From: Hysterangium stoloniferum
Lineage: Eukaryota; Basidiomycota; Agaricomycetes; Hysterangiales; Hysterangiaceae
Direction of reading: 5' to 3'
Assembly: GCA_015178975.1 (NCBI GenBank)
Contig: WHVD01000033.1
Location: 682,001-746,000 of the forward strand
DNA length: 64,000 bases
Shown here: one piece after another, positions 1 through 64,000 of the stretch
Layout of the letters: each line of letters begins with the position of its first letter
How positions within the stretch are numbered: the first letter of the stretch is position 1
Program-made: the position numbers and the translations under genes
The notes under the pieces: generated by a model
Told to the model about the DNA's origin: nothing
What the model saw: the letters and a program-made list of their open reading frames with translations, nothing else
Database searches by the model: none

Positions 1-2114
1 CGTCTCTCGTTTTCTGTGGCTTACTTCGACGTCTAGCGTCAATACTATAATGCCAATTAGAAACTGGAAGGAGAGGAAGATTATAACACGGTAGCTCACA
101 AATATCATACATTAAAACACAGAGGGGTACGACTCCATACGGTGACTACCAGTTAAGACTTGCTTTCAGACTATTGACACAAAATGCCACTTACTCCACA
201 AAGCCCCTGTTATACGATAAATTTGCGTGACTAAAACCACGATTGAACCCTGTAGGGAACTGGGGTCCGTAACGCTTGACATTATAAGCGGGCAATAGGA
301 TAAGCTCTCACAGAGAGGGGAAAACGCAAGGTTGAGGAAATATTTTCGGGGTACTTATATAGGTCAAGTTTGGAAATTACATAATCCCCATCATTATTTA
401 GTTGGACCTGGCTCTGGATTGATAAGTGATGAAGGGGGCTGATCTATCCGAATCGAACGAACCATAACTTGAGTATAGTGAATTACCCCCTGCGTCAGTA
501 GGTCCGGTTATTGTTTACAATTTATGGGTCAAGGCAAGGGTGTTGGATATTGAGGATGTAGGTTTGCAAGATACATGGAGCTGAAGAGTTGCTCAGGGAT
601 GTTTGGGCGGTTTACTGGGTATATAAAGCGACAAGTATCCTCATCCGTTTGTAACGAGTTACTGCCATGTACTCTGCGAAACGGAAAGCTATTCAGTCTT
701 CGGAGCAGCACAGATTATTTTAATAAGGGGTGCTCACATTAGGTTATAATAAGGGGGGCGGCTCCCACTTATTTAGAAGCGACGCTTGACAGGATGATAT
801 CATGATCACACGAACTGCCAAGTGCAGTCATATAACCTTTTCGCTTGAATTCCTCTCGACGCTTATGGTTATTTTCTAGTAATTTGTCATGTTTTCAGTC
901 GCGGTTGATGGGACGTCCACGAATCGCATTATCATACTTAGGCACACTCTTGAAATGATCAGCAATGCGTGGATCCAGCTTACGTGATATGCACAGGAAC
1001 AAAAGCTGGTGCCACTGCTGACTGCCCTTGGTGCACCGCAAGATCTTTCCCCAAGGAGATGTATTTTAGGAAATGAATTTTTTGTACTAAACTTGTAACA
1101 GAGACCTTTTGTAAAAGTGGAAACAAAGGTACTAGGTTGAATTAGTAAATGACACATCTAGTTTCAATGTTGTGCATGCTAAAATATACTTAAAAAATGA
1201 CATTTCATCAGCATTTTGTAACTACATGAAATGAATCATTTAGGAAATGTATTAAGGCTGTACAAAGTGTTTCCAAAATTCAAACTTTGTCGTCTCCAGA
1301 GCAACCCATGCACAAAATTTTAAAGTTTGGACATATTTTGTACTAAGTGACTCATTTTTTGGATAAATTACCTGACTAAAAAGGTCCATCTTACAGGTGT
1401 GGTTCGGTACAAAGCGAAATTCATTTTTAAATGTTCATTTCCTGGGAAGGGATTACGCGGTGTATCAGGTCACCTCGGGAGTGTGCCTGCATTTAAGCGG
1501 GGCCAGCTGCCCAGCTGCTCATTCTGATATGTATTTATCATGCCTTGAATCAGGCAAGTGATGTTGTCGATTGGAAATTGTGAACAATTTCACAGGTAAT
1601 TAATAGTGGATGTGGCAACGACCATGCGACAACTATTCACAATCAAAGATATTTGTATGGATCCTAGCATCATACGGCGCCCATTTTAAAACTGTAGGAA
1701 CTACGTATCTCAACTCAATTAGAACTTGAGCCACCGGACAACTCTCAAAGGACAGTTAGAGCTCAAGGGAAGGAGTTACCATTGTGATCCATCTCTTTGG
1801 GGCAACCAGCAGGAGTGGGAAGTTCCGAAAATGCGCAGCACAATAACCTTCATCAATTTTAAGGCCATTATATTCTAGAATGGCTCTGCGTGTCTTGAGC
1901 ATCGACCGCAAAGGCCGAAGCGCAGCAGGGTATGCCAAGCACAACAACCGGTGGAATACGCGAAGTACAGCAAAACTAGTGGGGTGAGCTGGGAATTCAC
2001 CAGCACGTTAATTATTGCCATATTACGGGAATTTATCATAATGGGGGTTTTACAAATCTAGGGTTAAGAGCCAGGTATTGGCTATCATAGTTTATGTGGA
2101 GCGGGTGACTGTGT
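1..2114. other. Region with no recognisable gene
   Basis: I see no recognisable protein, RNA or transposon here. Open frames are short (up to about 93 codons, minus strand 876-1157) and resemble no family I know. The stretch is AT-rich with many stops in all frames. Confidence 0.5.
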
Positions 2115-2212
2115 GACGGCGTAGCCAAGTTGGTTAAGGCGTGTGATTAGAACTTAGTATTTCGAGTATCACATCCACTTTGTGGGCGTAGGTTCGAATC
2201 CTGCCGCCGTCG
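2115..2212 (+). tRNA. tRNA-Ser(AGA) with 15-nt intron
   Basis: The acceptor stem GACGGCG pairs perfectly with CGCCGTC (2205-2211), followed by discriminator G. The anticodon stem TGTGA/TCACA (2142-2146 / 2169-2173) encloses anticodon AGA at 2149-2151. A 15-nt intron (2153-2167) lies one base 3' of the anticodon, the canonical position for nuclear tRNA introns. The long variable arm (CCAC-TTT-GTGG), typical of class II tRNAs such as serine, and a TTCGAAT T-loop are present. A T-run follows as Pol III terminator. Confidence 0.95.
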
Positions 2213-2215
2213 GTA

Positions 2216-2220
2216 TTTTT
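2216..2220 (+). terminator. Pol III T-run terminator of tRNA-Ser
   Basis: Five consecutive T residues begin four bases after the tRNA discriminator base, as expected for RNA polymerase III termination. Confidence 0.75.
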
Positions 2221-4115
2221 ATGCTTCAACCATTAAGAGTTTCCAGTTTTTATTTCAAACAATCGAGCAGGCTTCCCAAAAAGGGACAATAATGAACAGT
2301 TCGAGAGAATGAACATTTGAGGCGTTGATACATTAGTGAGTATTTGCAAAGTAATACATATTAGTTACTACTGTGTTTCTTCTTTTGGTCAAGAGTATCT
2401 GCACTGTGAGGTATTGTTCTCCCACAATTATCTACAAGCAGTCTTGGTTCAGATGTTTAATCAAAAGGAAGATAGGATGTCTTGATTTCAAACCAGCAAA
2501 GGGTAATGTAGGGGAGATACTTGGCTTCATCTCACAGCCAAGCATTAATAAAAGGTATTGCTCTCACGAATGCTCGAAACATTGTGGGGCACCCAAGCTG
2601 CGGAAGTGCAGTGCAGCAAGGAATGAGCCTTCAAGGCTTCGGACTTCTGCAATGGAGTGTTGGAGGATCTTCCGTCTTGTATGCTTTATCTTAGTTATTC
2701 TTATCCTCAAAGAAGCATACGGTTTCATTTCTTATCCTATGATATTGATAGTTTCGGTACTCGGGTGATGTGATACTTTAATTACTTGTTAATTGTTTCC
2801 TTAAGCTTTTGACAAGTCCGCCGGTATGAGAGAATCCCAATCGTCCAGCTTCTCAATCAACAGCGCTATAGACTTAGAGTGAATAATATTTAAAAAAGTA
2901 AATCAGTCTGAGCCATGGGCGATATTGCATATCAGGAGCACCAGTGCCAAACCTACGAACGGGCGGAGGATTCAATGTTTAGACTCTCATAAGAACCAGT
3001 TGGCAAAAAAAGAGAGGTGTGCTGCCCCGACAATCACAGGCACTATGTCACAGCTGGTCGGGAATCCCTATTCAACCCCTTCAATGCATTCAAACCAGCT
3101 CGGAGAGATTGTGCATGCTGTGTTCGGTATATTGTCCCGGTATATTGCTCAGGTAGGCTAAATTACTCGCGTACGTAATTCCCACATCTTGTACCTGGAC
3201 TAACTAGTATTCCTCGAAACCAGATTCTTCCCCTCACGCTGGCTTCAATTAGAACACATCGTGGGAGTGCGGGGAAATTTGGATTTAATTAGAAGGAGCA
3301 TCGTGGGACTGTGGGGAATAACTCACTATCCTTCGTGGAGAAATGTGGCAAAGAAAGATAGGCCCAGAGATCATACAGTCTTGATGCTTTATGACAGGCT
3401 CACACGAAAGCTCTGACGCTCTTTCCGGCCGGAACATGGATGGGGCGCGAGTCTTATACTTTCAGTAAATTTGGGTTTTGGCCCTTTAAGTCAATATGGT
3501 GTTGACAACATTATCACAAATGGGCATTGTCATACCGATTGAAACCTTACTGCAGCCTATCAGATAAGCACGTGCTGGCACGATGGTTGGTGATGGTAGG
3601 CTATAGGTGGTCCGGGTACTCTCTGAGAGGAAAATGGCGTGCAAGGACGCGAAGAAATTGGAAATATTAGTGGTCTCTCGAGATTGAACGTTCAGGGTGC
3701 TAACAAGTTTATCATGTGCTCGGGTGGCTTTAGGTACCGGGATTTACTTTACAGCTATGCCAAGCAAGTAGGCGCTCAGATGAAATTGCTATCTTCAATA
3801 ATCTGTCGCTCTTCAGCTTTGGATAATTTCGTAATTGAAATTGGTTGTCTCAAGGGTCGTCCGAAAGGGGTAAAGACTACTACGGAGTCAGATACCGCCC
3901 CTAGCCGTTCAATGATCACCCCCTCTCTTAGACTGATCCCTCTGATTTGACAGGAGGTTTTCAGACTATAAAGCAGTTCAAGTTCCACTCATATTCTACA
4001 CCAACCGAATCCTAGATCATACTTGGAGAAATGCTTAACACTTACGAGTAATGTCTTGCTTTCGGAATCCACTCGGGTATACTGATGTTGCGTTCTGAGA
4101 AGTGGGCGACCTATC
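2221..4115. other. Intergenic, no supported gene
   Basis: No recognisable gene. The longest plus-strand frame (2373-2768) has no family resemblance and no coding pattern. Two imperfect copies of a short direct repeat sit at about 3248-3277 and 3287-3320, sharing AATTAGAA..CATCGTGGGA..GGGGAA; their meaning is unknown. Confidence 0.45.
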
Positions 4116-5350
4116 ATGCTTTGGTCAGTACCCCGAAGCACAAGCACAGCGTTTGGTAAGTGAAAATCATACCTGTAACAACTTGTAATTTCTTTTGACG
4201 CTATGGGATGTAGAACGTGCATTCATAGAGAGAAAGGACACGGAAGTGTTGCACGAGGTATGAATGGCCCGATCCATGCCTCACAAAAGTCATGAAAGCT
4301 AATTGATCCATAGCCTTTTAGCGAACCATTCTACTATGGTGTGTAGTATAGTTTGTTTCTCAACTCACCTGCCTTATTTCCTTATCATTAGGTCCGGAGC
4401 GACTGTCTGGACGTTATACAGAAGCCCAATGCAGTGCTTCAGACGCAAAGGATGTGACTTTTTCGGACACACTCCAACTTATTCTTCAAACCCAAGCGTC
4501 GTCTGATGGAAAATTAATCGTGGTGAAAGATATGGCATACTGTGAGTTTCTATTGGCAAGGTGGCTGATTATTGACACTTTTTACGCGTGTAGATGTAGT
4601 AAGACCAGATAAACTACATACATCAACATCACAAATTAATCCCACTGTATTTTCCGGTCGGTCTATCAATTCCTCGTTCGCTTTTCAACGACGTCATTCC
4701 GCTATTCCCAGACGCGGAGCTAAAGAAGTTCAGGCATACCTTCCTGATCCGCACTCCTGCGAAGACACTCCCGTCGTATTATCGGGCGACCATTAGCAAT
4801 TGCCATGATTTCGGAGAGTTTGATCCGAGCGAGGCCGGATTTGTAGAGTTGCAGGCACTCATGGTTTGTGACATATCTGGGTACTCAACTGCTCGCTTTG
4901 TATTAATTAAGCGGTATTGCAGGCATATACGAAGCATCTGCTTCCGAAGGATCGCTTGATACTTCTGGATTCGGCTGATCTTATTGCCGACCCTGAACGT
5001 GCGCTTCGTGCGTTCTGCACCGGAGTAGGCATTGAATTCGAGGACACGATGCTTAGCTGGGAAGCCAAACATGTCTCGATATTTGATAAATGGAAGGGAT
5101 GGGTGAGAGCACACCATTTCACAATTCCTGCTTACTTTTCACCATTTTTTCCTGGCTAGCATGACAATGCACGTGAGTGTCGCCGCTCTCTTCAGAAATT
5201 CATGAATATGCAACCCCCCTCCTAGAAAGCTCTACAGGATTTAAAGAAGTCAGGCACGAAGAGATTCATCTACCCGAAATAGTCAAGAATGCGGTCGACA
5301 ACAATATGCTGATCTACGAGGATCTGCAGGAATACAAACTACGCATATGA
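4116..5350 (+). CDS. Sulfotransferase-like P-loop protein
   Basis: Fungal sulfotransferase-like P-loop NTPase read over about eight exons. Exon 1 (4116-4155) encodes LWSVPRSTSTAF, the nucleotide (PAPS)-binding loop of this family. Then come RAFIERKDTEVLHE (4214-4257), PFSEPFYYG (4314-4338), a long exon ending VVKDMAY (4392-4541), the block HTFLIRTPAKTLPSYYR (in 4594-4863), LLPKDRLILLDSADLIADPE (in 4923-5102), a 13-nt microexon (5160-5172) and a last exon ending at the TGA 5348-5350. All introns have GT..AG ends of about 50-60 nt. ATG 4116 is the first Met after an in-frame stop at 4083. The frame slips by one base between about 4600 and 4660, from the KDMAYY frame to the FPDAELKKF frame, and no splice pair repairs it, so the gene may carry a frameshift. 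Substrate unknown. Confidence 0.75.
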
Positions 5351-6547
5351 ATTGATACGTGGTAATTCTGCCCGATTCCTGAACTGAAGGAGAGCGACAT
5401 CGGATACGTCTTATTCTTAATCGAGTCCGCTCAAGGATTCGCCTGTGTAAATACAGTACAGGAATACATGCCCTTAAAGGTATTTATATTTTCTCGATCG
5501 ATTGTCACTTCCGAGACGCGGCTAAGGCAAAAGCATTAATATTCGAAAGCGCCCTGTACCAGGGGTTTTGCCGGCATTTCTTCGGAAAGAGCAGGAAGCG
5601 CGATGGCACGCAGTGTCATGTCAGGTTACACACCATAGAGTGATCGGCTCTTATGCAAACTCGTGATGGCCTACACGTGTTCCTCTTGGTATACGGCCAC
5701 TTTCGAGACTCTTTCAAAAAGAGAACGGTCTCAGAGAACAGGAATGTCCGAATTATTGCGGTGTTAGTAGCGCCTTGTGTCTCTGTTTGAGCGAGAGGGA
5801 GATGTCGCTGTGGCTGGTGCCGGTTAGCTTCCTTCGGCAAGATAACGCAATAAGCACGATTGGTCTCGATTATATCCATCAAGAGCCAATAGTAGTTACC
5901 TTTTAGAGGAAAAGGACTGGTGGGCACTAACCAGTAGGGATTCACCAGTATGTGGATGGCTGAGATAACGTCATCGTAAGCGAACGGTGGCCAAGTGATG
6001 GATGTAAGTTTAAACCTATTAATTTAGTCCACTAGCTATCCCCTCCGGATTTCCGTTTAACACGCCGCAATAGCCAATTCCCACGTATGAGTACGGGTAC
6101 ATCTGAATGGGCCTTCTTGAATCTTCTTGATTCGGGAGGAATGGGATCCATGCGATAAACTCTCATCATTCTCCTGGAACGCATTCGGTCAATCCGTTGC
6201 AAGCACGATATCAATTCATTAGACTGGCATCACTCTCAAGTGGCGCCGATAATTTCCACGAGAATGGTATCGACGAATCTCGGGGCTCAATACCAAAAGC
6301 GATACTTAATGTGATGTGCATAGCAGTTCACACGACTTTAGCTAATCAGGCCTGACCCTGGACTTAGACTAGCTCTAGAATGATATACCGATCTTAGAAC
6401 CCATCCTCTCGCTTGCCTAGATGCGATCTCCACCGTTTTCCTCGCACTGCTGTCGGCTCCTGGCTTGCGATATATATAGGGAATCTTGCTCACCATCTCC
6501 ATGAGGCCCAGCTTGTTACCACTAGTAGCGTTTCGACACCACCAGAC
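5351..6547. other. Intergenic, no supported gene
   Basis: Separates two plus-strand genes. Open frames are short and unlike known proteins. Presumably it holds the 3' UTR of the sulfotransferase-like gene and the promoter of the MAPEG gene; I see no clear TATA box. Confidence 0.45.
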
Positions 6548-7303
6548 ATGAGTATATTCGACGTTCCTCAGTCAAACGCTCCCATGTATGTCATTTTCTT
6601 AAACTCGTCTTTCTGCGCTAACAAGTCTTGCTCGCCCTACGCAGTATTCCTTTGCTTGTAGTCCTCACTACCGTCATCCACATCCTCATTGCCAATGTGC
6701 TAGCCAGTCCAGGTGGCGCCGTCTCTCACGTACTGGGACCATTAATTTTCTTCGCCAAGTCCGATCTCCAGCGCATTACCGCAATCACAGGCTTCTTTTT
6801 CTTTGTAACCTACACTGTTACCTCTGGCCTCTCACTAATGGGTGCGGCGTTAGGCAATCCCGAGGGGTACAAGAATAAGGGTACGAAGCGGGCGCTGATC
6901 CTGTCCGCTGGAGCTATATTAACGCCACAACTCTTTCCTCCAGAGCCGCGGCTTGCCAAAGACATTCTAACGGGATTTCCACACCGCCTGACCGCCCTTC
7001 ACGATAACTTGCTGGAGATATTCCCAGGTGCTTATTTCTCCCGATGGCAGTTCTCTGCACATACTGAATCCCCCGGTTGCAGCATTCGTTATATGTGCAG
7101 CTATTACACTTGCGCTGCCGATATACGGCGTCGACCATCTGGTTGTGGAGAAGAGTATCAATTATCTGCTATTAGCGGCTTTCTCAAAGACCTTTATCTA
7201 TGTGCCTGCATATGCAATTGACTGGGATAATGTCCGGAGTTTTGCGCACTTGTTGGCCATTGGAAGCTTATTGGGACTTCTTATTGGTGTTGTAACGGCC
7301 TAA
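6548..7303 (+). CDS. MAPEG-family membrane protein
   Basis: Small integral membrane protein of the MAPEG (membrane-associated eicosanoid/glutathione metabolism) type. Four exons: 6548-6585, 6645-6880, 6944-7027 and 7083-7303, all with GT..AG introns that keep one frame. The spliced protein starts MSIFDVPQSN, runs into a hydrophobic helix (IPLLVVLTTVIHILIANV), then the family signature FPHRLTALHDNLLEIFPA and two further hydrophobic stretches, with SKTFIYVPAYAIDW near the C-terminus. In known relatives the xPxRxxxxxxN region marks the active-site loop. The exact reaction cannot be told from sequence; many fungal members are uncharacterised. Length (about 190 residues) is normal and nothing suggests decay. 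Confidence 0.85.
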
Positions 7304-8499
7304 ACGTGCGGGCATCACTTGTAAGGCGTATACCAAGTAACAGAAGAAAGCCGTCTATACCCTTATTCTTATCATTCTATTTTTTTTTCACACGGCACGT
7401 CTTATACCATGATGAATCTGCATGTTGTGTGGTGGGAGTCCTGCATTATTTCTGTATTCAGCCACTGAACTCTAATCGGCACCAGAGGAGAGCAGAAACT
7501 CAATGGCTCCCGTGGGTAATGACATTCTCACGTGGATTTAATTGAAGGCGGGAGTCAATTGAATTGCTACAAGCACTTCACTACGCAGGACGAGTTGCAG
7601 CATTTCCATGCCATCAATGCGCCTGCTTGGAGCCTTGACAGTTGACACCGATTTTGATTGTGAATTTCGGACTCGGGTGTGATCAGACTCTCACCGTGAA
7701 ATCCGAAGTAATACTATATGTGGTTCGCTCTGGGTTGAATCTATTGATAACACAGCGCCCTGTATAGAAGCTCTTATATTTAGATAATGATAAGAGTCTG
7801 TGATTCCATTGGTATATTTAATTGGGAGGTGTCGATGAATCAAGCCTTCAAGTTTGAATCACCTATGGCCCACAAGACCCTTTGCTAATTATAAACCAGG
7901 TTATCATTTTCCCCACATATATGAGCGGTTGGGGGAATTTATAAAAATATGCATCGATGAATAACACCCCGCATGTCATGCGCTGTTCTGGGGAATCTAA
8001 CAAGCGAGAAAGTTCATACGTAACAAGGCCGTTGCAGAGCGGAAGGGTCCTGATCATTCAAGCAATATATGGTCAAATGACGATATGTTTAAGGGGGAAC
8101 TTCTCTCAAGCCAAGCAGGAGCAGTGTGACCGCTGGTCGTTGGGTCCAGAGGCTAGCAGCGCATGTTCAATGAGTACCGGCCTTTTCTAAGTGGTCCTGG
8201 CTGAAGATAGTGCTTCCTTAATACCCAATGCTTGAAATAATGGGGCTTGAGCCTTTCCACGTCCCTGAAAGCTGTAGGCGGGACGGGTTTAGGTTATATT
8301 AACAACATTGACTTACTAGACGCCATAGTCAATTAGCGCGCTAGAGGCACTTGCCAGCTTTCCTCTTGGACATTTGCCATTGAACGCTTTTTAAATATCT
8401 ACAATAACAGCTGCAGGGGTGCAACAAATATATGTATGGACAAATCAGACCAAAAAAATATTACGAAATGAAATGAAAAGTGCATATTAGCATTAACTT
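7304..8499. other. Intergenic between convergent genes
   Basis: Lies between the 3' ends of the MAPEG gene (+) and the SWI3-like gene (-). No coding pattern; a few short open frames only. Expected to hold both 3' UTRs. Confidence 0.5.
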
Positions 8500-10545
8500 T
8501 TACACAAGTTGTTGGAGGCTTCCGTCATGAACCGGCGCCATGTCGCCATGCAACGGCACATCGCTAACTGGAACCACCTTTGTCCCTTGACTGCCAGCCG
8601 CAACGACAGACTGATATGCATCAGGAGGAATCGCCCCTGCAGCGCCATTCCTCAGCATTTCCGCTCGAATGCCCTCCAAGACACGCTTGATGCCCTGTCG
8701 TTCCGCAATGACACTAATCCTCGCAGTTTCAAGATTACGCCGTTCCTCCTCAAGCAATTCTTCCATTTCCTCAAAGTGCGCCATTTTGAGCTCGAGTTTC
8801 GTCAGGGTAAGCTTCACGAGATTGACCAGAGTGGACTTGATGTGTGTTTCTTCTACGCTCGCGAGAGAAGAAGCTGCTTTACCGGAGGCCTTGAGTGCCA
8901 AATCTGCAGCACGGCCAGCACGTGAGCGTGAGGTAGGTTTCTCGCTTGTCCGAGTACCGGATTCGTTCGCGGTAGGAAGTGTTCCGGTGGAAGGCTCCGC
9001 TTTTGGCACCGCCATATCATTATTGCTATTGTCCATGTCATCGTACATCTCCGAATCAGCTCGTGTCTGGCTTGCCATTTCCGCAGCTTCCTTTCCTTTC
9101 TGCTTGTCCACCTCGTTGTCTGTAAGCTCGCTTAAGGCATTCTTGGCGGCGTCCGCTGCTGGACCCGGGCCGACAACACCCGCGAGGAATGCAACGACAC
9201 TCATAATTGGGTTGTCTGCGCTTTCGAAGGGGACTCTGGCATAGCGGAGGGGACCTAGAGCTCCCTCTGATTCCTTCTCGATGTAAGGATCTTCGATTGG
9301 GAGTTCGAGGAACTTGCGGATACATTGATGCGCGGAACGAGTACCGACATGCTCCTCAATCTTTGTCCAGTCGTCTTCGTACATCTCCACGCCTTCGAGG
9401 AGAAGTAACACCTCCTGATCCGACCATTCATCGTCGCCAGTGGTGATGCCGGCGGATGCATTAGCCGAAGTTAATTTGACGAAGTCACCACTGAACATGC
9501 TGGATGGAAACCGGCCATCAAGATAGCATGGGGGACATAATTCGAAGTTTTTAATTTTAAGGGAGTGATATCGCACTGGCGTGCAATCCACCCCACACGT
9601 GTCGCAAGAATAACTGATCGAACGACCGTTTTGATTGGCCTCTGCGGTAAGCGCGTTGGCCTCCGTCTCGGACACCGCACGAGACGACTTCGCGGTTGTT
9701 TGATAAATGCTATTGCGAAGCTCGAGTGAGGTTGGACCGAGTGGCGTGTGTGGTTTGCCAGGCGCTGACATGCCGTTTGAGGCACCGTTAGTGGGTGGAC
9801 GAGTGCCAGGGTGGAGGGATTGCAAGCCGCGGGGTGTATCGAGGATGACGCGGAAATGGCCTGTGAACGGCGGGCCAAGCGCGGCAGGTCGCGTCTCTGG
9901 GTCAATCTGTGGGAGATGGTGGTTTAAAATGATGAGGGACGCGTAGGATACATAGATACATACCTGATAGTTGACGAGGCCCCATTGCTCCAAGAAAGCA
10001 TGAACACGCATGATGGCGCAGACATCGCCGGCCAGATTTCTCCGGCATGCTGTAACAGTGAGGTATTCAGTCGGCCGGAGCCTGTACGTGTTGATCATAA
10101 AATCGCGGTAGTCTTTATATATTGACGGGGTTTTGGAGCGGTTTCGCGAGTTAAAAAACTCTGGGAGTGCACGGCGCTCGACGGGGTGAATTTTGGCCAT
10201 GTCAAACCAAGCAGAATACGATGGAATGATAACCTCGTGAGTCTGCGCCGCAAGATACTTGCGCGCCTGGTCTTCGAGGCGGAGACGGTTCGCCTCGATT
10301 TGTGCGGGGTCTTCTTCGTCATTTTCGTCGGCCGACTCACCCTCGTCGTCGCCGCCATCACCCATCGACACATCTGCTACATCGTCACCATTTTCGCGTG
10401 TTCGCCGGCTACCGTGCTCTGCATCATCTGAGCTGGGATTTGCTGCACCTCTAGAACCATCTAGTCTACCGGGTGGTGAAACACGTGCCCTCTTTGCTCC
10501 AGATTGCTCACCCTCTGGTGACAAGGACCGCTTGGGTGAGGACAT
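8500..10545 (-). CDS. ssr2: SWI/SNF-RSC subunit, Rsc8/Swi3-like
   Basis: Chromatin-remodelling core subunit with the domain order SWIRM (VIIPSYSAWF onward, roughly residues 105-200), ZZ-type zinc finger (YSCDTCGVDC...ELCPPCYLDG, about 305-350), SANT (WSDQEVLLLLEGVEMYEDDW, about 370-420) and a C-terminal glutamate-rich coiled coil (MEELLEEERRNLETARI) used by Swi3 proteins for dimerisation. An acidic N-terminus and predicted nuclear role fit the family. I choose the ATG at 10543-10545 (MSSPKRSLSPEG); an in-frame ATG ten codons upstream (10575) is possible. A 57-nt intron (9907-9963) with GT..AG ends interrupts the SWIRM domain but is a multiple of three and has no stop, so the frame also reads through it. 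Spliced length is about 660 residues. Confidence 0.93.
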   Translation of the reverse strand: MSSPKRSLSPEGEQSGAKRARVSPPGRLDGSRGAANPSSDDAEHGSRRTRENGDDVADVSMGDGGDDEGESADENDEEDPAQIEANRLRLEDQARKYLAAQTHEVIIPSYSAWFDMAKIHPVERRALPEFFNSRNRSKTPSIYKDYRDFMINTYRLRPTEYLTVTACRRNLAGDVCAIMRVHAFLEQWGLVNYQVCIYVSYASLIILNHHLPQIDPETRPAALGPPFTGHFRVILDTPRGLQSLHPGTRPPTNGASNGMSAPGKPHTPLGPTSLELRNSIYQTTAKSSRAVSETEANALTAEANQNGRSISYSCDTCGVDCTPVRYHSLKIKNFELCPPCYLDGRFPSSMFSGDFVKLTSANASAGITTGDDEWSDQEVLLLLEGVEMYEDDWTKIEEHVGTRSAHQCIRKFLELPIEDPYIEKESEGALGPLRYARVPFESADNPIMSVVAFLAGVVGPGPAADAAKNALSELTDNEVDKQKGKEAAEMASQTRADSEMYDDMDNSNNDMAVPKAEPSTGTLPTANESGTRTSEKPTSRSRAGRAADLALKASGKAASSLASVEETHIKSTLVNLVKLTLTKLELKMAHFEEMEELLEEERRNLETARISVIAERQGIKRVLEGIRAEMLRNGAAGAIPPDAYQSVVAAGSQGTKVVPVSDVPLHGDMAPVHDGSLQQLV

Positions 10546-12279
10546 TGTTACAGAGCTTGTTTGGCTTAGTAACAAGGTTCGAGCTCCGCTGCCTTAATTT
10601 GTCACGGTACACTTGTCACTGTGTCACATATCCTGGTTGAGGAATCTTTTAGATTAAAGTTGATTATTCTTATTGTCCCGGGACTATAGGTTGGGTACGT
10701 AGGTGAAAGCCGTACCTTCTTATCAACAAACACGTCAATCTCATACCGACATATGAACTAATAATGACTGGGGGGAAAATAAAGTGGATTAGGAAAGATC
10801 CAAGATAATTTTTCACTCATTAAATTCCAGTCGACAAACGAACGACTCAGTATATGCGTCTTGGAGGTCCTGGCGCATGAAGATTTGCATCGAGGTATTG
10901 ACCACAGATAAGGAAGAGGGAACGTAAGACTGAATCTCTAGCAGCGAAATTGCCTTAAAATACACCTCTGGTTATCAACATATTAGTGGATCATGTAGGT
11001 CCAGGAGTCGATATAAGAAGGTATCCTCACTTCATAACGACTCACTGTTGTGAAGCATCGGGATCGACTTTTAATTGGAAGCACCGTTCTCCACGACGGA
11101 CGAAAATTGAGTTTTAAGAACGCTGCCCTGGTGAAAGCTTAGAGTCCGTTCAGCCCCGAAAACTGAGAGATTTGGAGTTCTCGAAAACTGTGATTCTATA
11201 CTTGTAAATCGCGATCACCCAGCTCTGATTATTATTTTAGCTAATGCTAGTAACTAGAAGTAGTAGTAATACCCAACTTGATAATTAAATATTTGATTAT
11301 TCCCATCACCCCACTATTCTGCAAATATTTATTATCAACTTCAAGCATATAAGTGATATCAGAAGAGACTCGTACTGTGGATGAGGGGAGATTCAATGAG
11401 AGCAAAAGATAGTGCATCAAGAAAGTGGGAAGATCAGTAAGTATGCCGTCTATATTGTCTAGAGCTCACTAGCTCGGCTAGACATACTTTCGCGAGATCC
11501 CTATTTACTAGTCGGTATAAAAGCTTACTATAGATCTAGGGAGGCTAGGGAGGCTACATGATGGGTGTAGACATTCCCAAATCCCTGATGTGAAGAGGCC
11601 TGCCGGATGTCGCAAGCCCCAATATCTCGCGAAAAATCCACAGCTATATTTCTACTTGGCAGAGGCCCAAAATCATGATATCAGGCTGAAAATTGTGTTA
11701 CTGAACAGGTCAGGAATCGCGGCGATATCGTACTTCGGTGAGTAGATTGATTATCATAGGGAATAGAACGGTACCTGAACAGCATACGTCCTTTCTACCT
11801 AGAGAAGTCACGTCACGTATGGATCACCTCCTGGTTCAAATTCAGGCATGACCCTTTCTTTTTTCAGGTTGAGGAGATAGGGACCCGGAACCTTGCCTGG
11901 TACCAAGGACTCGGCCTGATGTTCGCCAACAAGTGCCACTATGTGTCGATCTGTGTTTATTTGGTCAGTTGTATTTTTGTGCTAAAATGGGATATTATGT
12001 GGATCCTACGATATGATTCCTAAATTACCCCTGGGGTGCGAGTAAAAAGCTTATGCACATGCTCCTTTATGAAGTCTTCAGTTCATTGGAACCTTCACCT
12101 TTCTTCTCTCCATTATCTTAGAAATTATTTTAGAATAAGTCTCAACAAAGGAGACTTCTACATTGTTTTCTATTTCTTTGTCTTTTAAAATTCGATATAA
12201 CGGTCTTTCATTTGTAACCAGCTATAAAAATAATGTTTACTTCTATCCCTCTAGTACACATCTAGCAGAAGATCCCCTG
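10546..12279. other. Long intergenic stretch, nothing recognised
   Basis: About 1.7 kb without any open frame over 60 codons between 10.6 and 12.16 kb on either strand. It is AT-rich and holds the promoter of the SWI3-like gene and the 3' end of the OYE gene. No tRNA, transposon end or conserved repeat seen. Confidence 0.5.
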
Positions 12280-13860
<1,581 letters not shown>

Positions 13861-14522
13861 TGTTAAGCACCTCGATTTGATACCAAGGGCCGTTGCAAGT
13901 GGTGGGAGGTTGGAAAGCATTGATCCTGTCAAGCATTTTATAGAGGACTTCTAAATTTAGATCTGCTTGTTAACAATATTAATCAGATTTCGTGCTTACA
14001 GCCAAGCTGATAATAATAAAGTGTGGGAGGTTAATTCCCAATGTATGGTCGGACTCCGCATTGGTTATGCATTAGTACTGCGATTCGCTCAACTCCGATT
14101 TTCCGGGAAAGGAATTTTGATTTGAATGCTGTTTTACAGATATTTACACATCTCAAATTAGAATTTCAGAAATCGTTGAGTACAGGGAACAAGTGAATAT
14201 TGCACATTCTTGCCTAGTAGTTTCATAAAGTTCGACTCTCAGAACAAACTATTATGGATTATACTAAGGGTTAGAATTAAGTCAAAATTAACCCACGAAG
14301 CTTTATTGTAATAGCCCTGCGATGAAATCACCAACTCGGAGACTCTGATGCAGTTGGGAGAGATAAGACCGAGGTATGAAAGGGCGTCCAGTCCTTTAAG
14401 AGCGACATTCTAAGCCTTAAAGCCAAGGTGTGATGATGGCAGAACATACTACACTGAGATGATATACAAATGACGTATGGGTGGTGAGTATACTACCCTA
14501 ACAAACACATCTAGCATCTAAA
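13861..14522. other. Intergenic: OYE promoter and Oxa1 3' flank
   Basis: Non-coding gap between two minus-strand genes. No further feature recognised. Confidence 0.5.
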
Positions 14523-16066
14523 TCAGCTTTTTTTCGAAAGGCGCGCATTGCTATTACGCGACATTCCCCCCACTCGAGTCTCGAGCTTCGTCGGTGGAGC
14601 CGGCCGCGCACTATGAATCGGGAACTGCGGCGGGGCCTGCATCCTTCTTTCCGCCTCCTTTAAGGATGTCGCACGAAGACCGGAAGCCCATGCCTTGAGC
14701 GCAAGCCATGACTGCATGTGCGATGGGAGTTGCCCTGGTAGCAAAGCGGGCAGCGGGTTGAGCTTGAGCTTGTGGCGGACGGCGGGGACCCGGAGGAAGG
14801 CGGATTGCAGGGTCATTAGGATGACGTTGGTGGCGACATTGAAGAGGACGGCCTGGGAATTGTCAGTAGAAGGTGTGAGATGCGTCAAGTAAGGGGGGAG
14901 CGGTAGTGAAAGTTGACTTACGGAGGGTAACCACACGATGATTGCAAGGGACAAGAGGGAAAGCAACGGGAAGAAGTTGGCGAAATGGAGGGCGAGCTTA
15001 CTCCCTGATGCAGCTACGTCGCGTTGTCCAAGCTGGATGTGAAATTGTCAATAAACTTTTATACCAAAAAAGACGAGAGAGTCCACAACACTTACGCGTA
15101 TCTGAATATTCATCATCGCAGCACACAGCAACGGAAGCACATAGGTCGGATCCGGCTTCGCCAAAGTTGGTATCCATGAAAACCCCTCATGCAGTAATTG
15201 TGGTAAAGGAAGATCACACAGCTTTTTAATGGCCAGAAACGACGATACAGAAGTCACCATCTGAACGAGGGGACCCTGTGATAACTTCCACGGCGAAACA
15301 CCGTGCGTCTTTTGTAGCTTCCGCAGCTGCAGGCTAGCAACCTGCGTGCGTACGGCATCACGAGCTACAGATGCTGCCTTGACTTCCTCCATTAATGCCT
15401 CGTACTTCGGCTTTATAGGAATCATGTTGGCGCTGGCGCGGGCGGATTGGATGGTGAAGTGAAGTCCGACTAGACGAAGCGATGCGGTGACGAGGACGAT
15501 CGAAGCCCACCATGGGAGGCCAATTGTGACATGGACGAGTTCTAGGGCGGCCTGGACTGCGCCTACGGGGGTGTAGTTTGCGAAGCCTAGGTCGTGAAGT
15601 TCACCGAGTTGCAAAGGAGGAGGAGGGATGGAAAGAGTAGAGACATCGGGTGTGAGGGCGGCTGCTGCGTTTGTTGTGAATGTCTCTGTTGAGTCGACTG
15701 CTGCTGATGCAGCGTCGTTCAGTGCAGCGTCGGAACTGGTGGAATGGAGCGTCGATGAAGTGCTATCTGCTGCGGGTGTTTGTGGAGGTTCAGTGTTGCT
15801 ATTCGTTTGAGCAGAAGGTATGGACGCTGATTCCGGTTGAGAGGTAATTGCTGCTGTTGCAGGCTTTGACCACCAGTAATTTCTTCGAGGAACAGAACTA
15901 GCAGTTCGTGATGTATATAAATGAATGCGATGGTTCTAATGCAAATATCCTAGAATTTTTAAAAACTATGGATCAAGTGCGACCTAACTCACCAACAGAA
16001 GCGTAGATATTTTTCGTGTCTGCTGGATCTGCACAGCGAAGACGGGCTGTCTACAATAAGAGCCAT
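14523..16066 (-). CDS. oxa1: Oxa1/YidC-family mitochondrial insertase
   Basis: Inner-membrane insertase for mitochondrially and nuclear-encoded membrane proteins. Supported exons: 15096-15935, 14922-15032 and 14523-14852. The mature part has the Oxa1 pattern: LPWWASIVLVTASLRLVGL (first helix), a charged loop (MEEVKAASVARDAVRTQ..LRKLQKTHGVSP), LSQGPLVQMVTSVSSFLAI, and later hydrophobic helices (FFPLLSLLSLAIIVWLPS; AVLFNVATNVILMTLQSAF). The N-terminus is Ser/Thr/Ala-rich after an arginine-rich stretch (SRTASSVPRRNYWWSKP), a plausible mitochondrial presequence. An upstream exon (15993 onward) joins in frame, but I could not find its start codon: the ATG at 16064-16066 is in another frame. The C-terminal tail is basic, as in ribosome-binding Oxa1 tails. 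Confidence 0.85.
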
Positions 16067-16607
16067 GTAATCGACGAACATCATAAATGAAATTTAAAAA
16101 AACATACGGAACTGCTCTAATCTGGAGTTTCGCAGCATTTTGGAAGGCTTTACAAAGTGACATGTGCTAATGCATGTAGCACTTAACCGCCCAAAATTTT
16201 TTCTCCGTGTTTGCTTCCGCCCTAAGTCTATTACCAGATAGGTCCCAACGTGTTTCCGACATGTCTTGTACGATTGCGACCAAATCATCATATATATAAG
16301 AGCCCTTTATCGATTTTCTAAAATCCCTCTACTCCACACAATTTCGGACCGGTGTTGACCCCACGCACTCGAGCTAACTCATTCTATGTTGACGGTGCCG
16401 CATAGACAAAAGAAATTAGAGCACGCCAAAGGACGTCTAAAGGTGGAGGTGCTTTTATTTGGACTAGTTTTTACGCTGTTTCTGTTGTTTTTGAATTTCT
16501 TTTTGATCGGAGGTGGGTGATTGCTATTGATTTTGTATTGGATTGATATACCTTACATTATATGTCTTATACCCTCTATGGTTGTGTCAACAAATCACAA
16601 GTCCGAT
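16067..16607. other. Intergenic, Oxa1 promoter side
   Basis: Non-coding gap between the Oxa1-like and Elp5 genes, both on the minus strand. Nothing else recognised. Confidence 0.5.
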
Positions 16608-17906
16608 TTATATATCCAGATCCTCGTCAGGGTCATCCTCATCGATATCGTCTGCTGAATCTGGATCATAGAAAATTGCACTAGGTTTCGAGTCACTCAA
16701 AACAGGTTGACCTGCATGGTTTTAACGTATTAGTGAGGAGTGTGATAAAAACATAGCTAAATAGCAGCACACCTTCGTGGGCGTATGGAAGAGGAACCTG
16801 AGCTCGCGATTGTTGCTGTGACTCTGTCAGACTTAGATTAAATGAAAGATTTTGCGTTGGATCTGCCTCTGGTTTGAATTGCTGTTGCATGGCGGTCAGT
16901 ACTTCAAATACACGAGTAAAACTTATAAATGAATCACAACGTACACTTCCAGCCCTTTTTGTCCACATCACGTTCAACAATTCCAATTCTTCCAATTTAC
17001 ACGGCCGATTCTTACCCCACCCTTCTAGGGTCCTGTCAACTGTCTTCCGCCCAGTAGCGCTTCTTATGAATACCTCAACAACGGTTTCATCTTCCCATCC
17101 AGAGCCGTTCGCACCCCATATTAAATGTTCCGCCTCGCCTCTACTTGTCAGCCCAGAGAAAAGGGGCCAAAATTTGGTTACTGGTGAGTGAGGGGGAGGT
17201 AATGTGAGGTACTCGGTGGATATGTAGAGGAGGAGGGAGGGAGGGTGTAGTATTAGATGTGCGATGGCGGGGGCGAAGGCGGGAGGGATGAGGAGGGGCA
17301 GGAGGAGAGATTGTGAAGGGACAGGAAGGATCATGCGGGATGGTGCTGAAATAAATTGTCATTAGACTAGACGAAATTAAGTTATCGATGTGTGATGTAC
17401 GTACAAGGACGTTCAGAAACATTGGCATGCCACTTTTTGAGAATCTTATAAGCTTGCGCAGGAGATTCAAGGTCATCGCATAGTGTGCTAGGAGAGTCGA
17501 CGAAAAAGTGTACGGGGCAGTCTGGAGCTATGAGCAATGTTTAATACTTTATGTCCAAGTCTCGATTCTCAAAACAATTGCACCTACAATTATCAAGCAC
17601 GCTCTGAACCTCACTCACAAGCCATTCCAGACTCGACACTTCATTCTTGCTGTCCTCATATCCAGGCACCACGCCTGTCCAATCAATAATTCTAACACGC
17701 TGTACATCATTCTCAAGTAATTGTCTTGGAAGCACGTCTGCAGGTGGATGAAGCAGGCAAAGGCATACAATTACCCCGCCTGAGCTATTCTTCAAAATAT
17801 TTTGTACAATCGAGAGCCATGGCGTTGCAAGGTTGTGTTCTATTAGTATGAGGGTTTCTCGTGAGCGTGCGGTAGGGGTGATTATGTTCTCGAGCTGGAG
17901 AGCCAT
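16608..17906 (-). CDS. elp5: Elongator complex subunit Elp5
   Basis: Elp5 is part of the Elp4-5-6 RecA-like ring of Elongator, which modifies wobble uridines of tRNAs. Five exons: 17588-17906, 17405-17527, 16947-17345, 16773-16901 and 16608-16711; the sum is 1074 nt, 357 residues plus stop, with every junction in frame. Recognition rests on the N-terminal region (MALQLENIITPTARSRETLI), VRIIDWTGVV, and the hallmark C-terminus: DPTQNLSFNLSL followed by a short exon ending in an acidic stretch (FYDPDSADDIDEDDPDEDL). Exons 1-4 are duplicated as a broken copy near 24.4-25.4 kb, so this is the functional parent. The gene forms the left edge of the duplicated lectin block. Confidence 0.9.
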
Positions 17907-18497
17907 TTTGGGTTAGGTGACGGGCGTGACAGCTTTATTTTTGAGGAAGTTTAATACTTTGTGCCCACCTCTCACAGTTAGTTAACCTAAGGATGAGCCT
18001 CCGCCGTCTGATCAGGTTAATTTAAGAGCTTTGTGGATCTTATTTTGACGGAATATCGATATATACGAACATGTTGAAATTTTCATCCGGGTCAGCAACG
18101 AGCAGGTGAAAAAGGCAGCAAGATCTGCTGGTGAGTAAAATATATGTGCTAAGTATTGAGTATTATATTAATTGGGACATGTATATCCAATTGTGTCCAC
18201 CTCCTTCAAGAATTCCAAGAGTACCATGATGCTCAACTGGGATTTAACGTTCTGTCATGTATTGCAGAAGTACTACCAGAGGTAAGGAGTTCAACACAGC
18301 TCAATCTATGCCCTTCAAATTCATGCCAGTCCTTTCAGCTGTTATTGACATTAACAATAACGGCGTCTTATTAAATGTATAAATTGTATGGCACCAGCCT
18401 ATACCGCTGTATCCATGTTGCTAAATATTGTTAATTCAGAACACAACCCACTGAAGCATGCTGCGGTTGGCCATGAGCTCCTTCACTCATTTTCTGG
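17907..18497. other. Elp5 promoter side; duplicated non-coding DNA
   Basis: No gene. Much of this stretch recurs at about 25433-26040, showing that the segmental duplication continues from Elp5 into the lectin unit. Confidence 0.6.
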
Positions 18498-18715
18498 CAG
18501 TATTCATCGGATTTCCGCAGTGCACCTCACCGCTAGCCTGTTATTCAATTGCACACTGCCATTCTCCTCTCAGTATCCGCTAATGCGGTTGTTACGAAAC
18601 GTAATCCTCATCTCGCCACAAGGTCAGCAGTATTGTGGCCTATTGAACCTTCTTCTGCTCTTAGAAATGCTCGATCCCATAGTTTTCGTCTATAATGGCA
18701 TTGTCAAATTTTATA
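18498..18715 (+). pseudogene. Relic 5' end of a lectin gene (R1)
   Basis: Diverged copy of the promoter, exon 1 end and intron 1 of the lectin genes. The stretch reading ACGAAACGTAATCCTCATCT followed by CGCCACAAGG..CAGTATTGTGGCCTA lines up with the exon 1/intron 1 border of the intact copies. The signal-peptide part and the lectin domain are gone. Non-functional. Confidence 0.6.
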
Positions 18716-18814
18716 ATACAACGAGTCCTGCGCTTGACATGAATTTATGCACTGCCCAGTATTTGCGGATTTCCGCATTACATCTCACCTCCTCGGACAG
18801 TGATACTAGTTTCT

Positions 18815-18820
18815 TATAAA
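18815..18820 (+). promoter_or_regulatory. TATA box of lectin copy A
   Basis: TATAAA 75 nt upstream of the ATG. The same box, at nearly the same distance (about 70 nt), precedes copies B, C, D and the broken copy E within otherwise conserved promoter sequence. Confidence 0.7.
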
Positions 18821-18889
18821 TGGGACGGTTCTATTATCCACTCTCATTCAACTCTTCAGAGTCGGAGTCGCCGTCAAAGTCCAGACATA

Positions 18890-19764
18890 ATGCATTTCTC
18901 CCTCCTTGCCTTGTTGGCTTGCATTGCTGTTCTTGTACAGTCTGCACCATCCGACAAAGAAGTTGCTGCGAAATGTAAGCCTCGTCTCGCCAAGCTTTGC
19001 AGTTGTAACCTAGGAACTCTTTCTAGTATCGGAAAGGTTTGATCTCACAGTTTTCCCTTTTGTTAGCCATGGCTGATATCATGTCGTTGTACGACAGAGC
19101 TGCAGGTGAGCGCTTGTAAATACTACATTATCTTGATTATACTAATTATACTCAAAAAGTGGAGAGCCCCGCACGGAATACTACTGGTATCCGTTTCTCT
19201 GGGACTGATTACAATCCGGTGACAATACCGATTCCACCTGGAGTAACCCTTTCTTGTAATGCGACGTCATTCGCCCATTTCGATCAAAGAGTTATAATCA
19301 AGTGGGACGGGGTACAGATCGACACCTTCCAAGGCTCAGGCGAAAATGTGATAATGAGGCTGCCCTCTGGAAGTGATGTTCTTATCAGTCAGCCGGACGG
19401 CCAGGCGCACAACATTACGCTCGTGTTCCAGTTCGATGATCGAGGCGGCTCCGGGTTTCGAAATGCAGTCGTCAATCAATCTCCAAGTAAAAGCGTTAGT
19501 GGAACCCAGACTGAGATAACGATCACCTCTGAAGATTCGCAAGACAACGATAACGATGACACCGTCATACGAATCGTACTTGTCAGCTCGCCCACATCCT
19601 CCCTTCCCCCCCCGACTATCCCGGGCACTCCCGTGCCTGTACCGACTCCACAGCCTCTCCCAGGTATCCCGGGTCTGCCCCCTCCCTGGAATTCCAATCG
19701 GTCCGCTCAGATGGGGACAAGAACAGGAATCCCGTTTGCCCAAACCGGAAACGACCCCGAGTAA
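18890..19764 (+). CDS. Secreted LecB/PA-IIL-like lectin, copy A (long form)
   Basis: Three exons: 18890-18974, 19067-19105 and 19160-19764 (85+39+605 nt), giving 242 residues. The N-terminus is a classical signal peptide (MHFSLLALLACIAVLVQSA), followed by a short helical linker and a beta-rich domain starting near residue 48. The domain matches bacterial LecB-type calcium lectins (PA-IIL family): VTIPIPPGVTL aligns with the family's N-terminal strand, DTFQGSGENV with its FxGxG region, and TSEDSQDNDNDDTV with the calcium loop SEDGTDNDYNDAV, keeping E and the D-x-D-x-x-D pattern. Here the loop Asn next to the last Asp is Asp. After the domain comes a proline-rich tail (TIPGTPVPVPTPQPLPGIPG). 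Expected to be secreted and sugar-binding; specificity is unknown. The sequence evidence is motif-level only. Confidence 0.72.
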
Positions 19765-20410
19765 CAGAGTGGTAACCAGAAGGGATGAATTTGGATTTTT
19801 TGTTCCTGTTTCAGGCTCAAATTCGCTTTTCCATCGCTGTATTCTAAAGAAAAACGGAATCATTCGCGTATATATCTTCTTGAATCCGATTTTATTTTCT
19901 CTCCGTTTCTATCTCTCGAGAACCGTGCCATATGAGATTGTACAGAATGTCCAAGTTATTCCTTCATCTGTTCTAACGTATCACGCTACTATACACTTGT
20001 GGCATGCGCATCCCATGAAGAGCTGTCGCGAGTTTTGGATGGACATGATGCTGCTACTCATCTGGCCTCGGTGACTCCATTGAAGCTTTTTCGAAGACTC
20101 TAGGTTCGTCTACATAGTGTAGCAAGTCCGGGGTATTCTTTCCGTCTGACAAATGGTTCGTGAAAATAGGCATCTCTTGAGGAACTTCAAGTCGATTTCT
20201 CATCTTATCTCTTTGTGCTCGGTATTTCAGATAGATTATGCCAATCCTTTGAGCTGTTATTGACATTGACAATAACGGCGCCTTATTAAATGTATAGATT
20301 GTATGGCACCAGCCTATCCCGCTGTATCCATGTTGCTAAATATTGTTAATTCAGAACACAACCCACTGACGCACGCGCGGTTGGCCATGAGCTCCTTCAC
20401 ACATTTTCTG
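19765..20410. other. Conserved 3' flank of lectin copy A
   Basis: Non-coding sequence repeated downstream of copies B, C, D and E, including the segment TCGCGAGTTTTGGATGGACA and its variants. It contains no gene and is part of the amplified unit. Confidence 0.6.
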
Positions 20411-20672
20411 GCAGTATTCATCGGGTTTCCGCACTGCACCTCACCGCTATCCTGGGCTGTCATCCAATCGCACACTGGCATTTTCCGCTTAGTATCCGCT
20501 AAAGCGGTTGCTACGAAATGTAATCCTCATCTCGCCACAAGCTCAGCAGTATTGTGGCCTATTGAACCTTTTTCTGCTCTTAGAAATTCTTAATCCCAGA
20601 GTTTTCGTCTATAATGGGGTTGTCATCGCTGATAATATGACAAGTCATTGTACGACAGCTCCAGGTAAGCGT
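20411..20672 (+). pseudogene. Relic 5' end of a lectin gene (R2)
   Basis: Diverged tandem copy: promoter-like CAGTATTCATCGGGTTTCCG, an exon 1/intron 1 border (GCTACGAAATGTAATCCTCA) and an exon 2-like piece (GCTGATAATATGACAAGTCA ... CCAGGTAAGCG). In intact copies the matching exon reads GCTGATAACATGACATTGTA. No lectin domain follows, so this is a decayed neighbour of copy B. Confidence 0.65.
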
Positions 20673-21016
20673 TCAAGTTGTGAACACTGTACATATAATA
20701 CTCAGCTGACCTTCAAACTTCAGAGTATTGTTTTGGTCTCATTCATTCAGAAGCACTCAGCTGATGATATCACACATCAATCTAACTATATGCTTCTAAT
20801 CCATGCCAGCTCCTGTCAGCAGTTACTCACACTAACAATGACGGCGTCTTATTAAATGCGTGTGGTTGTTCACCAGTTTATAACGTTGCATTCAGATTGT
20901 CAAATCTCATAATACAACGAGTCCTGCGCTTGACATGAATTTATGCACTGCCCAGTATTTGCGGATTTCCGCTGCTCCGCATTACACCTCACCTCCTCGT
21001 AGTGATACTAGTTTCT

Positions 21017-21022
21017 TATAAA
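21017..21022 (+). promoter_or_regulatory. TATA box of lectin copy B
   Basis: TATAAA 70 nt upstream of the copy B start codon, in the promoter block shared by all copies. Confidence 0.7.
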
Positions 21023-21086
21023 TGGGATCTTTCTACTACGCCTCTCTCACTCAACTCTTCAGAGTCGCCGTCAAAGTCCAGACACA

Positions 21087-21868
21087 ATGAATTTCTCCCT
21101 CCTTGCCTTGTTGGCTTGCACTGCTGTTCTTGTACAGTCTGCGCCATCCGACAAAGAAGTTGCTGCGAAATGTAAGCCTCGTCTCGCCAAGCTTTGCAGT
21201 ATTGTAACCTAATGAACTCTTTCTAGTATCGGAAAGGTTTGCTCTCACAGTATTCGCTTATGTTAGCCATGGCTGATAACATGACATTGTACGACAGAGC
21301 TGCAGGTGAGCGCCTCGTCAATACTACGTTATCTTGATTATGCTAATTATACCACAAAGTGACGAGCCCCGCACGGAATACTACTGGTATCCGTTTCTCT
21401 GGGACTAATTACAATCCGGTGACAATACCGATTCCACCTGGAGTAACCCTTGCTTGTGGTGCGAAGTCATTCGCCGACTTCAATCAAAGAGTTATAATCA
21501 AGTGGGACGGGGTGCAGATCGACACCTTCCAAGGCTCAGGCGAAAATGTGCCAATGAGGCTACTCTCTGGAAGTAATATGCTTAACAAACAGTCGGACGG
21601 CCAGGCGCACACCATTACGCTCGTGTTCCAGTTCGATGATCGAGGCGGCTCCGGGTTTCGAAATGCAATCGTCAATCAATCTCCAAGTAATATCGTTACC
21701 GGAAGCGAGGCTGTGATAAAGATCACCTCTGAAGATTCGCAAGACAACGATAACAATGACACGGTCATAGGTATGGTACTTGTCAGCTCGCCCACACCCT
21801 CGTCTCTGCTCGAAAATCTCCTGAACGGGAATAACATCCTGATCCTCAAAAGAGACCCGCTCAGATAG
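21087..21868 (+). CDS. Secreted LecB/PA-IIL-like lectin, copy B (short form)
   Basis: Exons 21087-21171, 21267-21305 and 21360-21868; 210 residues. Same plan as copy A: signal peptide (MNFSLLALLACTAVLVQSA), linker (SMADNMTLYDRAAV) and the LecB-like domain. It differs where function is decided. The calcium loop reads SEDSQDNDNNDTV, matching the bacterial consensus Asn before the last Asp, and the early loop reads SFADFNQ where copy A has SFAHFDQ. The proline-rich tail is replaced by a short end (SPTPSSLLENLL...KRDPLR). Closest sister is copy D. Intact splice sites and frame suggest it is still functional. Confidence 0.72.
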
Positions 21869-22620
21869 GCACAAGAACCGGAATCCCGTTTGTCCAAACC
21901 GGAGTCGACCCCGAGTAACAGAGTGGTAATCAATAGGGATGAATTAGGATTTTTTGTTCGAGTTTCAGACTCAAATTCGCTTTTAACGCTGTATTCTAAA
22001 GAAAAACGGAATCATTCGCACATATATCTTCTTGAATCCACAATTCTATTGTCTCTCCATTTCTATCTCTCGAGGACTGTGCCATATGAGATTATACAGA
22101 ATGTCTAAGTTATTCCTTTTGTCTGTTCTGACGTATCACGCTACTATACATTTGACTTGTGGGATGCGCGTCTCATGAAGAGCTGTCGCAAGTTTCGAAT
22201 GGATATGATGCTGCTACTCATCTGGCCTCGGTTATTCCATTGAAGATCCTTCGAAGACTGTAGTTTCGTCTACATAGTGTAGCAAGTCCGGGATATTCTT
22301 TCCATCTCACAAATGGTTCGTGAAAATAGGCATCTCTTAAGGAACTTCAAGTCGATTTCTCATCTTATCTCTTTGTACTCGGTACGTCGGACAGTTCACA
22401 TAGTGGAACAGCGGTGCGTCTTCGTCTCGCACTCGTCACAAAAAAGGGTTACCTACTCCTAGGACCCACGTACAGCTCTCTGTTCACATTGATATATTAT
22501 ATAATATCGTCCAGATCCCCCCAAAAGCCACTGAATGGGCCACAATTGCCAAGATATTTCATACAGATAATTTATAACTTAAGAAATAACCATTCATGCC
22601 TACTTTCTTTCTCTCCACCT
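21869..22620. other. Conserved 3' flank of lectin copy B
   Basis: Non-coding repeat-unit sequence also found after copies D and E (for example the block at 22430-22660 recurs near 33480-33690 and 34870-35090). It leads directly into an ALDH 3' end on the opposite strand. Confidence 0.6.
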
Positions 22621-23318
22621 TCAGGCAAGCCCATAGACACCTTCGGATGCCGCCGCCGGTGACACGAGGACAACAGTACGGTGTTGGGTGCAGTTGTCAA
22701 TATCAAATCGACCATAACCGCTTTTCCCCCTGAAAATGACCGGTCAATAATTACACTTCAAGTAGACCAAAAGAACAAACCCAAGGCCGTGTGACCCTAA
22801 TTCGGATTCAAAGGCAATCGTCATCGCATTGACCACTACGTGCGCTAGAGTATTTGTTAGACATTGGGGCATTTTGACTGATTTTCTTCTGCACTACATG
22901 CCCGTATCCTGCGAGCAAGCTTTAGACATTTATCCATGTTCCGCGTCCAAATGGCACCCGCAGTCTTATTCGCCAATGCAATGGCTTCTTCCTCGGTATC
23001 AACAACTCTGACCACAAAGACAGGGCCAAACGTTTCTTGTCCAAATGGGTCAGTCCTCTTCAACATCAGAAATGGTATGGGGCTGTAATCCGGCATTCTG
23101 GGCGGTGAGGTCTCCTACTAAATGTTTCCCTCCCCTCTCTTTTGCGTCGGCGAGTAATGCGGCTGCGCGCTTGGCTGCAGCTGCAGTGACGAGGGGAGCC
23201 AAAGGACAGGTTGGTTTTGTCCCAGCTTTCATGGTGCTTGCGATTGCAGTCAGCGTTTGGAGAAGGGGCACCGACACCTCTCTGCACGATTACTCGTTCT
23301 GTGGAGATGCATACCTAA
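22621..23318 (-). pseudogene. Aldehyde dehydrogenase 3' fragment (pseudogene)
   Basis: Corresponds to the last three exons of the intact ALDH at 35055-36859, with the homologous stop codon at 22621-22623. It keeps [20 protein letters not shown] and [20 protein letters not shown] but has small deletions (one between ANKT and [11 protein letters not shown]) and frame breaks. The homology ends at ATACCTAA, where a Copia LTR begins. The 5' two thirds, with the catalytic cysteine, are missing. Confidence 0.88.
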
Positions 23319-23573
23319 TGTTAGAAGGTAAGACCTAATAGTAAACTAGGACACATGAGTACTTGTAAGATACACGTTGAGAGATAAAACGACTCGCCTC
23401 AGTCTCGTATGTATGTATAACAGACTGAGGTGTGAGGTTGTGTTATGTACGGTATATATATTAATGATAATATTGGAAGGCATTGTATAGCCGCATGTTC
23501 CTATGAGAATGAAGGCGTTGTATGGCCAAGTAATTCTAATATAGCTATAGGGTTTTTACGATGTTATCCAACA
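23319..23573 (-). repeat. Copia-type 3' LTR
   Basis: On the minus strand it starts TGTTGGATAAC just after a purine-rich tract (GAGGAGGGGC) that ends the element's coding region, and ends CTAACA, giving near-inverted TG..CA ends. The outer edge falls exactly where homology between the ALDH fragment and the intact ALDH stops. The 5' LTR is missing, so no target duplication can be checked. Confidence 0.6.
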
Positions 23574-24423
23574 CTCCTCACTGTAGAAGCCCCTCCTCAC
23601 ATGGAAGTCTGGTTATTTAAGTCCCAAGAAGTCCCTAAGTTTAATGAATTCCGAAGGTTCCAAGGCCTTAGTAAAGACATGGGAAATGTTGTTTGCAGTG
23701 GTGATGTAACTGATCGATAATTCGCCGTCATGGACACGTTCATGAAGAAAATAATACTTGATGTCGATGTGCTTTACCCAAGAGTGCAGTAGAGGATCTT
23801 CAGATAAATTGATGGTGGCATTGTTGTTGCAGAAGATGGTTGTGCCAGTGGTACAAGGAAAGTTAAGGCCCATGAGTAAAGCACAGAGCCAGGTACCTTC
23901 CTTGACAGCTTTGAAAGCTGCAAGATATTCTGCCTCACAGGAGGAAGCTGCGACGGTTTTTGCTTCTTAGTGGCCCAGGAGATCACACGGGAACCCAAGG
24001 TAGAGGTGTAACCACTAATGCTGTGGAAAGTATCAAGGCGGTTTGCCCAATCGTCTGTGTATCCAGCCAAGGTGATAGTGTGAAGGCCACCTAGACACAG
24101 GCGAAGCTTCCTAGTACCTTTTAAATACCTAACAACCCGACTAGTGGCATTCCAGTACAAGGTGGAATAGCTGTCAAGAAATTTGGATAATTGTTGAACT
24201 GCAAAGGAAATGTTGGGTCTGGTAGAGATTGTCAAATAAAGGAGACACCGAACCAAAGATCTGTAAGGGAGTTTGAGCAGTTCTGTGAGATGATTCTTGG
24301 ACAGAGTTCTGTGATTGAAACGGCGAAGTTTGAGTCCATTGGAGTAGAAACAATTGATGCAGCATTTTGTCCGAATTGGCAGATGATTTTATCAATGAGG
24401 GCAGTCTGAGAGAGGTATAATTC
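23574..24423 (-). mobile_element. Truncated Copia retrotransposon (pol 3' end)
   Basis: The minus strand encodes the C-terminal part of Copia pol: VRCLLYLTISTRPNISFAVQ, LDSYSTLYWNATSRVVRYLK, the RNase H start TLAGYTDDWANRLDTFHSIS, and the end KHIDIKYYFLHERV...ISHVFTKALEPSEF. A frameshift follows SWATKKQK, so the fragment is dead. The upstream side is cut off where the Elp5 pseudogene begins (about 24424). Confidence 0.85.
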
Positions 24424-25432
24424 TGCGTTGGATCTGTCTCTGGTTTGAATTGCTGTTGCATGGCGGTCAGTACTTCAAATGCACGAGTAAAACCTATAAA
24501 TGAATCACAACGTACACTTCCGGCCCTTTTTGTCACGGCCGATTCTTACACCACCCCTCTAGGGTACTGTCAACTGTCTTCCGTCCGGTAGCGCTTCTTA
24601 TGAATACCTCAACAACGGTTTCATCTTCCCATCCAGAGCCGTTCGCACCCCATATTAAATGTTCCGTCTCGCCTCTACTTGTCAGCCCAGAGAAAAGGGG
24701 CCAAAATTTGGTACTGGTGAGTGAGGGGGAGGTAATGTGAGGTAGTCGGTGGATATGTAGAGGAGAAGGGAGGGTGGGTGTAGTATTAGATGTGCGATGG
24801 CGGTGGCGAAGGCGGGAGGGATGAGCAGGGGCAGGAGGAGAGATTGCGAAGGGACGGGAAGGATCATGCGGGATGGTGCTGAAATAAATTGTCATTAGAC
24901 TAGACGAAAAATCGATGTGTGATGTACGTACAAGGACGTTCAGAAACATTGGCATGCCGCTTTTTGAGAGCCTTATACGCTTGCGCAGGAGATTCAAGGT
25001 CATCGCATAGTGTGCTCGGAAAGTCGACGAAAAAGTGTACGGGGCAGTTTGGAGCTATGAGCAACGTTCAATACTTTATGTCCAAGTCTCGATTCTCAAA
25101 ACAATTGGACCTACAATTATCAAGCACGCTCTGAACCTCACTCACAACCGTTTCCAGACTCGACACCTCACCCTTACTGTCCTCATATCCAGACACCACG
25201 CCTGTCCAATCAATAATTCTAACACGCTGCACATCATTCTCAAGTAATTGTCTTGGAAGCACGTCTGCAGGTGAATGAAGCAGACAAAGGCATACAATTA
25301 CTCCGCATGAGCTATTCTTCAAGATATGTTGTACAATTGAGAGCCATGGCTTGCAAGGTTGTGTTGTATAAGTATGAGGGTTTCTCGTGAGCGTGCGGTA
25401 GGGGTGCTTATGTTCTCGAGCTGGAGAGCCAT
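24424..25432 (-). pseudogene. Elp5 pseudogene (segmental duplicate)
   Basis: Near-identical copy of exons 1-4 and introns of the intact Elp5 gene at 16608-17906. It begins with MALQLEN but loses frame within exon 1 through one-base deletions (for example GCCATGGCTTGC against GCCATGGCGTTGC), lacks about 45 nt of exon 3 including the KLEELELLNV codons, and has no final acidic exon because it is joined to the Copia fragment inside exon 4. Confidence 0.92.
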
Positions 25433-26042
25433 TTTAGGTTAGGTGGGTGACGGGCGTGGCAGCTTTATTTTTACTTTGGTAATATTCTTTTTGAGGAAGT
25501 TTAATGCTTTGCGTTCACGGTGAGTTAACCTAGTAATGAGCCTTCGTCGTCTGATCAGGTTAATTCAAGAGCTTTGTGGATCCTATTCCGATGGAATATC
25601 GATATATACTAACATGTTGAAATTTTCATTTAAGTGACAAAGGCTGCATGGGTGAAAAAAGCAGCAAGATCTGCTGGCGAGTAAAATATATGTGCTAAGT
25701 ATTTGGTATTATATTAATTGGCACATGTGTATCCAATTGTGTCCACTTCCTTCAAGAATTCCAAAGTACCATGATGTTCAACTGGGGTTTAACGTTCTGT
25801 CATGTATTGCAGAAGTACTACCAGAGGTAAGGAGTTCAAAACAGCTCAATCTATGCGCTTCAAATTCATCCCAGTCCTTTCAGCTGTTATTAACATTAAC
25901 AATAAAGGCGTCTTATTAAATGTATAATATGTATGACACCAGCTTATACCGCTGGTATTCATGTTGTTAAATATTGTTAATTCAGAACACAACCCACTGA
26001 ACCATGCTGCGGTAGGTCATGAGCTCCTTCACTCATTTTCTG
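25433..26042. other. Duplicated non-coding flank
   Basis: Copy of the 17907-18497 region; no gene. Small indels separate the two copies. Confidence 0.6.
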
Positions 26043-26300
26043 GTAGTATTCATCGGATTTCCGCATTGCACCTCACCGCTAGCCTGGGCTGTTATTCAAT
26101 TGCACACTGGCATTCTCCGCTTAGTATCCGCCAGTTGCTACGAAACGTAATCCTCATTTCGCCACAAGCTCAGCAGTATTGTGGCCTATTGAACCTTTTT
26201 CTGCTCTTAGAAATGCTTGATCCCAGAGTTTTCGTCTATAAGGGCGTTGTCATCACTGATAATATGACAAATCACTGTACGACAGCTGCAGGTAAGCGTT
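26043..26300 (+). pseudogene. Relic 5' end of a lectin gene (R3)
   Basis: Same decayed exon 1/intron 1/exon 2 signature as R2 (GCTACGAAACGTAATCCTCA; CACTGATAATATGACAAATC; CAGCTGCAGGTAAGCG). It sits upstream of intact copy C just as R1 sits upstream of copy A. Confidence 0.65.
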
Positions 26301-26645
26301 CAAGTTGTGAACACTGTACATATAATACTCAGCTGACCTTCAACCTTCACAGTATTGTTTTGGTCTCATTCATTCAGAGTCACTCAACTAATGATATCAC
26401 ACCTCAATCTAAGTATATGCTTCTAATCCATGCCAGCTCCTGTCAGCAGTCACTCGCACTAACAATGACGGCGTCTTATTCAATGCGTGTGGTTGTTCAC
26501 CAGTTTATAACGTTGCATTCAGATTGTCAAATTTTATAACGCAGCGCGTCCTACGCATGACATGAATTTATGCACTGCCCAGTATTTGCGGAATTCCGCT
26601 GCTCCGCATTACACCTCACCTCCTCAGATAGTGATACTAGTTTCG

Positions 26646-26651
26646 TATAAA
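26646..26651 (+). promoter_or_regulatory. TATA box of lectin copy C
   Basis: TATAAA 70 nt upstream of the copy C start codon. Confidence 0.7.
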
Positions 26652-26715
26652 TGTGGGGGGTTCTACTACGCCTCTCTCATTCAACTCTTCAGAGTCGCCA
26701 TCAAAGCCAGACCCA

Positions 26716-27618
26716 ATGCATTTCTCTCTCCTTGCCTTGTTGGCTTGCACTGCTGTTCTTGTACAGTCTGCGCCACCCGACAAAGAAGTTGCTGCGAAAT
26801 GTAAGCCTCGTCTCGCCAAGCTTTGCAGTATTGTAACCTAATGAACTCTGTCTAGTATCGGAAAGGTTTGATCTCACAGTTTTCCCTTTTGTTAGCCATG
26901 GCTGATATCATGTCGTTGTACAACAGAGCTGCAGGTGAGCGCCTTGTAAATACTACATTATCTTGATTATACTAATTGTACTCAAAAAGTGGAGAGCCCC
27001 GCACGGAATACTACTGGTATCCGTTTCTCTGGGACTGATTACAATCCGGTGACAATACCGATTCCACCTGGAGTAACCCTTTCTTGTAATGCGACGTCAT
27101 TCGCCCACTTCGATCAAAGGGTTATAATAAAGTGGGACGGGGTACAGATCGACACCTTCCAAGGCTCAGGCGAAAATGTGATAATGAGGCTGCCCTCTGG
27201 AAGTGATGTGCTTATCAGTCAGCCGGACGCCCAGGCGCACAACATTACGCTCGTGTTCCAGTTCGATGATCGAGGCGGCTCCGGGTTTCGAAATGCAGTC
27301 GTCAATCAATCTCCAAGTAAAAGCGTTAGTGGAACCCAGACTGAGATAACGATCACCTCTGAAGATTCGCAAGACAACGATAACGATGACACCGTCATAC
27401 GAATCGTACTTGTCAGCTCGCCCACATCCTCCCTTCCCCCCCCGACTATCCCGGGTACTCCCGTGCCTGTACCGACTCCACAGCCTCTCCCGGGTATCCC
27501 GGCTCTGCCCCCTCCCTGGAATTCCAATCGGTCCGCTCAGATGGGGACAAGAACAGGAATCCCGTTTGTCCAAACCGGAAACGACCCCGAGGAACAGAGT
27601 GGTACCCAGAAGGGATGA
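26716..27618 (+). CDS. Secreted LecB/PA-IIL-like lectin, copy C (long form)
   Basis: Exons 26716-26800, 26896-26934 and 26990-27618; 250 residues. Nearly identical to copy A through signal peptide (MHFSLLALLACTAVLVQSA), linker and lectin domain, including the SEDSQDNDNDDTV calcium loop and the SFAHFDQ loop. The proline-rich tail is retained and runs eight residues further because the stop used by copy A (GAG TAA) reads GAG GAA here. It arose with copy A by the segmental duplication that also copied Elp5. Frame and splice sites are intact. Confidence 0.72.
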
Positions 27619-28241
27619 ATTTGGATTTTTTGTTCCTGTTTCAGGCTCAAATTCGCTTCTCCATCGCTGTATTCTAAAGAAAAACGGAATCATTCGCGCA
27701 TATATCTTCTTGAATCCGATTTTATTTTCTCTCAGTTTCTATCTCTCGAGAACCGTGCCATATGAGATTGTACAGAATGTCCAAGTTATTCCTTCATCTG
27801 TTCTAACGTATCACGCTACTATACACTTGTGGCATGCGCGTCTCATGAAGAGCTGTCGCGAGTTTTGGATGGACATGATGCTGCTACTCATCTGGCCTCG
27901 GTGACTCCATTGAAGCTTTTTCGAAGACTCTAGTTTCGTCTACATAATGTAGCAAGTCCGGGGTATTCTTTCCGTCTGACAAATGGTTCGTGAAAATAGG
28001 CATCTCTTGAGGAACTTCAAGTCGATTTCTCATCTTATCTCTTTGTGCTCGGTATTTCAGATAGATTATGCCAATCCTTTGAGCTGTTATTGACATTGAC
28101 AATAACGGCGCCTTATTAAATGTATAGATTGTATGGCACCAGCCTATCCCGCTGTATCCATGTTGCTAAATATTGTTAATTCAGAACACAACCCACTGAC
28201 GCACGCTGCGGTTGGCCATGAGCTCCTTCACACATTTTCTG
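27619..28241. other. Conserved 3' flank of lectin copy C
   Basis: Non-coding; nearly identical to 19765-20410 downstream of copy A. Confidence 0.6.
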
Positions 28242-28502
28242 GCAGTATTCATCGGGTTTCCGCACTGCACCTCACCGCTATCCTGGGCTGTCATCCAATC
28301 GCACACTGGCATTTTCCGCTTAGTATCCGCTAAAGCGGTTGCTACGAAACGTAATCCTCATCTCGCCACAAGCTCAGCAGTATTGTGGCCTATTGAACCT
28401 TTTTCTGGTCTTAGAAATGCTTGATCCCAGAGTTTTCGTCTATAATGGGGTTGTCATCGCTGATAATATGACAAGTCATTGTACGACAGCTCCAGGTAAG
28501 CG
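28242..28502 (+). pseudogene. Relic 5' end of a lectin gene (R4)
   Basis: Near-identical to R2 (20411-20672), with the same decayed exon 1/intron 1 and exon 2 pieces. A Harbinger transposon interrupts the sequence about 60 bp downstream. Confidence 0.65.
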
Positions 28503-28563
28503 TTCAAGTTGTGAACACTGTACATATAATACTCAGCTGATGATATCACACATCAATCTAACT

Positions 28564-28593
28564 AGAGAGTATTTGCAACTAATATATATTAGC
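28564..28593 (+). repeat. Harbinger left terminal inverted repeat
   Basis: The first 20-21 bases match, inverted, the right end at 31785-31805. The first 30 bases recur identically at 44484-44513. Confidence 0.85.
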
Positions 28594-28749
28594 GTTTTTT
28601 GATCCGATATTATGTTGGATAATATTGGCACCTGTGGTACTTAGTATTCAACATTAGTTGTAGCATAATTATGTCTGTCACGCAGTCAAGACCATTGAGA
28701 AAAACACTCTCCAGGCGACAGAAGGCCCTCATTGCCAGTACTATTGCCA

Positions 28750-29938
28750 ATGTCTTTATCCAACGTTGCACAGCACAGCCTCTCACTGCATCACCCATTT
28801 TGTTCCCCACTATCCAACTCCAACTTGACGATGCAGCCAATGTTGCAACTCTTGCAACCATTTCTGCACTACCCAAGCAACGACCTCGGCCAGATCAGGG
28901 AGGAGAGGATTACTGTGGACTATCTGAACAGGCTTGGGCGGTTGGGGTGTCTTTGGGCATTCAGGTGCGTATGGATATTTTTTGATTTGATGACCATTGC
29001 TAACGTATTTATATAGATTCACAGCAGATGAGCTCATACTATTGAGCCAAATCCTTGAGATCCCAGATCCCCTTATCACTCCTAACTGCAACAAAGCCAC
29101 TGCTGTCGAGGCGTTCACACTTCTTTGTGCACGATTGCGTAGCCCAGAGGACCAGTGGGCTCTATCTGCCAAATATAACTTGTCGCAGGGTGTCATCTCT
29201 GATCTCATCAACTCCACAGCGAAATTTCTCAACAACCGGTGGGATCATCTACTAGACTGGGATACAGAAGGGGTTGTCAACCCGGATCGTCTTCAAGAAT
29301 ATGCCGAAGCCATTCATAACTTTGGAGCACCCACATCTACAATATTCGGCTTCATCAATTGCACAATCCGTCCCACTTGTCGACCAGGTGAATTTCAGGA
29401 GCTTGTGTACACTGGCTACAAGAAGTGCCACGGCATGAAGTTCCAAGGCATTGTAGCCCCCAACGGGCTAATGGTACATCTCAGCGGACCATTTCGTGCC
29501 CCTCAAAATGATGTGGGAGTTCTAGCTGAGAGCGGGCTCCTAGCGATGTTAGAGCAGAAGGCGATCCAACCAGGATCGACTTTAGATGACCCCCCTGAGC
29601 GCCGATACTTTCAGATCTATGGAGATTCGGCATATGGCACAAGTCCAGTCATGGTGAGCTCATACACTGCAGTTGCACCACTCTCTGAAGAACAGCGTGC
29701 ATGGAACACGGTAATGGGTAGGGTGTGCATTTCAGTGGAGCATGGATTTGGCCTCGTCCTTCAGGACTGGCCATTTCTCAATTCAGTTGCGAAGCAGAAG
29801 ATATTGGGGACACAGTGTGGAACAATGTATCGCATTGGTGTCCTATTGTGCAACGCCCATGCATGTCTCACTCCAAATCAAACATCTATTCGTTATGGTT
29901 GCATGCCACCAACTGTAGATATATATTTTCATGATTAA
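28750..29938 (+). CDS. Harbinger (DDE_Tnp_4/HARB1-type) transposase
   Basis: Two exons joined by a 52-nt intron (28965-29016): GQIREERITVDYLNRLGRL then FTADELILLSQIL. The catalytic core is clear: IFGFINCTIRPTCRPGEFQ, KCHGMKFQGIVAPNGL, RYFQIYGDSAYG (second Asp), ISVEHGFGLVLQDWPFL (Glu) and the end YGCMPPTVDIYFHD. In active relatives the first motif is GFID-x-T-x-RP; here codon 29357-29359 is AAT, so the first catalytic Asp is Asn. An N-terminal frame beginning near 28671 (SRRQKALIASTIANVFIQR) also looks transposase-like but is in another frame, so exon 1 may carry a frameshift and the true start is uncertain. Confidence 0.85.
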
Positions 29939-30065
29939 TTTTACTCTGTTGTATTCCATTGTATTCCTCACAATAAAACAAGTTTCTTTTATCTTTTTTG
30001 TATACAAAATATTATTGAGAAAACCGACTATGATAAAATCACAAGAAAATGGAGAAAAACAAACA

Positions 30066-31307
30066 TCATCCCAACAACCCCTGTCTCAACACATCAATGA
30101 GTGACTTCGCAATCTCATCACTGGCAAGTCGTGCTGCATGTGCCTCCTCTCGTGCTGCACGTGCCTCCAGAATGAACGCTTCTGTCTGCTTGCATTGCTC
30201 ACTGATCATAACCTCCCTCGCATCCACTGAAGTACGAATGAGGCCGATAATTGACTCGAGTGTGTCTTCACGGCATTTTTTGCTCTTCGAAGTGTGTCGG
30301 CTCGTCAACATTGATATGCCAGAGCCAGAGGAGTCTTCCTGTGCTATGTCAGAATGCCCTGTGGCCGAAAAAAGATCGTCCTGAGTGCGCTTCTTCAGGG
30401 ATCAGCGTGAATGGCCCTTCATCATTGCATCGCGCAAGTTCAAGCCAGCAGTCTTCTGAGCTTCGGCTGCCTAAAAAAAGTGAGTAGAATAAAGATATAA
30501 TATCAAGAACAACATACCAGTTTCACTTTCTCGCGATCAGATTCCCTTGTTTCCTCTGCCAGTTTTTTGATAGCTGCCACAGAATCCAAATGACCTGAGA
30601 TGGCAGTGAAAAGACCTGCATCACGAGCGAGAGAATTCCGTGTGTTAACACCTCGAGTCTAATAGAGTTGTTAAATAAAATACATAAAGAAAAAAAAAAC
30701 GCACCTCAACAGCTTTCAAGAGACTGTACACCTTGTTTTTCAGTGTATCAGCTGAACGTCCCTCACATGCATTAGCCTGTTTGACCAAAACTGACACCTC
30801 CTGCCACTTGTCCTTTGACTCCCCACGCGCGCACATCCAGGGGTTGACATTTAGAACTGCACTCAAAAGTGCTTTGAGGTCATTGGTCGTGAACTCCTCC
30901 CTGGGCTTGCGTCGTTGTGTCCTCTTCTTGGTGGGTGAAGAGGCATCCTTGCTGCCATCAGTGAAAATGCCAGTGTCTGACTCACCTTCAAACACTCGTG
31001 GAGATAATGTGACTGAAGTGACCTGGCGATGGCGTGGAGATGACCTGACTGGAGTGACCAGTTGGGGGGCGTTGACCATGGAAGAGGAGTTGGGAGGAAG
31101 AGGGCATATGGGGGTATCCACGTTCATGGGACTATGGGGGTGTGGGACCTGCATGTTGGATGCTTCAGATAAGTATCTTGCATGTTTTGAAGATGGGAGT
31201 GTGGGCGTGAGAGGCATCACATGTGATGATGGGAGAGGAGGTGAGGGCGAGAGAAGGGAAGTGTGATAGAAGTCAGAAGGCGACACGGTCCTGAATTGGT
31301 AGGACAT
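30066..31307 (-). pseudogene. Harbinger Myb/SANT-like protein with in-frame stop
   Basis: Second gene of the element, likely a DNA-binding partner of the transposase. Exons 30705-31307, 30518-30658 and about 30066-30470 join in one frame. The basic region TKKRTQRRKPREEFTTNDLK, followed by NVNPWMCARGESKDKWQEVS, is the Myb-like domain; a Lys/Glu-rich helical tail (IKKLAEETRESDREKVKL, EAFILEARAAREEAHAARLA) follows. A TGA at 30402-30404 cuts the frame after DAMKGHSR; beyond it the same frame stays open for about 110 codons to the stop at 30066-30068. Either a nonsense mutation or a missed intron; no donor is visible there. Confidence 0.75.
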
Positions 31308-31340
31308 GGCACTCAGAATATGTGGACCTTGCAGACGCGT

Positions 31341-31660
31341 GTTAGATTAGGGAGAGGGGATATGGTTTGGATGCACTGAGAAACCTGGAAAACGTGATGA
31401 CAGCCTCAGAAAAGAGTCAGCTAGCATAGAAAACAGAGAGGATGGGTTGAACTTACTGGGGACCACTGGAACACAAAGTGATGGCCTTGAGAACACATGT
31501 GTTGGATTAGGAAGAAGGGATATGGTTTGGATGCACTGAGAAACCTGGAAAACGTGATGACAGCCTCAGAAAAGAGTCAGTTAGCATAGAAAACAGAGGG
31601 GACAGGTTGAACTCACTGGGGACCACTGGAACACAAGGTGATGGCCTTGAGAACACGTCT
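31341..31660. repeat. 160-bp tandem duplication inside Harbinger
   Basis: Two copies in direct tandem (31341-31500 and 31501-31660) differing at a few positions; both contain TATGGTTTGGATGCACTGAG and GGGGACCACTGGAACACAA. Non-coding, between the Myb-like gene and the right end of the element, possibly a subterminal binding region. Confidence 0.85.
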
Positions 31661-31784
31661 GTTAGGGTAAAGAGCCCGGTTTGGAGACTCAGCTGTCACA
31701 TTTTAGGTCACACGTTGGGAAATATTTTGATCGACAATAAATAATAGGCGGAGTTGATGTCCGGATCATTCCGGAGCTGATAAT

Positions 31785-31805
31785 TATTAGTTGCAAATAC
31801 TCTCT
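31785..31805 (-). repeat. Harbinger right terminal inverted repeat
   Basis: Reads ATTAGTTGCAAATACTCTCT on plus (last 20 bases), the complement of the left end; followed by target duplication ACT. Confidence 0.85.
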
Positions 31806-32037
31806 ACTATATGCTTCTAATCCATGCCAGCTCCTGTCAGCAGTTACTCACACTAACAATGACGGCGTCTTATTAAATGCGTGTGGTTGTTCACCAGTTT
31901 ATAACGTTGCATTCAGATTGTCAAATCTCATAATACAACGAGTCCTGCGCTTGACATGAATTTATGCACTGCCCAGTATTTGCGGATTTCCGCTGCTCCG
32001 CATTACACCTCACCTCCTCGTAGTGATACTAGTTTCT

Positions 32038-32043
32038 TATAAA
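32038..32043 (+). promoter_or_regulatory. TATA box of lectin copy D
   Basis: TATAAA 70 nt upstream of the copy D start codon. Confidence 0.7.
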
Positions 32044-32107
32044 TGTGATCGTTCTACTACGCCTCTCTCACTCAACTCTTCAGAGTCGCCGTCAAAGTCC
32101 AGACACA

Positions 32108-32898
32108 ATGAATTTCTCCCTCCTCGCCTTGTTGGCTTGCACTGCTGTTCTTGTACAGTCTGCGCCATCCGACAAAGAAGTTGCTGCGAAATGTAAGCCT
32201 CGTCTCGCCAAGCTTTGCAGTATTGTAACCTAATGAACTCTTTCTAGTATCGAAAAGGTTTGCTCTCACAGTATTCGCTTATGTTAGCCATGGCTGATAA
32301 CATGACATTGTACGACAGAGCTGCAGGTGAGCGCCTTGTCAATACTACGTTATCTTGATTATGCTAATTATACCACAAAGTGACGAGCCCCTCACGGAAT
32401 ACTACTGGTATCCGTTTCTCTGGGACTAATTACAATCCGGTGACAATACCGATTCCACCTGGAGTAACCCTTGCTTGTGGTGCGAAGTCATTCGCCGACT
32501 TCGATCAAAGAGTTATAATCAAGTGGGACGGGGTGCAGATCGACACCTTCCAAGGCTCAGGCGAAAATGTGCCAATGAGGCTACTCTCTGGAAGTAGGAT
32601 GCTTAACAAACAGTCGGACGGCCAGGCGCACACCATTACGCTCGTGTTCCAGTTCGATGATCGAGGCGGCTCCGGGTTTCGAAATGCAATCGTCAATCAA
32701 TCTCCAAGTAAAATCGTTAGCGGAAGCGAGACTGAGATAACGATCACCTCTGAAGATTCGCAAGACAACGATAACAATGACACGGTCATAGGTATGGTAC
32801 TTGTCAGCCCACCCACACCCTCGTCTCTGCTTTCGGATCTCGAAAATCTCCTGAACCCGAATAACATCCTGATCCTCAAAACCGACCCGCTCAGATAG
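32108..32898 (+). CDS. Secreted LecB/PA-IIL-like lectin, copy D (short form)
   Basis: Exons 32108-32192, 32288-32326 and 32381-32898; 213 residues. Sister of copy B: same signal peptide, SMADNMTLYDRAAV linker, SFADFDQ loop and the SEDSQDNDNNDTV calcium loop that best fits the bacterial consensus. The tail is short (PTPSSLLSDLENLLNPNN). All splice sites match those of the other copies. The Harbinger element ends 300 bp upstream without touching the promoter block. Confidence 0.72.
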
Positions 32899-33648
32899 GC
32901 ACAAGAACACGAATCCCGTTTGCCCAAACCGGAATCGACCCCGAGTAACAGAGTGGTAACCAGAAGGGATGAATTTGGATTTTTTGTTCCTGTTTCAGGC
33001 TCAAATTCGCTTTTCCATCGCTGTATTCTAAAGAAAAACGAAATCATTCGCGCATATATCTTCTTGAATCCACAATTTTATCTTCTCTCGGTTTCTATCT
33101 CTCGAGGACCGTGCCATATGAGATTATACAGAATGTCTAAGGTATTCCTTCGTCTGTTCTAACGTATCACGCTACTATATATTTGCCTTGTGGCATGCGC
33201 GTCTCATGAAGAGCTGTCGCGAGTTTTGAAGGGATATGATGCTGCTCCTCATCTGGCCTCGGTTATTCCATTGAGATCCTTCGAAGACTTTAGTTTCGTC
33301 TACATAGTGCAGCAAGTCCGAGATATTCTTTCCGTCTGACAAATGGTCTGTGAAAAGAGGCATCTCCTGAGGAACTTCAAGTCGATTTCTCATCTTATCT
33401 CTTTGTGCTCGGTACTTCTGACAGGTCATGACATGAGTGGAACGGTGTTGCTTCTTTCGTCTTGCACTCGTCACAAAAATTGGTTACCTATGCCTAGGAC
33501 CCACGTACAGCAGCTCTCTGTTCACATTGATATATTATATAATATCGTCCAGACCCCCCAAAAAAGGCTACAATTACCAAGATATTTCATACAGATAGTT
33601 TACAACTTAAGAAATCATTATTCATGCCTACTTTCCTTTTCTCCACCT
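32899..33648. other. Conserved 3' flank of lectin copy D
   Basis: Non-coding repeat-unit sequence, parallel to 21869-22620 after copy B. It again leads into an ALDH 3' end on the opposite strand. Confidence 0.6.
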
Positions 33649-33910
33649 TCAGGCAAGCCCATAGACACCTTCGGACGCCGCCGCTGGTGACACGAGGACA
33701 ACAGTATGGCGTTGGGGGAAGTTGTCAATATCAAATCGACCATAACCGCTTTTTCCCCTGAGAATGGCCGGTCAATAATTATACTTCAAGTAGGGACCAA
33801 AAGGACACACCCAAGGCCATGTGACCCTAACTCGGATTCAAAGGCAATCGTCATCGCATTGACCAGTACGTGCGCTAGAGTATTTGTTAGACATCGGGGC
33901 ATGCCCGTAG
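33649..33910 (-). pseudogene. ALDH 3'-terminal fragment
   Basis: Matches the last two exons and flanking introns of the intact ALDH (35055 to about 35345), including the stop codon at 33649-33651. It lacks most of the intron before the RIRA codons and breaks off at CATGCCCGTAG, where relic R5 starts. Confidence 0.85.
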
Positions 33911-34122
33911 GGCCGTTATTCAATTACACACGGGAATTCTCCGCTTAGTATCGGGGTTGCTATGAAACGTAATCCTCATATCACCACAAGCTCAGCAGTA
34001 TTGTGGCCTACTGAACTTTTTTCTGCTCTTAGAAGTGCTTGATCCCATAGTTTTCGTCTATAATGGTACTGTCATCGCTGATAATATGATAAGTCATTAT
34101 ACGACAGAGCTGCATGTAAGCG
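33911..34122 (+). pseudogene. Relic 5' end of a lectin gene (R5)
   Basis: Decayed exon 1/intron 1 and exon 2 pieces as in R2-R4 (GCTATGAAACGTAATCCTCA; ACGACAGAGCTGCATGTAAG). Confidence 0.6.
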
Positions 34123-34478
34123 TTCGAGTTGTGAACACTATGTACATATAATATTCAACTGACCATCAACCTTCATAGCATTATTTTGGTCTCATTCATT
34201 CAGAGTCACTCAACTGATGATATCACATATCAATCTAAGTATATGCTTCTAATACATGCCAGCTCCTGTCAGCAGTTACTCGCACTGACAATGACAGCGT
34301 CTCATTAAATGCGTATGGTTGTTCACCAGTTTATAACGCTGTATTCAGATTGTCAAGTTTTATAATACAAAATATCAAAGAGTCCTGCCCTTGACATGAA
34401 TTTATGCACTCCCAGTATTTGCGGATTTCCGCTGCTCCGCATTACACCTCACCTCCTCGGATAGTGATACTAGTTTCT

Positions 34479-34484
34479 TATAAA
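34479..34484 (+). promoter_or_regulatory. TATA box of broken lectin copy E
   Basis: TATAAA 70 nt upstream of the copy E start codon, in an otherwise intact promoter block. Confidence 0.65.
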
Positions 34485-34548
34485 TGGGATGGTTCTACTA
34501 CGCCTCTCACATCCAACTCTTCAGAGTCGCCGTCAAAGTCCAGACACA

Positions 34549-34692
34549 ATGCATTTCCCCCTCCTTGCCTTGTTGGCTTGCACTGCTATTCTTGTGCAGT
34601 CTGCGCCACCCGACTCGCGAGTTTTGAAGGGATATGATGCTGCTGCTCATCTGGCCTCGGTTATTCCATTGAAGATCCTTCGAAGACTTTAG
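34549..34692 (+). pseudogene. Lectin copy E: signal peptide fused to 3' flank
   Basis: Begins like the other copies (MHFPLLALLACTAILVQSAP) but after codon 22 jumps into the downstream flank (TCGCGAGTTTTGAAGGGATA), a deletion that removed the linker and the whole lectin domain. The frame then runs through flank sequence to a stop at 34690-34692, giving a 47-residue peptide with a signal sequence. Promoter intact, so it could still be transcribed, but it has no lectin function. Confidence 0.8.
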
Positions 34693-35054
34693 TTTCGTCT
34701 ATATAGTGTAGCAAGTCCAGGATATTCTTTCCGTCTGACAAATGGTTTGTGAAAAGAGGCATCTCCTGAGGAACTTCAAGTCGATTTCTCATGTTATCTC
34801 TTTGTGCTCGGTATTTCAGATAGGTTTTGACATAGTGGAACGGCGTTGCTTCTTTTGTCTTGCATTCGTCACAAAAAAAGGACACCTACTCCTAGGACCC
34901 ACGTACAGCTTTCTGCTCAAATTGATATATTATATAATATCGTCCAGACCCCAAAAAAAGCCATCATGATGGGCTGCAATTGCCAAGATATTCCATACAA
35001 ACAGTTTACAACTTAAAAAGTCATCATTCATGCCTACTTTCTTTCTCTCCACCT
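34693..35054. other. Conserved flank between copy E and ALDH
   Basis: Non-coding repeat-unit sequence shared with 22250-22620 and 33280-33648. Confidence 0.6.
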
Positions 35055-36859
35055 TCAGGCAAGCCCGTAGACACCATCGGACGCCGCCGCTGGTGATACG
35101 AGGACAACAGTACGGCGTTGGGTGAAGTTGTCAATATCAAATCGACCATAACCGCTTTTCCCCCTGAAAATGACCGGTCAATTCTTATACTTCAAGTAGG
35201 GATTAAAAGGACACACCCAAGGCCGTGTGACCCTAATTCGGATTCAAAGGCAATCGTCATCGCATTGACCACTACGTGCGCTAGAGTATTTGTTAGACAT
35301 CGGGGGATTTTGACTGATTTTCTTCTGCACTTACATGCCCGTATCCTGCGAGCAAGCTTTAGACCTTTATCCATGTTCCGCGTCCAAATGGCACCCGCCA
35401 ATGTATACGAAGTCTTATTCGCCAATGAAATGGCTTCTTCCTCGGTATCAACAACTCTGACCACAAAGACGGGGCCAAACGTTTCTTGGTTCCAAATGGG
35501 CCAGTCCTCTTCGACATCAGAAATGATATGGGGCTGTAATACGGCACCCTGGGCGGTGAGGTCTCCTACTAAAAGTTTCCCTCCCCTCTCTTTTGCGTCG
35601 GCGAGTAATGCGGCTACGCGCTTGGCTGCAGCTGCAGTGACGAGGGGAGCCAAAGGACAGGTTGGTTCTGTCCCAGCTTTCATGGTGCTTGCGATTGCAG
35701 TCAGCGTTTGGAGAAGGGGCACCGACACCTCTCTCTGCACGATTACTCGTTCTGTGGACATGCATACCTAAACAGGCAGGCCTTAATGGTGATTGAGCAC
35801 GGACGAAAAATTCATATTTACCTGACCACTGTTGGCTACGGCACCCATGATGATACCCTTGGCTGTTTCCATCACATCACAATCATTGAGAACCTGGTAT
35901 TATAAAGTTGAGAATGGACTTGCAACGATTGACAAATTAACACCACCCACGACTACAGCAGACTTGCCACCTAATTCGAGGACACAGGGTTTAAGATACT
36001 TGGCTGCCGTCGTGGCGATGATTTCTCCAACACGGTCACCTCCTGTGAACTATGAAAATACTCGGCAAGCTCAAAATTTGGTGAAAAAAGCATCCTCACA
36101 TTGACATGGCGAATGAGCTCATGACTGATGATTTGTTCGGTAACTTTGGGAGAGTCCTCTCTCGAGACATGAAGTAGACTCAGGACGCCTTTCGGCAAGC
36201 CGGCCTAATTGTACGACCGGTGAGTGCTCTGAAATACCAGTAATGTGTGTGAATACCTCATAGAGTAATTCGACGATGATTTCAGCACAACGAGGGGCAA
36301 ACTCGGAAGATTTGGCCACAACAGCGTTTCCGCATGCGAGGGGAATCACAACTGCTCGCGCAACGAGACCGGTCGGAGCATTAAACGGTGCCATTGCGAG
36401 AACTGTTCCCAATGCTCGTTTTTCGACCAGGACTGTCGCACCTGGAAGTAAATCGCTCTGGGTCGTTTGTCCTAGCAGCTGGGTCGTCATTGCGGCAGCA
36501 TCCATAAAAAAGCTCTTCGAAAGCATGATGTTTGCCATTGCCATCATTTCTCCAGCAGAAATTTCTTGCTGCATAGCGGCTATGATGCTCTGCTGGTACT
36601 TTGGTGTCTCGATTAGTGCAGCTGCCTTGGTGAACACGGCGCGCTTGGCACGGGGCGGGAGGGCCTCCCAGGCTGGTTGAGCCTTGTCTGCAGCGAGAAT
36701 TGCAGCGATGGCATCCTCGGAGGATGCTGCAGCTGCGTGGCCTACAACTTGCTGGGATCCACCGTTGACAACATCATATGTCTTCTTTGTGGTAGACTGA
36801 CGAGGCGTGCCTTCAATCCATAGCTGGGCAGTCGGAAGCGTCGCAGAAGCAGATGACAT
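35055..36859 (-). CDS. Aldehyde dehydrogenase (vanillin/salicylaldehyde DH-like)
   Basis: NAD(P)-dependent ALDH oxidising aldehydes to acids, closest in feel to aromatic (vanillin/salicylaldehyde) dehydrogenases. Seven exons join without frame breaks: 36257-36859, 36100-36204, 35951-36049, 35822-35893, 35335-35767, 35217-35280 and 35055-35163. Key blocks: [18 protein letters not shown] (cofactor site), [33 protein letters not shown] (general-base Glu), [17 protein letters not shown] (catalytic Cys), [18 protein letters not shown] and the end [19 protein letters not shown]. It is the intact parent of the 3' fragments at 22.6 and 33.6 kb and converges on the lectin array. A second, more diverged copy lies at 45.2-47.0 kb. 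Confidence 0.93.
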
Positions 36860-37430
36860 TGCGTTGGTGAAGTGAGGATTGAAGACTGTCGCGTTGTGGA
36901 ACGAGAAGTACGTCCTTATATTTATGAACACCGCTTAGGCCATCGGATCAACCCAATTTTTCTAGAAGAGCTAATTCTTCGACTGCTTTCCGCCCATTCG
37001 TATACCCCTTGCCGGCGGCCGCCTACTCAAAGACTAACGAAATACGCACAAAAAAGGCGCCGTTGTGATGGATGCATTTAAAAAAGCATTTTACACTCAC
37101 TCTCAATTTATTCTGGACTTGTCATATCAGCGTAGGTTACGTGTGGCATCTACGGCCATCCAAATCGAGGCTCAGGAAACAATTGTTTGCATCCGCCGAA
37201 TAGTCGCCGATCATATATTTATTCAGAAGACGTCGATTGTGACACGCGTGAACCATGACTAGGAAATGAAATATTATTAATTAGCGGTTGAGTATGGATT
37301 GAATGGTAATTCCATGTGAGGTACACCATTCAGTTAGCTAATAGATCCTGGTGAACGGCAATCACTCAGGCACGGGCAAGCGACTGGCAAATACATGGTG
37401 GGAGAGAAAAATAGCAGCTGCGAATACTGC
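36860..37430. other. Intergenic, ALDH promoter side
   Basis: Non-coding; nothing recognised beyond short open frames. Confidence 0.5.
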
Positions 37431-37610
37431 AAGCATGCTGTGGAATAATGTGAAGGGTCAGAAACGTTCTAGCTACTGTAGCTGCAAGGAGTCAGAGACG
37501 TTCTAGCTACTGTACCTGCAAACATGCTGTGAGATAATATGAAGGGTCAGAGACGTTTTAGCTACTGTACCTGCCACCATGCTGGGAGATAATACGAAGG
37601 AACAGAGACA
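37431..37610. repeat. Imperfect tandem repeat, period about 57 bp
   Basis: Three to four degenerate units sharing AGACGTT(C/T)TAGCTACTGTA, each followed by CCTGCAA and CATGCTG(T/G)GAGATAAT. One unit is shortened. No coding potential. Confidence 0.75.
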
Positions 37611-38328
37611 AGGAAGAAAAGAGCGTTCATCATGTCCGTTCCCAAAAGAACATGGACAAAAGTGCCTTTGTCGAACTAGCAGCCAATATGCGGCACACTT
37701 ACTGATCTTCCACACTGTACTGATCATGTCATGTTTCTTTCCAACAAGATAAACCCATGCGGATGATTTGCCATATTGGAGCAGAACACGATTTTTTTTT
37801 TTTTGACATCCAAGTTCACGTTAGTTGTAAGGACTCCTGTAACCTATCACTGCACCTGTAATTCGTTTCAGGTGGCGTTACAATTTGTATCCTGGAATCC
37901 TTATATTTTCAATGTCGATTTCTTCTCCATATATGTCATGGAACCCTTGTAGAGCCGGCTTTATCTGCTGAATACTGCGTAATCATTTGGGGACAGGAGT
38001 ACGGTACATTAATTCCCATTTTACCTCTGTCTCGAGGCATTAATATTTATTGTCTGCTTTACTGCATCGCTTGAAGTGGGAACCGGTGTCCCTTGTAGTC
38101 GCGATTTATTCTAGCCCAAACGATAACAGACAAAGAGGTGGCCGATTCTGATCATAATTGCTATGTGTACCCCCGACATCTATCCATACCCGCGGTCATA
38201 TCGTCTTAACGGATTATTGCTGATATAATCCTGTAAGATAATATATACCCGGAGACCTCATTCCCTTCTCACTGCATGACTCGGCCGAAAAGGCCCTTGC
38301 AATAGACAGCCCGCATAAGGTGATGCAT
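37611..38328. other. Intergenic, nothing recognised
   Basis: Non-coding, with a T-run at 37792-37804. No gene. Confidence 0.5.
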
Positions 38329-40068
38329 TCACATGAAGTCCCCTTTAACCCTGTAGAGATCCCAGCTCTGATCCATCGGTCTTGCTTCCTTACCCTCACC
38401 CAGGTCAACCACAGTACTCCCTTCTGGCCTTCCGCTGTTCTCCTCCCCTTCTACTCCAAAACATCGTCTGCTCCACTCTGACTCCCACATGCCGACGCGG
38501 TCGACACGTCTTCTCACTTCGTTGAACCTTCCCCACATCGGATACATTTGCCGGAAGTCAAATGGCTTGAGGGGGTGTTCCTTTGCCCAGTGTGGCCGTC
38601 CACCATGTGAGTAAAGGATATGTGAAACCTGCGACAAGAGGCGCGTGTAAGGGACTTGAAGGCCATATGGTCTGTTTGGGAGAAATCGTCGGCTGTGAAA
38701 GTTGAAGGGAGCCGCGTCGCTACTCACTTATACTGCGCTACGCCAATCCAACAGGTTCGTCGACGATATGCTGGGGATAGCCATATATCATCCGCTTCTG
38801 AGAAACGGATTTCGAAGGGGAAATGAGGTCGTAACCCCTCAGGATCCGAGAGCTCTCGTTGCGTAAATTCTTGCAAGGCAAGAAGGCAGCCCGGAACATT
38901 TGCCATAGCTAGTCCATACTCGGTAGTATGTTGTGGATACTGCAGCGGAATAAACCACTGGGCTAGACTAGGCATGAGAACCGCTTACTCGACAGTCGAC
39001 ATTGAATATTTTCCAGCTATCGTCTACACCGACAGACCTCTCCTTCAGTAGCCAACTGGCAAATATCGCAGTCCAAGTATTCCAAATCGGCCAATACCGA
39101 CCCAAGAAAAGCGTGAATTGGACGACATGGTACGCAAGAAAAACTTGACGGAACCACGAGGCAGCTTTTTTTGGAGGCTATGGGATGTTCAGGGCAAAGC
39201 ACGGAAGCATTTGAGAGCGAACGTACTTCATTGGTCCTATTACATCTACTAACCCGCACCACGCCTCTCTGTCCGAACCACCAACACCGTACATGCTGCG
39301 CGGACGCGGCAATCTCAGCAAACCGGTCCACAAAGTCATCGAACTCGACATTCTCCGCATCCTCCCTTAGTCTGAAACGTTTCTCACATTGCAGCGTAAC
39401 CGTCATAATGAGCCCCGTGCCGCCCAAACCGCAGAGAGTAGCGAGGAAAAGGTCAGGGTCTTCCGCCGGATCGCGAGATGTTCTGACGATGGAGCCATCG
39501 GATAGGAGGAGGGAGAGCGAGTGGACGAGGCAAGACATCGAAGGATATGTAAGGCCGGAGCCGTGCGATGCGGTTGTGACAATTCCAGCGATAGTTTGGC
39601 CCGATATCGAGCCGACGCTGGTGAGTCCAAGATTATGCTCTGCTAAATGGACGTGCAATGCGTGAAGTAGCATGCCGCCTTGAACGGTGACAAGACCTGT
39701 TGTCTGGTCAACCTAGGACGTGTTGAGCATCGAAATACGGAGTTACGGAAGAACAGTCGGGATGTACGTACCTCCAGCAATTTGTTCATTTTGGTCGTTC
39801 TAATCATGAAGCCCATTGTACATGCCTGGTCGCTTGGTGAATGCCCTGCTCCCGCGGCACGCACAGGGACATTTTCTCGCCTTGCGAGTTCTATAATGGC
39901 ACGACACTGCGCTTCATTGTCTGGCTCGAAGACTGCCAATGGCCGACATGTAAAGGAGAGACCCCAGTTTGTGAATACCGCTCTTGGAGACGAGTGGGGT
40001 ACTGCGATGGGGTGAAGAGAGCGGTAAAGCTCTGCAGTCGTGAGATCATGAAAGTCTACGTCCGACAT
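38329..40068 (-). CDS. alo1: D-arabinono-1,4-lactone oxidase (FAD)
   Basis: Last enzyme of D-erythroascorbate synthesis, a flavoprotein usually on the mitochondrial outer membrane. Exon 1 (39772-40068) holds the FAD domain with VRAAGAGHSPSD, whose His carries covalent FAD in relatives. Exon 2 (39237-39712) has VGSISGQTIAGIVTTASHGS and LCGLGGTGLIMTVTLQC. Exon 3 (to 39177) runs WKIFNVDC, the start of the ALO C-terminal domain. The next blocks, SLAQWFIPLQYPQ and, after an intron at 38727, RPHWAKEHPLKPFDF, complete the family signature (HWAK). Between FNVDC and SLAQWF (about 38975-39000) the frame shifts by one base and only a 21-26 nt GT..AG gap is available, so there may be a frameshift there. 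Stop at 38329-38331. Confidence 0.87.
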
Positions 40069-40583
40069 GCACAAAGGGCTGGAAAGGGAATTATTTACAA
40101 GCGGGGGTGCACCGATTATTAAGATTATTTCGGACTTCACACACTGTTGGTCCGATATCGGCAAACTCCGCTTATGATCTACCCGACATAGGATCCATAT
40201 TTCGTGCTAGGCTATAGCTTAGTAATACCAACGCTTTTTGTTCATGTACCGACATATACCCCGATGGGAAATATGACACTGAATAAAGATGCCATGTGGC
40301 GGCGTGTAGCTTGGTTGGCTCCATTGTACCTCGGAAGATACACCCGTGCCCCCGAACGTGGACTGTTCCTACGGGAGAGTATTCTGTATGGGCTGTCACC
40401 CGGGATATTCGTTGCTTCTGTGATTCCGTTGTGCGACTTCTCGAATCCAAGAGATGTAGTTGTGGGAGTTGTATTTGTCACGGCTGTGCTGTTGTGTCTT
40501 ATTTTGGCCAGATGTCGATCCCCGATATGGGTCAATATGCAAGAACGTACAAGTACAAGCCGATCTAAAAGTTACTAAAAATG
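40069..40583. other. Intergenic, nothing recognised
   Basis: Gap between the ALO promoter and the 3' end of the F-box gene. A 124-codon plus-strand frame (40204-40578) has no recognisable domain and no neighbour support. Confidence 0.45.
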
Positions 40584-42595
40584 TCAATCCCACTCTCTAC
40601 CCTTAACACCTCTCCTCCTCATCTCAAAAGCCCCCTCATACCCATCTAAACCAATCCGTGTTATACTATCTCTCCATCGACCTACCAGCCTTCCTCCAAC
40701 GATATACCCACGATAAAGCCATTTGGGACGTCCGCCGACGCCGAGCTGGTAATCAACATTAGTAAGAAATACCTTTAACAGATCGAGGATGGGCGGGACA
40801 CTCACGTATTGCTTTATGATGCTGACAAAAGCATCTTCTCGTCGGATACGGCCGCGTAAAACGAAGTCGCCCCACGAGGAGTGGCCCTGAAGTATCATGC
40901 GGGTTAATGTAATGTCCGTGTGTGGGGGAGCACGAAAAAGAATGCGGCAAACGTACCTCACCGAATAAAACGACATCTCTAGCGTTCTGATTCACTTCTG
41001 CCCCTATTGCCCTTACGTATCGTGTACTTCTCCCATTAAGGCCGAACACGATTTGAGAGTCATTTTCGCTAAGTATTATCGTTGGTGTCGGGAGAAATCC
41101 GTCCAAGGCAGAGCCGACGGGGAGCATATCGGGTGGGTTTGATTCGGTTGCATGTGCTTCGGAAGGCAAGAAGTATTCTCTTAGCCTCCAGACTTGTAAA
41201 TTATGTCTGACTGTCGCGCCTTGAAGAATGTGTGAAAATCCATCGGACAGGAGGTCGCTATACGTTTCGAAGTCTGTGTACTATAAAGCAAAATAAAAAA
41301 AACGGCGAAAATATAGAATAACCCAACGGCAAATACAAGATCTAAGCTAGTGAGATGTGCTACTTACCGTGAACAGTCCCTCCCAAGTCCCGTCTAACAT
41401 GCTGGGGTAATAGTACTTCATTATATTGCCTTCCTCATCAGCTTCAGGTTGTCCTCGTATCCATCTATCCCAGTCAAGGTCCCAAATCTCGGCGGGATGT
41501 GGGGCCGTCTTCGAGTCGCGGACGATTGGATGCACGAGCTCACCCGCACGCTGAGAGACGAATGCTAATATAGCTGGCAATGCGATGGGAGGGGGACGTG
41601 GATTGAGCTGGCTATTATAGTATGATATTGAGGCCGGAGCGGCGATGTCAGGGAGATTGGGGAGGCAAAATGAGGACCAATGTGGAGCGACGGGATACTG
41701 GTTTGAAACAGGAATACATCAATTACTTCAAAGGAACTGGGACAGTCGACTCGGGAGAGATGGTACCTTATTACCGGCGATTGCGTATGTAGATATGAGA
41801 GCCGGGAGGTCGTACTCGTAAACGGGAGAATGATCTTGAAGGGTAATGTCTGAATTTTCGGAGGTGAATCAGAGCATGACGACGAGGGTGGGATGAATAC
41901 GCATTTCAAGGGAATATGCGCACCACATAGCCAGAATAGCCATAATGCTAACGCATTGACACTTTTCTCGTCGCCGCAGCCGCCTTTGGGCCATGTACCG
42001 GCCAATAAGTCGCTAACCGCACCTGATGCGCTGTCGGAAGAGAGAAAGAATCCAATCAACCACTTCGTGATTAATGCATAATCCCTTAACTGGCAAATGT
42101 TTTTGCCTTCATTCTGGTGGTTTTATGATGAGAACCGTAGAGTGCGGCGGCAACGGCGCGAATCCGCGACAACACTTTACACACCTCCATCATCATAAAG
42201 ACAGCGGTCCATAAATCCCGCTCCCTGTATTCATCGTGTCCAGTCCCTTCGTGACAACCAACGCCTCGTCGCAGTCGTTTTAGACTCTCGAATCGGGTCT
42301 TCAGCTCGACTGCCAGCATATGCGGGGACACTTCTACCGTATCCGCATCTCCACCACCACCACACCGTCGTCGTACCCTATCTGCATCGAAGTCAAATTG
42401 CTGTTTGAATATTTCTGCGTATAACGCTGGATTGGATGAGATAGATAGTGTATTGTAGATCGTGCGACAAGTCAGCAGGAGAGCCGGCAGAGATGTTGGT
42501 GGGCCTTTAGTAGCATCAGGATTTGACTGGGCAGCAAAGAGCGCGATAGGGTGGAGCAGCTCAGGTGGGAGAGTGGTCAGGGTCAGTTGGCTCAT
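40584..42595 (-). CDS. F-box protein
   Basis: Typical Agaricomycete F-box protein, probably a substrate adaptor of an SCF ubiquitin ligase. The N-terminus LTTLPPELLHPIALFAAQS is the F-box, followed by TSLPALLLTCRTIYNTL. Downstream blocks are NALALWLFWLCGAH, ITLQDHSPVYEYDLPALIST, YPVAPHWSSFCLPN (exon 41368-41697), a large exon 40957-41280 with VGSALDGFLPTPTIILSEND, GHSSWGDFVLRGRIRREDAF (40806-40886) and the last exon 40584-40745. Start chosen at 42593-42595, the Met just before the F-box. The join after exon 1 (about 42100-42135) is unclear: it needs either a 29-nt intron or a one-base shift. The join before ITLQDH is also unresolved. Confidence 0.78.
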
Positions 42596-42846
42596 ACTTT
42601 GTATATGAACACCATTGAGGTCGCTTAATTCCACAATCTACTTTATAACGAACTTGCCGGAATGTGCGGCCAGAGATAACAATATATGTCCGGGTATCCT
42701 CCCACGATAAGGGTGACATCATAGCACTAATACTTGCAAGACACACAACTAGCTTCACACTTGGGTACAAAATATATTTCTCATTTTACCAAGTGGTTAC
42801 CGTACAGAAAAGGAATCCAAAAGGAATGAGGATGCAAGGAACTGAT

Positions 42847-43891
42847 CTAGAGTTCTATCGTAATTTGTCAGAAAATGGACATGCGTAACAATGAAGAAAA
42901 GCGCTTACTTTGCATGGCAGCGATGTCTGAGCTCTGGACATAGTCCTCGAACTCTGCAATCTCTTCCTGCAGCTCGTCGAGAGAGATCTTCTCGTCCTCT
43001 GCGAGATGGAGACACATCAGCACCACCGTACAGATACTACCATAACAGCCAGCAGCTTACCGACGACAAGAGTAATCTGCAACTTCTTGATACCGAATCC
43101 AATAGCAACCAGCTTCGAGGAACCCCATAGAAGGCCGTCCTTTTCGATAGACCTCACTGACTTTTCGAGAGCCCCCATGTCGGTCTCATCGTCCCACGGC
43201 TTGACGTCCAATGTCACGACAGACTGAGCATAATAGTTAGAGCAGATGGCGGATGACAGCGAATAAACAACGCACTTTGGCAATAGTCTTGGGCTTGTTG
43301 GCCTTTTTCGCGTTGTAGGCAGCAACACGCTCAGCCTTGAGCCTCTCGACTTCAGCATCTTCTTCATCATCATCATCACCGAAGAGGTCGATTTCCTCAT
43401 CTTCCTCCTCGGCCGCAGCCGCCGGTGCAGCGGTAGAGCTAACGAAGGCCGCGCCGGCGGTTGAAGAACCAGCAAGGGTGCTGTGCTCTTTCTCATACGA
43501 TTTGATGTGCTTATACCAACGAGCAGTGTTGGGGTTAGCAGCGGCATCTGGTGCAGAGCCGAGGGTAGTAAAGATGTGAACATCGGCCTGCGAAGGAGTG
43601 TATCTAGAAATACAAAGTATATCGTTAGTTTAGGATCGATCAACAAGACCCGTGGCAAATAGTTAAAATCGATATGGGGATCAGAGAGCTAGGTTAAATG
43701 GCTGTCGGCACACTTGGACGAGCGGTGTCTAGTCGCTCTGCTTGGAAACACGGACCATAGCGTTGTACTCATCACGTCGCACATCGGAAAAAGGAGGCGG
43801 GAAAAGAGCCAATGAAATATCTGATAGCTCACCCTTCAACATAAGACCTGGTGGCGAGATGAGCCTCAAGTTTTCCAAGATCAACAGGCAT
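42847..43891 (-). CDS. tef5: Translation elongation factor 1-beta
   Basis: Guanine-nucleotide exchange factor for EF-1A. Five exons: 43833-43891, 43276-43603, 43061-43223, 42909-42998 and a final 8-nt exon 42847-42854; the total, 648 nt, gives 215 residues, the normal family length. The protein starts [20 protein letters not shown], has an N-terminal GST-C-like helix region, an Ala/Glu linker, the acidic signature [20 protein letters not shown], and the catalytic C-terminal domain ([20 protein letters not shown] ... [19 protein letters not shown]) ending IAAMQKL. The tiny last exon encodes only the end of Lys, Leu and the stop. A highly expressed housekeeping gene. Confidence 0.96.
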
Positions 43892-44180
43892 TTTTGAGGA
43901 TGTGAATAGGGTAGTAATGGAAGGAGAGGAAAAGGTGAAGGGCACGTTGCTGTTTACCGAGAAATTTTGGATTATGTACACATGCTTCAGGGCCGGTCAC
44001 TTGCTGAGTTCGAACTGTGAGAAGGAAAGATATTATAACTGCCTATGCATGCGAAAAAATGGGGTTTGATATCAGTCGTTTAATATTTAATGGACCAAGT
44101 TTTGAGCCACCGGTTTTTGTGTGAAGTTGTTCCCTATGTATCCAGGTACTAGATTTTAAAATGGTGGCAGCTGGTTCTAA

Positions 44181-44261
44181 GGGCATGTGGTTTAGTGGTA
44201 TAACATTCGCTTAGCACCATTTGGTTGCGAAAGGTCCGGCGTTCAATTCGCCGCTTGTCCA
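44181..44261 (+). tRNA. tRNA-Ala(AGC) with 9-nt intron
   Basis: Acceptor GGGCATG pairs with CTTGTCC (44254-44260) except one T-T mismatch. D-arm GGTTTAGTGGTATAAC; anticodon stem TTCGC/GCGAA (44206-44210 / 44227-44231) with anticodon AGC at 44213-44215. A 9-nt insert (44217-44225) sits one base 3' of the anticodon, the intron site. T-arm CGGCG-TTCAATT-CGCCG is perfect. Ends with A before a T-rich tract. The mismatch leaves some doubt about activity. Confidence 0.85.
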
Positions 44262-44266
44262 GTATC

Positions 44267-44272
44267 TTTTTT
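44267..44272 (+). terminator. Pol III T-run terminator of tRNA-Ala
   Basis: Six T residues starting six bases after the tRNA 3' end. Confidence 0.7.
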
Positions 44273-45215
44273 ATTGCATCCGTAGATAAGTCTACAATTA
44301 GTTCCATTTAATTATCTTTTTATTGAATCTTTAGATAAGTCTACAATCAGTTCGATTCCATCGATATCTTTTTCCTTTAGATAAGTCCACAATTGGTTCC
44401 ATTTCATCGTGACTCTTTTGAATGGTAACCAAGATATGTTTTGGCTGTTGCGTTAGGTACGGAGCTCAAACTCTTCACAGCGTAGAGAGTATTTGCAACT
44501 AATATATATTAGCTAAACTGAATTGTTCCTAATATTCATTATAAATGCTCATGGGCTCTGAAATTGTGAATATATGTTGACTGGGCATGGTGCCTGTCTC
44601 CAGCATTTAATATTCAAAATAGGGTGTGTGAAAAGTGTCCAGGTGGCATGTTGTAAGCTTATTATTATCCATTGAGATTGTTGATCGAAGGTTTATTCAT
44701 CAGTACCTTATCCCTGTCCGATCAACCGACAATCAACGTTCTAGTGCGCTTCAATTCAAGTTTCCACGTCGTCGCCATACTTCTCGATGACCAAATATAA
44801 CTTTGAATACAAAACTAGACGAGTAGTAATACATTGATACTAAATAAACTCATATGGTTGACTTATGCTTGTCATTGATTAATAAATCAATGCTCGAGCT
44901 TATATGTAGCTCCGACCCGAAACCAGGGAGCACCAGATATTCCCAGTCCTACAGGGCTTATAATATGCTGACAGTCCTAAATTGGTTACTATTACGATCA
45001 ACCGGTCTTACTTGTGATGTCTTATCACCTCCGTGCACCAAGGTCCGTGGCATCTGCGGCACTACTTTAAGACACATGTGCCACGATTCTGACGATGATT
45101 CTTCCGCAGGTGGTCTAGTTCTACCAAGTCAGTCTCTCTCTCACACTACAAGCCCACGTATCTTCCTGTCAAAGTGCCCGACTTCACAAGCAGCCTTCAA
45201 ACGGACTTTTCATCC
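44273..45215. other. Intergenic with short TAGATAAGTC repeats
   Basis: No gene. At 44284-44400 the motif TTTAGATAAGTC(T/C)ACAAT with neighbouring AGTTC(C/G)ATT recurs three times at about 50-60 bp spacing. It contains the Harbinger end fragment and the ALDH promoter side. Confidence 0.5.
44484..44513 (+). repeat. Orphan Harbinger terminal repeat fragment
   Basis: Thirty bases identical to the left end of the Harbinger element (28564-28593). No matching inverted end lies nearby, so it is a remnant of a related element rather than an intact MITE. Confidence 0.85.
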
Positions 45216-46976
45216 ATGGCCGATTCAAGCTCTTCGGCGCCGCGGGCCCAACTCTGGATCAACGGGCCTCGCCCATCTAGCACTCAGAAAACCTTCAATG
45301 TCGTCAACGCGGCCTTCGAGATCGTAACGCGTGCGTCATCCGCGTCATCCGAAGATGCAAATGCCGCAGTCCTGGCGGCGGATAAGGCACAGCCAGCTTG
45401 GGAATCGTTGCCCCTACGAACGAGACGACAGGTTTTCGTCAGAGCAGCAGAGCTCGTCAGCACAGCAGAGTACCGAGGTCGGATTGTAGCCACGCTACGC
45501 GAGGAAATATCTTCGGGTGAATTTTTCGCAGAAGCGGACGTGGCAGTGGCACAAGCGACCCTTCTTGATGCCGCCGCGATGACGACACAACTCCGAGGGG
45601 AAACCACAACGAGTGACTTGCTTCCTGGCGCGACAGTACTGGTGGAGAGGAGGCCATTCGGCACTGTTCTTGCTATTGCGCCGTTTAATGCCCCTGTGGG
45701 ACTTGCCATGAGGGCTGTCGCCACTGCACTGGCGTGTGGAAATGCCGTGGTGCTCAAATCATCGGATCAGTGTCCTCGCTGTGCACAGATGGTTGTGAAT
45801 CTATTTTACGAGGTATATCATATTTTTCTACTACATTTCAGATTTATGTCCAACTGATCTTAGGCTGGATTGCCTCCTGGTCTCCTGAGCCTAATACATG
45901 TCGCGAAAGAGGATGCACCACAGATAGTGTCCGAACTTATTGCTCACAAACGTATACGACATATTAATGTGCGCATCTCGAAGATTTAATAATGATGGGA
46001 TTAAATTGAGATTAATGCTGGGTACGCCCTAGTTTACAGGAAGTACCCCAGTCGGGGAAATTATCGCAGCGAAAGCGGCACAATTTTTGAAGCCTTGTGT
46101 GCTTGAATTGGGTGGGAAGGCCGCCGCAGTGGTGAGCATCTTTGTTTTTAAGAGAAAAAGCTTTACTTGAAAGATGGTAGGTTTTAAATGATTGCAACGT
46201 TGAAGCTGCAGCCCGTGGCATTATCTTCGGTGCAACATTTCATAGTGGACAGGTAACTGCTCGCACCCCACCGTCATATACCCTACTCATAAGTCCAGGT
46301 CTGCGTTTCTACAGAGAGAGTGATTGTACAGAGAGCTATTTCTAGTGCATTCTCTAAGGCATTAATTGACATTGCCCGCGAACTCCATGCGGGGGACAGC
46401 CCAACTTCCGAACTCTCACCACTAGTCACTGCGACATCCGCTGAGCGTGTTCTTTCCCTTATCACAGATGCGAAGTCTAGGGGGGCCAGTGTTCTCGTGG
46501 GCGACGTCACTCGCCAAGGGGCTGTGCTGCAACCACACATTTTGCTTGGCGTTGAGCCAGGGTGGCCCATTTGGGAAGAGGAGACATTTGGACCTGTTTT
46601 TGGGCTTAAAGTTGTAGACACTGAGGAGGAGGCTGTGGAACTGGCGAATGAGAGCCCATATACCTTGTCAGGCGCCGTGTGGACGCGGGATATGGATAAA
46701 GGGTTGAGACTAGCACGTCGAATAAGGGCTTGTGAGCGGTATTTGTATTTCAAAATGTTTATTGTCGCTGAGGTTGATATTTATAGCTCACGTGCTTGTG
46801 AATTCGTTTACTACGGCTTTTGAGCCTGCCTTAGGTGTTCATGGATTGGGGTGGGTTCATTAGATCATTTTGTTATTTTCATTTACTGATATTTATGTAG
46901 TGGCGCAACGGGATATGGAAGATTCGATGTAGAGAACTTTACACAACGCAGAACAGTTGTTCTTGTGTCGCCATAA
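45216..46976 (+). CDS. Aldehyde dehydrogenase, second copy
   Basis: Paralogue of the ALDH at 35055-36859, on the opposite strand. Seven exons in frame: 45216-45812, 45864-45968, 46033-46131, 46181-46253, 46300-46731, 46797-46850 and 46901-46976; intron positions match the first copy. Motifs: VLAIAPFNAPVGLAMRAVAT, FTGSTPVGEIIAAKAAQFLK, VLELGGKAAAV (general-base Glu), [20 protein letters not shown] (catalytic Cys), [20 protein letters not shown] and [20 protein letters not shown]. Start at ATG 45216 (MADSSSSAPRAQLW), aligned with the start of the other copy; an upstream in-frame start codon is weaker. No damage seen. About 480 residues; aromatic-aldehyde substrate inferred only. Confidence 0.93.
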
Positions 46977-48043
46977 GCCATAAACAATGAGCTGTTGGGC
47001 GACGATGCCTGAATAGGCAGGAACCCCAGTGCACAGTCCATCACATGAATGGCACTCGGATGGCTGATCTATGTTATTCGTTCTTTATTGGACCCTTTTT
47101 TTGCCAACCTGTGCTGAAGTGCCACGCTCATCCTTTACTCAGCTGCCAATATGTAATGTACCTATCTATGATTCTGATACATAACGGTCGTATTTGCAAT
47201 GGAAGCTTGTTTTGTCCCGGCCAGCGCCTACATTATTGTGTGAACCTGGTTGAGTAGAGTTCTCATTGGGAGTGGGCTATTTGACTTAGTATTTGGGTGC
47301 TTCAAACGGACTACAGTATACAGAGGGTATTTATGGAAGGCATATCGAACGCTTAAGGTGCCTGAGCTGCCAACCTAGTCCTGCTTATAACAGAGAAACG
47401 GTTACTAAAGGCAGCCACAAGTATTTAATAACGTTCATCGATGGACATGGCGTTAACGGTTTATCATTAACAGTGACTCGATTGAAACTTAGTGACCAGT
47501 GGGCAAAGATTATCCAAATAGATCAACATCTAAAGCATGTTCGGGCACTCCGCTTTCATTTGCACATAGCACTGCATGCCATCGTATGCTTAAATGATTG
47601 GCCGCTCTCGATCATCCACTTTGGCAAATGTTCTGGAAACCCCAATGTAGTTCAAGGTGTTCCGTGAGCCATGAATACATTGCCGAGGACCGAATAGGTA
47701 GATCACAACTACGTCTTCCTAATACCCTCATATGATATCTTACACGTAAGCTTCCTGTCAAGAATATCCCTGTGATTTCTATGTTGTCTATTCTTGAATT
47801 TTCAGCTTTCTAAAATAATCGGCTAACTCATAGAGACTTAGAATGAGGGGATGTGTTTTTGAAGAATATGATAATGTTTCTGGAGTCTGAACTATGCGGA
47901 AATGATATGCACTGTGGCTGCCAATGAGTCGGATCCCGTTGCACATGTTATTGTTGAAACTCCGTGCAGTCTTGCTGGTGACAAGGCTTCGACATACGCA
48001 TTCTCAAACTTCTATCCTAGAACTCAATTTTCTTTAATGTGAC
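46977..48043. other. Intergenic, nothing recognised
   Basis: No recognisable gene. The longest plus-strand frame (47293-47667) lacks any known domain. Confidence 0.45.
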
Positions 48044-49515
48044 ATGTCTACGATTGGGCATACCATACCGCCCGAACATTTAAACGGGCGACTTTCTCCT
48101 AGATTGGCATTAAGGCTAAACTTGAAAGATTCAAACCTCCTCTCGATACTCGCTGAAGAATGCCTGTTCCTACAACTGTACGAAAACGAAATAAACGACG
48201 ATCTTCGTCTCATGATAGCCTCTCTTCTCTAAAAAGCGGTCAATTTTTGGCGTTTGGAAAGCTCGTTGCTGCCATCGAGAATGTCTCCTCGGATGAGAAT
48301 ACTTACAAGCAGGCGAGATGCCTCAGAGGAGCCCCTGCTCAAGCAATGGCCGATAATATCCATAGGGTTAGCATTTTGAACTCAGATATAAGGTCGGCCT
48401 GACCATAATAAATGAATTTTAGTTTCTAGTCATGCATAGATCTGGGGAAAAGCATCCACCACCAGTCGCTAAACGTAGGGAGAAATGTTTCAATATCCAA
48501 CGGAAATTAGTTGTAGAGGGCGATGTTTTGCCTTCGCAATTGTTGCTCCAAAACGTCGTCGACATCAGTGCCCATCCTGTTCAACAGGGTGGATTTTCCA
48601 ACGTCCATCATGCGAAATACAACGGTGCCGAGGTTGCGGTTAAACGGAGTAGAATATACACACATGACAAGGAAAAAGACAAAAAACTCAAGGTAATCTT
48701 GGCTCTTCACGAATTAAAAATAATAATCCTACTCTACGACAGACGTGGAAAAAGGAAATCGTAACTTGGTCTTACCTCTCCCATAAAAATATACTTGACT
48801 TCATCGGCGTCTTTCATATGGAGGAAGATCATCCATTCTACTGCATGATATCAAGTTGGATGCACCACGGGACTATTATGTCATATCTAAGAAAGGAAGA
48901 ACATGCAAACTGTAATAGGTTGATATTGGTAGCGCTGAATTTTCGTTTGCTTTTGACTTGCCAATGAGCTAACGCAAACAATGTCAGATCCATCAACTGG
49001 TGGAGGCAATTGTGTACTTGCACACTCTTGAGCCACCCCATGCACACGGCGATATAAAAGGGGTGAGCCATCTTAGCACTGGTCAACACACATCTTCTAA
49101 AGCAACTCAGGCCAATGTACTTATTGACCAAGATGGAAACGTGAAGGTTTCAGACTTGGGTTTATCATCTAAAAATTGGAATATTGCCACCACACTCTCT
49201 ACTGGCTTGGAGCTGGGATCACTACGATGGATGGCCCCGGAGCGACACATGGGAGAATCTGCTGGCAAACGTACACTTGAAAGTGACATATGGTCTCTTG
49301 GGATGACTATTCTGGAGATTTTGACGGGTTCTCTTCCTTATCCCAGAGATAATGACATAATGGTTGTGAATCGCATCGACAAAAAAGAATTACCTACTCG
49401 TCCTGGTCTTGATGTCGAGGAACGAGGCTTGACAGATTCACTCTGGGAGCTAATGACTCGCTGCTGGCACTATTGCCCCCAAGAACGGCCAACGGCTGCG
49501 TTCATGGAGGAATAA
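48044..49515 (+). CDS. TKL-type protein kinase (gene 1 of tandem pair)
   Basis: N-terminal part (MSTIGHTIPPEHLNG) resembles that of the kinase at 52.4 kb, then a helical exon (LVAAIENVSSDENTYKQARC), then the kinase: GGFSNVHHAKYNGAEVAVKR (Gly-rich loop and VAVK lysine), NILDFIGVFHMEEDHPFYCM, MHHGTIMSYLRKEEH, PPHAHGDIKG|ANVLID (catalytic loop with HGD), VSDLGLS for DFG, LGSLRWMAPERHMGE (APE), SDIWSLGMTILEILTGSLPY and CWHYCPQERPTAAFMEE. Introns at 48694, 48943, 49061 and elsewhere are GT..AG. The Asp-Leu-Gly in place of DFG is seen in some active kinases. A TAA at 49513-49515 ends the frame; the same frame continues LRLLSQSF, so the stop may be a mutation that separates the kinase from the KH part downstream. 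The first exons are uncertain. Confidence 0.83.
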
Positions 49516-49925
49516 TTGCGATTACTCTCCCAAAGCTTCAAACCAACCGGTCTGTGCACCGTGAGCTTTCTTAATCTCCGTATTTTCCACCAGATGACCG
49601 CTGAGGCTTCAACCCTAACAGAAAGAGATATCTATTCCGCAGGTTTTGCTCGATAATGTCATAGCCAAGTGCGAGGGGATGGCGATTGCGATAAACCCTG
49701 GCCTTAGGAAGCCTAATATGAATATTAACGGGGATAGGTCCATCACCTTGGTACCCATAAGTTTCAAGTTAGCAACTGCATCTTTTGATTAAAGCGACGT
49801 ATAGACAATACGGGGTACAGCTAATTCAGTCGCGTCGGCTCGACATACAATACAAACACTATTGAAAAATGTAGAGATGGATTTCTTGCGTCCTGTATGT
49901 TAAAGTTGATATTTTTTTTTCACAG

Positions 49926-51493
49926 CATGTCACTCCGGAACACAACAGACTCTTGTTGCCGCTTCAAGAAATAACATGTCGTATATCAAAAATACATTAC
50001 GGCTCTCTGATTGGATGTAAGCGATGTCGGATATCGCCCTTCGAGAAACAGTACTCTGTGAAGGTGACATTTCCTTTAAAAAATTCACCCAGCGATACAG
50101 TCAAGATAAAGGGTCGCAATAGGGAAAAGATGCTTGAAGCTAGAGAATGTCTGCAAGAGATGGAGCGCGTACGTCTGCACCGTCTAGTCATTGATATTCA
50201 GGTTTTCGCTCATTGGCATTGTGCAATTATAGTTAATAAAGGATAAGACTAGTGAGATTGTCAGAAGCGAGAAAAGCTTTATGGTTCCGTTACATGTGGC
50301 GCATGTTGTGCACGGTATCACCGAGAATCTCTATCACTCACCGCTTGAAGAGCTCAACGTGAACCTCGATTCTGGAGAGATAGCGATGTCCGGTCCTTCA
50401 GATGGAGTAAAAATAGCCGAAGAACGTATTCGAGAGATTGAACGGGAGGTCGAAGAGGTTTCCATCGATACCTTTTTCTACGAGTTATTCAAACTGGATA
50501 AAAACAAACAATTCTGGTCAGAAATAGTTAAACGGTGTACAAAACCTGGCTCTTTCCCCGAGGTTTTAGAGCTGTAAGTCTCTTCTGACGAAGTGAAAGT
50601 GAATTGACACAGATCTAATATTGTTTAGTCTGCCCGATAGATTAATACTTCGTGGCAACTTCCCGCCTGTTCGCGACGAATTGGAGCGCTTGATGCGTAT
50701 TGGTCACACTCACGTAACAGGCAAAAGGATCAGTGTTTCCCTTCAAAAGTGTCTATTCGACGAACATGGGCGGCTTGTGGATGATCTCGAGGCTCGATTG
50801 AGAGTGGCGGTTTATTTACCCAGCTCCGGGGCATATGGCAACATTGATATGCCTGACAATATGCACCGATATCTCTCGGATGTCCCTCCTGAGGAGGTTG
50901 TTAAATTGGTTGGCGATACCCGCGAAGCTTGCAACGAGGCACGGAATATCCTTGAAGTAACATTTATTTTTCACGATCAGATGATTGAATTACTCATGCT
51001 TGGCCAGGATTGGATTAAAAAAATGCTCACTAATGTGGTTTCAAAAAGATATACTATCCCAGAAGTTCTCTATATGCCCTTGAAGTTTAAAATGGCTAAG
51101 AAGTTTAGCGGTGCCGTTGATGTAGATTCTGCGCCTCCCCAAACTACCCAGTCTTTTACTTCTCTACTTGGACATGTTACAAAATCTGGCACAGGATGGT
51201 CGATCCGTGAAAGGGATTTAAACATCCCCTTAGTTCCACATGATATCAGACTTGCCGCAGATACGATCGAACATCGAGTCGCTGCTGGGGAGTACCTCCA
51301 AGATCTCGTTTACTCCCTTGCTTGGAGGATTGGAGTCTTTCAGCTTGAACCGGATAACATTCTTAGTCTGAACCCCAATATTGAACTTCTCAATGCAGAA
51401 CATGAGATGCTATATTTTGATATACAAGAGAGTTCACGGCAGGCGATAATAACCGGTAATGCCTGTTTCCAAAGCCGGATGTGCATACGCTGA
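49926..51493 (+). CDS. KH-domain (vigilin-like) region of gene 1
   Basis: Several exons encoding KH-type RNA-binding repeats. The first KH (HVTPEHN, KIHYGSLIGCKRCRI, KQYSVKVTFPLKNSPSDTVK, IKGRNREKMLEARECLQEM) has the fold pattern, but its GxxG loop reads GCKR. A second repeat (AHVVHGITENLYHSPLEELN, GEIAMSGPSDGVKIAEERIR) and a third (RVAVYLPSSGAYGNIDMPDN, VVKLVGDTREACNEARNIL) follow. A Glu-rich helix and a C-terminal domain of unknown fold (to 51493) end the protein. Every block has a counterpart in the same order in the gene at 52.4-56.1 kb, where kinase and KH parts join in one frame, so this is probably the second half of gene 1, cut off by the stop at 49513. Confidence 0.65.
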
Positions 51494-52414
51494 TTGCGAC
51501 GCATATTAGGTTACAGCACAAACGACGTGGAAATGGGTATTCAACGGATCCAAACCATGCTGTTGACTTCGAAGTGAGCCTGGTCGCAAGCTCGATCAGA
51601 TCTCACGGTCGGGGTCGAATTTCGACCAAACTCGCAGCGGAACTGATATTAATGACTTAGGGTGTACTATGGTTGTTTTTTTTTTGAAAATATTTATTTT
51701 TTACGACCTCTGTGTAGTGTATCCACATGCCTATGTAATTATGTAATTATCTTTTATGCCTCGTCAACTTAGCAATTTTACTTGGTCATCAATCTAAATC
51801 AACCTGGGTGCTCAGAAGGTATGATTTGAAGAGTAAAAAAATTAAAACACCTTGAAGTTCATTTCCGCTCACTAATGCCTTCGTCATCCATTTTTTATCT
51901 TGATAAGTTAATTATTTACTCTCATGAAATAGCATACATTGGCACCAATAGCCTCCTCCCAACATCTGTGACGAAGAATCAAGAGTGGCTCGGATGCGGT
52001 ACTGCCACCCTGCCAGTTAATTTACGATACTAGTGAGGTACTTATAGGTAAAACGGATGGCGTTTTCCTAGCGTTCGTCTTCCAATTATTTCTAGACATC
52101 CTAATCCATCTCTATTTGAAATGCAAACAGGCGCACGTGTTTGTAGGTCCCCTCCTCAGGCTATACTTGGATTTGAAGGGCACGTTGCACTGTATCACAG
52201 GAGCACGGTCATATTCGAGGAGTTCTTCCGCGCTCTGCGGCAATGAGGCTTCCACTTTAGCATTTGCAGTGCACGAGGTGGGGATATAATAAACGATTAT
52301 GAACGACTGCTTGACATTTGTAACTCCTCACTGGCAGGTCGTAAGTTGTTGTTAATAGCCTTATGGGCACCGCTGCCGTGTAACCGATTATCTCGTCTTT
52401 GTTTCAGCGTCGAA
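51494..52414. other. Intergenic between the two kinase-KH genes
   Basis: No gene. It contains the 3' end of gene 1 and the promoter of gene 2. Confidence 0.5.
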
Positions 52415-55400
52415 ATGTCTCAAAAACCCAATACATGTGTTCCCAAGCATATTGATTTTGCAAACTACCCTTCAATTTCCATTGTGCGCTCGGATCTCCA
52501 GGATGCTTTGGAGCATCCGCGGATACAGCTGAATCTGGTGCATTGGTCTCGTGGCAGTTTACTATTCTTATTAATAATAACATACAGTGTCAGTTCAAAC
52601 GTGTCTTGCACACGTTGAATAAAGCTATTTCTTCCTCTCCAAAATCGTGTGTGCTACCTTCAAATACTTCGATGGTATTATTGACATCCTCCAAGGGAGG
52701 GAGTTCTGCGTCGTTTTTGGGTTAATTGTGAAACCTGGAAACGTGCAAGTCTCTTGGAAAGTCTCGTGAGATCACCCGGAGAGATGGCGCAGTTTGAATG
52801 TGATAATCTGATTGTATGAGCTTATTCATCCTTCCATCTTTCGAATAAAGATTTGAAACGCATGGCAGGGTTCAAGACATAATGAATTGTTATTATCAGA
52901 GCCGTCTAACGATGATCATGAAAAAGAAATACGGCTCGTCATGGCTGCGGTTGATGATATTCTTTCGGCGGGAAAGCTACGAGCGCAAGTTTGGGATCTC
53001 AAGGGTCAGAGTGCCGAGTACTTTCTGACCCATCTTCAGAAGGTATAGATCGACGTCAAGGCATCCGTCATTATAGGGACTTAGTCCATCGATTCTAGAT
53101 ATTAGATCATGACCAAACTCACCATAATTCCGAGTTCCGAGAAATGCGTATCAACGCGCTACGAAGGCTTGCCATCGAGGCTGAGACTCTGCCCGCATCG
53201 CTCCTCCTCAAAGATTATATCCTTCAGGATTCAACTCAACCGGAAGCAACTGGAGGATTTGCTACCGTGTACAAAGGGACATGGCGTGAAACCCAAGTAG
53301 CCGTGAAATATCCGCACTTCAAAAGCCCAGACGATGTGGTTGCTCGAAAGGTACCTCTGGATAACAAGTTTACCACGGTCTCTTACATTCTCCTTATTTA
53401 GCAGATCCGACGAGAGATGCTGCTTTTGCGTCAACTCGACCATCCCAACATTTTATCGGTTCTGGGGATAGTTGAAGAGAAACACCGCGATGGTTTGGTC
53501 TCAAAGTGGATGCCGCACGGAACTATTATGCAGTTTTTAAAGGATCATCCAGATTATTCAAAGCTAGATCTGGTATGTAGTGATGCTTATATTCGTAATA
53601 ATATTGTCATCTGTCTAGCTTTCACACGTGGCAGAAGGTCTAGTGTACCTCCATAAGCATCGACCTGCTGTCGTCCATGGTGATCTCAAAGGCGTGAGTC
53701 ATTCTTGTCAACTCTGACATTGTATATGAAGCCAGTCTACAGAGCAATATATTCGTGGATATCGGCGCTGACGGCAAGATCAAGGCAGTTGTAGGGGATT
53801 TCGGTGTGTCGCAAATGATATACACCATTGCTAGAACGAAGAGAACTACTGTATCTGGAGGTGGTTCATTACCGTGGAGGGCTCCAGAGCTTGTTAACGA
53901 AAATGGAGATCCTACATTTCAGAGCGACGTGTATTCTTTTGGCATGCTCGTTCAGGAAGTTATGACCGGACGGCCACCTTATGCAGAACGATCCCTGAAA
54001 CAACTCGTTTCAGCCATAACAAATAACGAGTTTCCCACATCTGGGACCGAAGTATCCAATGACCTTCGGCAGCTTTTGATAAAATGTTGGAGTGCTGTAC
54101 CGGATAATCGACCTGATATTAAACAAGTTGCGAAAGAAATTACTCGCATCTTACATAGGGTAACTACCCACTTGTTTGGGCGATTGTCAAAATTTGACTT
54201 GCCTACTTTTTCAAGCCGGAAATAATTGTTCTACTTCCAACATCGCTTGTGGATCCTATCATCACTCCCGAGGATGCACCCTGGAAGGCAATGGATGTCA
54301 AGCTCACTAAATTGAAAGGTTTTGTAGAGCGCGATGGCATCAAATACACGAATATTTGTGTAAGATTATTCCTCTTTAACGTCAGACAAACGTATTTAGG
54401 AAGTTGAAGATTACAGGCAGCCCGCCGTCCGCATCAAAAGCTAAAGCCTGGCTGGAAAAGATGGTAGAATCACTCGTAAGTCAATACATGAGAGGTAATT
54501 TGGGTAAAAAACGTAACGCTGGGTCCATGCACAGAATAAAATTGATATCACTACTGAAATGAAAGTGGATAGGAGGTTTTATGGGTTAATCGTTGGCGAA
54601 AAGGGGGCCAATGTAAAGCGGCTCAAGAACCACCATTTGGTCCAAATTACTATTCCGCCAATGGATTCTGAAAACGATGTCATAAAAATCCAAGGGCAAC
54701 CCAGTTCAGTCGATGCTGCCAAAAAAGATATACAGAAGGTGGGTTTATTATTTTATTTTCTTCCATTTTCCGGATTTCAACACGCTTGTTCGTTTAGACT
54801 GTATACTGCGCAATGAGGTCAAACTGTATCCTCAATATATCTCCTCGGGCGGCCAAGCTTGTTCATGAACGGCTCGAACAAATAACCCCGTTTCTACGTG
54901 ATGTCGCTGTCGACATTGGGCATGGTACCATAACCATGCGTGGACATTCGAAGGGGGTGGATCGAGCTAAGCAAGCGATACTGGCCATCGAAGAGGATGT
55001 GTCTAAGGAGATTATTATTGATGTTATTTTGGATGACTTCACCCAAGGACTGATCAAGGGGGATCCAAATTTTTTAGAAGATATGAAAGAACGATGTTTA
55101 GAGCCTGACGAGTCGGTAGAATCAATATTGTGAGTTACTTATAACCTATCGAAGATGTACTTATCTACTTATCGTTTCCTTCCAAAGATCCTCAAATGTA
55201 CTGAAGCTAATTGGTTCACCGAAGAATACAGCGGTGCTGCAGAAAGAACTTCGGGAATTCATGTCCTTGGGCCGTGCATGTGTCCTTGGGAAACGAGTCG
55301 CAGCACATCGACATGGCTCATTGCTAGCGAAAGATGAGAAACTTATTGAACAGATCAGGCAGCACGCCCATGTTATGGTTTACTTCCCGTGTTCTGGAGG

Positions 55401-56118
55401 GTATAGTGCTCTGGATATGCCAAAAAATATGGATTCTCTTCGCCATCGTGATGTGCCTTGTGAGGATATCGTAAAAATTGTTGGGCGTACTGTTGAGGAA
55501 TGTGAGATGGGTTATGATTTTCTCAGTGTGAGTCGACTCTGAAAACAAAGTACATGCAACACTGATATTCTTCAGGCTCGAGTGGAAAGGCAAAGAGAAA
55601 AGGAACAGGAACAGGAAAAGGAAACAATGAATAGGATATACATGTTTCCGGCGTGTTTAAACAATCTAGTGCGAAAGCAGATCAGTCCTATGTTCAATAC
55701 TCTGGGAGTAAGCATAGAGTCAACATCACTAATCATACCACATCCTATACTCTCGTTTGTGTCCGATGATCCAGAGCTCGCAGTGTCATCTGGAAAAGGA
55801 TGGACAATTAACAAAAGACCCTCCTGGTCCACGGATGTTTTCAAGATTACACTACCAATGTGCCAGTGGTTAGTGAGCGCCAAGTCATCACCAGCATACG
55901 CTGAAGCGGACAAGGAGCTTCGCCGAGTTATAGGGTATGCTTGGCGGTTTATCGGAGTCGTGTCTCTTCAAAACATTGCTCAAGTCAATCTTCTGAGAGA
56001 GTCAGTCGCTGTATCGGATATCGCAAACGGTGCTAATATATCATTTGAAATAATTGAGGATAACGCGTCTCGTCAGATGAACATTGGGGGTACGGTTTTC
56101 TTCAAACTCATCAGATGA
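52415..56118 (+). CDS. TKL protein kinase fused to KH domains (gene 2)
   Basis: Starts MSQKPNTCVPKHIDFANYP, then exon IRLVMAAVDDILSAGKLRAQ, and the kinase: GGFATVYKGTWRETQVAVKY (Gly-rich loop, Lys), LLLRQLDHPNILSVLGIVEE, AAVVHGDLKG-type loop (PAVVHGDLKG|SNIFVD), AVVGDFGVSQMIY (DFG), GSLPWRAPELVNENG (APE), SDVYSFGMLVQEVMTGRPPY, CWSAVPDNRPDIKQVAKEI. The kinase runs straight on: intron 54160 to about 54211 joins ILHR to PEIIVLLPTSLVDPII in frame, without a stop. KH repeats follow: LKITGSPPSASKAKAWLEKM; RRFYGLIVGEKGANVKRLKN with a perfect GxxG loop (GEKG) and IKIQGQPSSVDAAKKDIQK; VAVDIGHGTITMRGHSKGVD; HVMVYFPCSGGYSALDMPKN, VKIVGRTVEECEMGYDFLS. The C-terminal 170 residues match gene 1 and no domain I know. 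Stop at 56116-56118. Role unknown; RNA-linked signalling is inference. Confidence 0.78.
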
Positions 56119-57974
56119 AGTTTCTGATATGATTACTTATTAAATTGCTAGGGTCCTCGAGGGGAAAGTTAGAATCCTTCATTGCAATGGTGGTTTCTTT
56201 GGTGGAAAACCTCGAATAATAGATGAATATTCCAGGGTAGCACGAAAACTGTAATATATCTTACACTGCTAGTAGCCAGTATGGTATTCGGCGGTTGTAG
56301 AATAAGTACATATGTATTAATGGGTACTCATCAATGAATGCAAAATAGGAATATTACGGGATGCGATCCAATCTTAAAACAAGGGAGTTCGGTTGTCTGT
56401 AAGGTATACGGCATCGTCTACATCCACATTACACCCTCTGGCTGACACCTGCTCACAATTGACTCCCAGTCGAAGAGGAGGATAAGATTCTGTGCAGATA
56501 AACCTGGGTGTACTTGCCTTGCGGGGAGGGGGTGCCCTCAAACGGGGTTCGGGAATGAGACGATCCTAACGTGAAGCTTGTCATCCCCATTTGTCTGCTC
56601 AGTAACAGAGAACAATGGAGACGCGAGCTTCGCCTCACCCTTACTTGATGCCTTACTAGCGCCATCACCACCGTACTGCAACCAGAAAACCTTGCCTCAA
56701 CAGCTGTGCTATCTCGCCATGACTATATCTCACTTGGGCTCGTGGGGGTGTAGGTGAGGTTTGGGCGGAATTGAGAGTGGGAAGGACAGAGACCTGAGGA
56801 ACGTGGACTTTCGTGGAAGGTGGCATAGGGGGCGGAGAGTAAAGGGGGTAGCATTGTGGTGAGCAGTGTGTGGACGGTATGAGCTAGCATTGGGGTAGTT
56901 GCATTTGCGGGTTGCAGTCGTGACGTGAATGTGAAAAAAAAAAGTGTTATGTACGTAATGCTCATGAAAGGGTGGGATAACAACATGTGCACGATTCAAG
57001 AGGTACGTAGGTGATATCTTCCAAGACGGAGTGTGAGTATATGGGAGGGGGGAGCAGCGCATCTAAGGCAAAGACTTCAGGTTTAAAGCCCTGTCTTATT
57101 AAGCGCCATTGTACGGCTTATGAGGTGACGCTGGCATTGGCGTTGGCGTTAGGACTGGAATGTGAGTGAGAGGGGACAAAGTTGGCGGTGGTATGGAGAT
57201 GTTCCTCGTCCTACGACATGTGAACCGCAGCCGTGATAATGGCGAGGATCAAGAACTAGCAGATCGTTGTGGTGATGGAATCGATGTATGCTTGATAGCG
57301 AGATTGTTCTAAATGTGCTTGCAATAGGTGCTACAACATAGACTCTCCGTTGTAGACATCGCTTTGTGTACCAAATTGCATCTGTTCAATTACCAGTAAT
57401 TAGATACATGGGAGCTAGTATAAAGAAAACACCCACAATGTGTACTGAGTGCTTTTCTGTGCACGCTATAGAGCCTAAAAGCAGATAGACAGTATGGACG
57501 ACTTACGGTGATGTCATCTTTCGCGCGAGCAGGGCCGACGCGATGTTTGTAAGCTATGGCCTATACCAAAATGATTGAACGCAGTACATAAGATAACCAC
57601 GCTCTGGGTCAATCCAAACCGCCCAAGTAGAGTCCACGGCCCGAGCCGCCGCTCTGATCAAACATTAGGCATGACGGCCACCAATCTACTGTATAGCTAA
57701 TCATTTCCTTATATATTCTAGTACAAGAAGACTTTCACTCCCCCTGAAACCCCCCACCTCAACAACTCTAAGTATTTATCAAGATTATTGTTAGAAAAAA
57801 TCAATAAAAATACATTAAAGTATCAACCTAATAATACCTAATAATACATCTCTGCACACTGCCTCCTAGCAACCTTTAGGCTTACTAATCACACAGTAAA
57901 TCTATGTTGGATTGTGTAATGCTAACATTGTTTTCAGGGTCAGGTGGTGTAGTGGCAACCCCTTGCTATGTATA
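56119..57974. other. Long intergenic region, no gene seen
   Basis: About 1.85 kb between gene 2 and the Tc1 element. Minus-strand frames near 56.7-57.06 kb are Pro/His/Ser-rich and look non-coding. A short repeat GGCATTGGCGTTGGCGTTAG lies near 57132. No transposon end recognised before 57975. Confidence 0.5.
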
Positions 57975-58704
57975 CAGTGACCCAAAAAAGTGTCCAGATG
58001 TTTGGTGAAATTGGAAAGATGGGTTTACAGCTCCAGAAATAAAATAGATAAAATTCTGAATAAATCAGAGGTAAGAGGTATACATCTGACCTACATGATG
58101 ACATAAGCATGACATCATAGCTTTCCTTATCAGGAAAGTAGGAAATTAATAATGGACATGGTGCATCTGGACACTTAATTACTAGTTTTTACCAGTTTCA
58201 GTATTTAGTGTACCCCCCCTTAGCCTTTAGTACTGCAGCAACCCTTCTAGGCATGCTCTTGATCAATTCAAGGCATTTCTCCCTTGGAATACCCTCCCAT
58301 TCCACCTCCACTCTCTCCCAGAGCTCCAATATGCTCTTGGGTGCCTCAGGGTATGTTCCAAGCCTTCTCTTCAACTCCCACCATAAGTGTTCTATTGGAT
58401 TCAGGTCTGGAGACTGTGCAGGCCAGTCTAAAACCTCCACCTGATGGTCCTTGAACCAATCCTTGGCCAACTTGCAAGTGTGTTTAGGGTCATTGTCCTG
58501 CTGGAAGACAAACCTTTCCCTGTCCATCCCATAATACTCCACTGTTTTGAAGATATGTATAGTCCTCCAATATGTCCTTGTACATCTCCCCATCCATCCT
58601 CCCATCTATCTTGCACATGTACCCCACACCATGTGCTGTCATACATCCCCAAATCATTAGACTCCCCCCTCCAAATTTGATAGTTCCATTGATATGCTGC
58701 TGAG
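57975..58704 (-). mobile_element. Tc1/mariner element, transposase C-terminal half
   Basis: Outer end CAGTGACCCAAAAAAGTGTC directly follows TA (57973-57974), the Tc1 target dinucleotide. The minus strand encodes FVFQQDNDPKHTCKLAKDWF (second catalytic Asp), VLDWPAQSPDLNPIEHLWWE (third residue, Glu) and a C-terminal end at 58198. Further upstream codons (GTIKFGGGSLMIWGCM-like) lie in another frame, so a frameshift near 58560-58600 inactivates it. The element is interrupted at 58704 by a solo LTR and continues at 60004. Confidence 0.88.
58700..58704 (+). repeat. 5-bp target duplication (CTGAG), left
   Basis: CTGAG here and at 60004-60008 brackets the solo LTR, proving insertion into the Tc1 transposase gene. 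Confidence 0.85.
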
Positions 58705-60003
58705 TGTGAGGAGTATGCTTTTACCACAGTTTCATTGTGGTAAAACACTCCTTTTATTCTATTCATATTTATCTATCTTTTATATTCTTTGAATATTCCA
58801 TCATTTCATTAGTTCGAAGCATTGTGTATACTTGTGGGTGCACTCGGCACCAATTAGAACTCAGACACACTTTTACCCAAGAACCACCACTCGTAAGACA
58901 TAAACTAGGTCTAATACGAGTGGTGATCAGGGTAACGTGTCAGCTACTACATAGGTAGCAATATCTGAACTATCTAACACTTCAGGCCTCGAACTATAGC
59001 AGTTGAGGCCTCCACTTGAATCATCCTTCTCGAATCATCCTTCTCGAATCATCCTTCTCGAATCATCCTTCTCGAATCATCCTTCTCGAATCATCCTTCT
59101 CGAATCATCCTTCTCGAATCATCCTTCTCGAATCATCCTTCTCGAATCATCCTTCTCGAATCATCCTTCTCGAATCATCCTTCTCGAATCATCCTTCTCG
59201 AATCATCCTTCTCGAATCATCCTTCTCGAATCATCCTTCTCGAATCATCCTTCTCGAATCATCCTTCTCGAATCATCCTTCTCGAATCATCCTTCTCGAA
59301 TCATCCTTCCTCCCTGTGAGAGGTATGGCGAAATACACTCAGGAAATATAGTCGGATGAACTCTTACTATATTTCCTTTATTATTTCTGTTTTCTCTCTT
59401 TTATTATATCTATAATTAGTTCGATGACCTATGTATGCGGTACATCGACTCTTGTGGGCGCACACACGCCAGACTTATGTATTCTAGTGCCCATAGTTTA
59501 GAACTCAGACACTTTTTACACCGCAACCACGACTTACCCAGACACCTGTTAGTGTCCTGTAAGTTGTGATTGGTGTATCATCTCGACCATCACAGACGGG
59601 CTTTAGCTACTCACTCAATCTGAGTTTCGAACTGTACCAGTCGAAACTCAATCCTTATCTCAACCTGCGTGGATTACATCCACGCTACTCTATTATTTGA
59701 CTCTCTAACTACTCTACTTGCACTCAAGCAGTCGTCCAGAATCGCACTTAACAGTCAATTCTACTTATTCGTTCTAGCTACCTACCTTACTTTAGATAGC
59801 TACTTCTCTCTACCGTATTGAACTAAGTAGTCAATACACGTTCAGTCTGTATTAGACTTAGACAGTCAATACATCGTGGTATTGTACCTAAACGGTCGAT
59901 ATTCTTCGTATATAGAACGGTTAGAACTTCTACCACTCTTCACACTCCCATTCTACTCATTTCTTCATATATAGAATGGTCAGAACTTATACCACTCTTC
60001 ACA
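58705..60003 (+). repeat. Solo LTR of a Gypsy-like retrotransposon (1.3 kb)
   Basis: Begins TGTGAGGAGTATGC and ends CTCTTCACA, so the ends are TGTGA..TCACA, and is flanked by CTGAG on both sides. Its first 300 bp match the LTR at 60452. No coding region lies inside, so the internal part was lost by LTR-LTR recombination. It splits a Tc1 transposase between SALTQ (60 kb side) and HINGT (58.7 kb side). Much of the extra length over the 474-bp sister LTR is a 14-bp minisatellite plus divergent sequence. Confidence 0.85.
59018..59311 (+). repeat. Minisatellite: 14 bp x 21 copies
   Basis: Unit GAATCATCCTTCTC repeated 21 times without visible change except the final two bases. It lies inside the solo LTR. 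Because 14 is not a multiple of three and the unit has no stops on plus in any frame, all three plus frames stay open and encode a 14-residue repeat (SSFSNHPSRIILLE). The sister LTR has only a single unit-like sequence here (CTCGAACCATCGCACTCG). Confidence 0.97.
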
Positions 60004-60451
60004 CTGAGTGAGTGCAGAACCTGGTCTTTTCCATACCCACAACCTCCCATCAGAGCCCAAACGATTGATTTTGGTCTCATCTGAGAAGATAACCCTAAAC
60101 CAGTCCTCCTCAGTCCAATGCTGGTACTTGATAGCAAACTCATATCGAGCCTTGATGTGTCGACAGGCAAGAAGAGGTCTTTTGGCCTTCACCACAGCCT
60201 TCAAATTCTCTTTCTTCAATGCATTTCTAATTGTCTGTGTGCAGACATTGAGGGAGAGGTGGGACTTGGCTTGGGAGGCATTATCAACCTGTCCAGAGGT
60301 GATAGAATGAGCCAGGTGATGATGATCCCTGGGGGAGAGTTTGGGAGGACAACCTCTGGAAGGTGTTGGAAGTGGACCAGGGAGTTGGGAGCGAATTTCT
60401 GATACTGTAGAGTGCCCAATATGAAGTTTAGAAGCAATTGTTCTGCAGGAG
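60004..60451 (-). mobile_element. Tc1/mariner element, transposase N-terminal half
   Basis: The minus strand encodes the helix-turn-helix part RTIASKLHIGHSTVSEIRSQ, ASQAKSHLSLNVCTQTIRNA, and the first catalytic Asp block WFRVIFSDETKINRLGSDGR, ending RPGSALTQ at the LTR. Together with 57975-58704 it is one Tc1 copy. Its 5' end is missing because a second LTR starts at 60452. Confidence 0.88.
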
Positions 60452-60925
60452 TGTGAGGAGTATGCTTTTACCACAGTTTCATTGTGGTAAAACACTCCTT
60501 TTATTTCATTTATATTTTACATATTCTATTCATATTTTACTATCTTTCATATTCTTCGAATATCGCATATTTCATTAGTTCGAAGCATTGTGTATACTTG
60601 TGGGTGCACTCAGCACCAATTGGAACTCAGACACACTTTAACCCAAGAACCACCACTCGTAAGACACAAACTAGGTCTACTACGAGCGGTGATCAGGGTA
60701 ACGTGTCAGCTACTACATAAGTAGCAATATCTGAACTACTAAACACATCTGGCCTCGAACTGTAATAGTCGAGGCCTCCACTCGAACCATCGCACTCGTT
60801 GACTCCTTCGTCATCTTGTGCTCTTTCTCTCACTTTCTCTTATATTGCACCGAATAGGTCAATATCCTCCTCTTCTACTCATTTCTTCGTATATAGAATG
60901 GTCTGAACTTCTACCACTCTTCACA
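60452..60925 (+). repeat. Gypsy 5' LTR (474 bp), element G2
   Basis: Starts TGTGAGGAGTATGC, ends CTCTTCACA. Followed at once by GTGGTGATCCGAGC, the probable primer-binding site, which also follows the LTR at 63391. It also sits inside the Tc1 element. Confidence 0.8.
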
Positions 60926-61401
60926 GTGGTGATCCGAGCTGGACCGCTCTTTCCCTACGAAGAAAATCTTTATATTCAAATACGAAATTCTAACTATACA
61001 GCTGCAAGGTGTCAACATTCGCAACTTCGCAAAAGGCTGTCTGGAACTCCTCGCACGCTGAGCATTGCGAATCTGGTCAAATGGAAGGTAACTCGAACTT
61101 CGAGCAGTCGAGTCCCTTGGAAAGGCAAAATGCTCACACCTTCGTGAAGAATACCCTGGTCTTCCCGCCGAGACAAGTTATGCTCAAGCATCATGACCAA
61201 TTACTTTATTCGGAGCCTGCCAATGTGAAGTGGGGCTCTTACTATGCTCCTCGAGTTTCGAAAGATAAGGTCATCGCTGCCACAAAGGATTACAGGACTA
61301 GATACCCATCCATGCCTGCAACAGTAGCAGTTTGGCTAGGTCGGTATCATGGCATCATATCAGCACATGATTTATTCACTTGGCCTGGAACTCTCGACGG
61401 G
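60926..61401 (+). mobile_element. Gypsy G2 internal start, gag-like fragment
   Basis: After the primer site, a plus-strand frame (from about 61009) contains FPPRQVMLKHHDQLLYSEPA and VKWGSYYAPRVSKDKVIAAT, clearly similar to the open gag-like frame at 63468 (FPPRQVILKQ..., KWDMYYTDRIPEDQV). The frame is cut by another LTR at 61402. Confidence 0.65.
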
Positions 61402-61997
61402 TGTTACGACCCGTTCCCGGATGTTTCAATATCCGACTTCCGGTCTCCCACTCCCGACTTCCGATCCCCGACTTCCGACTTTGACCTCTGACTACGGAAC
61501 ATCATAGTTACCGTATCATCCGCATTCTTCCCTTGTTCCGCATTTGGTAATTTGTCCGTTGACAAGTATTCACTCGTTTGTTTGTTATATTCCTGTTACG
61601 GAATATTGCCTTCCTAATATGTCTTATTGTATTTCCGTTTTAAGAACACTTCCGTTTCCGTCTTATTATGGTCTTAGTTTGTAGTACAATAATGAGCAGA
61701 CTTATATTAGTTTCCGCGAATTTGTACTTTACCTTAGATCTGATATCCACTTAGTTTCTTATTCCTTCTCCCGTCTTTCTGTACGCTCGATATTCGGAAC
61801 TCTTCGGAACTCTGAATATCCGTAACTCCCATCACAAGTCTCACCTCCGAAATTAAGGACATTGAGCGTTTGTGTAGAGGCGCAGCACATAAGCTGAAGC
61901 CGACGTCCTGACCCTATCTAGTTGTTCCCGACTTTCCGGTGACTTCCCGATAGTTCCGGAATAAGTTCCCGACACGGCACTTAACAACGGGGTAACA
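61402..61997 (+). repeat. Second LTR family, probable solo LTR
   Basis: Ends TGTTACGACCCGTT and AACGGGGTAACA are imperfect inverted repeats with TG..CA termini. It contains short CCGACTTCCG-type repeats (61430-61485) and no coding frame. It interrupts the G2 gag-like frame. Flanks (ACGGG and AAGCT) do not form a clear target duplication. Confidence 0.55.
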
Positions 61998-62753
61998 AAG
62001 CTGATCCCAAAGTGGTCAAATGATGTGATGTTCTTCCGAGAAAAGGGAATAGCGGGTATCAAGATGGAACTGTTCACTCTCCTCACTGATTTACTTTGTG
62101 TGCATGATGATCTGCTACAGATTATGCATGTATTGCTCGGAGGGGACCACATCGTGCCAAGGGTTGATACGGATTTCTTATACATTCAAACATTGAAGGA
62201 ATCCATATACGGTAAACCCTCGAATGTGTGCTTCGCCTACTTTACTCTCAGGTCGAGATTGATGCACAACCTGGAGAGATGTAACAAGATGATGGCGGAA
62301 TTGCTCAATGGGTTTGATGAGCCAACACGAAGACCCTCTGGTCCCTTTCATGAAGAATGTCCTGGAATCTATGCCAGATCAACTGCCAAAAACGGACAGT
62401 CGTCTTTCTCGAATGCGTCTGCAGAAAAGATCACAGCCAAAGTCGTCTCCAGTTCCCCATCATCCTCAGGTCGAGATTCGCAGTGTCCTGATGAATCTCG
62501 CCATCCATCACTTATCCATCCTATTCCATTTACTCTGCCGAGTGGACCCTCCAACAAGTCATCTAATAGCTTGAATGATTGGGACTGCGGTAAAGGGTTG
62601 GAAACTGGGGGGCAGAAATCAGACGATGGTTCTGACAATAGAAAAGGCTTGGAACAGGACTCACCAATGTTGTCTTCCTCGAATGTGTCTATGGAAAAGA
62701 TCACAGTCAAAGTCATCTCCAGTTCCCCATCATTCTCAGGTCGAGATTCGCAG
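61998..62753 (+). mobile_element. Gypsy G2 gag-like region, continuation
   Basis: Plus-strand frame from about 62025 (MMFFREKGIAGIKMELFTLL, YIQTLKESIYGKPSNVCFAY, MHNLERCNKMMAELLNGFDE) with a helical first half and a Ser/Pro-rich second half; probably the rest of the G2 gag. Two 78-bp imperfect direct repeats (62409-62486 and 62679-62756, 270 bp apart) encode SAEKITAKVVSSSPSSSGRD and its variant. No reverse transcriptase or zinc knuckle is visible before the next LTR, so the assignment is by position. Confidence 0.5.
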
Positions 62754-63391
62754 TGTGAAGGGTATGCATATATCATGATTGGACTGTGGAATAATACATA
62801 TATTATAGTATTTTATTATTTAGTTCTTACTCTTTTTCCCTAACTCTCTAGATCTTCGAGCATACCCGTATTTCTTAGTTCGAAGTCTTGTGTATATCTA
62901 TGGGCGCTCTCAGTGCTAAATCTCAGACAACTTTTACCCAGCAGACACCACTTTGTAACGACTCAGACGTCGAATAGCGAGAGGTGTCAAGGGTAGTATC
63001 TCAGCTACCATAAGGGTAGCATTCTCTAGTCTACTAATAGCCTTTTGGACTCGAACCGCTAAGGTCGAGTTCCGCTTTCAAGACTTTGCGCTCGTCGACA
63101 CCGTAGTCGACTCACGCTACTATTACTCTATCCTAGACACTCAGTCTTTAGCTGAGTATCTTTCTTATTTCTAGCTACTAGTTGTACCGTAAAAGGTCAA
63201 CTCATTATCTTACTGTTCTAAGCCGTCACGAGCAACTATACAGTTGCTCTTGAGGCGTGCAGTGCGTTCTTATACTAGTACTAACAGTCTAGTAGTCTAT
63301 AGTATTGTACTGACGGTCAATACTCTCTAATAGTAGTTGAATAAACACTATTCTTCGTATATAGAGCGGTCAGAATCCACCACTCTTCACA
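62754..63391 (+). repeat. Gypsy 5' LTR (638 bp), element G3
   Basis: Starts TGTGAAGGGTATGC and ends CTCTTCACA, and shares landmarks with the other two LTRs (TTCGAAG(C/T)..TTGTGTATA, GTGTCA..GGGTA, TCAGCTAC). It is followed by GTGGTGATCCGAGC. It has diverged clearly from the 60452 LTR, so it is an older or separate subfamily. Confidence 0.7.
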
Positions 63392-63467
63392 GTGGTGATC
63401 CGAGCCGGACCGTTCTTTTCCTACGAGGAAAAACTTATTATTTGACTACTAAGACCTGAACACGTGA

Positions 63468-64000
63468 ATGACTACGGGCAAGAATCAAACATCTAGGCCT
63501 TCATCAATGCCGGGTAGCTCCATGCCTCGTCAAAAATCTTTTAACCTAGAACCACCCCGTAACGTCACCCTGAGGAAGTCTTCGTCGACTTTTCAAGGAT
63601 CAGCTCCTCCGGAGGATTCCCCCGGAGTAGTAGCTGGATCGTCTACGAACATTCCCCAGCTTCCTCCAGGATCACCTCCTCCAGAGGATTCCCCCGGAGT
63701 AGTAGTTGGATCGTCAATGAACATTCCCCCCGATCCACCTGAGGAACGCTCATTACTTGAGCAGTTGGACACCCCTGGAGTTAACATTGAGTCTAATCGA
63801 GCACCCACGCCCATTCTCAGATTCCCTCCGAGACAGGTCATCCTTAAGCAGTTCCTCGGAGGTCATATGGTTTACGCCCAGCCCATCGATTACAAATGGG
63901 ATATGTACTACACCGATCGAATCCCCGAGGATCAGGTTACCCCCTTCGTGGAGGAGTACAGTACGGATTACCCTATTCTACTGGAGACTGTAGCAGTCTG
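63468..64000 (+). CDS. Gypsy G3 gag-like protein (5' part, runs off window)
   Basis: Open frame from ATG 63468 to the window end. The N-terminus is Ser/Pro-rich with a duplicated segment (APPEDSPGVVAGSS and PPPEDSPGVVVGSS), followed by the conserved block ILRFPPRQVILKQFLGGHMV and KWDMYYTDRIPEDQVTPFVE that it shares with G2. Placement 77 bp after an LTR and primer site supports gag. Intact as far as seen. Confidence 0.65.
   Translation, partial: MTTGKNQTSRPSSMPGSSMPRQKSFNLEPPRNVTLRKSSSTFQGSAPPEDSPGVVAGSSTNIPQLPPGSPPPEDSPGVVVGSSMNIPPDPPEERSLLEQLDTPGVNIESNRAPTPILRFPPRQVILKQFLGGHMVYAQPIDYKWDMYYTDRIPEDQVTPFVEEYSTDYPILLETVAV

Follow-up and report, generated by a model that had tools for sequence, protein, structure and literature searches.

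A candidate family of secreted LecB-type lectins, amplified in the false truffle Hysterangium stoloniferum

LecB, a lectin of a bacterial pathogen, has been studied intensively and serves as a drug target; it binds sugar unusually strongly, through a calcium bridge. Four genes, A to D, in a stretch of 64,000 nucleotides of the genome of Hysterangium stoloniferum (hereinafter, the window) raise the question of whether a fungus possesses secreted lectins of this kind. The original prediction, that of a eukaryotic, secreted LecB-type lectin lineage, is supported by the analysis described here: we consider it probable (approximately 0.78) that the products of A-D are secreted and, as members of the LecB/PA-IIL family, bind sugar in dependence on calcium. 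What appears to be new is a basidiomycete, amplified and, judging from the predicted signal peptides, secreted set within a family described mostly from bacteria. If the fungal branch is indeed large, old and secreted, it would broaden the known sequence range of the family, the fungal copies would provide natural variants in which individual ligands are present or missing, and the proteins would be candidate recognition or defence proteins of this ectomycorrhizal fungus.

The genes and their copies

All four predicted three-exon genes were found, on the forward strand as are all the features described below: A (long, 242 aa; exons 18890-18974, 19067-19105 and 19160-19764), B (short, 210 aa; 21087-21171, 21267-21305 and 21360-21868), C (long, 250 aa; 26716-26800, 26896-26934 and 26990-27618) and D (short, 213 aa; 32108-32192, 32288-32326 and 32381-32898). 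The introns are 92-95 and 54-55 nt long, with GT..AG ends, and the motif T-S-E-D-S-Q-D-N-D-N-(D/N)-D-T-V is present in all four genes. The public H. stoloniferum protein P0002 is identical to the model of gene A, and P0001 corresponds to gene B with an earlier first-intron acceptor; this acceptor of B is thus uncertain, and the alternative leaves the domain unaffected. In public records, these proteins are annotated as hypothetical, although a precomputed PF07472 label is attached to four of the seven found for H. stoloniferum. The signal peptides of A-D, from which we infer secretion, were predicted by eye.

The locus apparently grew by duplication. The left unit (16849..22872), which holds A and B, includes three blocks that are 89-96.5% identical to pieces of the right unit (24420..33902), which holds C and D and an inserted transposon. 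A fifth copy (34450..34614) consists of the upstream side and the signal-peptide exon only and is fused to the 3' flank at 34615, its domain having been removed by deletion. In addition, there are five relics of the exon1-exon2 half of a LecB-type gene, at 18575..18688, 20494..20671, 26133..26298, 28325..28502 and 33956..34122 (71, 72, 72, 73 and 72% to gene B, respectively). Because the per-site replacement rate between A and B is close to the silent rate (w 1.51, p 0.317), this comparison gives no evidence of constraint on the recent copies; among ten gene pairs, only A-C falls below 0.05 (w 0.07, p 0.012, uncorrected). Positive selection between B and D, with nine replacement and no silent changes in the domain, was considered and rejected (p 0.125).

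The amplification proposed for this family extends well beyond the window. A whole-genome protein search yielded 35 rows (11 signal-peptide exons and 24 domain matches), and merging the domain matches by hand gave at least 20 domain copies on nine contigs, along with one weak row. The five closest copies are 83-99% identical to D and the remaining ones 35-53%, and the motif is retained in most of the open copies, so that the observation exceeds what chance would give. The protein query took over from the PF07472 profile, for which the search of the same genome returned no matches and detected 0 of 14 controls, so that this search shows no absence. All ligand counts given below rest on 12 open copies; partial, split or stop-broken rows (L009, L010, L012, L016-L020, L024, L027, L028 and the C57 row) are outside these counts.

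The calcium and sugar site

The predicted calcium/sugar loop reads TSEDSQDNDNDDTV in A (19525..19566) and C (27355..27396) and TSEDSQDNDNNDTV in B (21725..21766) and D (32746..32787). As proposed originally from the acidic motif, the LecB-type ligand positions are retained: E95, D96, D99, D101, N/D103 and D104 (LecB numbers) are all present in A-D, with N at position 103 in B and D, and D in A and C. In LecB, the side-chain calcium ligands are E95, D99, D101, N103 and D104, whereas D96 binds the sugar, and D96 and D99 touch the sugar itself (PMC8752737). By analogy, cleavage of the signal would release a beta-sandwich of about 130 residues in which the loop S-E95-D96-S-x-D99-N-D101-N-(N/D)103-D104 would hold two calcium ions; these would be in direct contact with the hydroxyls of a sugar resembling fucose or mannose, and D96 and D99 would accept hydrogen bonds from the sugar. 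Outside the cell, such proteins would probably recognise glycans of microbes, of grazers or of the host root.

The most serious competing explanation, which we regard as unlikely, is that the LecB fold is used here without sugar binding, so that calcium would only stiffen the loop, and the tails or other surfaces would do the work of a secreted effector, wall protein or adhesin. Several observations would fit this explanation, including the near-neutral replacement rate between A and B. The chain continues for 35-75 residues beyond D104 in A-D compared to 10 in LecB; two of the 12 open paralogs (L013 and L014) have lost most of the ligands; and the residues Glu45 and Phe24 set the fungal proteins apart from the nine bacterial rows in the comparison. 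Two further open copies, one combining Q95 with G101 and one with E99, also count against the preferred reading. Against loss of sugar binding, the full ligand set is present not only in A-D but in eight of the 12 open copies, down to about 38% identity, and the sugar-contacting D96 (PMC8752737) is retained in 10 of the 12.

Sugar binding by A-D, the preferred reading, need not take place exactly as in LecB. There, the chain ends at residue 114, the carboxylate of which binds the calcium and sugar of the neighbour; A-D do not end at this position, which weakens the case for an identical site but not for family membership, as this end is not part of the Pfam test. Given the 35-75 additional residues, a C-terminal carboxylate could not be lent to a neighbour in the same manner, so that either the dimer or the site would have to differ from that of LecB, or binding would be weaker. 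It is also conceivable, though improbable, that the calcium site of A-D was uncoupled from the neighbour's C-terminus, with the tailed copies closing the site within one chain, tail-less paralogs (L006, L008 and L015 have exactly 10 residues beyond D104) being bacterial-like, and others calcium-free. If so, a single fungus would display the steps from a shared-site lectin to a diversified secreted repertoire. One tail-less paralog lies at C16:88738, and a loop-less one at C176:43943. Glu45, which is present in all 12 open copies at the position of the LecB Thr that touches the sugar methyl, may be a candidate for closing the site within one chain; its retention even where most of the calcium loop is gone, in two copies, argues against Glu45 as the replacement for the carboxylate.

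Loop 22-24 governs sugar preference in LecB, and the RS-IIL (which we take to be the PDB 2chh entry, RSC3288) and BC2L lectins favour mannose. The corresponding residues are A-D-F in the short proteins B and D and A-H-F in the long proteins A and C, and glycan preference may therefore differ between the two pairs; Ala22, which RS-IIL shares, is a weak hint of mannose-type over fucose-type preference.

Relatives and age of the family

That H. stoloniferum took up a bacterial lecB gene recently would accord with a family best known from bacteria, and a 2023 survey considered transfer in the case of Metarhizium and Hirsutella, describing the origin as not clear (PMC10481521). We nevertheless find recent capture improbable: each gene has two introns, the copies, at least 20 on nine contigs, diverge down to 35% identity, and they are separated from eight proteobacterial rows by a deep split (on either side, 1.52 changes per column), all of which argues for an old lineage. 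The closest outside proteins, moreover, are P0008, P0009 and the metagenomic P0010-P0012. The phylogeny against bacterial LecB that had been suggested thus revealed the deep split, but a tree of 26 rows, in which 10 of the 23 inner branches are open and branches are long, does not settle the origin.

The bacterial alignment comprised nine domains (eight contig loci and one plasmid copy), eight of which entered the tree, and lacks homologs from Nostoc, Kitasatospora and Sorangium, which PMC10481521 names. A genome-contig scan with a Burkholderia domain found 33 loci, all from Burkholderia, Paraburkholderia or Pseudomonas, and PF07472 matched 4 of 398 genomes in the phylum of a Pseudomonas genome, two of them barely above the cut-off. 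Three plasmid records matched an RS-IIL fragment; plasmid searches with P0010 and P0009 gave weak matches only, under other annotated genes. No relatives were confirmed among 13 pattern matches in a genome-contig scan with query A4 or among 91 in a viral sequence scan, and the five proteins found with query A5 included none that were new.

Family match, fold and comparison with known lectins

The predicted PF07472 match was recovered at the margin of the curated cut-off of 21 bits: the domain of D passes at 21.3, the whole B protein scores 21.0, and whole A (19.5), C (19.1) and D (20.5) narrowly miss, by 0.5 to 1.9 bits. The L007 domain (25.2) and P0004 (33.5) score higher, and the profile matches six of the 12 open copies (E up to 10). 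In the Pfam scan, P0005, P0006 and P0008 had no matches, and the other two outside proteins scanned, P0009 and P0010, scored below the PF07472 cut-off. In NCBIfam, A, the D domain and P0010 were without matches, and P0004 had a single weak row, far below the cut-off.

The anticipated LecB beta-sandwich is seen in the predicted structure of the D domain (32413..32805), where D residues 11-141 align to LecB 1-112; the domains of A (19192..19584), B (21392..21784) and C (27022..27414) were placed by offset from D. The best Foldseek row for both structure models is thrombocorticin (ThC), and identity to the solved LecB-family entries is 14-20%. PDB sequence searches with gene C and the near-identical set A1 retrieved unrelated weak rows and no LecB, which was reached only with diverged paralogs; ThC was absent from the rows of these searches. 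That the acidic loop arose by chance or by convergence on some other calcium-binding beta-sandwich (C2, C1q/TNF-like or CBM36-like) is already disfavoured and very improbable; the profile scores hovering around the cut-off and the presence of C2, C1q and CBM36 folds further down the structure match lists could be cited for it.

The closest known family of A-D consists of LecB/PA-IIL (Pseudomonas aeruginosa), RS-IIL, CV-IIL, BC2L-A and BC2L-C (PF07472). Unlike these, A-D are eukaryotic and intron-bearing, with a signal peptide and further residues ahead of the domain, a longer middle region, G-S-G-E-N at 42-46, A-D-F or A-H-F at 22-24, and tails beyond residue 114. The outside proteins P0008-P0012 share with A-D the G-S-G-E and the S-E-D-S-x-D loop, and all five carry the precomputed PF07472 label; by eye, the start of P0008 resembles a signal peptide, whereas P0009-P0012 lack such a start. 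ThC, which was isolated from a marine sponge (PDB 7f9j/7f9f/7f91), has the LecB fold like the model of the D domain; it is a homodimer of 131 residues, with 14-19% identity to the fungal models in VIA alignments, and its calcium-dependent fucose binding, described in PMC9700728, is what we infer for A-D. Among fungi, the literature searched records the family only from the insect-parasitic Metarhizium and Hirsutella (PMC10481521), and no basidiomycete LecB was found in the main texts of the open-licence literature. Like A-D, these homologs are fungal and belong to PF07472, with about 40% similarity to bacterial proteins according to that survey (PMC10481521); compared by description only, they come from ascomycete parasites of insects, whereas the H. 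stoloniferum set is basidiomycete and amplified.

The genes of the array and their family in the genome

The four predicted three-exon genes, A (18890..19764), B (21087..21868), C (26716..27618) and D (32108..32898), were all found on the forward strand within positions 682001-746000 of contig C257 of the 111-Mb Hysterangium stoloniferum genome. Their introns are of the GT..AG type (92-95 nt and 54-55 nt), and the products consist of 242, 210, 250 and 213 residues, respectively; the public protein P0002 is identical to the gene A product at every residue. In the public model of gene B, the acceptor of the first intron is placed earlier than in ours, so a few residues past the B signal peptide are uncertain. 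As originally predicted, each of the four proteins starts with a hydrophobic stretch that, judged by eye, reads as a putative signal peptide. The host belongs to the Hysterangiales (Agaricomycetes, Phallomycetidae) according to a taxonomy lookup and is described as ectomycorrhizal (PMC7550596).

The proposed amplification extends beyond the array. A whole-genome protein search with D yielded 35 rows, namely, 11 signal-peptide exons and 24 domain matches; merged by hand, the latter represent at least 20 copies on 9 contigs (these counts are lower bounds), plus one weak row with stops. The frame is open across most of the domain in 12 copies, with identity to D from 93% down to 33%; the others are partial or split, or are broken by stops. 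Outside the window, about 11 kb before its start, G000:C257:669672-671184 (-) encodes P0004, annotated as a single protein with two LecB-type loops. Two other loci, G000:C16:85764-89157 and G000:C176:43943-47294, each contain two paralogs, of which only one has the full calcium loop; these pairs are near copies, reflecting either recent duplication or two haplotypes.

Membership in the LecB family

PF07472, whose cut-off is 21 bits, is the top Pfam match of A (19.5 bits), B (21.0), C (19.1) and D (20.5). The predicted profile match holds for the D domain on its own (21.3 bits) and for P0004 (33.5 bits, E 5.6e-8; 25.2 bits for its first domain), whereas full-length A, C and D fall under the cut-off, and the full-length paralogs P0005 and P0006, as well as the related outside protein P0008, are not matched by any Pfam family. 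With E allowed up to 10, 6 of the 12 open copies match PF07472. With the same E limit, a profile built from ten paralogs retrieved 11 PDB rows, 10 of them LecB-family lectins, with RS-IIL the best (E 0.0036); the eleventh is an unrelated entry of the SH3 type. Against a set of nine bacterial LecB domains, profile-profile comparison gave an alignment of 93 columns, with an E of 2.3e-6 that applies to this single comparison.

In LecB, the ligands of the two calcium ions are E95, D99, D101, D104, the N103 side chain and the N21 main chain, along with the C-terminal carboxylate of G114 from the neighbouring chain; the sugar is bonded by D96, D99, the same carboxylate and the S23 backbone, and its methyl contacts T45 and S23 (PMC8752737). 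When this numbering is transferred through alignment, the acidic loop matches as predicted: all six positions (95, 96, 99, 101, 103 and 104) are kept in 8 of the 12 open copies, A-D included. Individually, E95 is retained in 9/12, D96 in 10/12, D99 in 9/12 (with E in one further copy, L015), D101 in 11/12, N or D at 103 in 10/12 and D104 in 12/12; L011 carries Q95 and G101, and most ligands are gone from L013 and L014. Position 45 is Glu in all 12, within an invariant G-x-G-E-N. The array contains two loop types at positions 22-24, A-D-F in B and D and A-H-F in A and C.

The chain continues past D104 for 10 residues in the copies L006, L008 and L015, and for 35 in B, 38 in D, 67 in A and 75 in C; eight of nine bacterial sequences compared have 10, and the ninth is one short owing to the match boundary. 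The last residue of the L006 model is included in alignments extending as far as LecB residue 114. Judged from these single-chain lengths and alignments, the copies without a tail could employ the shared site of the bacterial lectins, whereas A-D would not be able to do so in the same way.

Duplication, decay and divergence

A segment of about 6 kb carrying A and B (16849-22872) is matched by 24420-33902, which carries C and D; the match consists of three blocks with identities of 89, 96.5 and 94%. Between C and D, in the right copy only, lies a 3,242-bp PIF/Harbinger-like element (28564-31805). It has inverted ends, shows, by eye, a 3-base target repeat and carries a transposase ORF (28997-29938; DDE_Tnp_4, 66.2 bits); its empty insertion site is visible near 20785, beside gene B. 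Next to the genes are five relics (71-73% to gene B) of the exon 1-exon 2 half of an older copy. A fifth gene start (34450-34614) is joined to the 3' flank through a deletion. The left-hand fragment at 22860-23096 (-) matches PF00171 (42.3 bits), over the later portion of an aldehyde dehydrogenase; its DNA recurs at 91% within 34615-35771, alongside the lectin duplications. The ORF at 23774-24256 (-) resembles, by eye, a piece of a Ty1/copia retrotransposon, with no Pfam match at E 0.01.

Pairwise tests over the 142-codon domain (null, equal replacement and silent rates; rounded counts, uncorrected p) differ among pairs, so the signals for recent copies are mixed: A and C differ by 4 silent changes and 1 replacement (w 0.07, p 0.012); for B and D the corresponding counts are 0 and 9 (p 0.125), and for A and B they are 6.5 and 31.5 (w 1.51, p 0.317). 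Among ten pairs of A-D and the copy on contig C201, p is <0.05 for A-C only. Among distant paralogs, w takes values of 0.44 for A-L006 and 0.57 for A-L007, with dS about 1 or above. In a 26-row tree, the eight proteobacterial lectins split off from the rest on a 100/100 branch (length 1.52 each side of the root), and the positions of the closest outside proteins, P0008-P0012, are uncertain.

Prior record and comparison with known LecB lectins

Among these outside proteins, the metagenomic P0010-P0012 contain GSGEN and TSEDSSDGDFND and lack a signal-peptide-like start; P0010 also weakly matches DUF4114 (18.3 bits; cut-off 27). Fungal LecB homologs have been reported from Metarhizium and Hirsutella, their origin termed not clear (PMC10481521). 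LecB, Hysterangi and PA-IIL were not found in the main text of a fungal lectin survey (PMC8227253), and no paper on basidiomycete LecB was found among the open-licence papers searched. Precomputed PF07472 labels are present on 4 of the 7 H. stoloniferum proteins found (P0001-P0004, not P0005-P0007), so the link could already have been noticed by users of the database. The present lineage, undescribed in the open-licence literature searched, is amplified and partly decaying.

In the LecB-type interpretation, the fold and ligand positions are computed, and we infer calcium binding, sugar binding and role; A-D are probably secreted calcium-dependent lectins recognising outside glycans. Compared with known LecB, the predicted fold and loop are the same, whereas A-D differ by an altered chain end.
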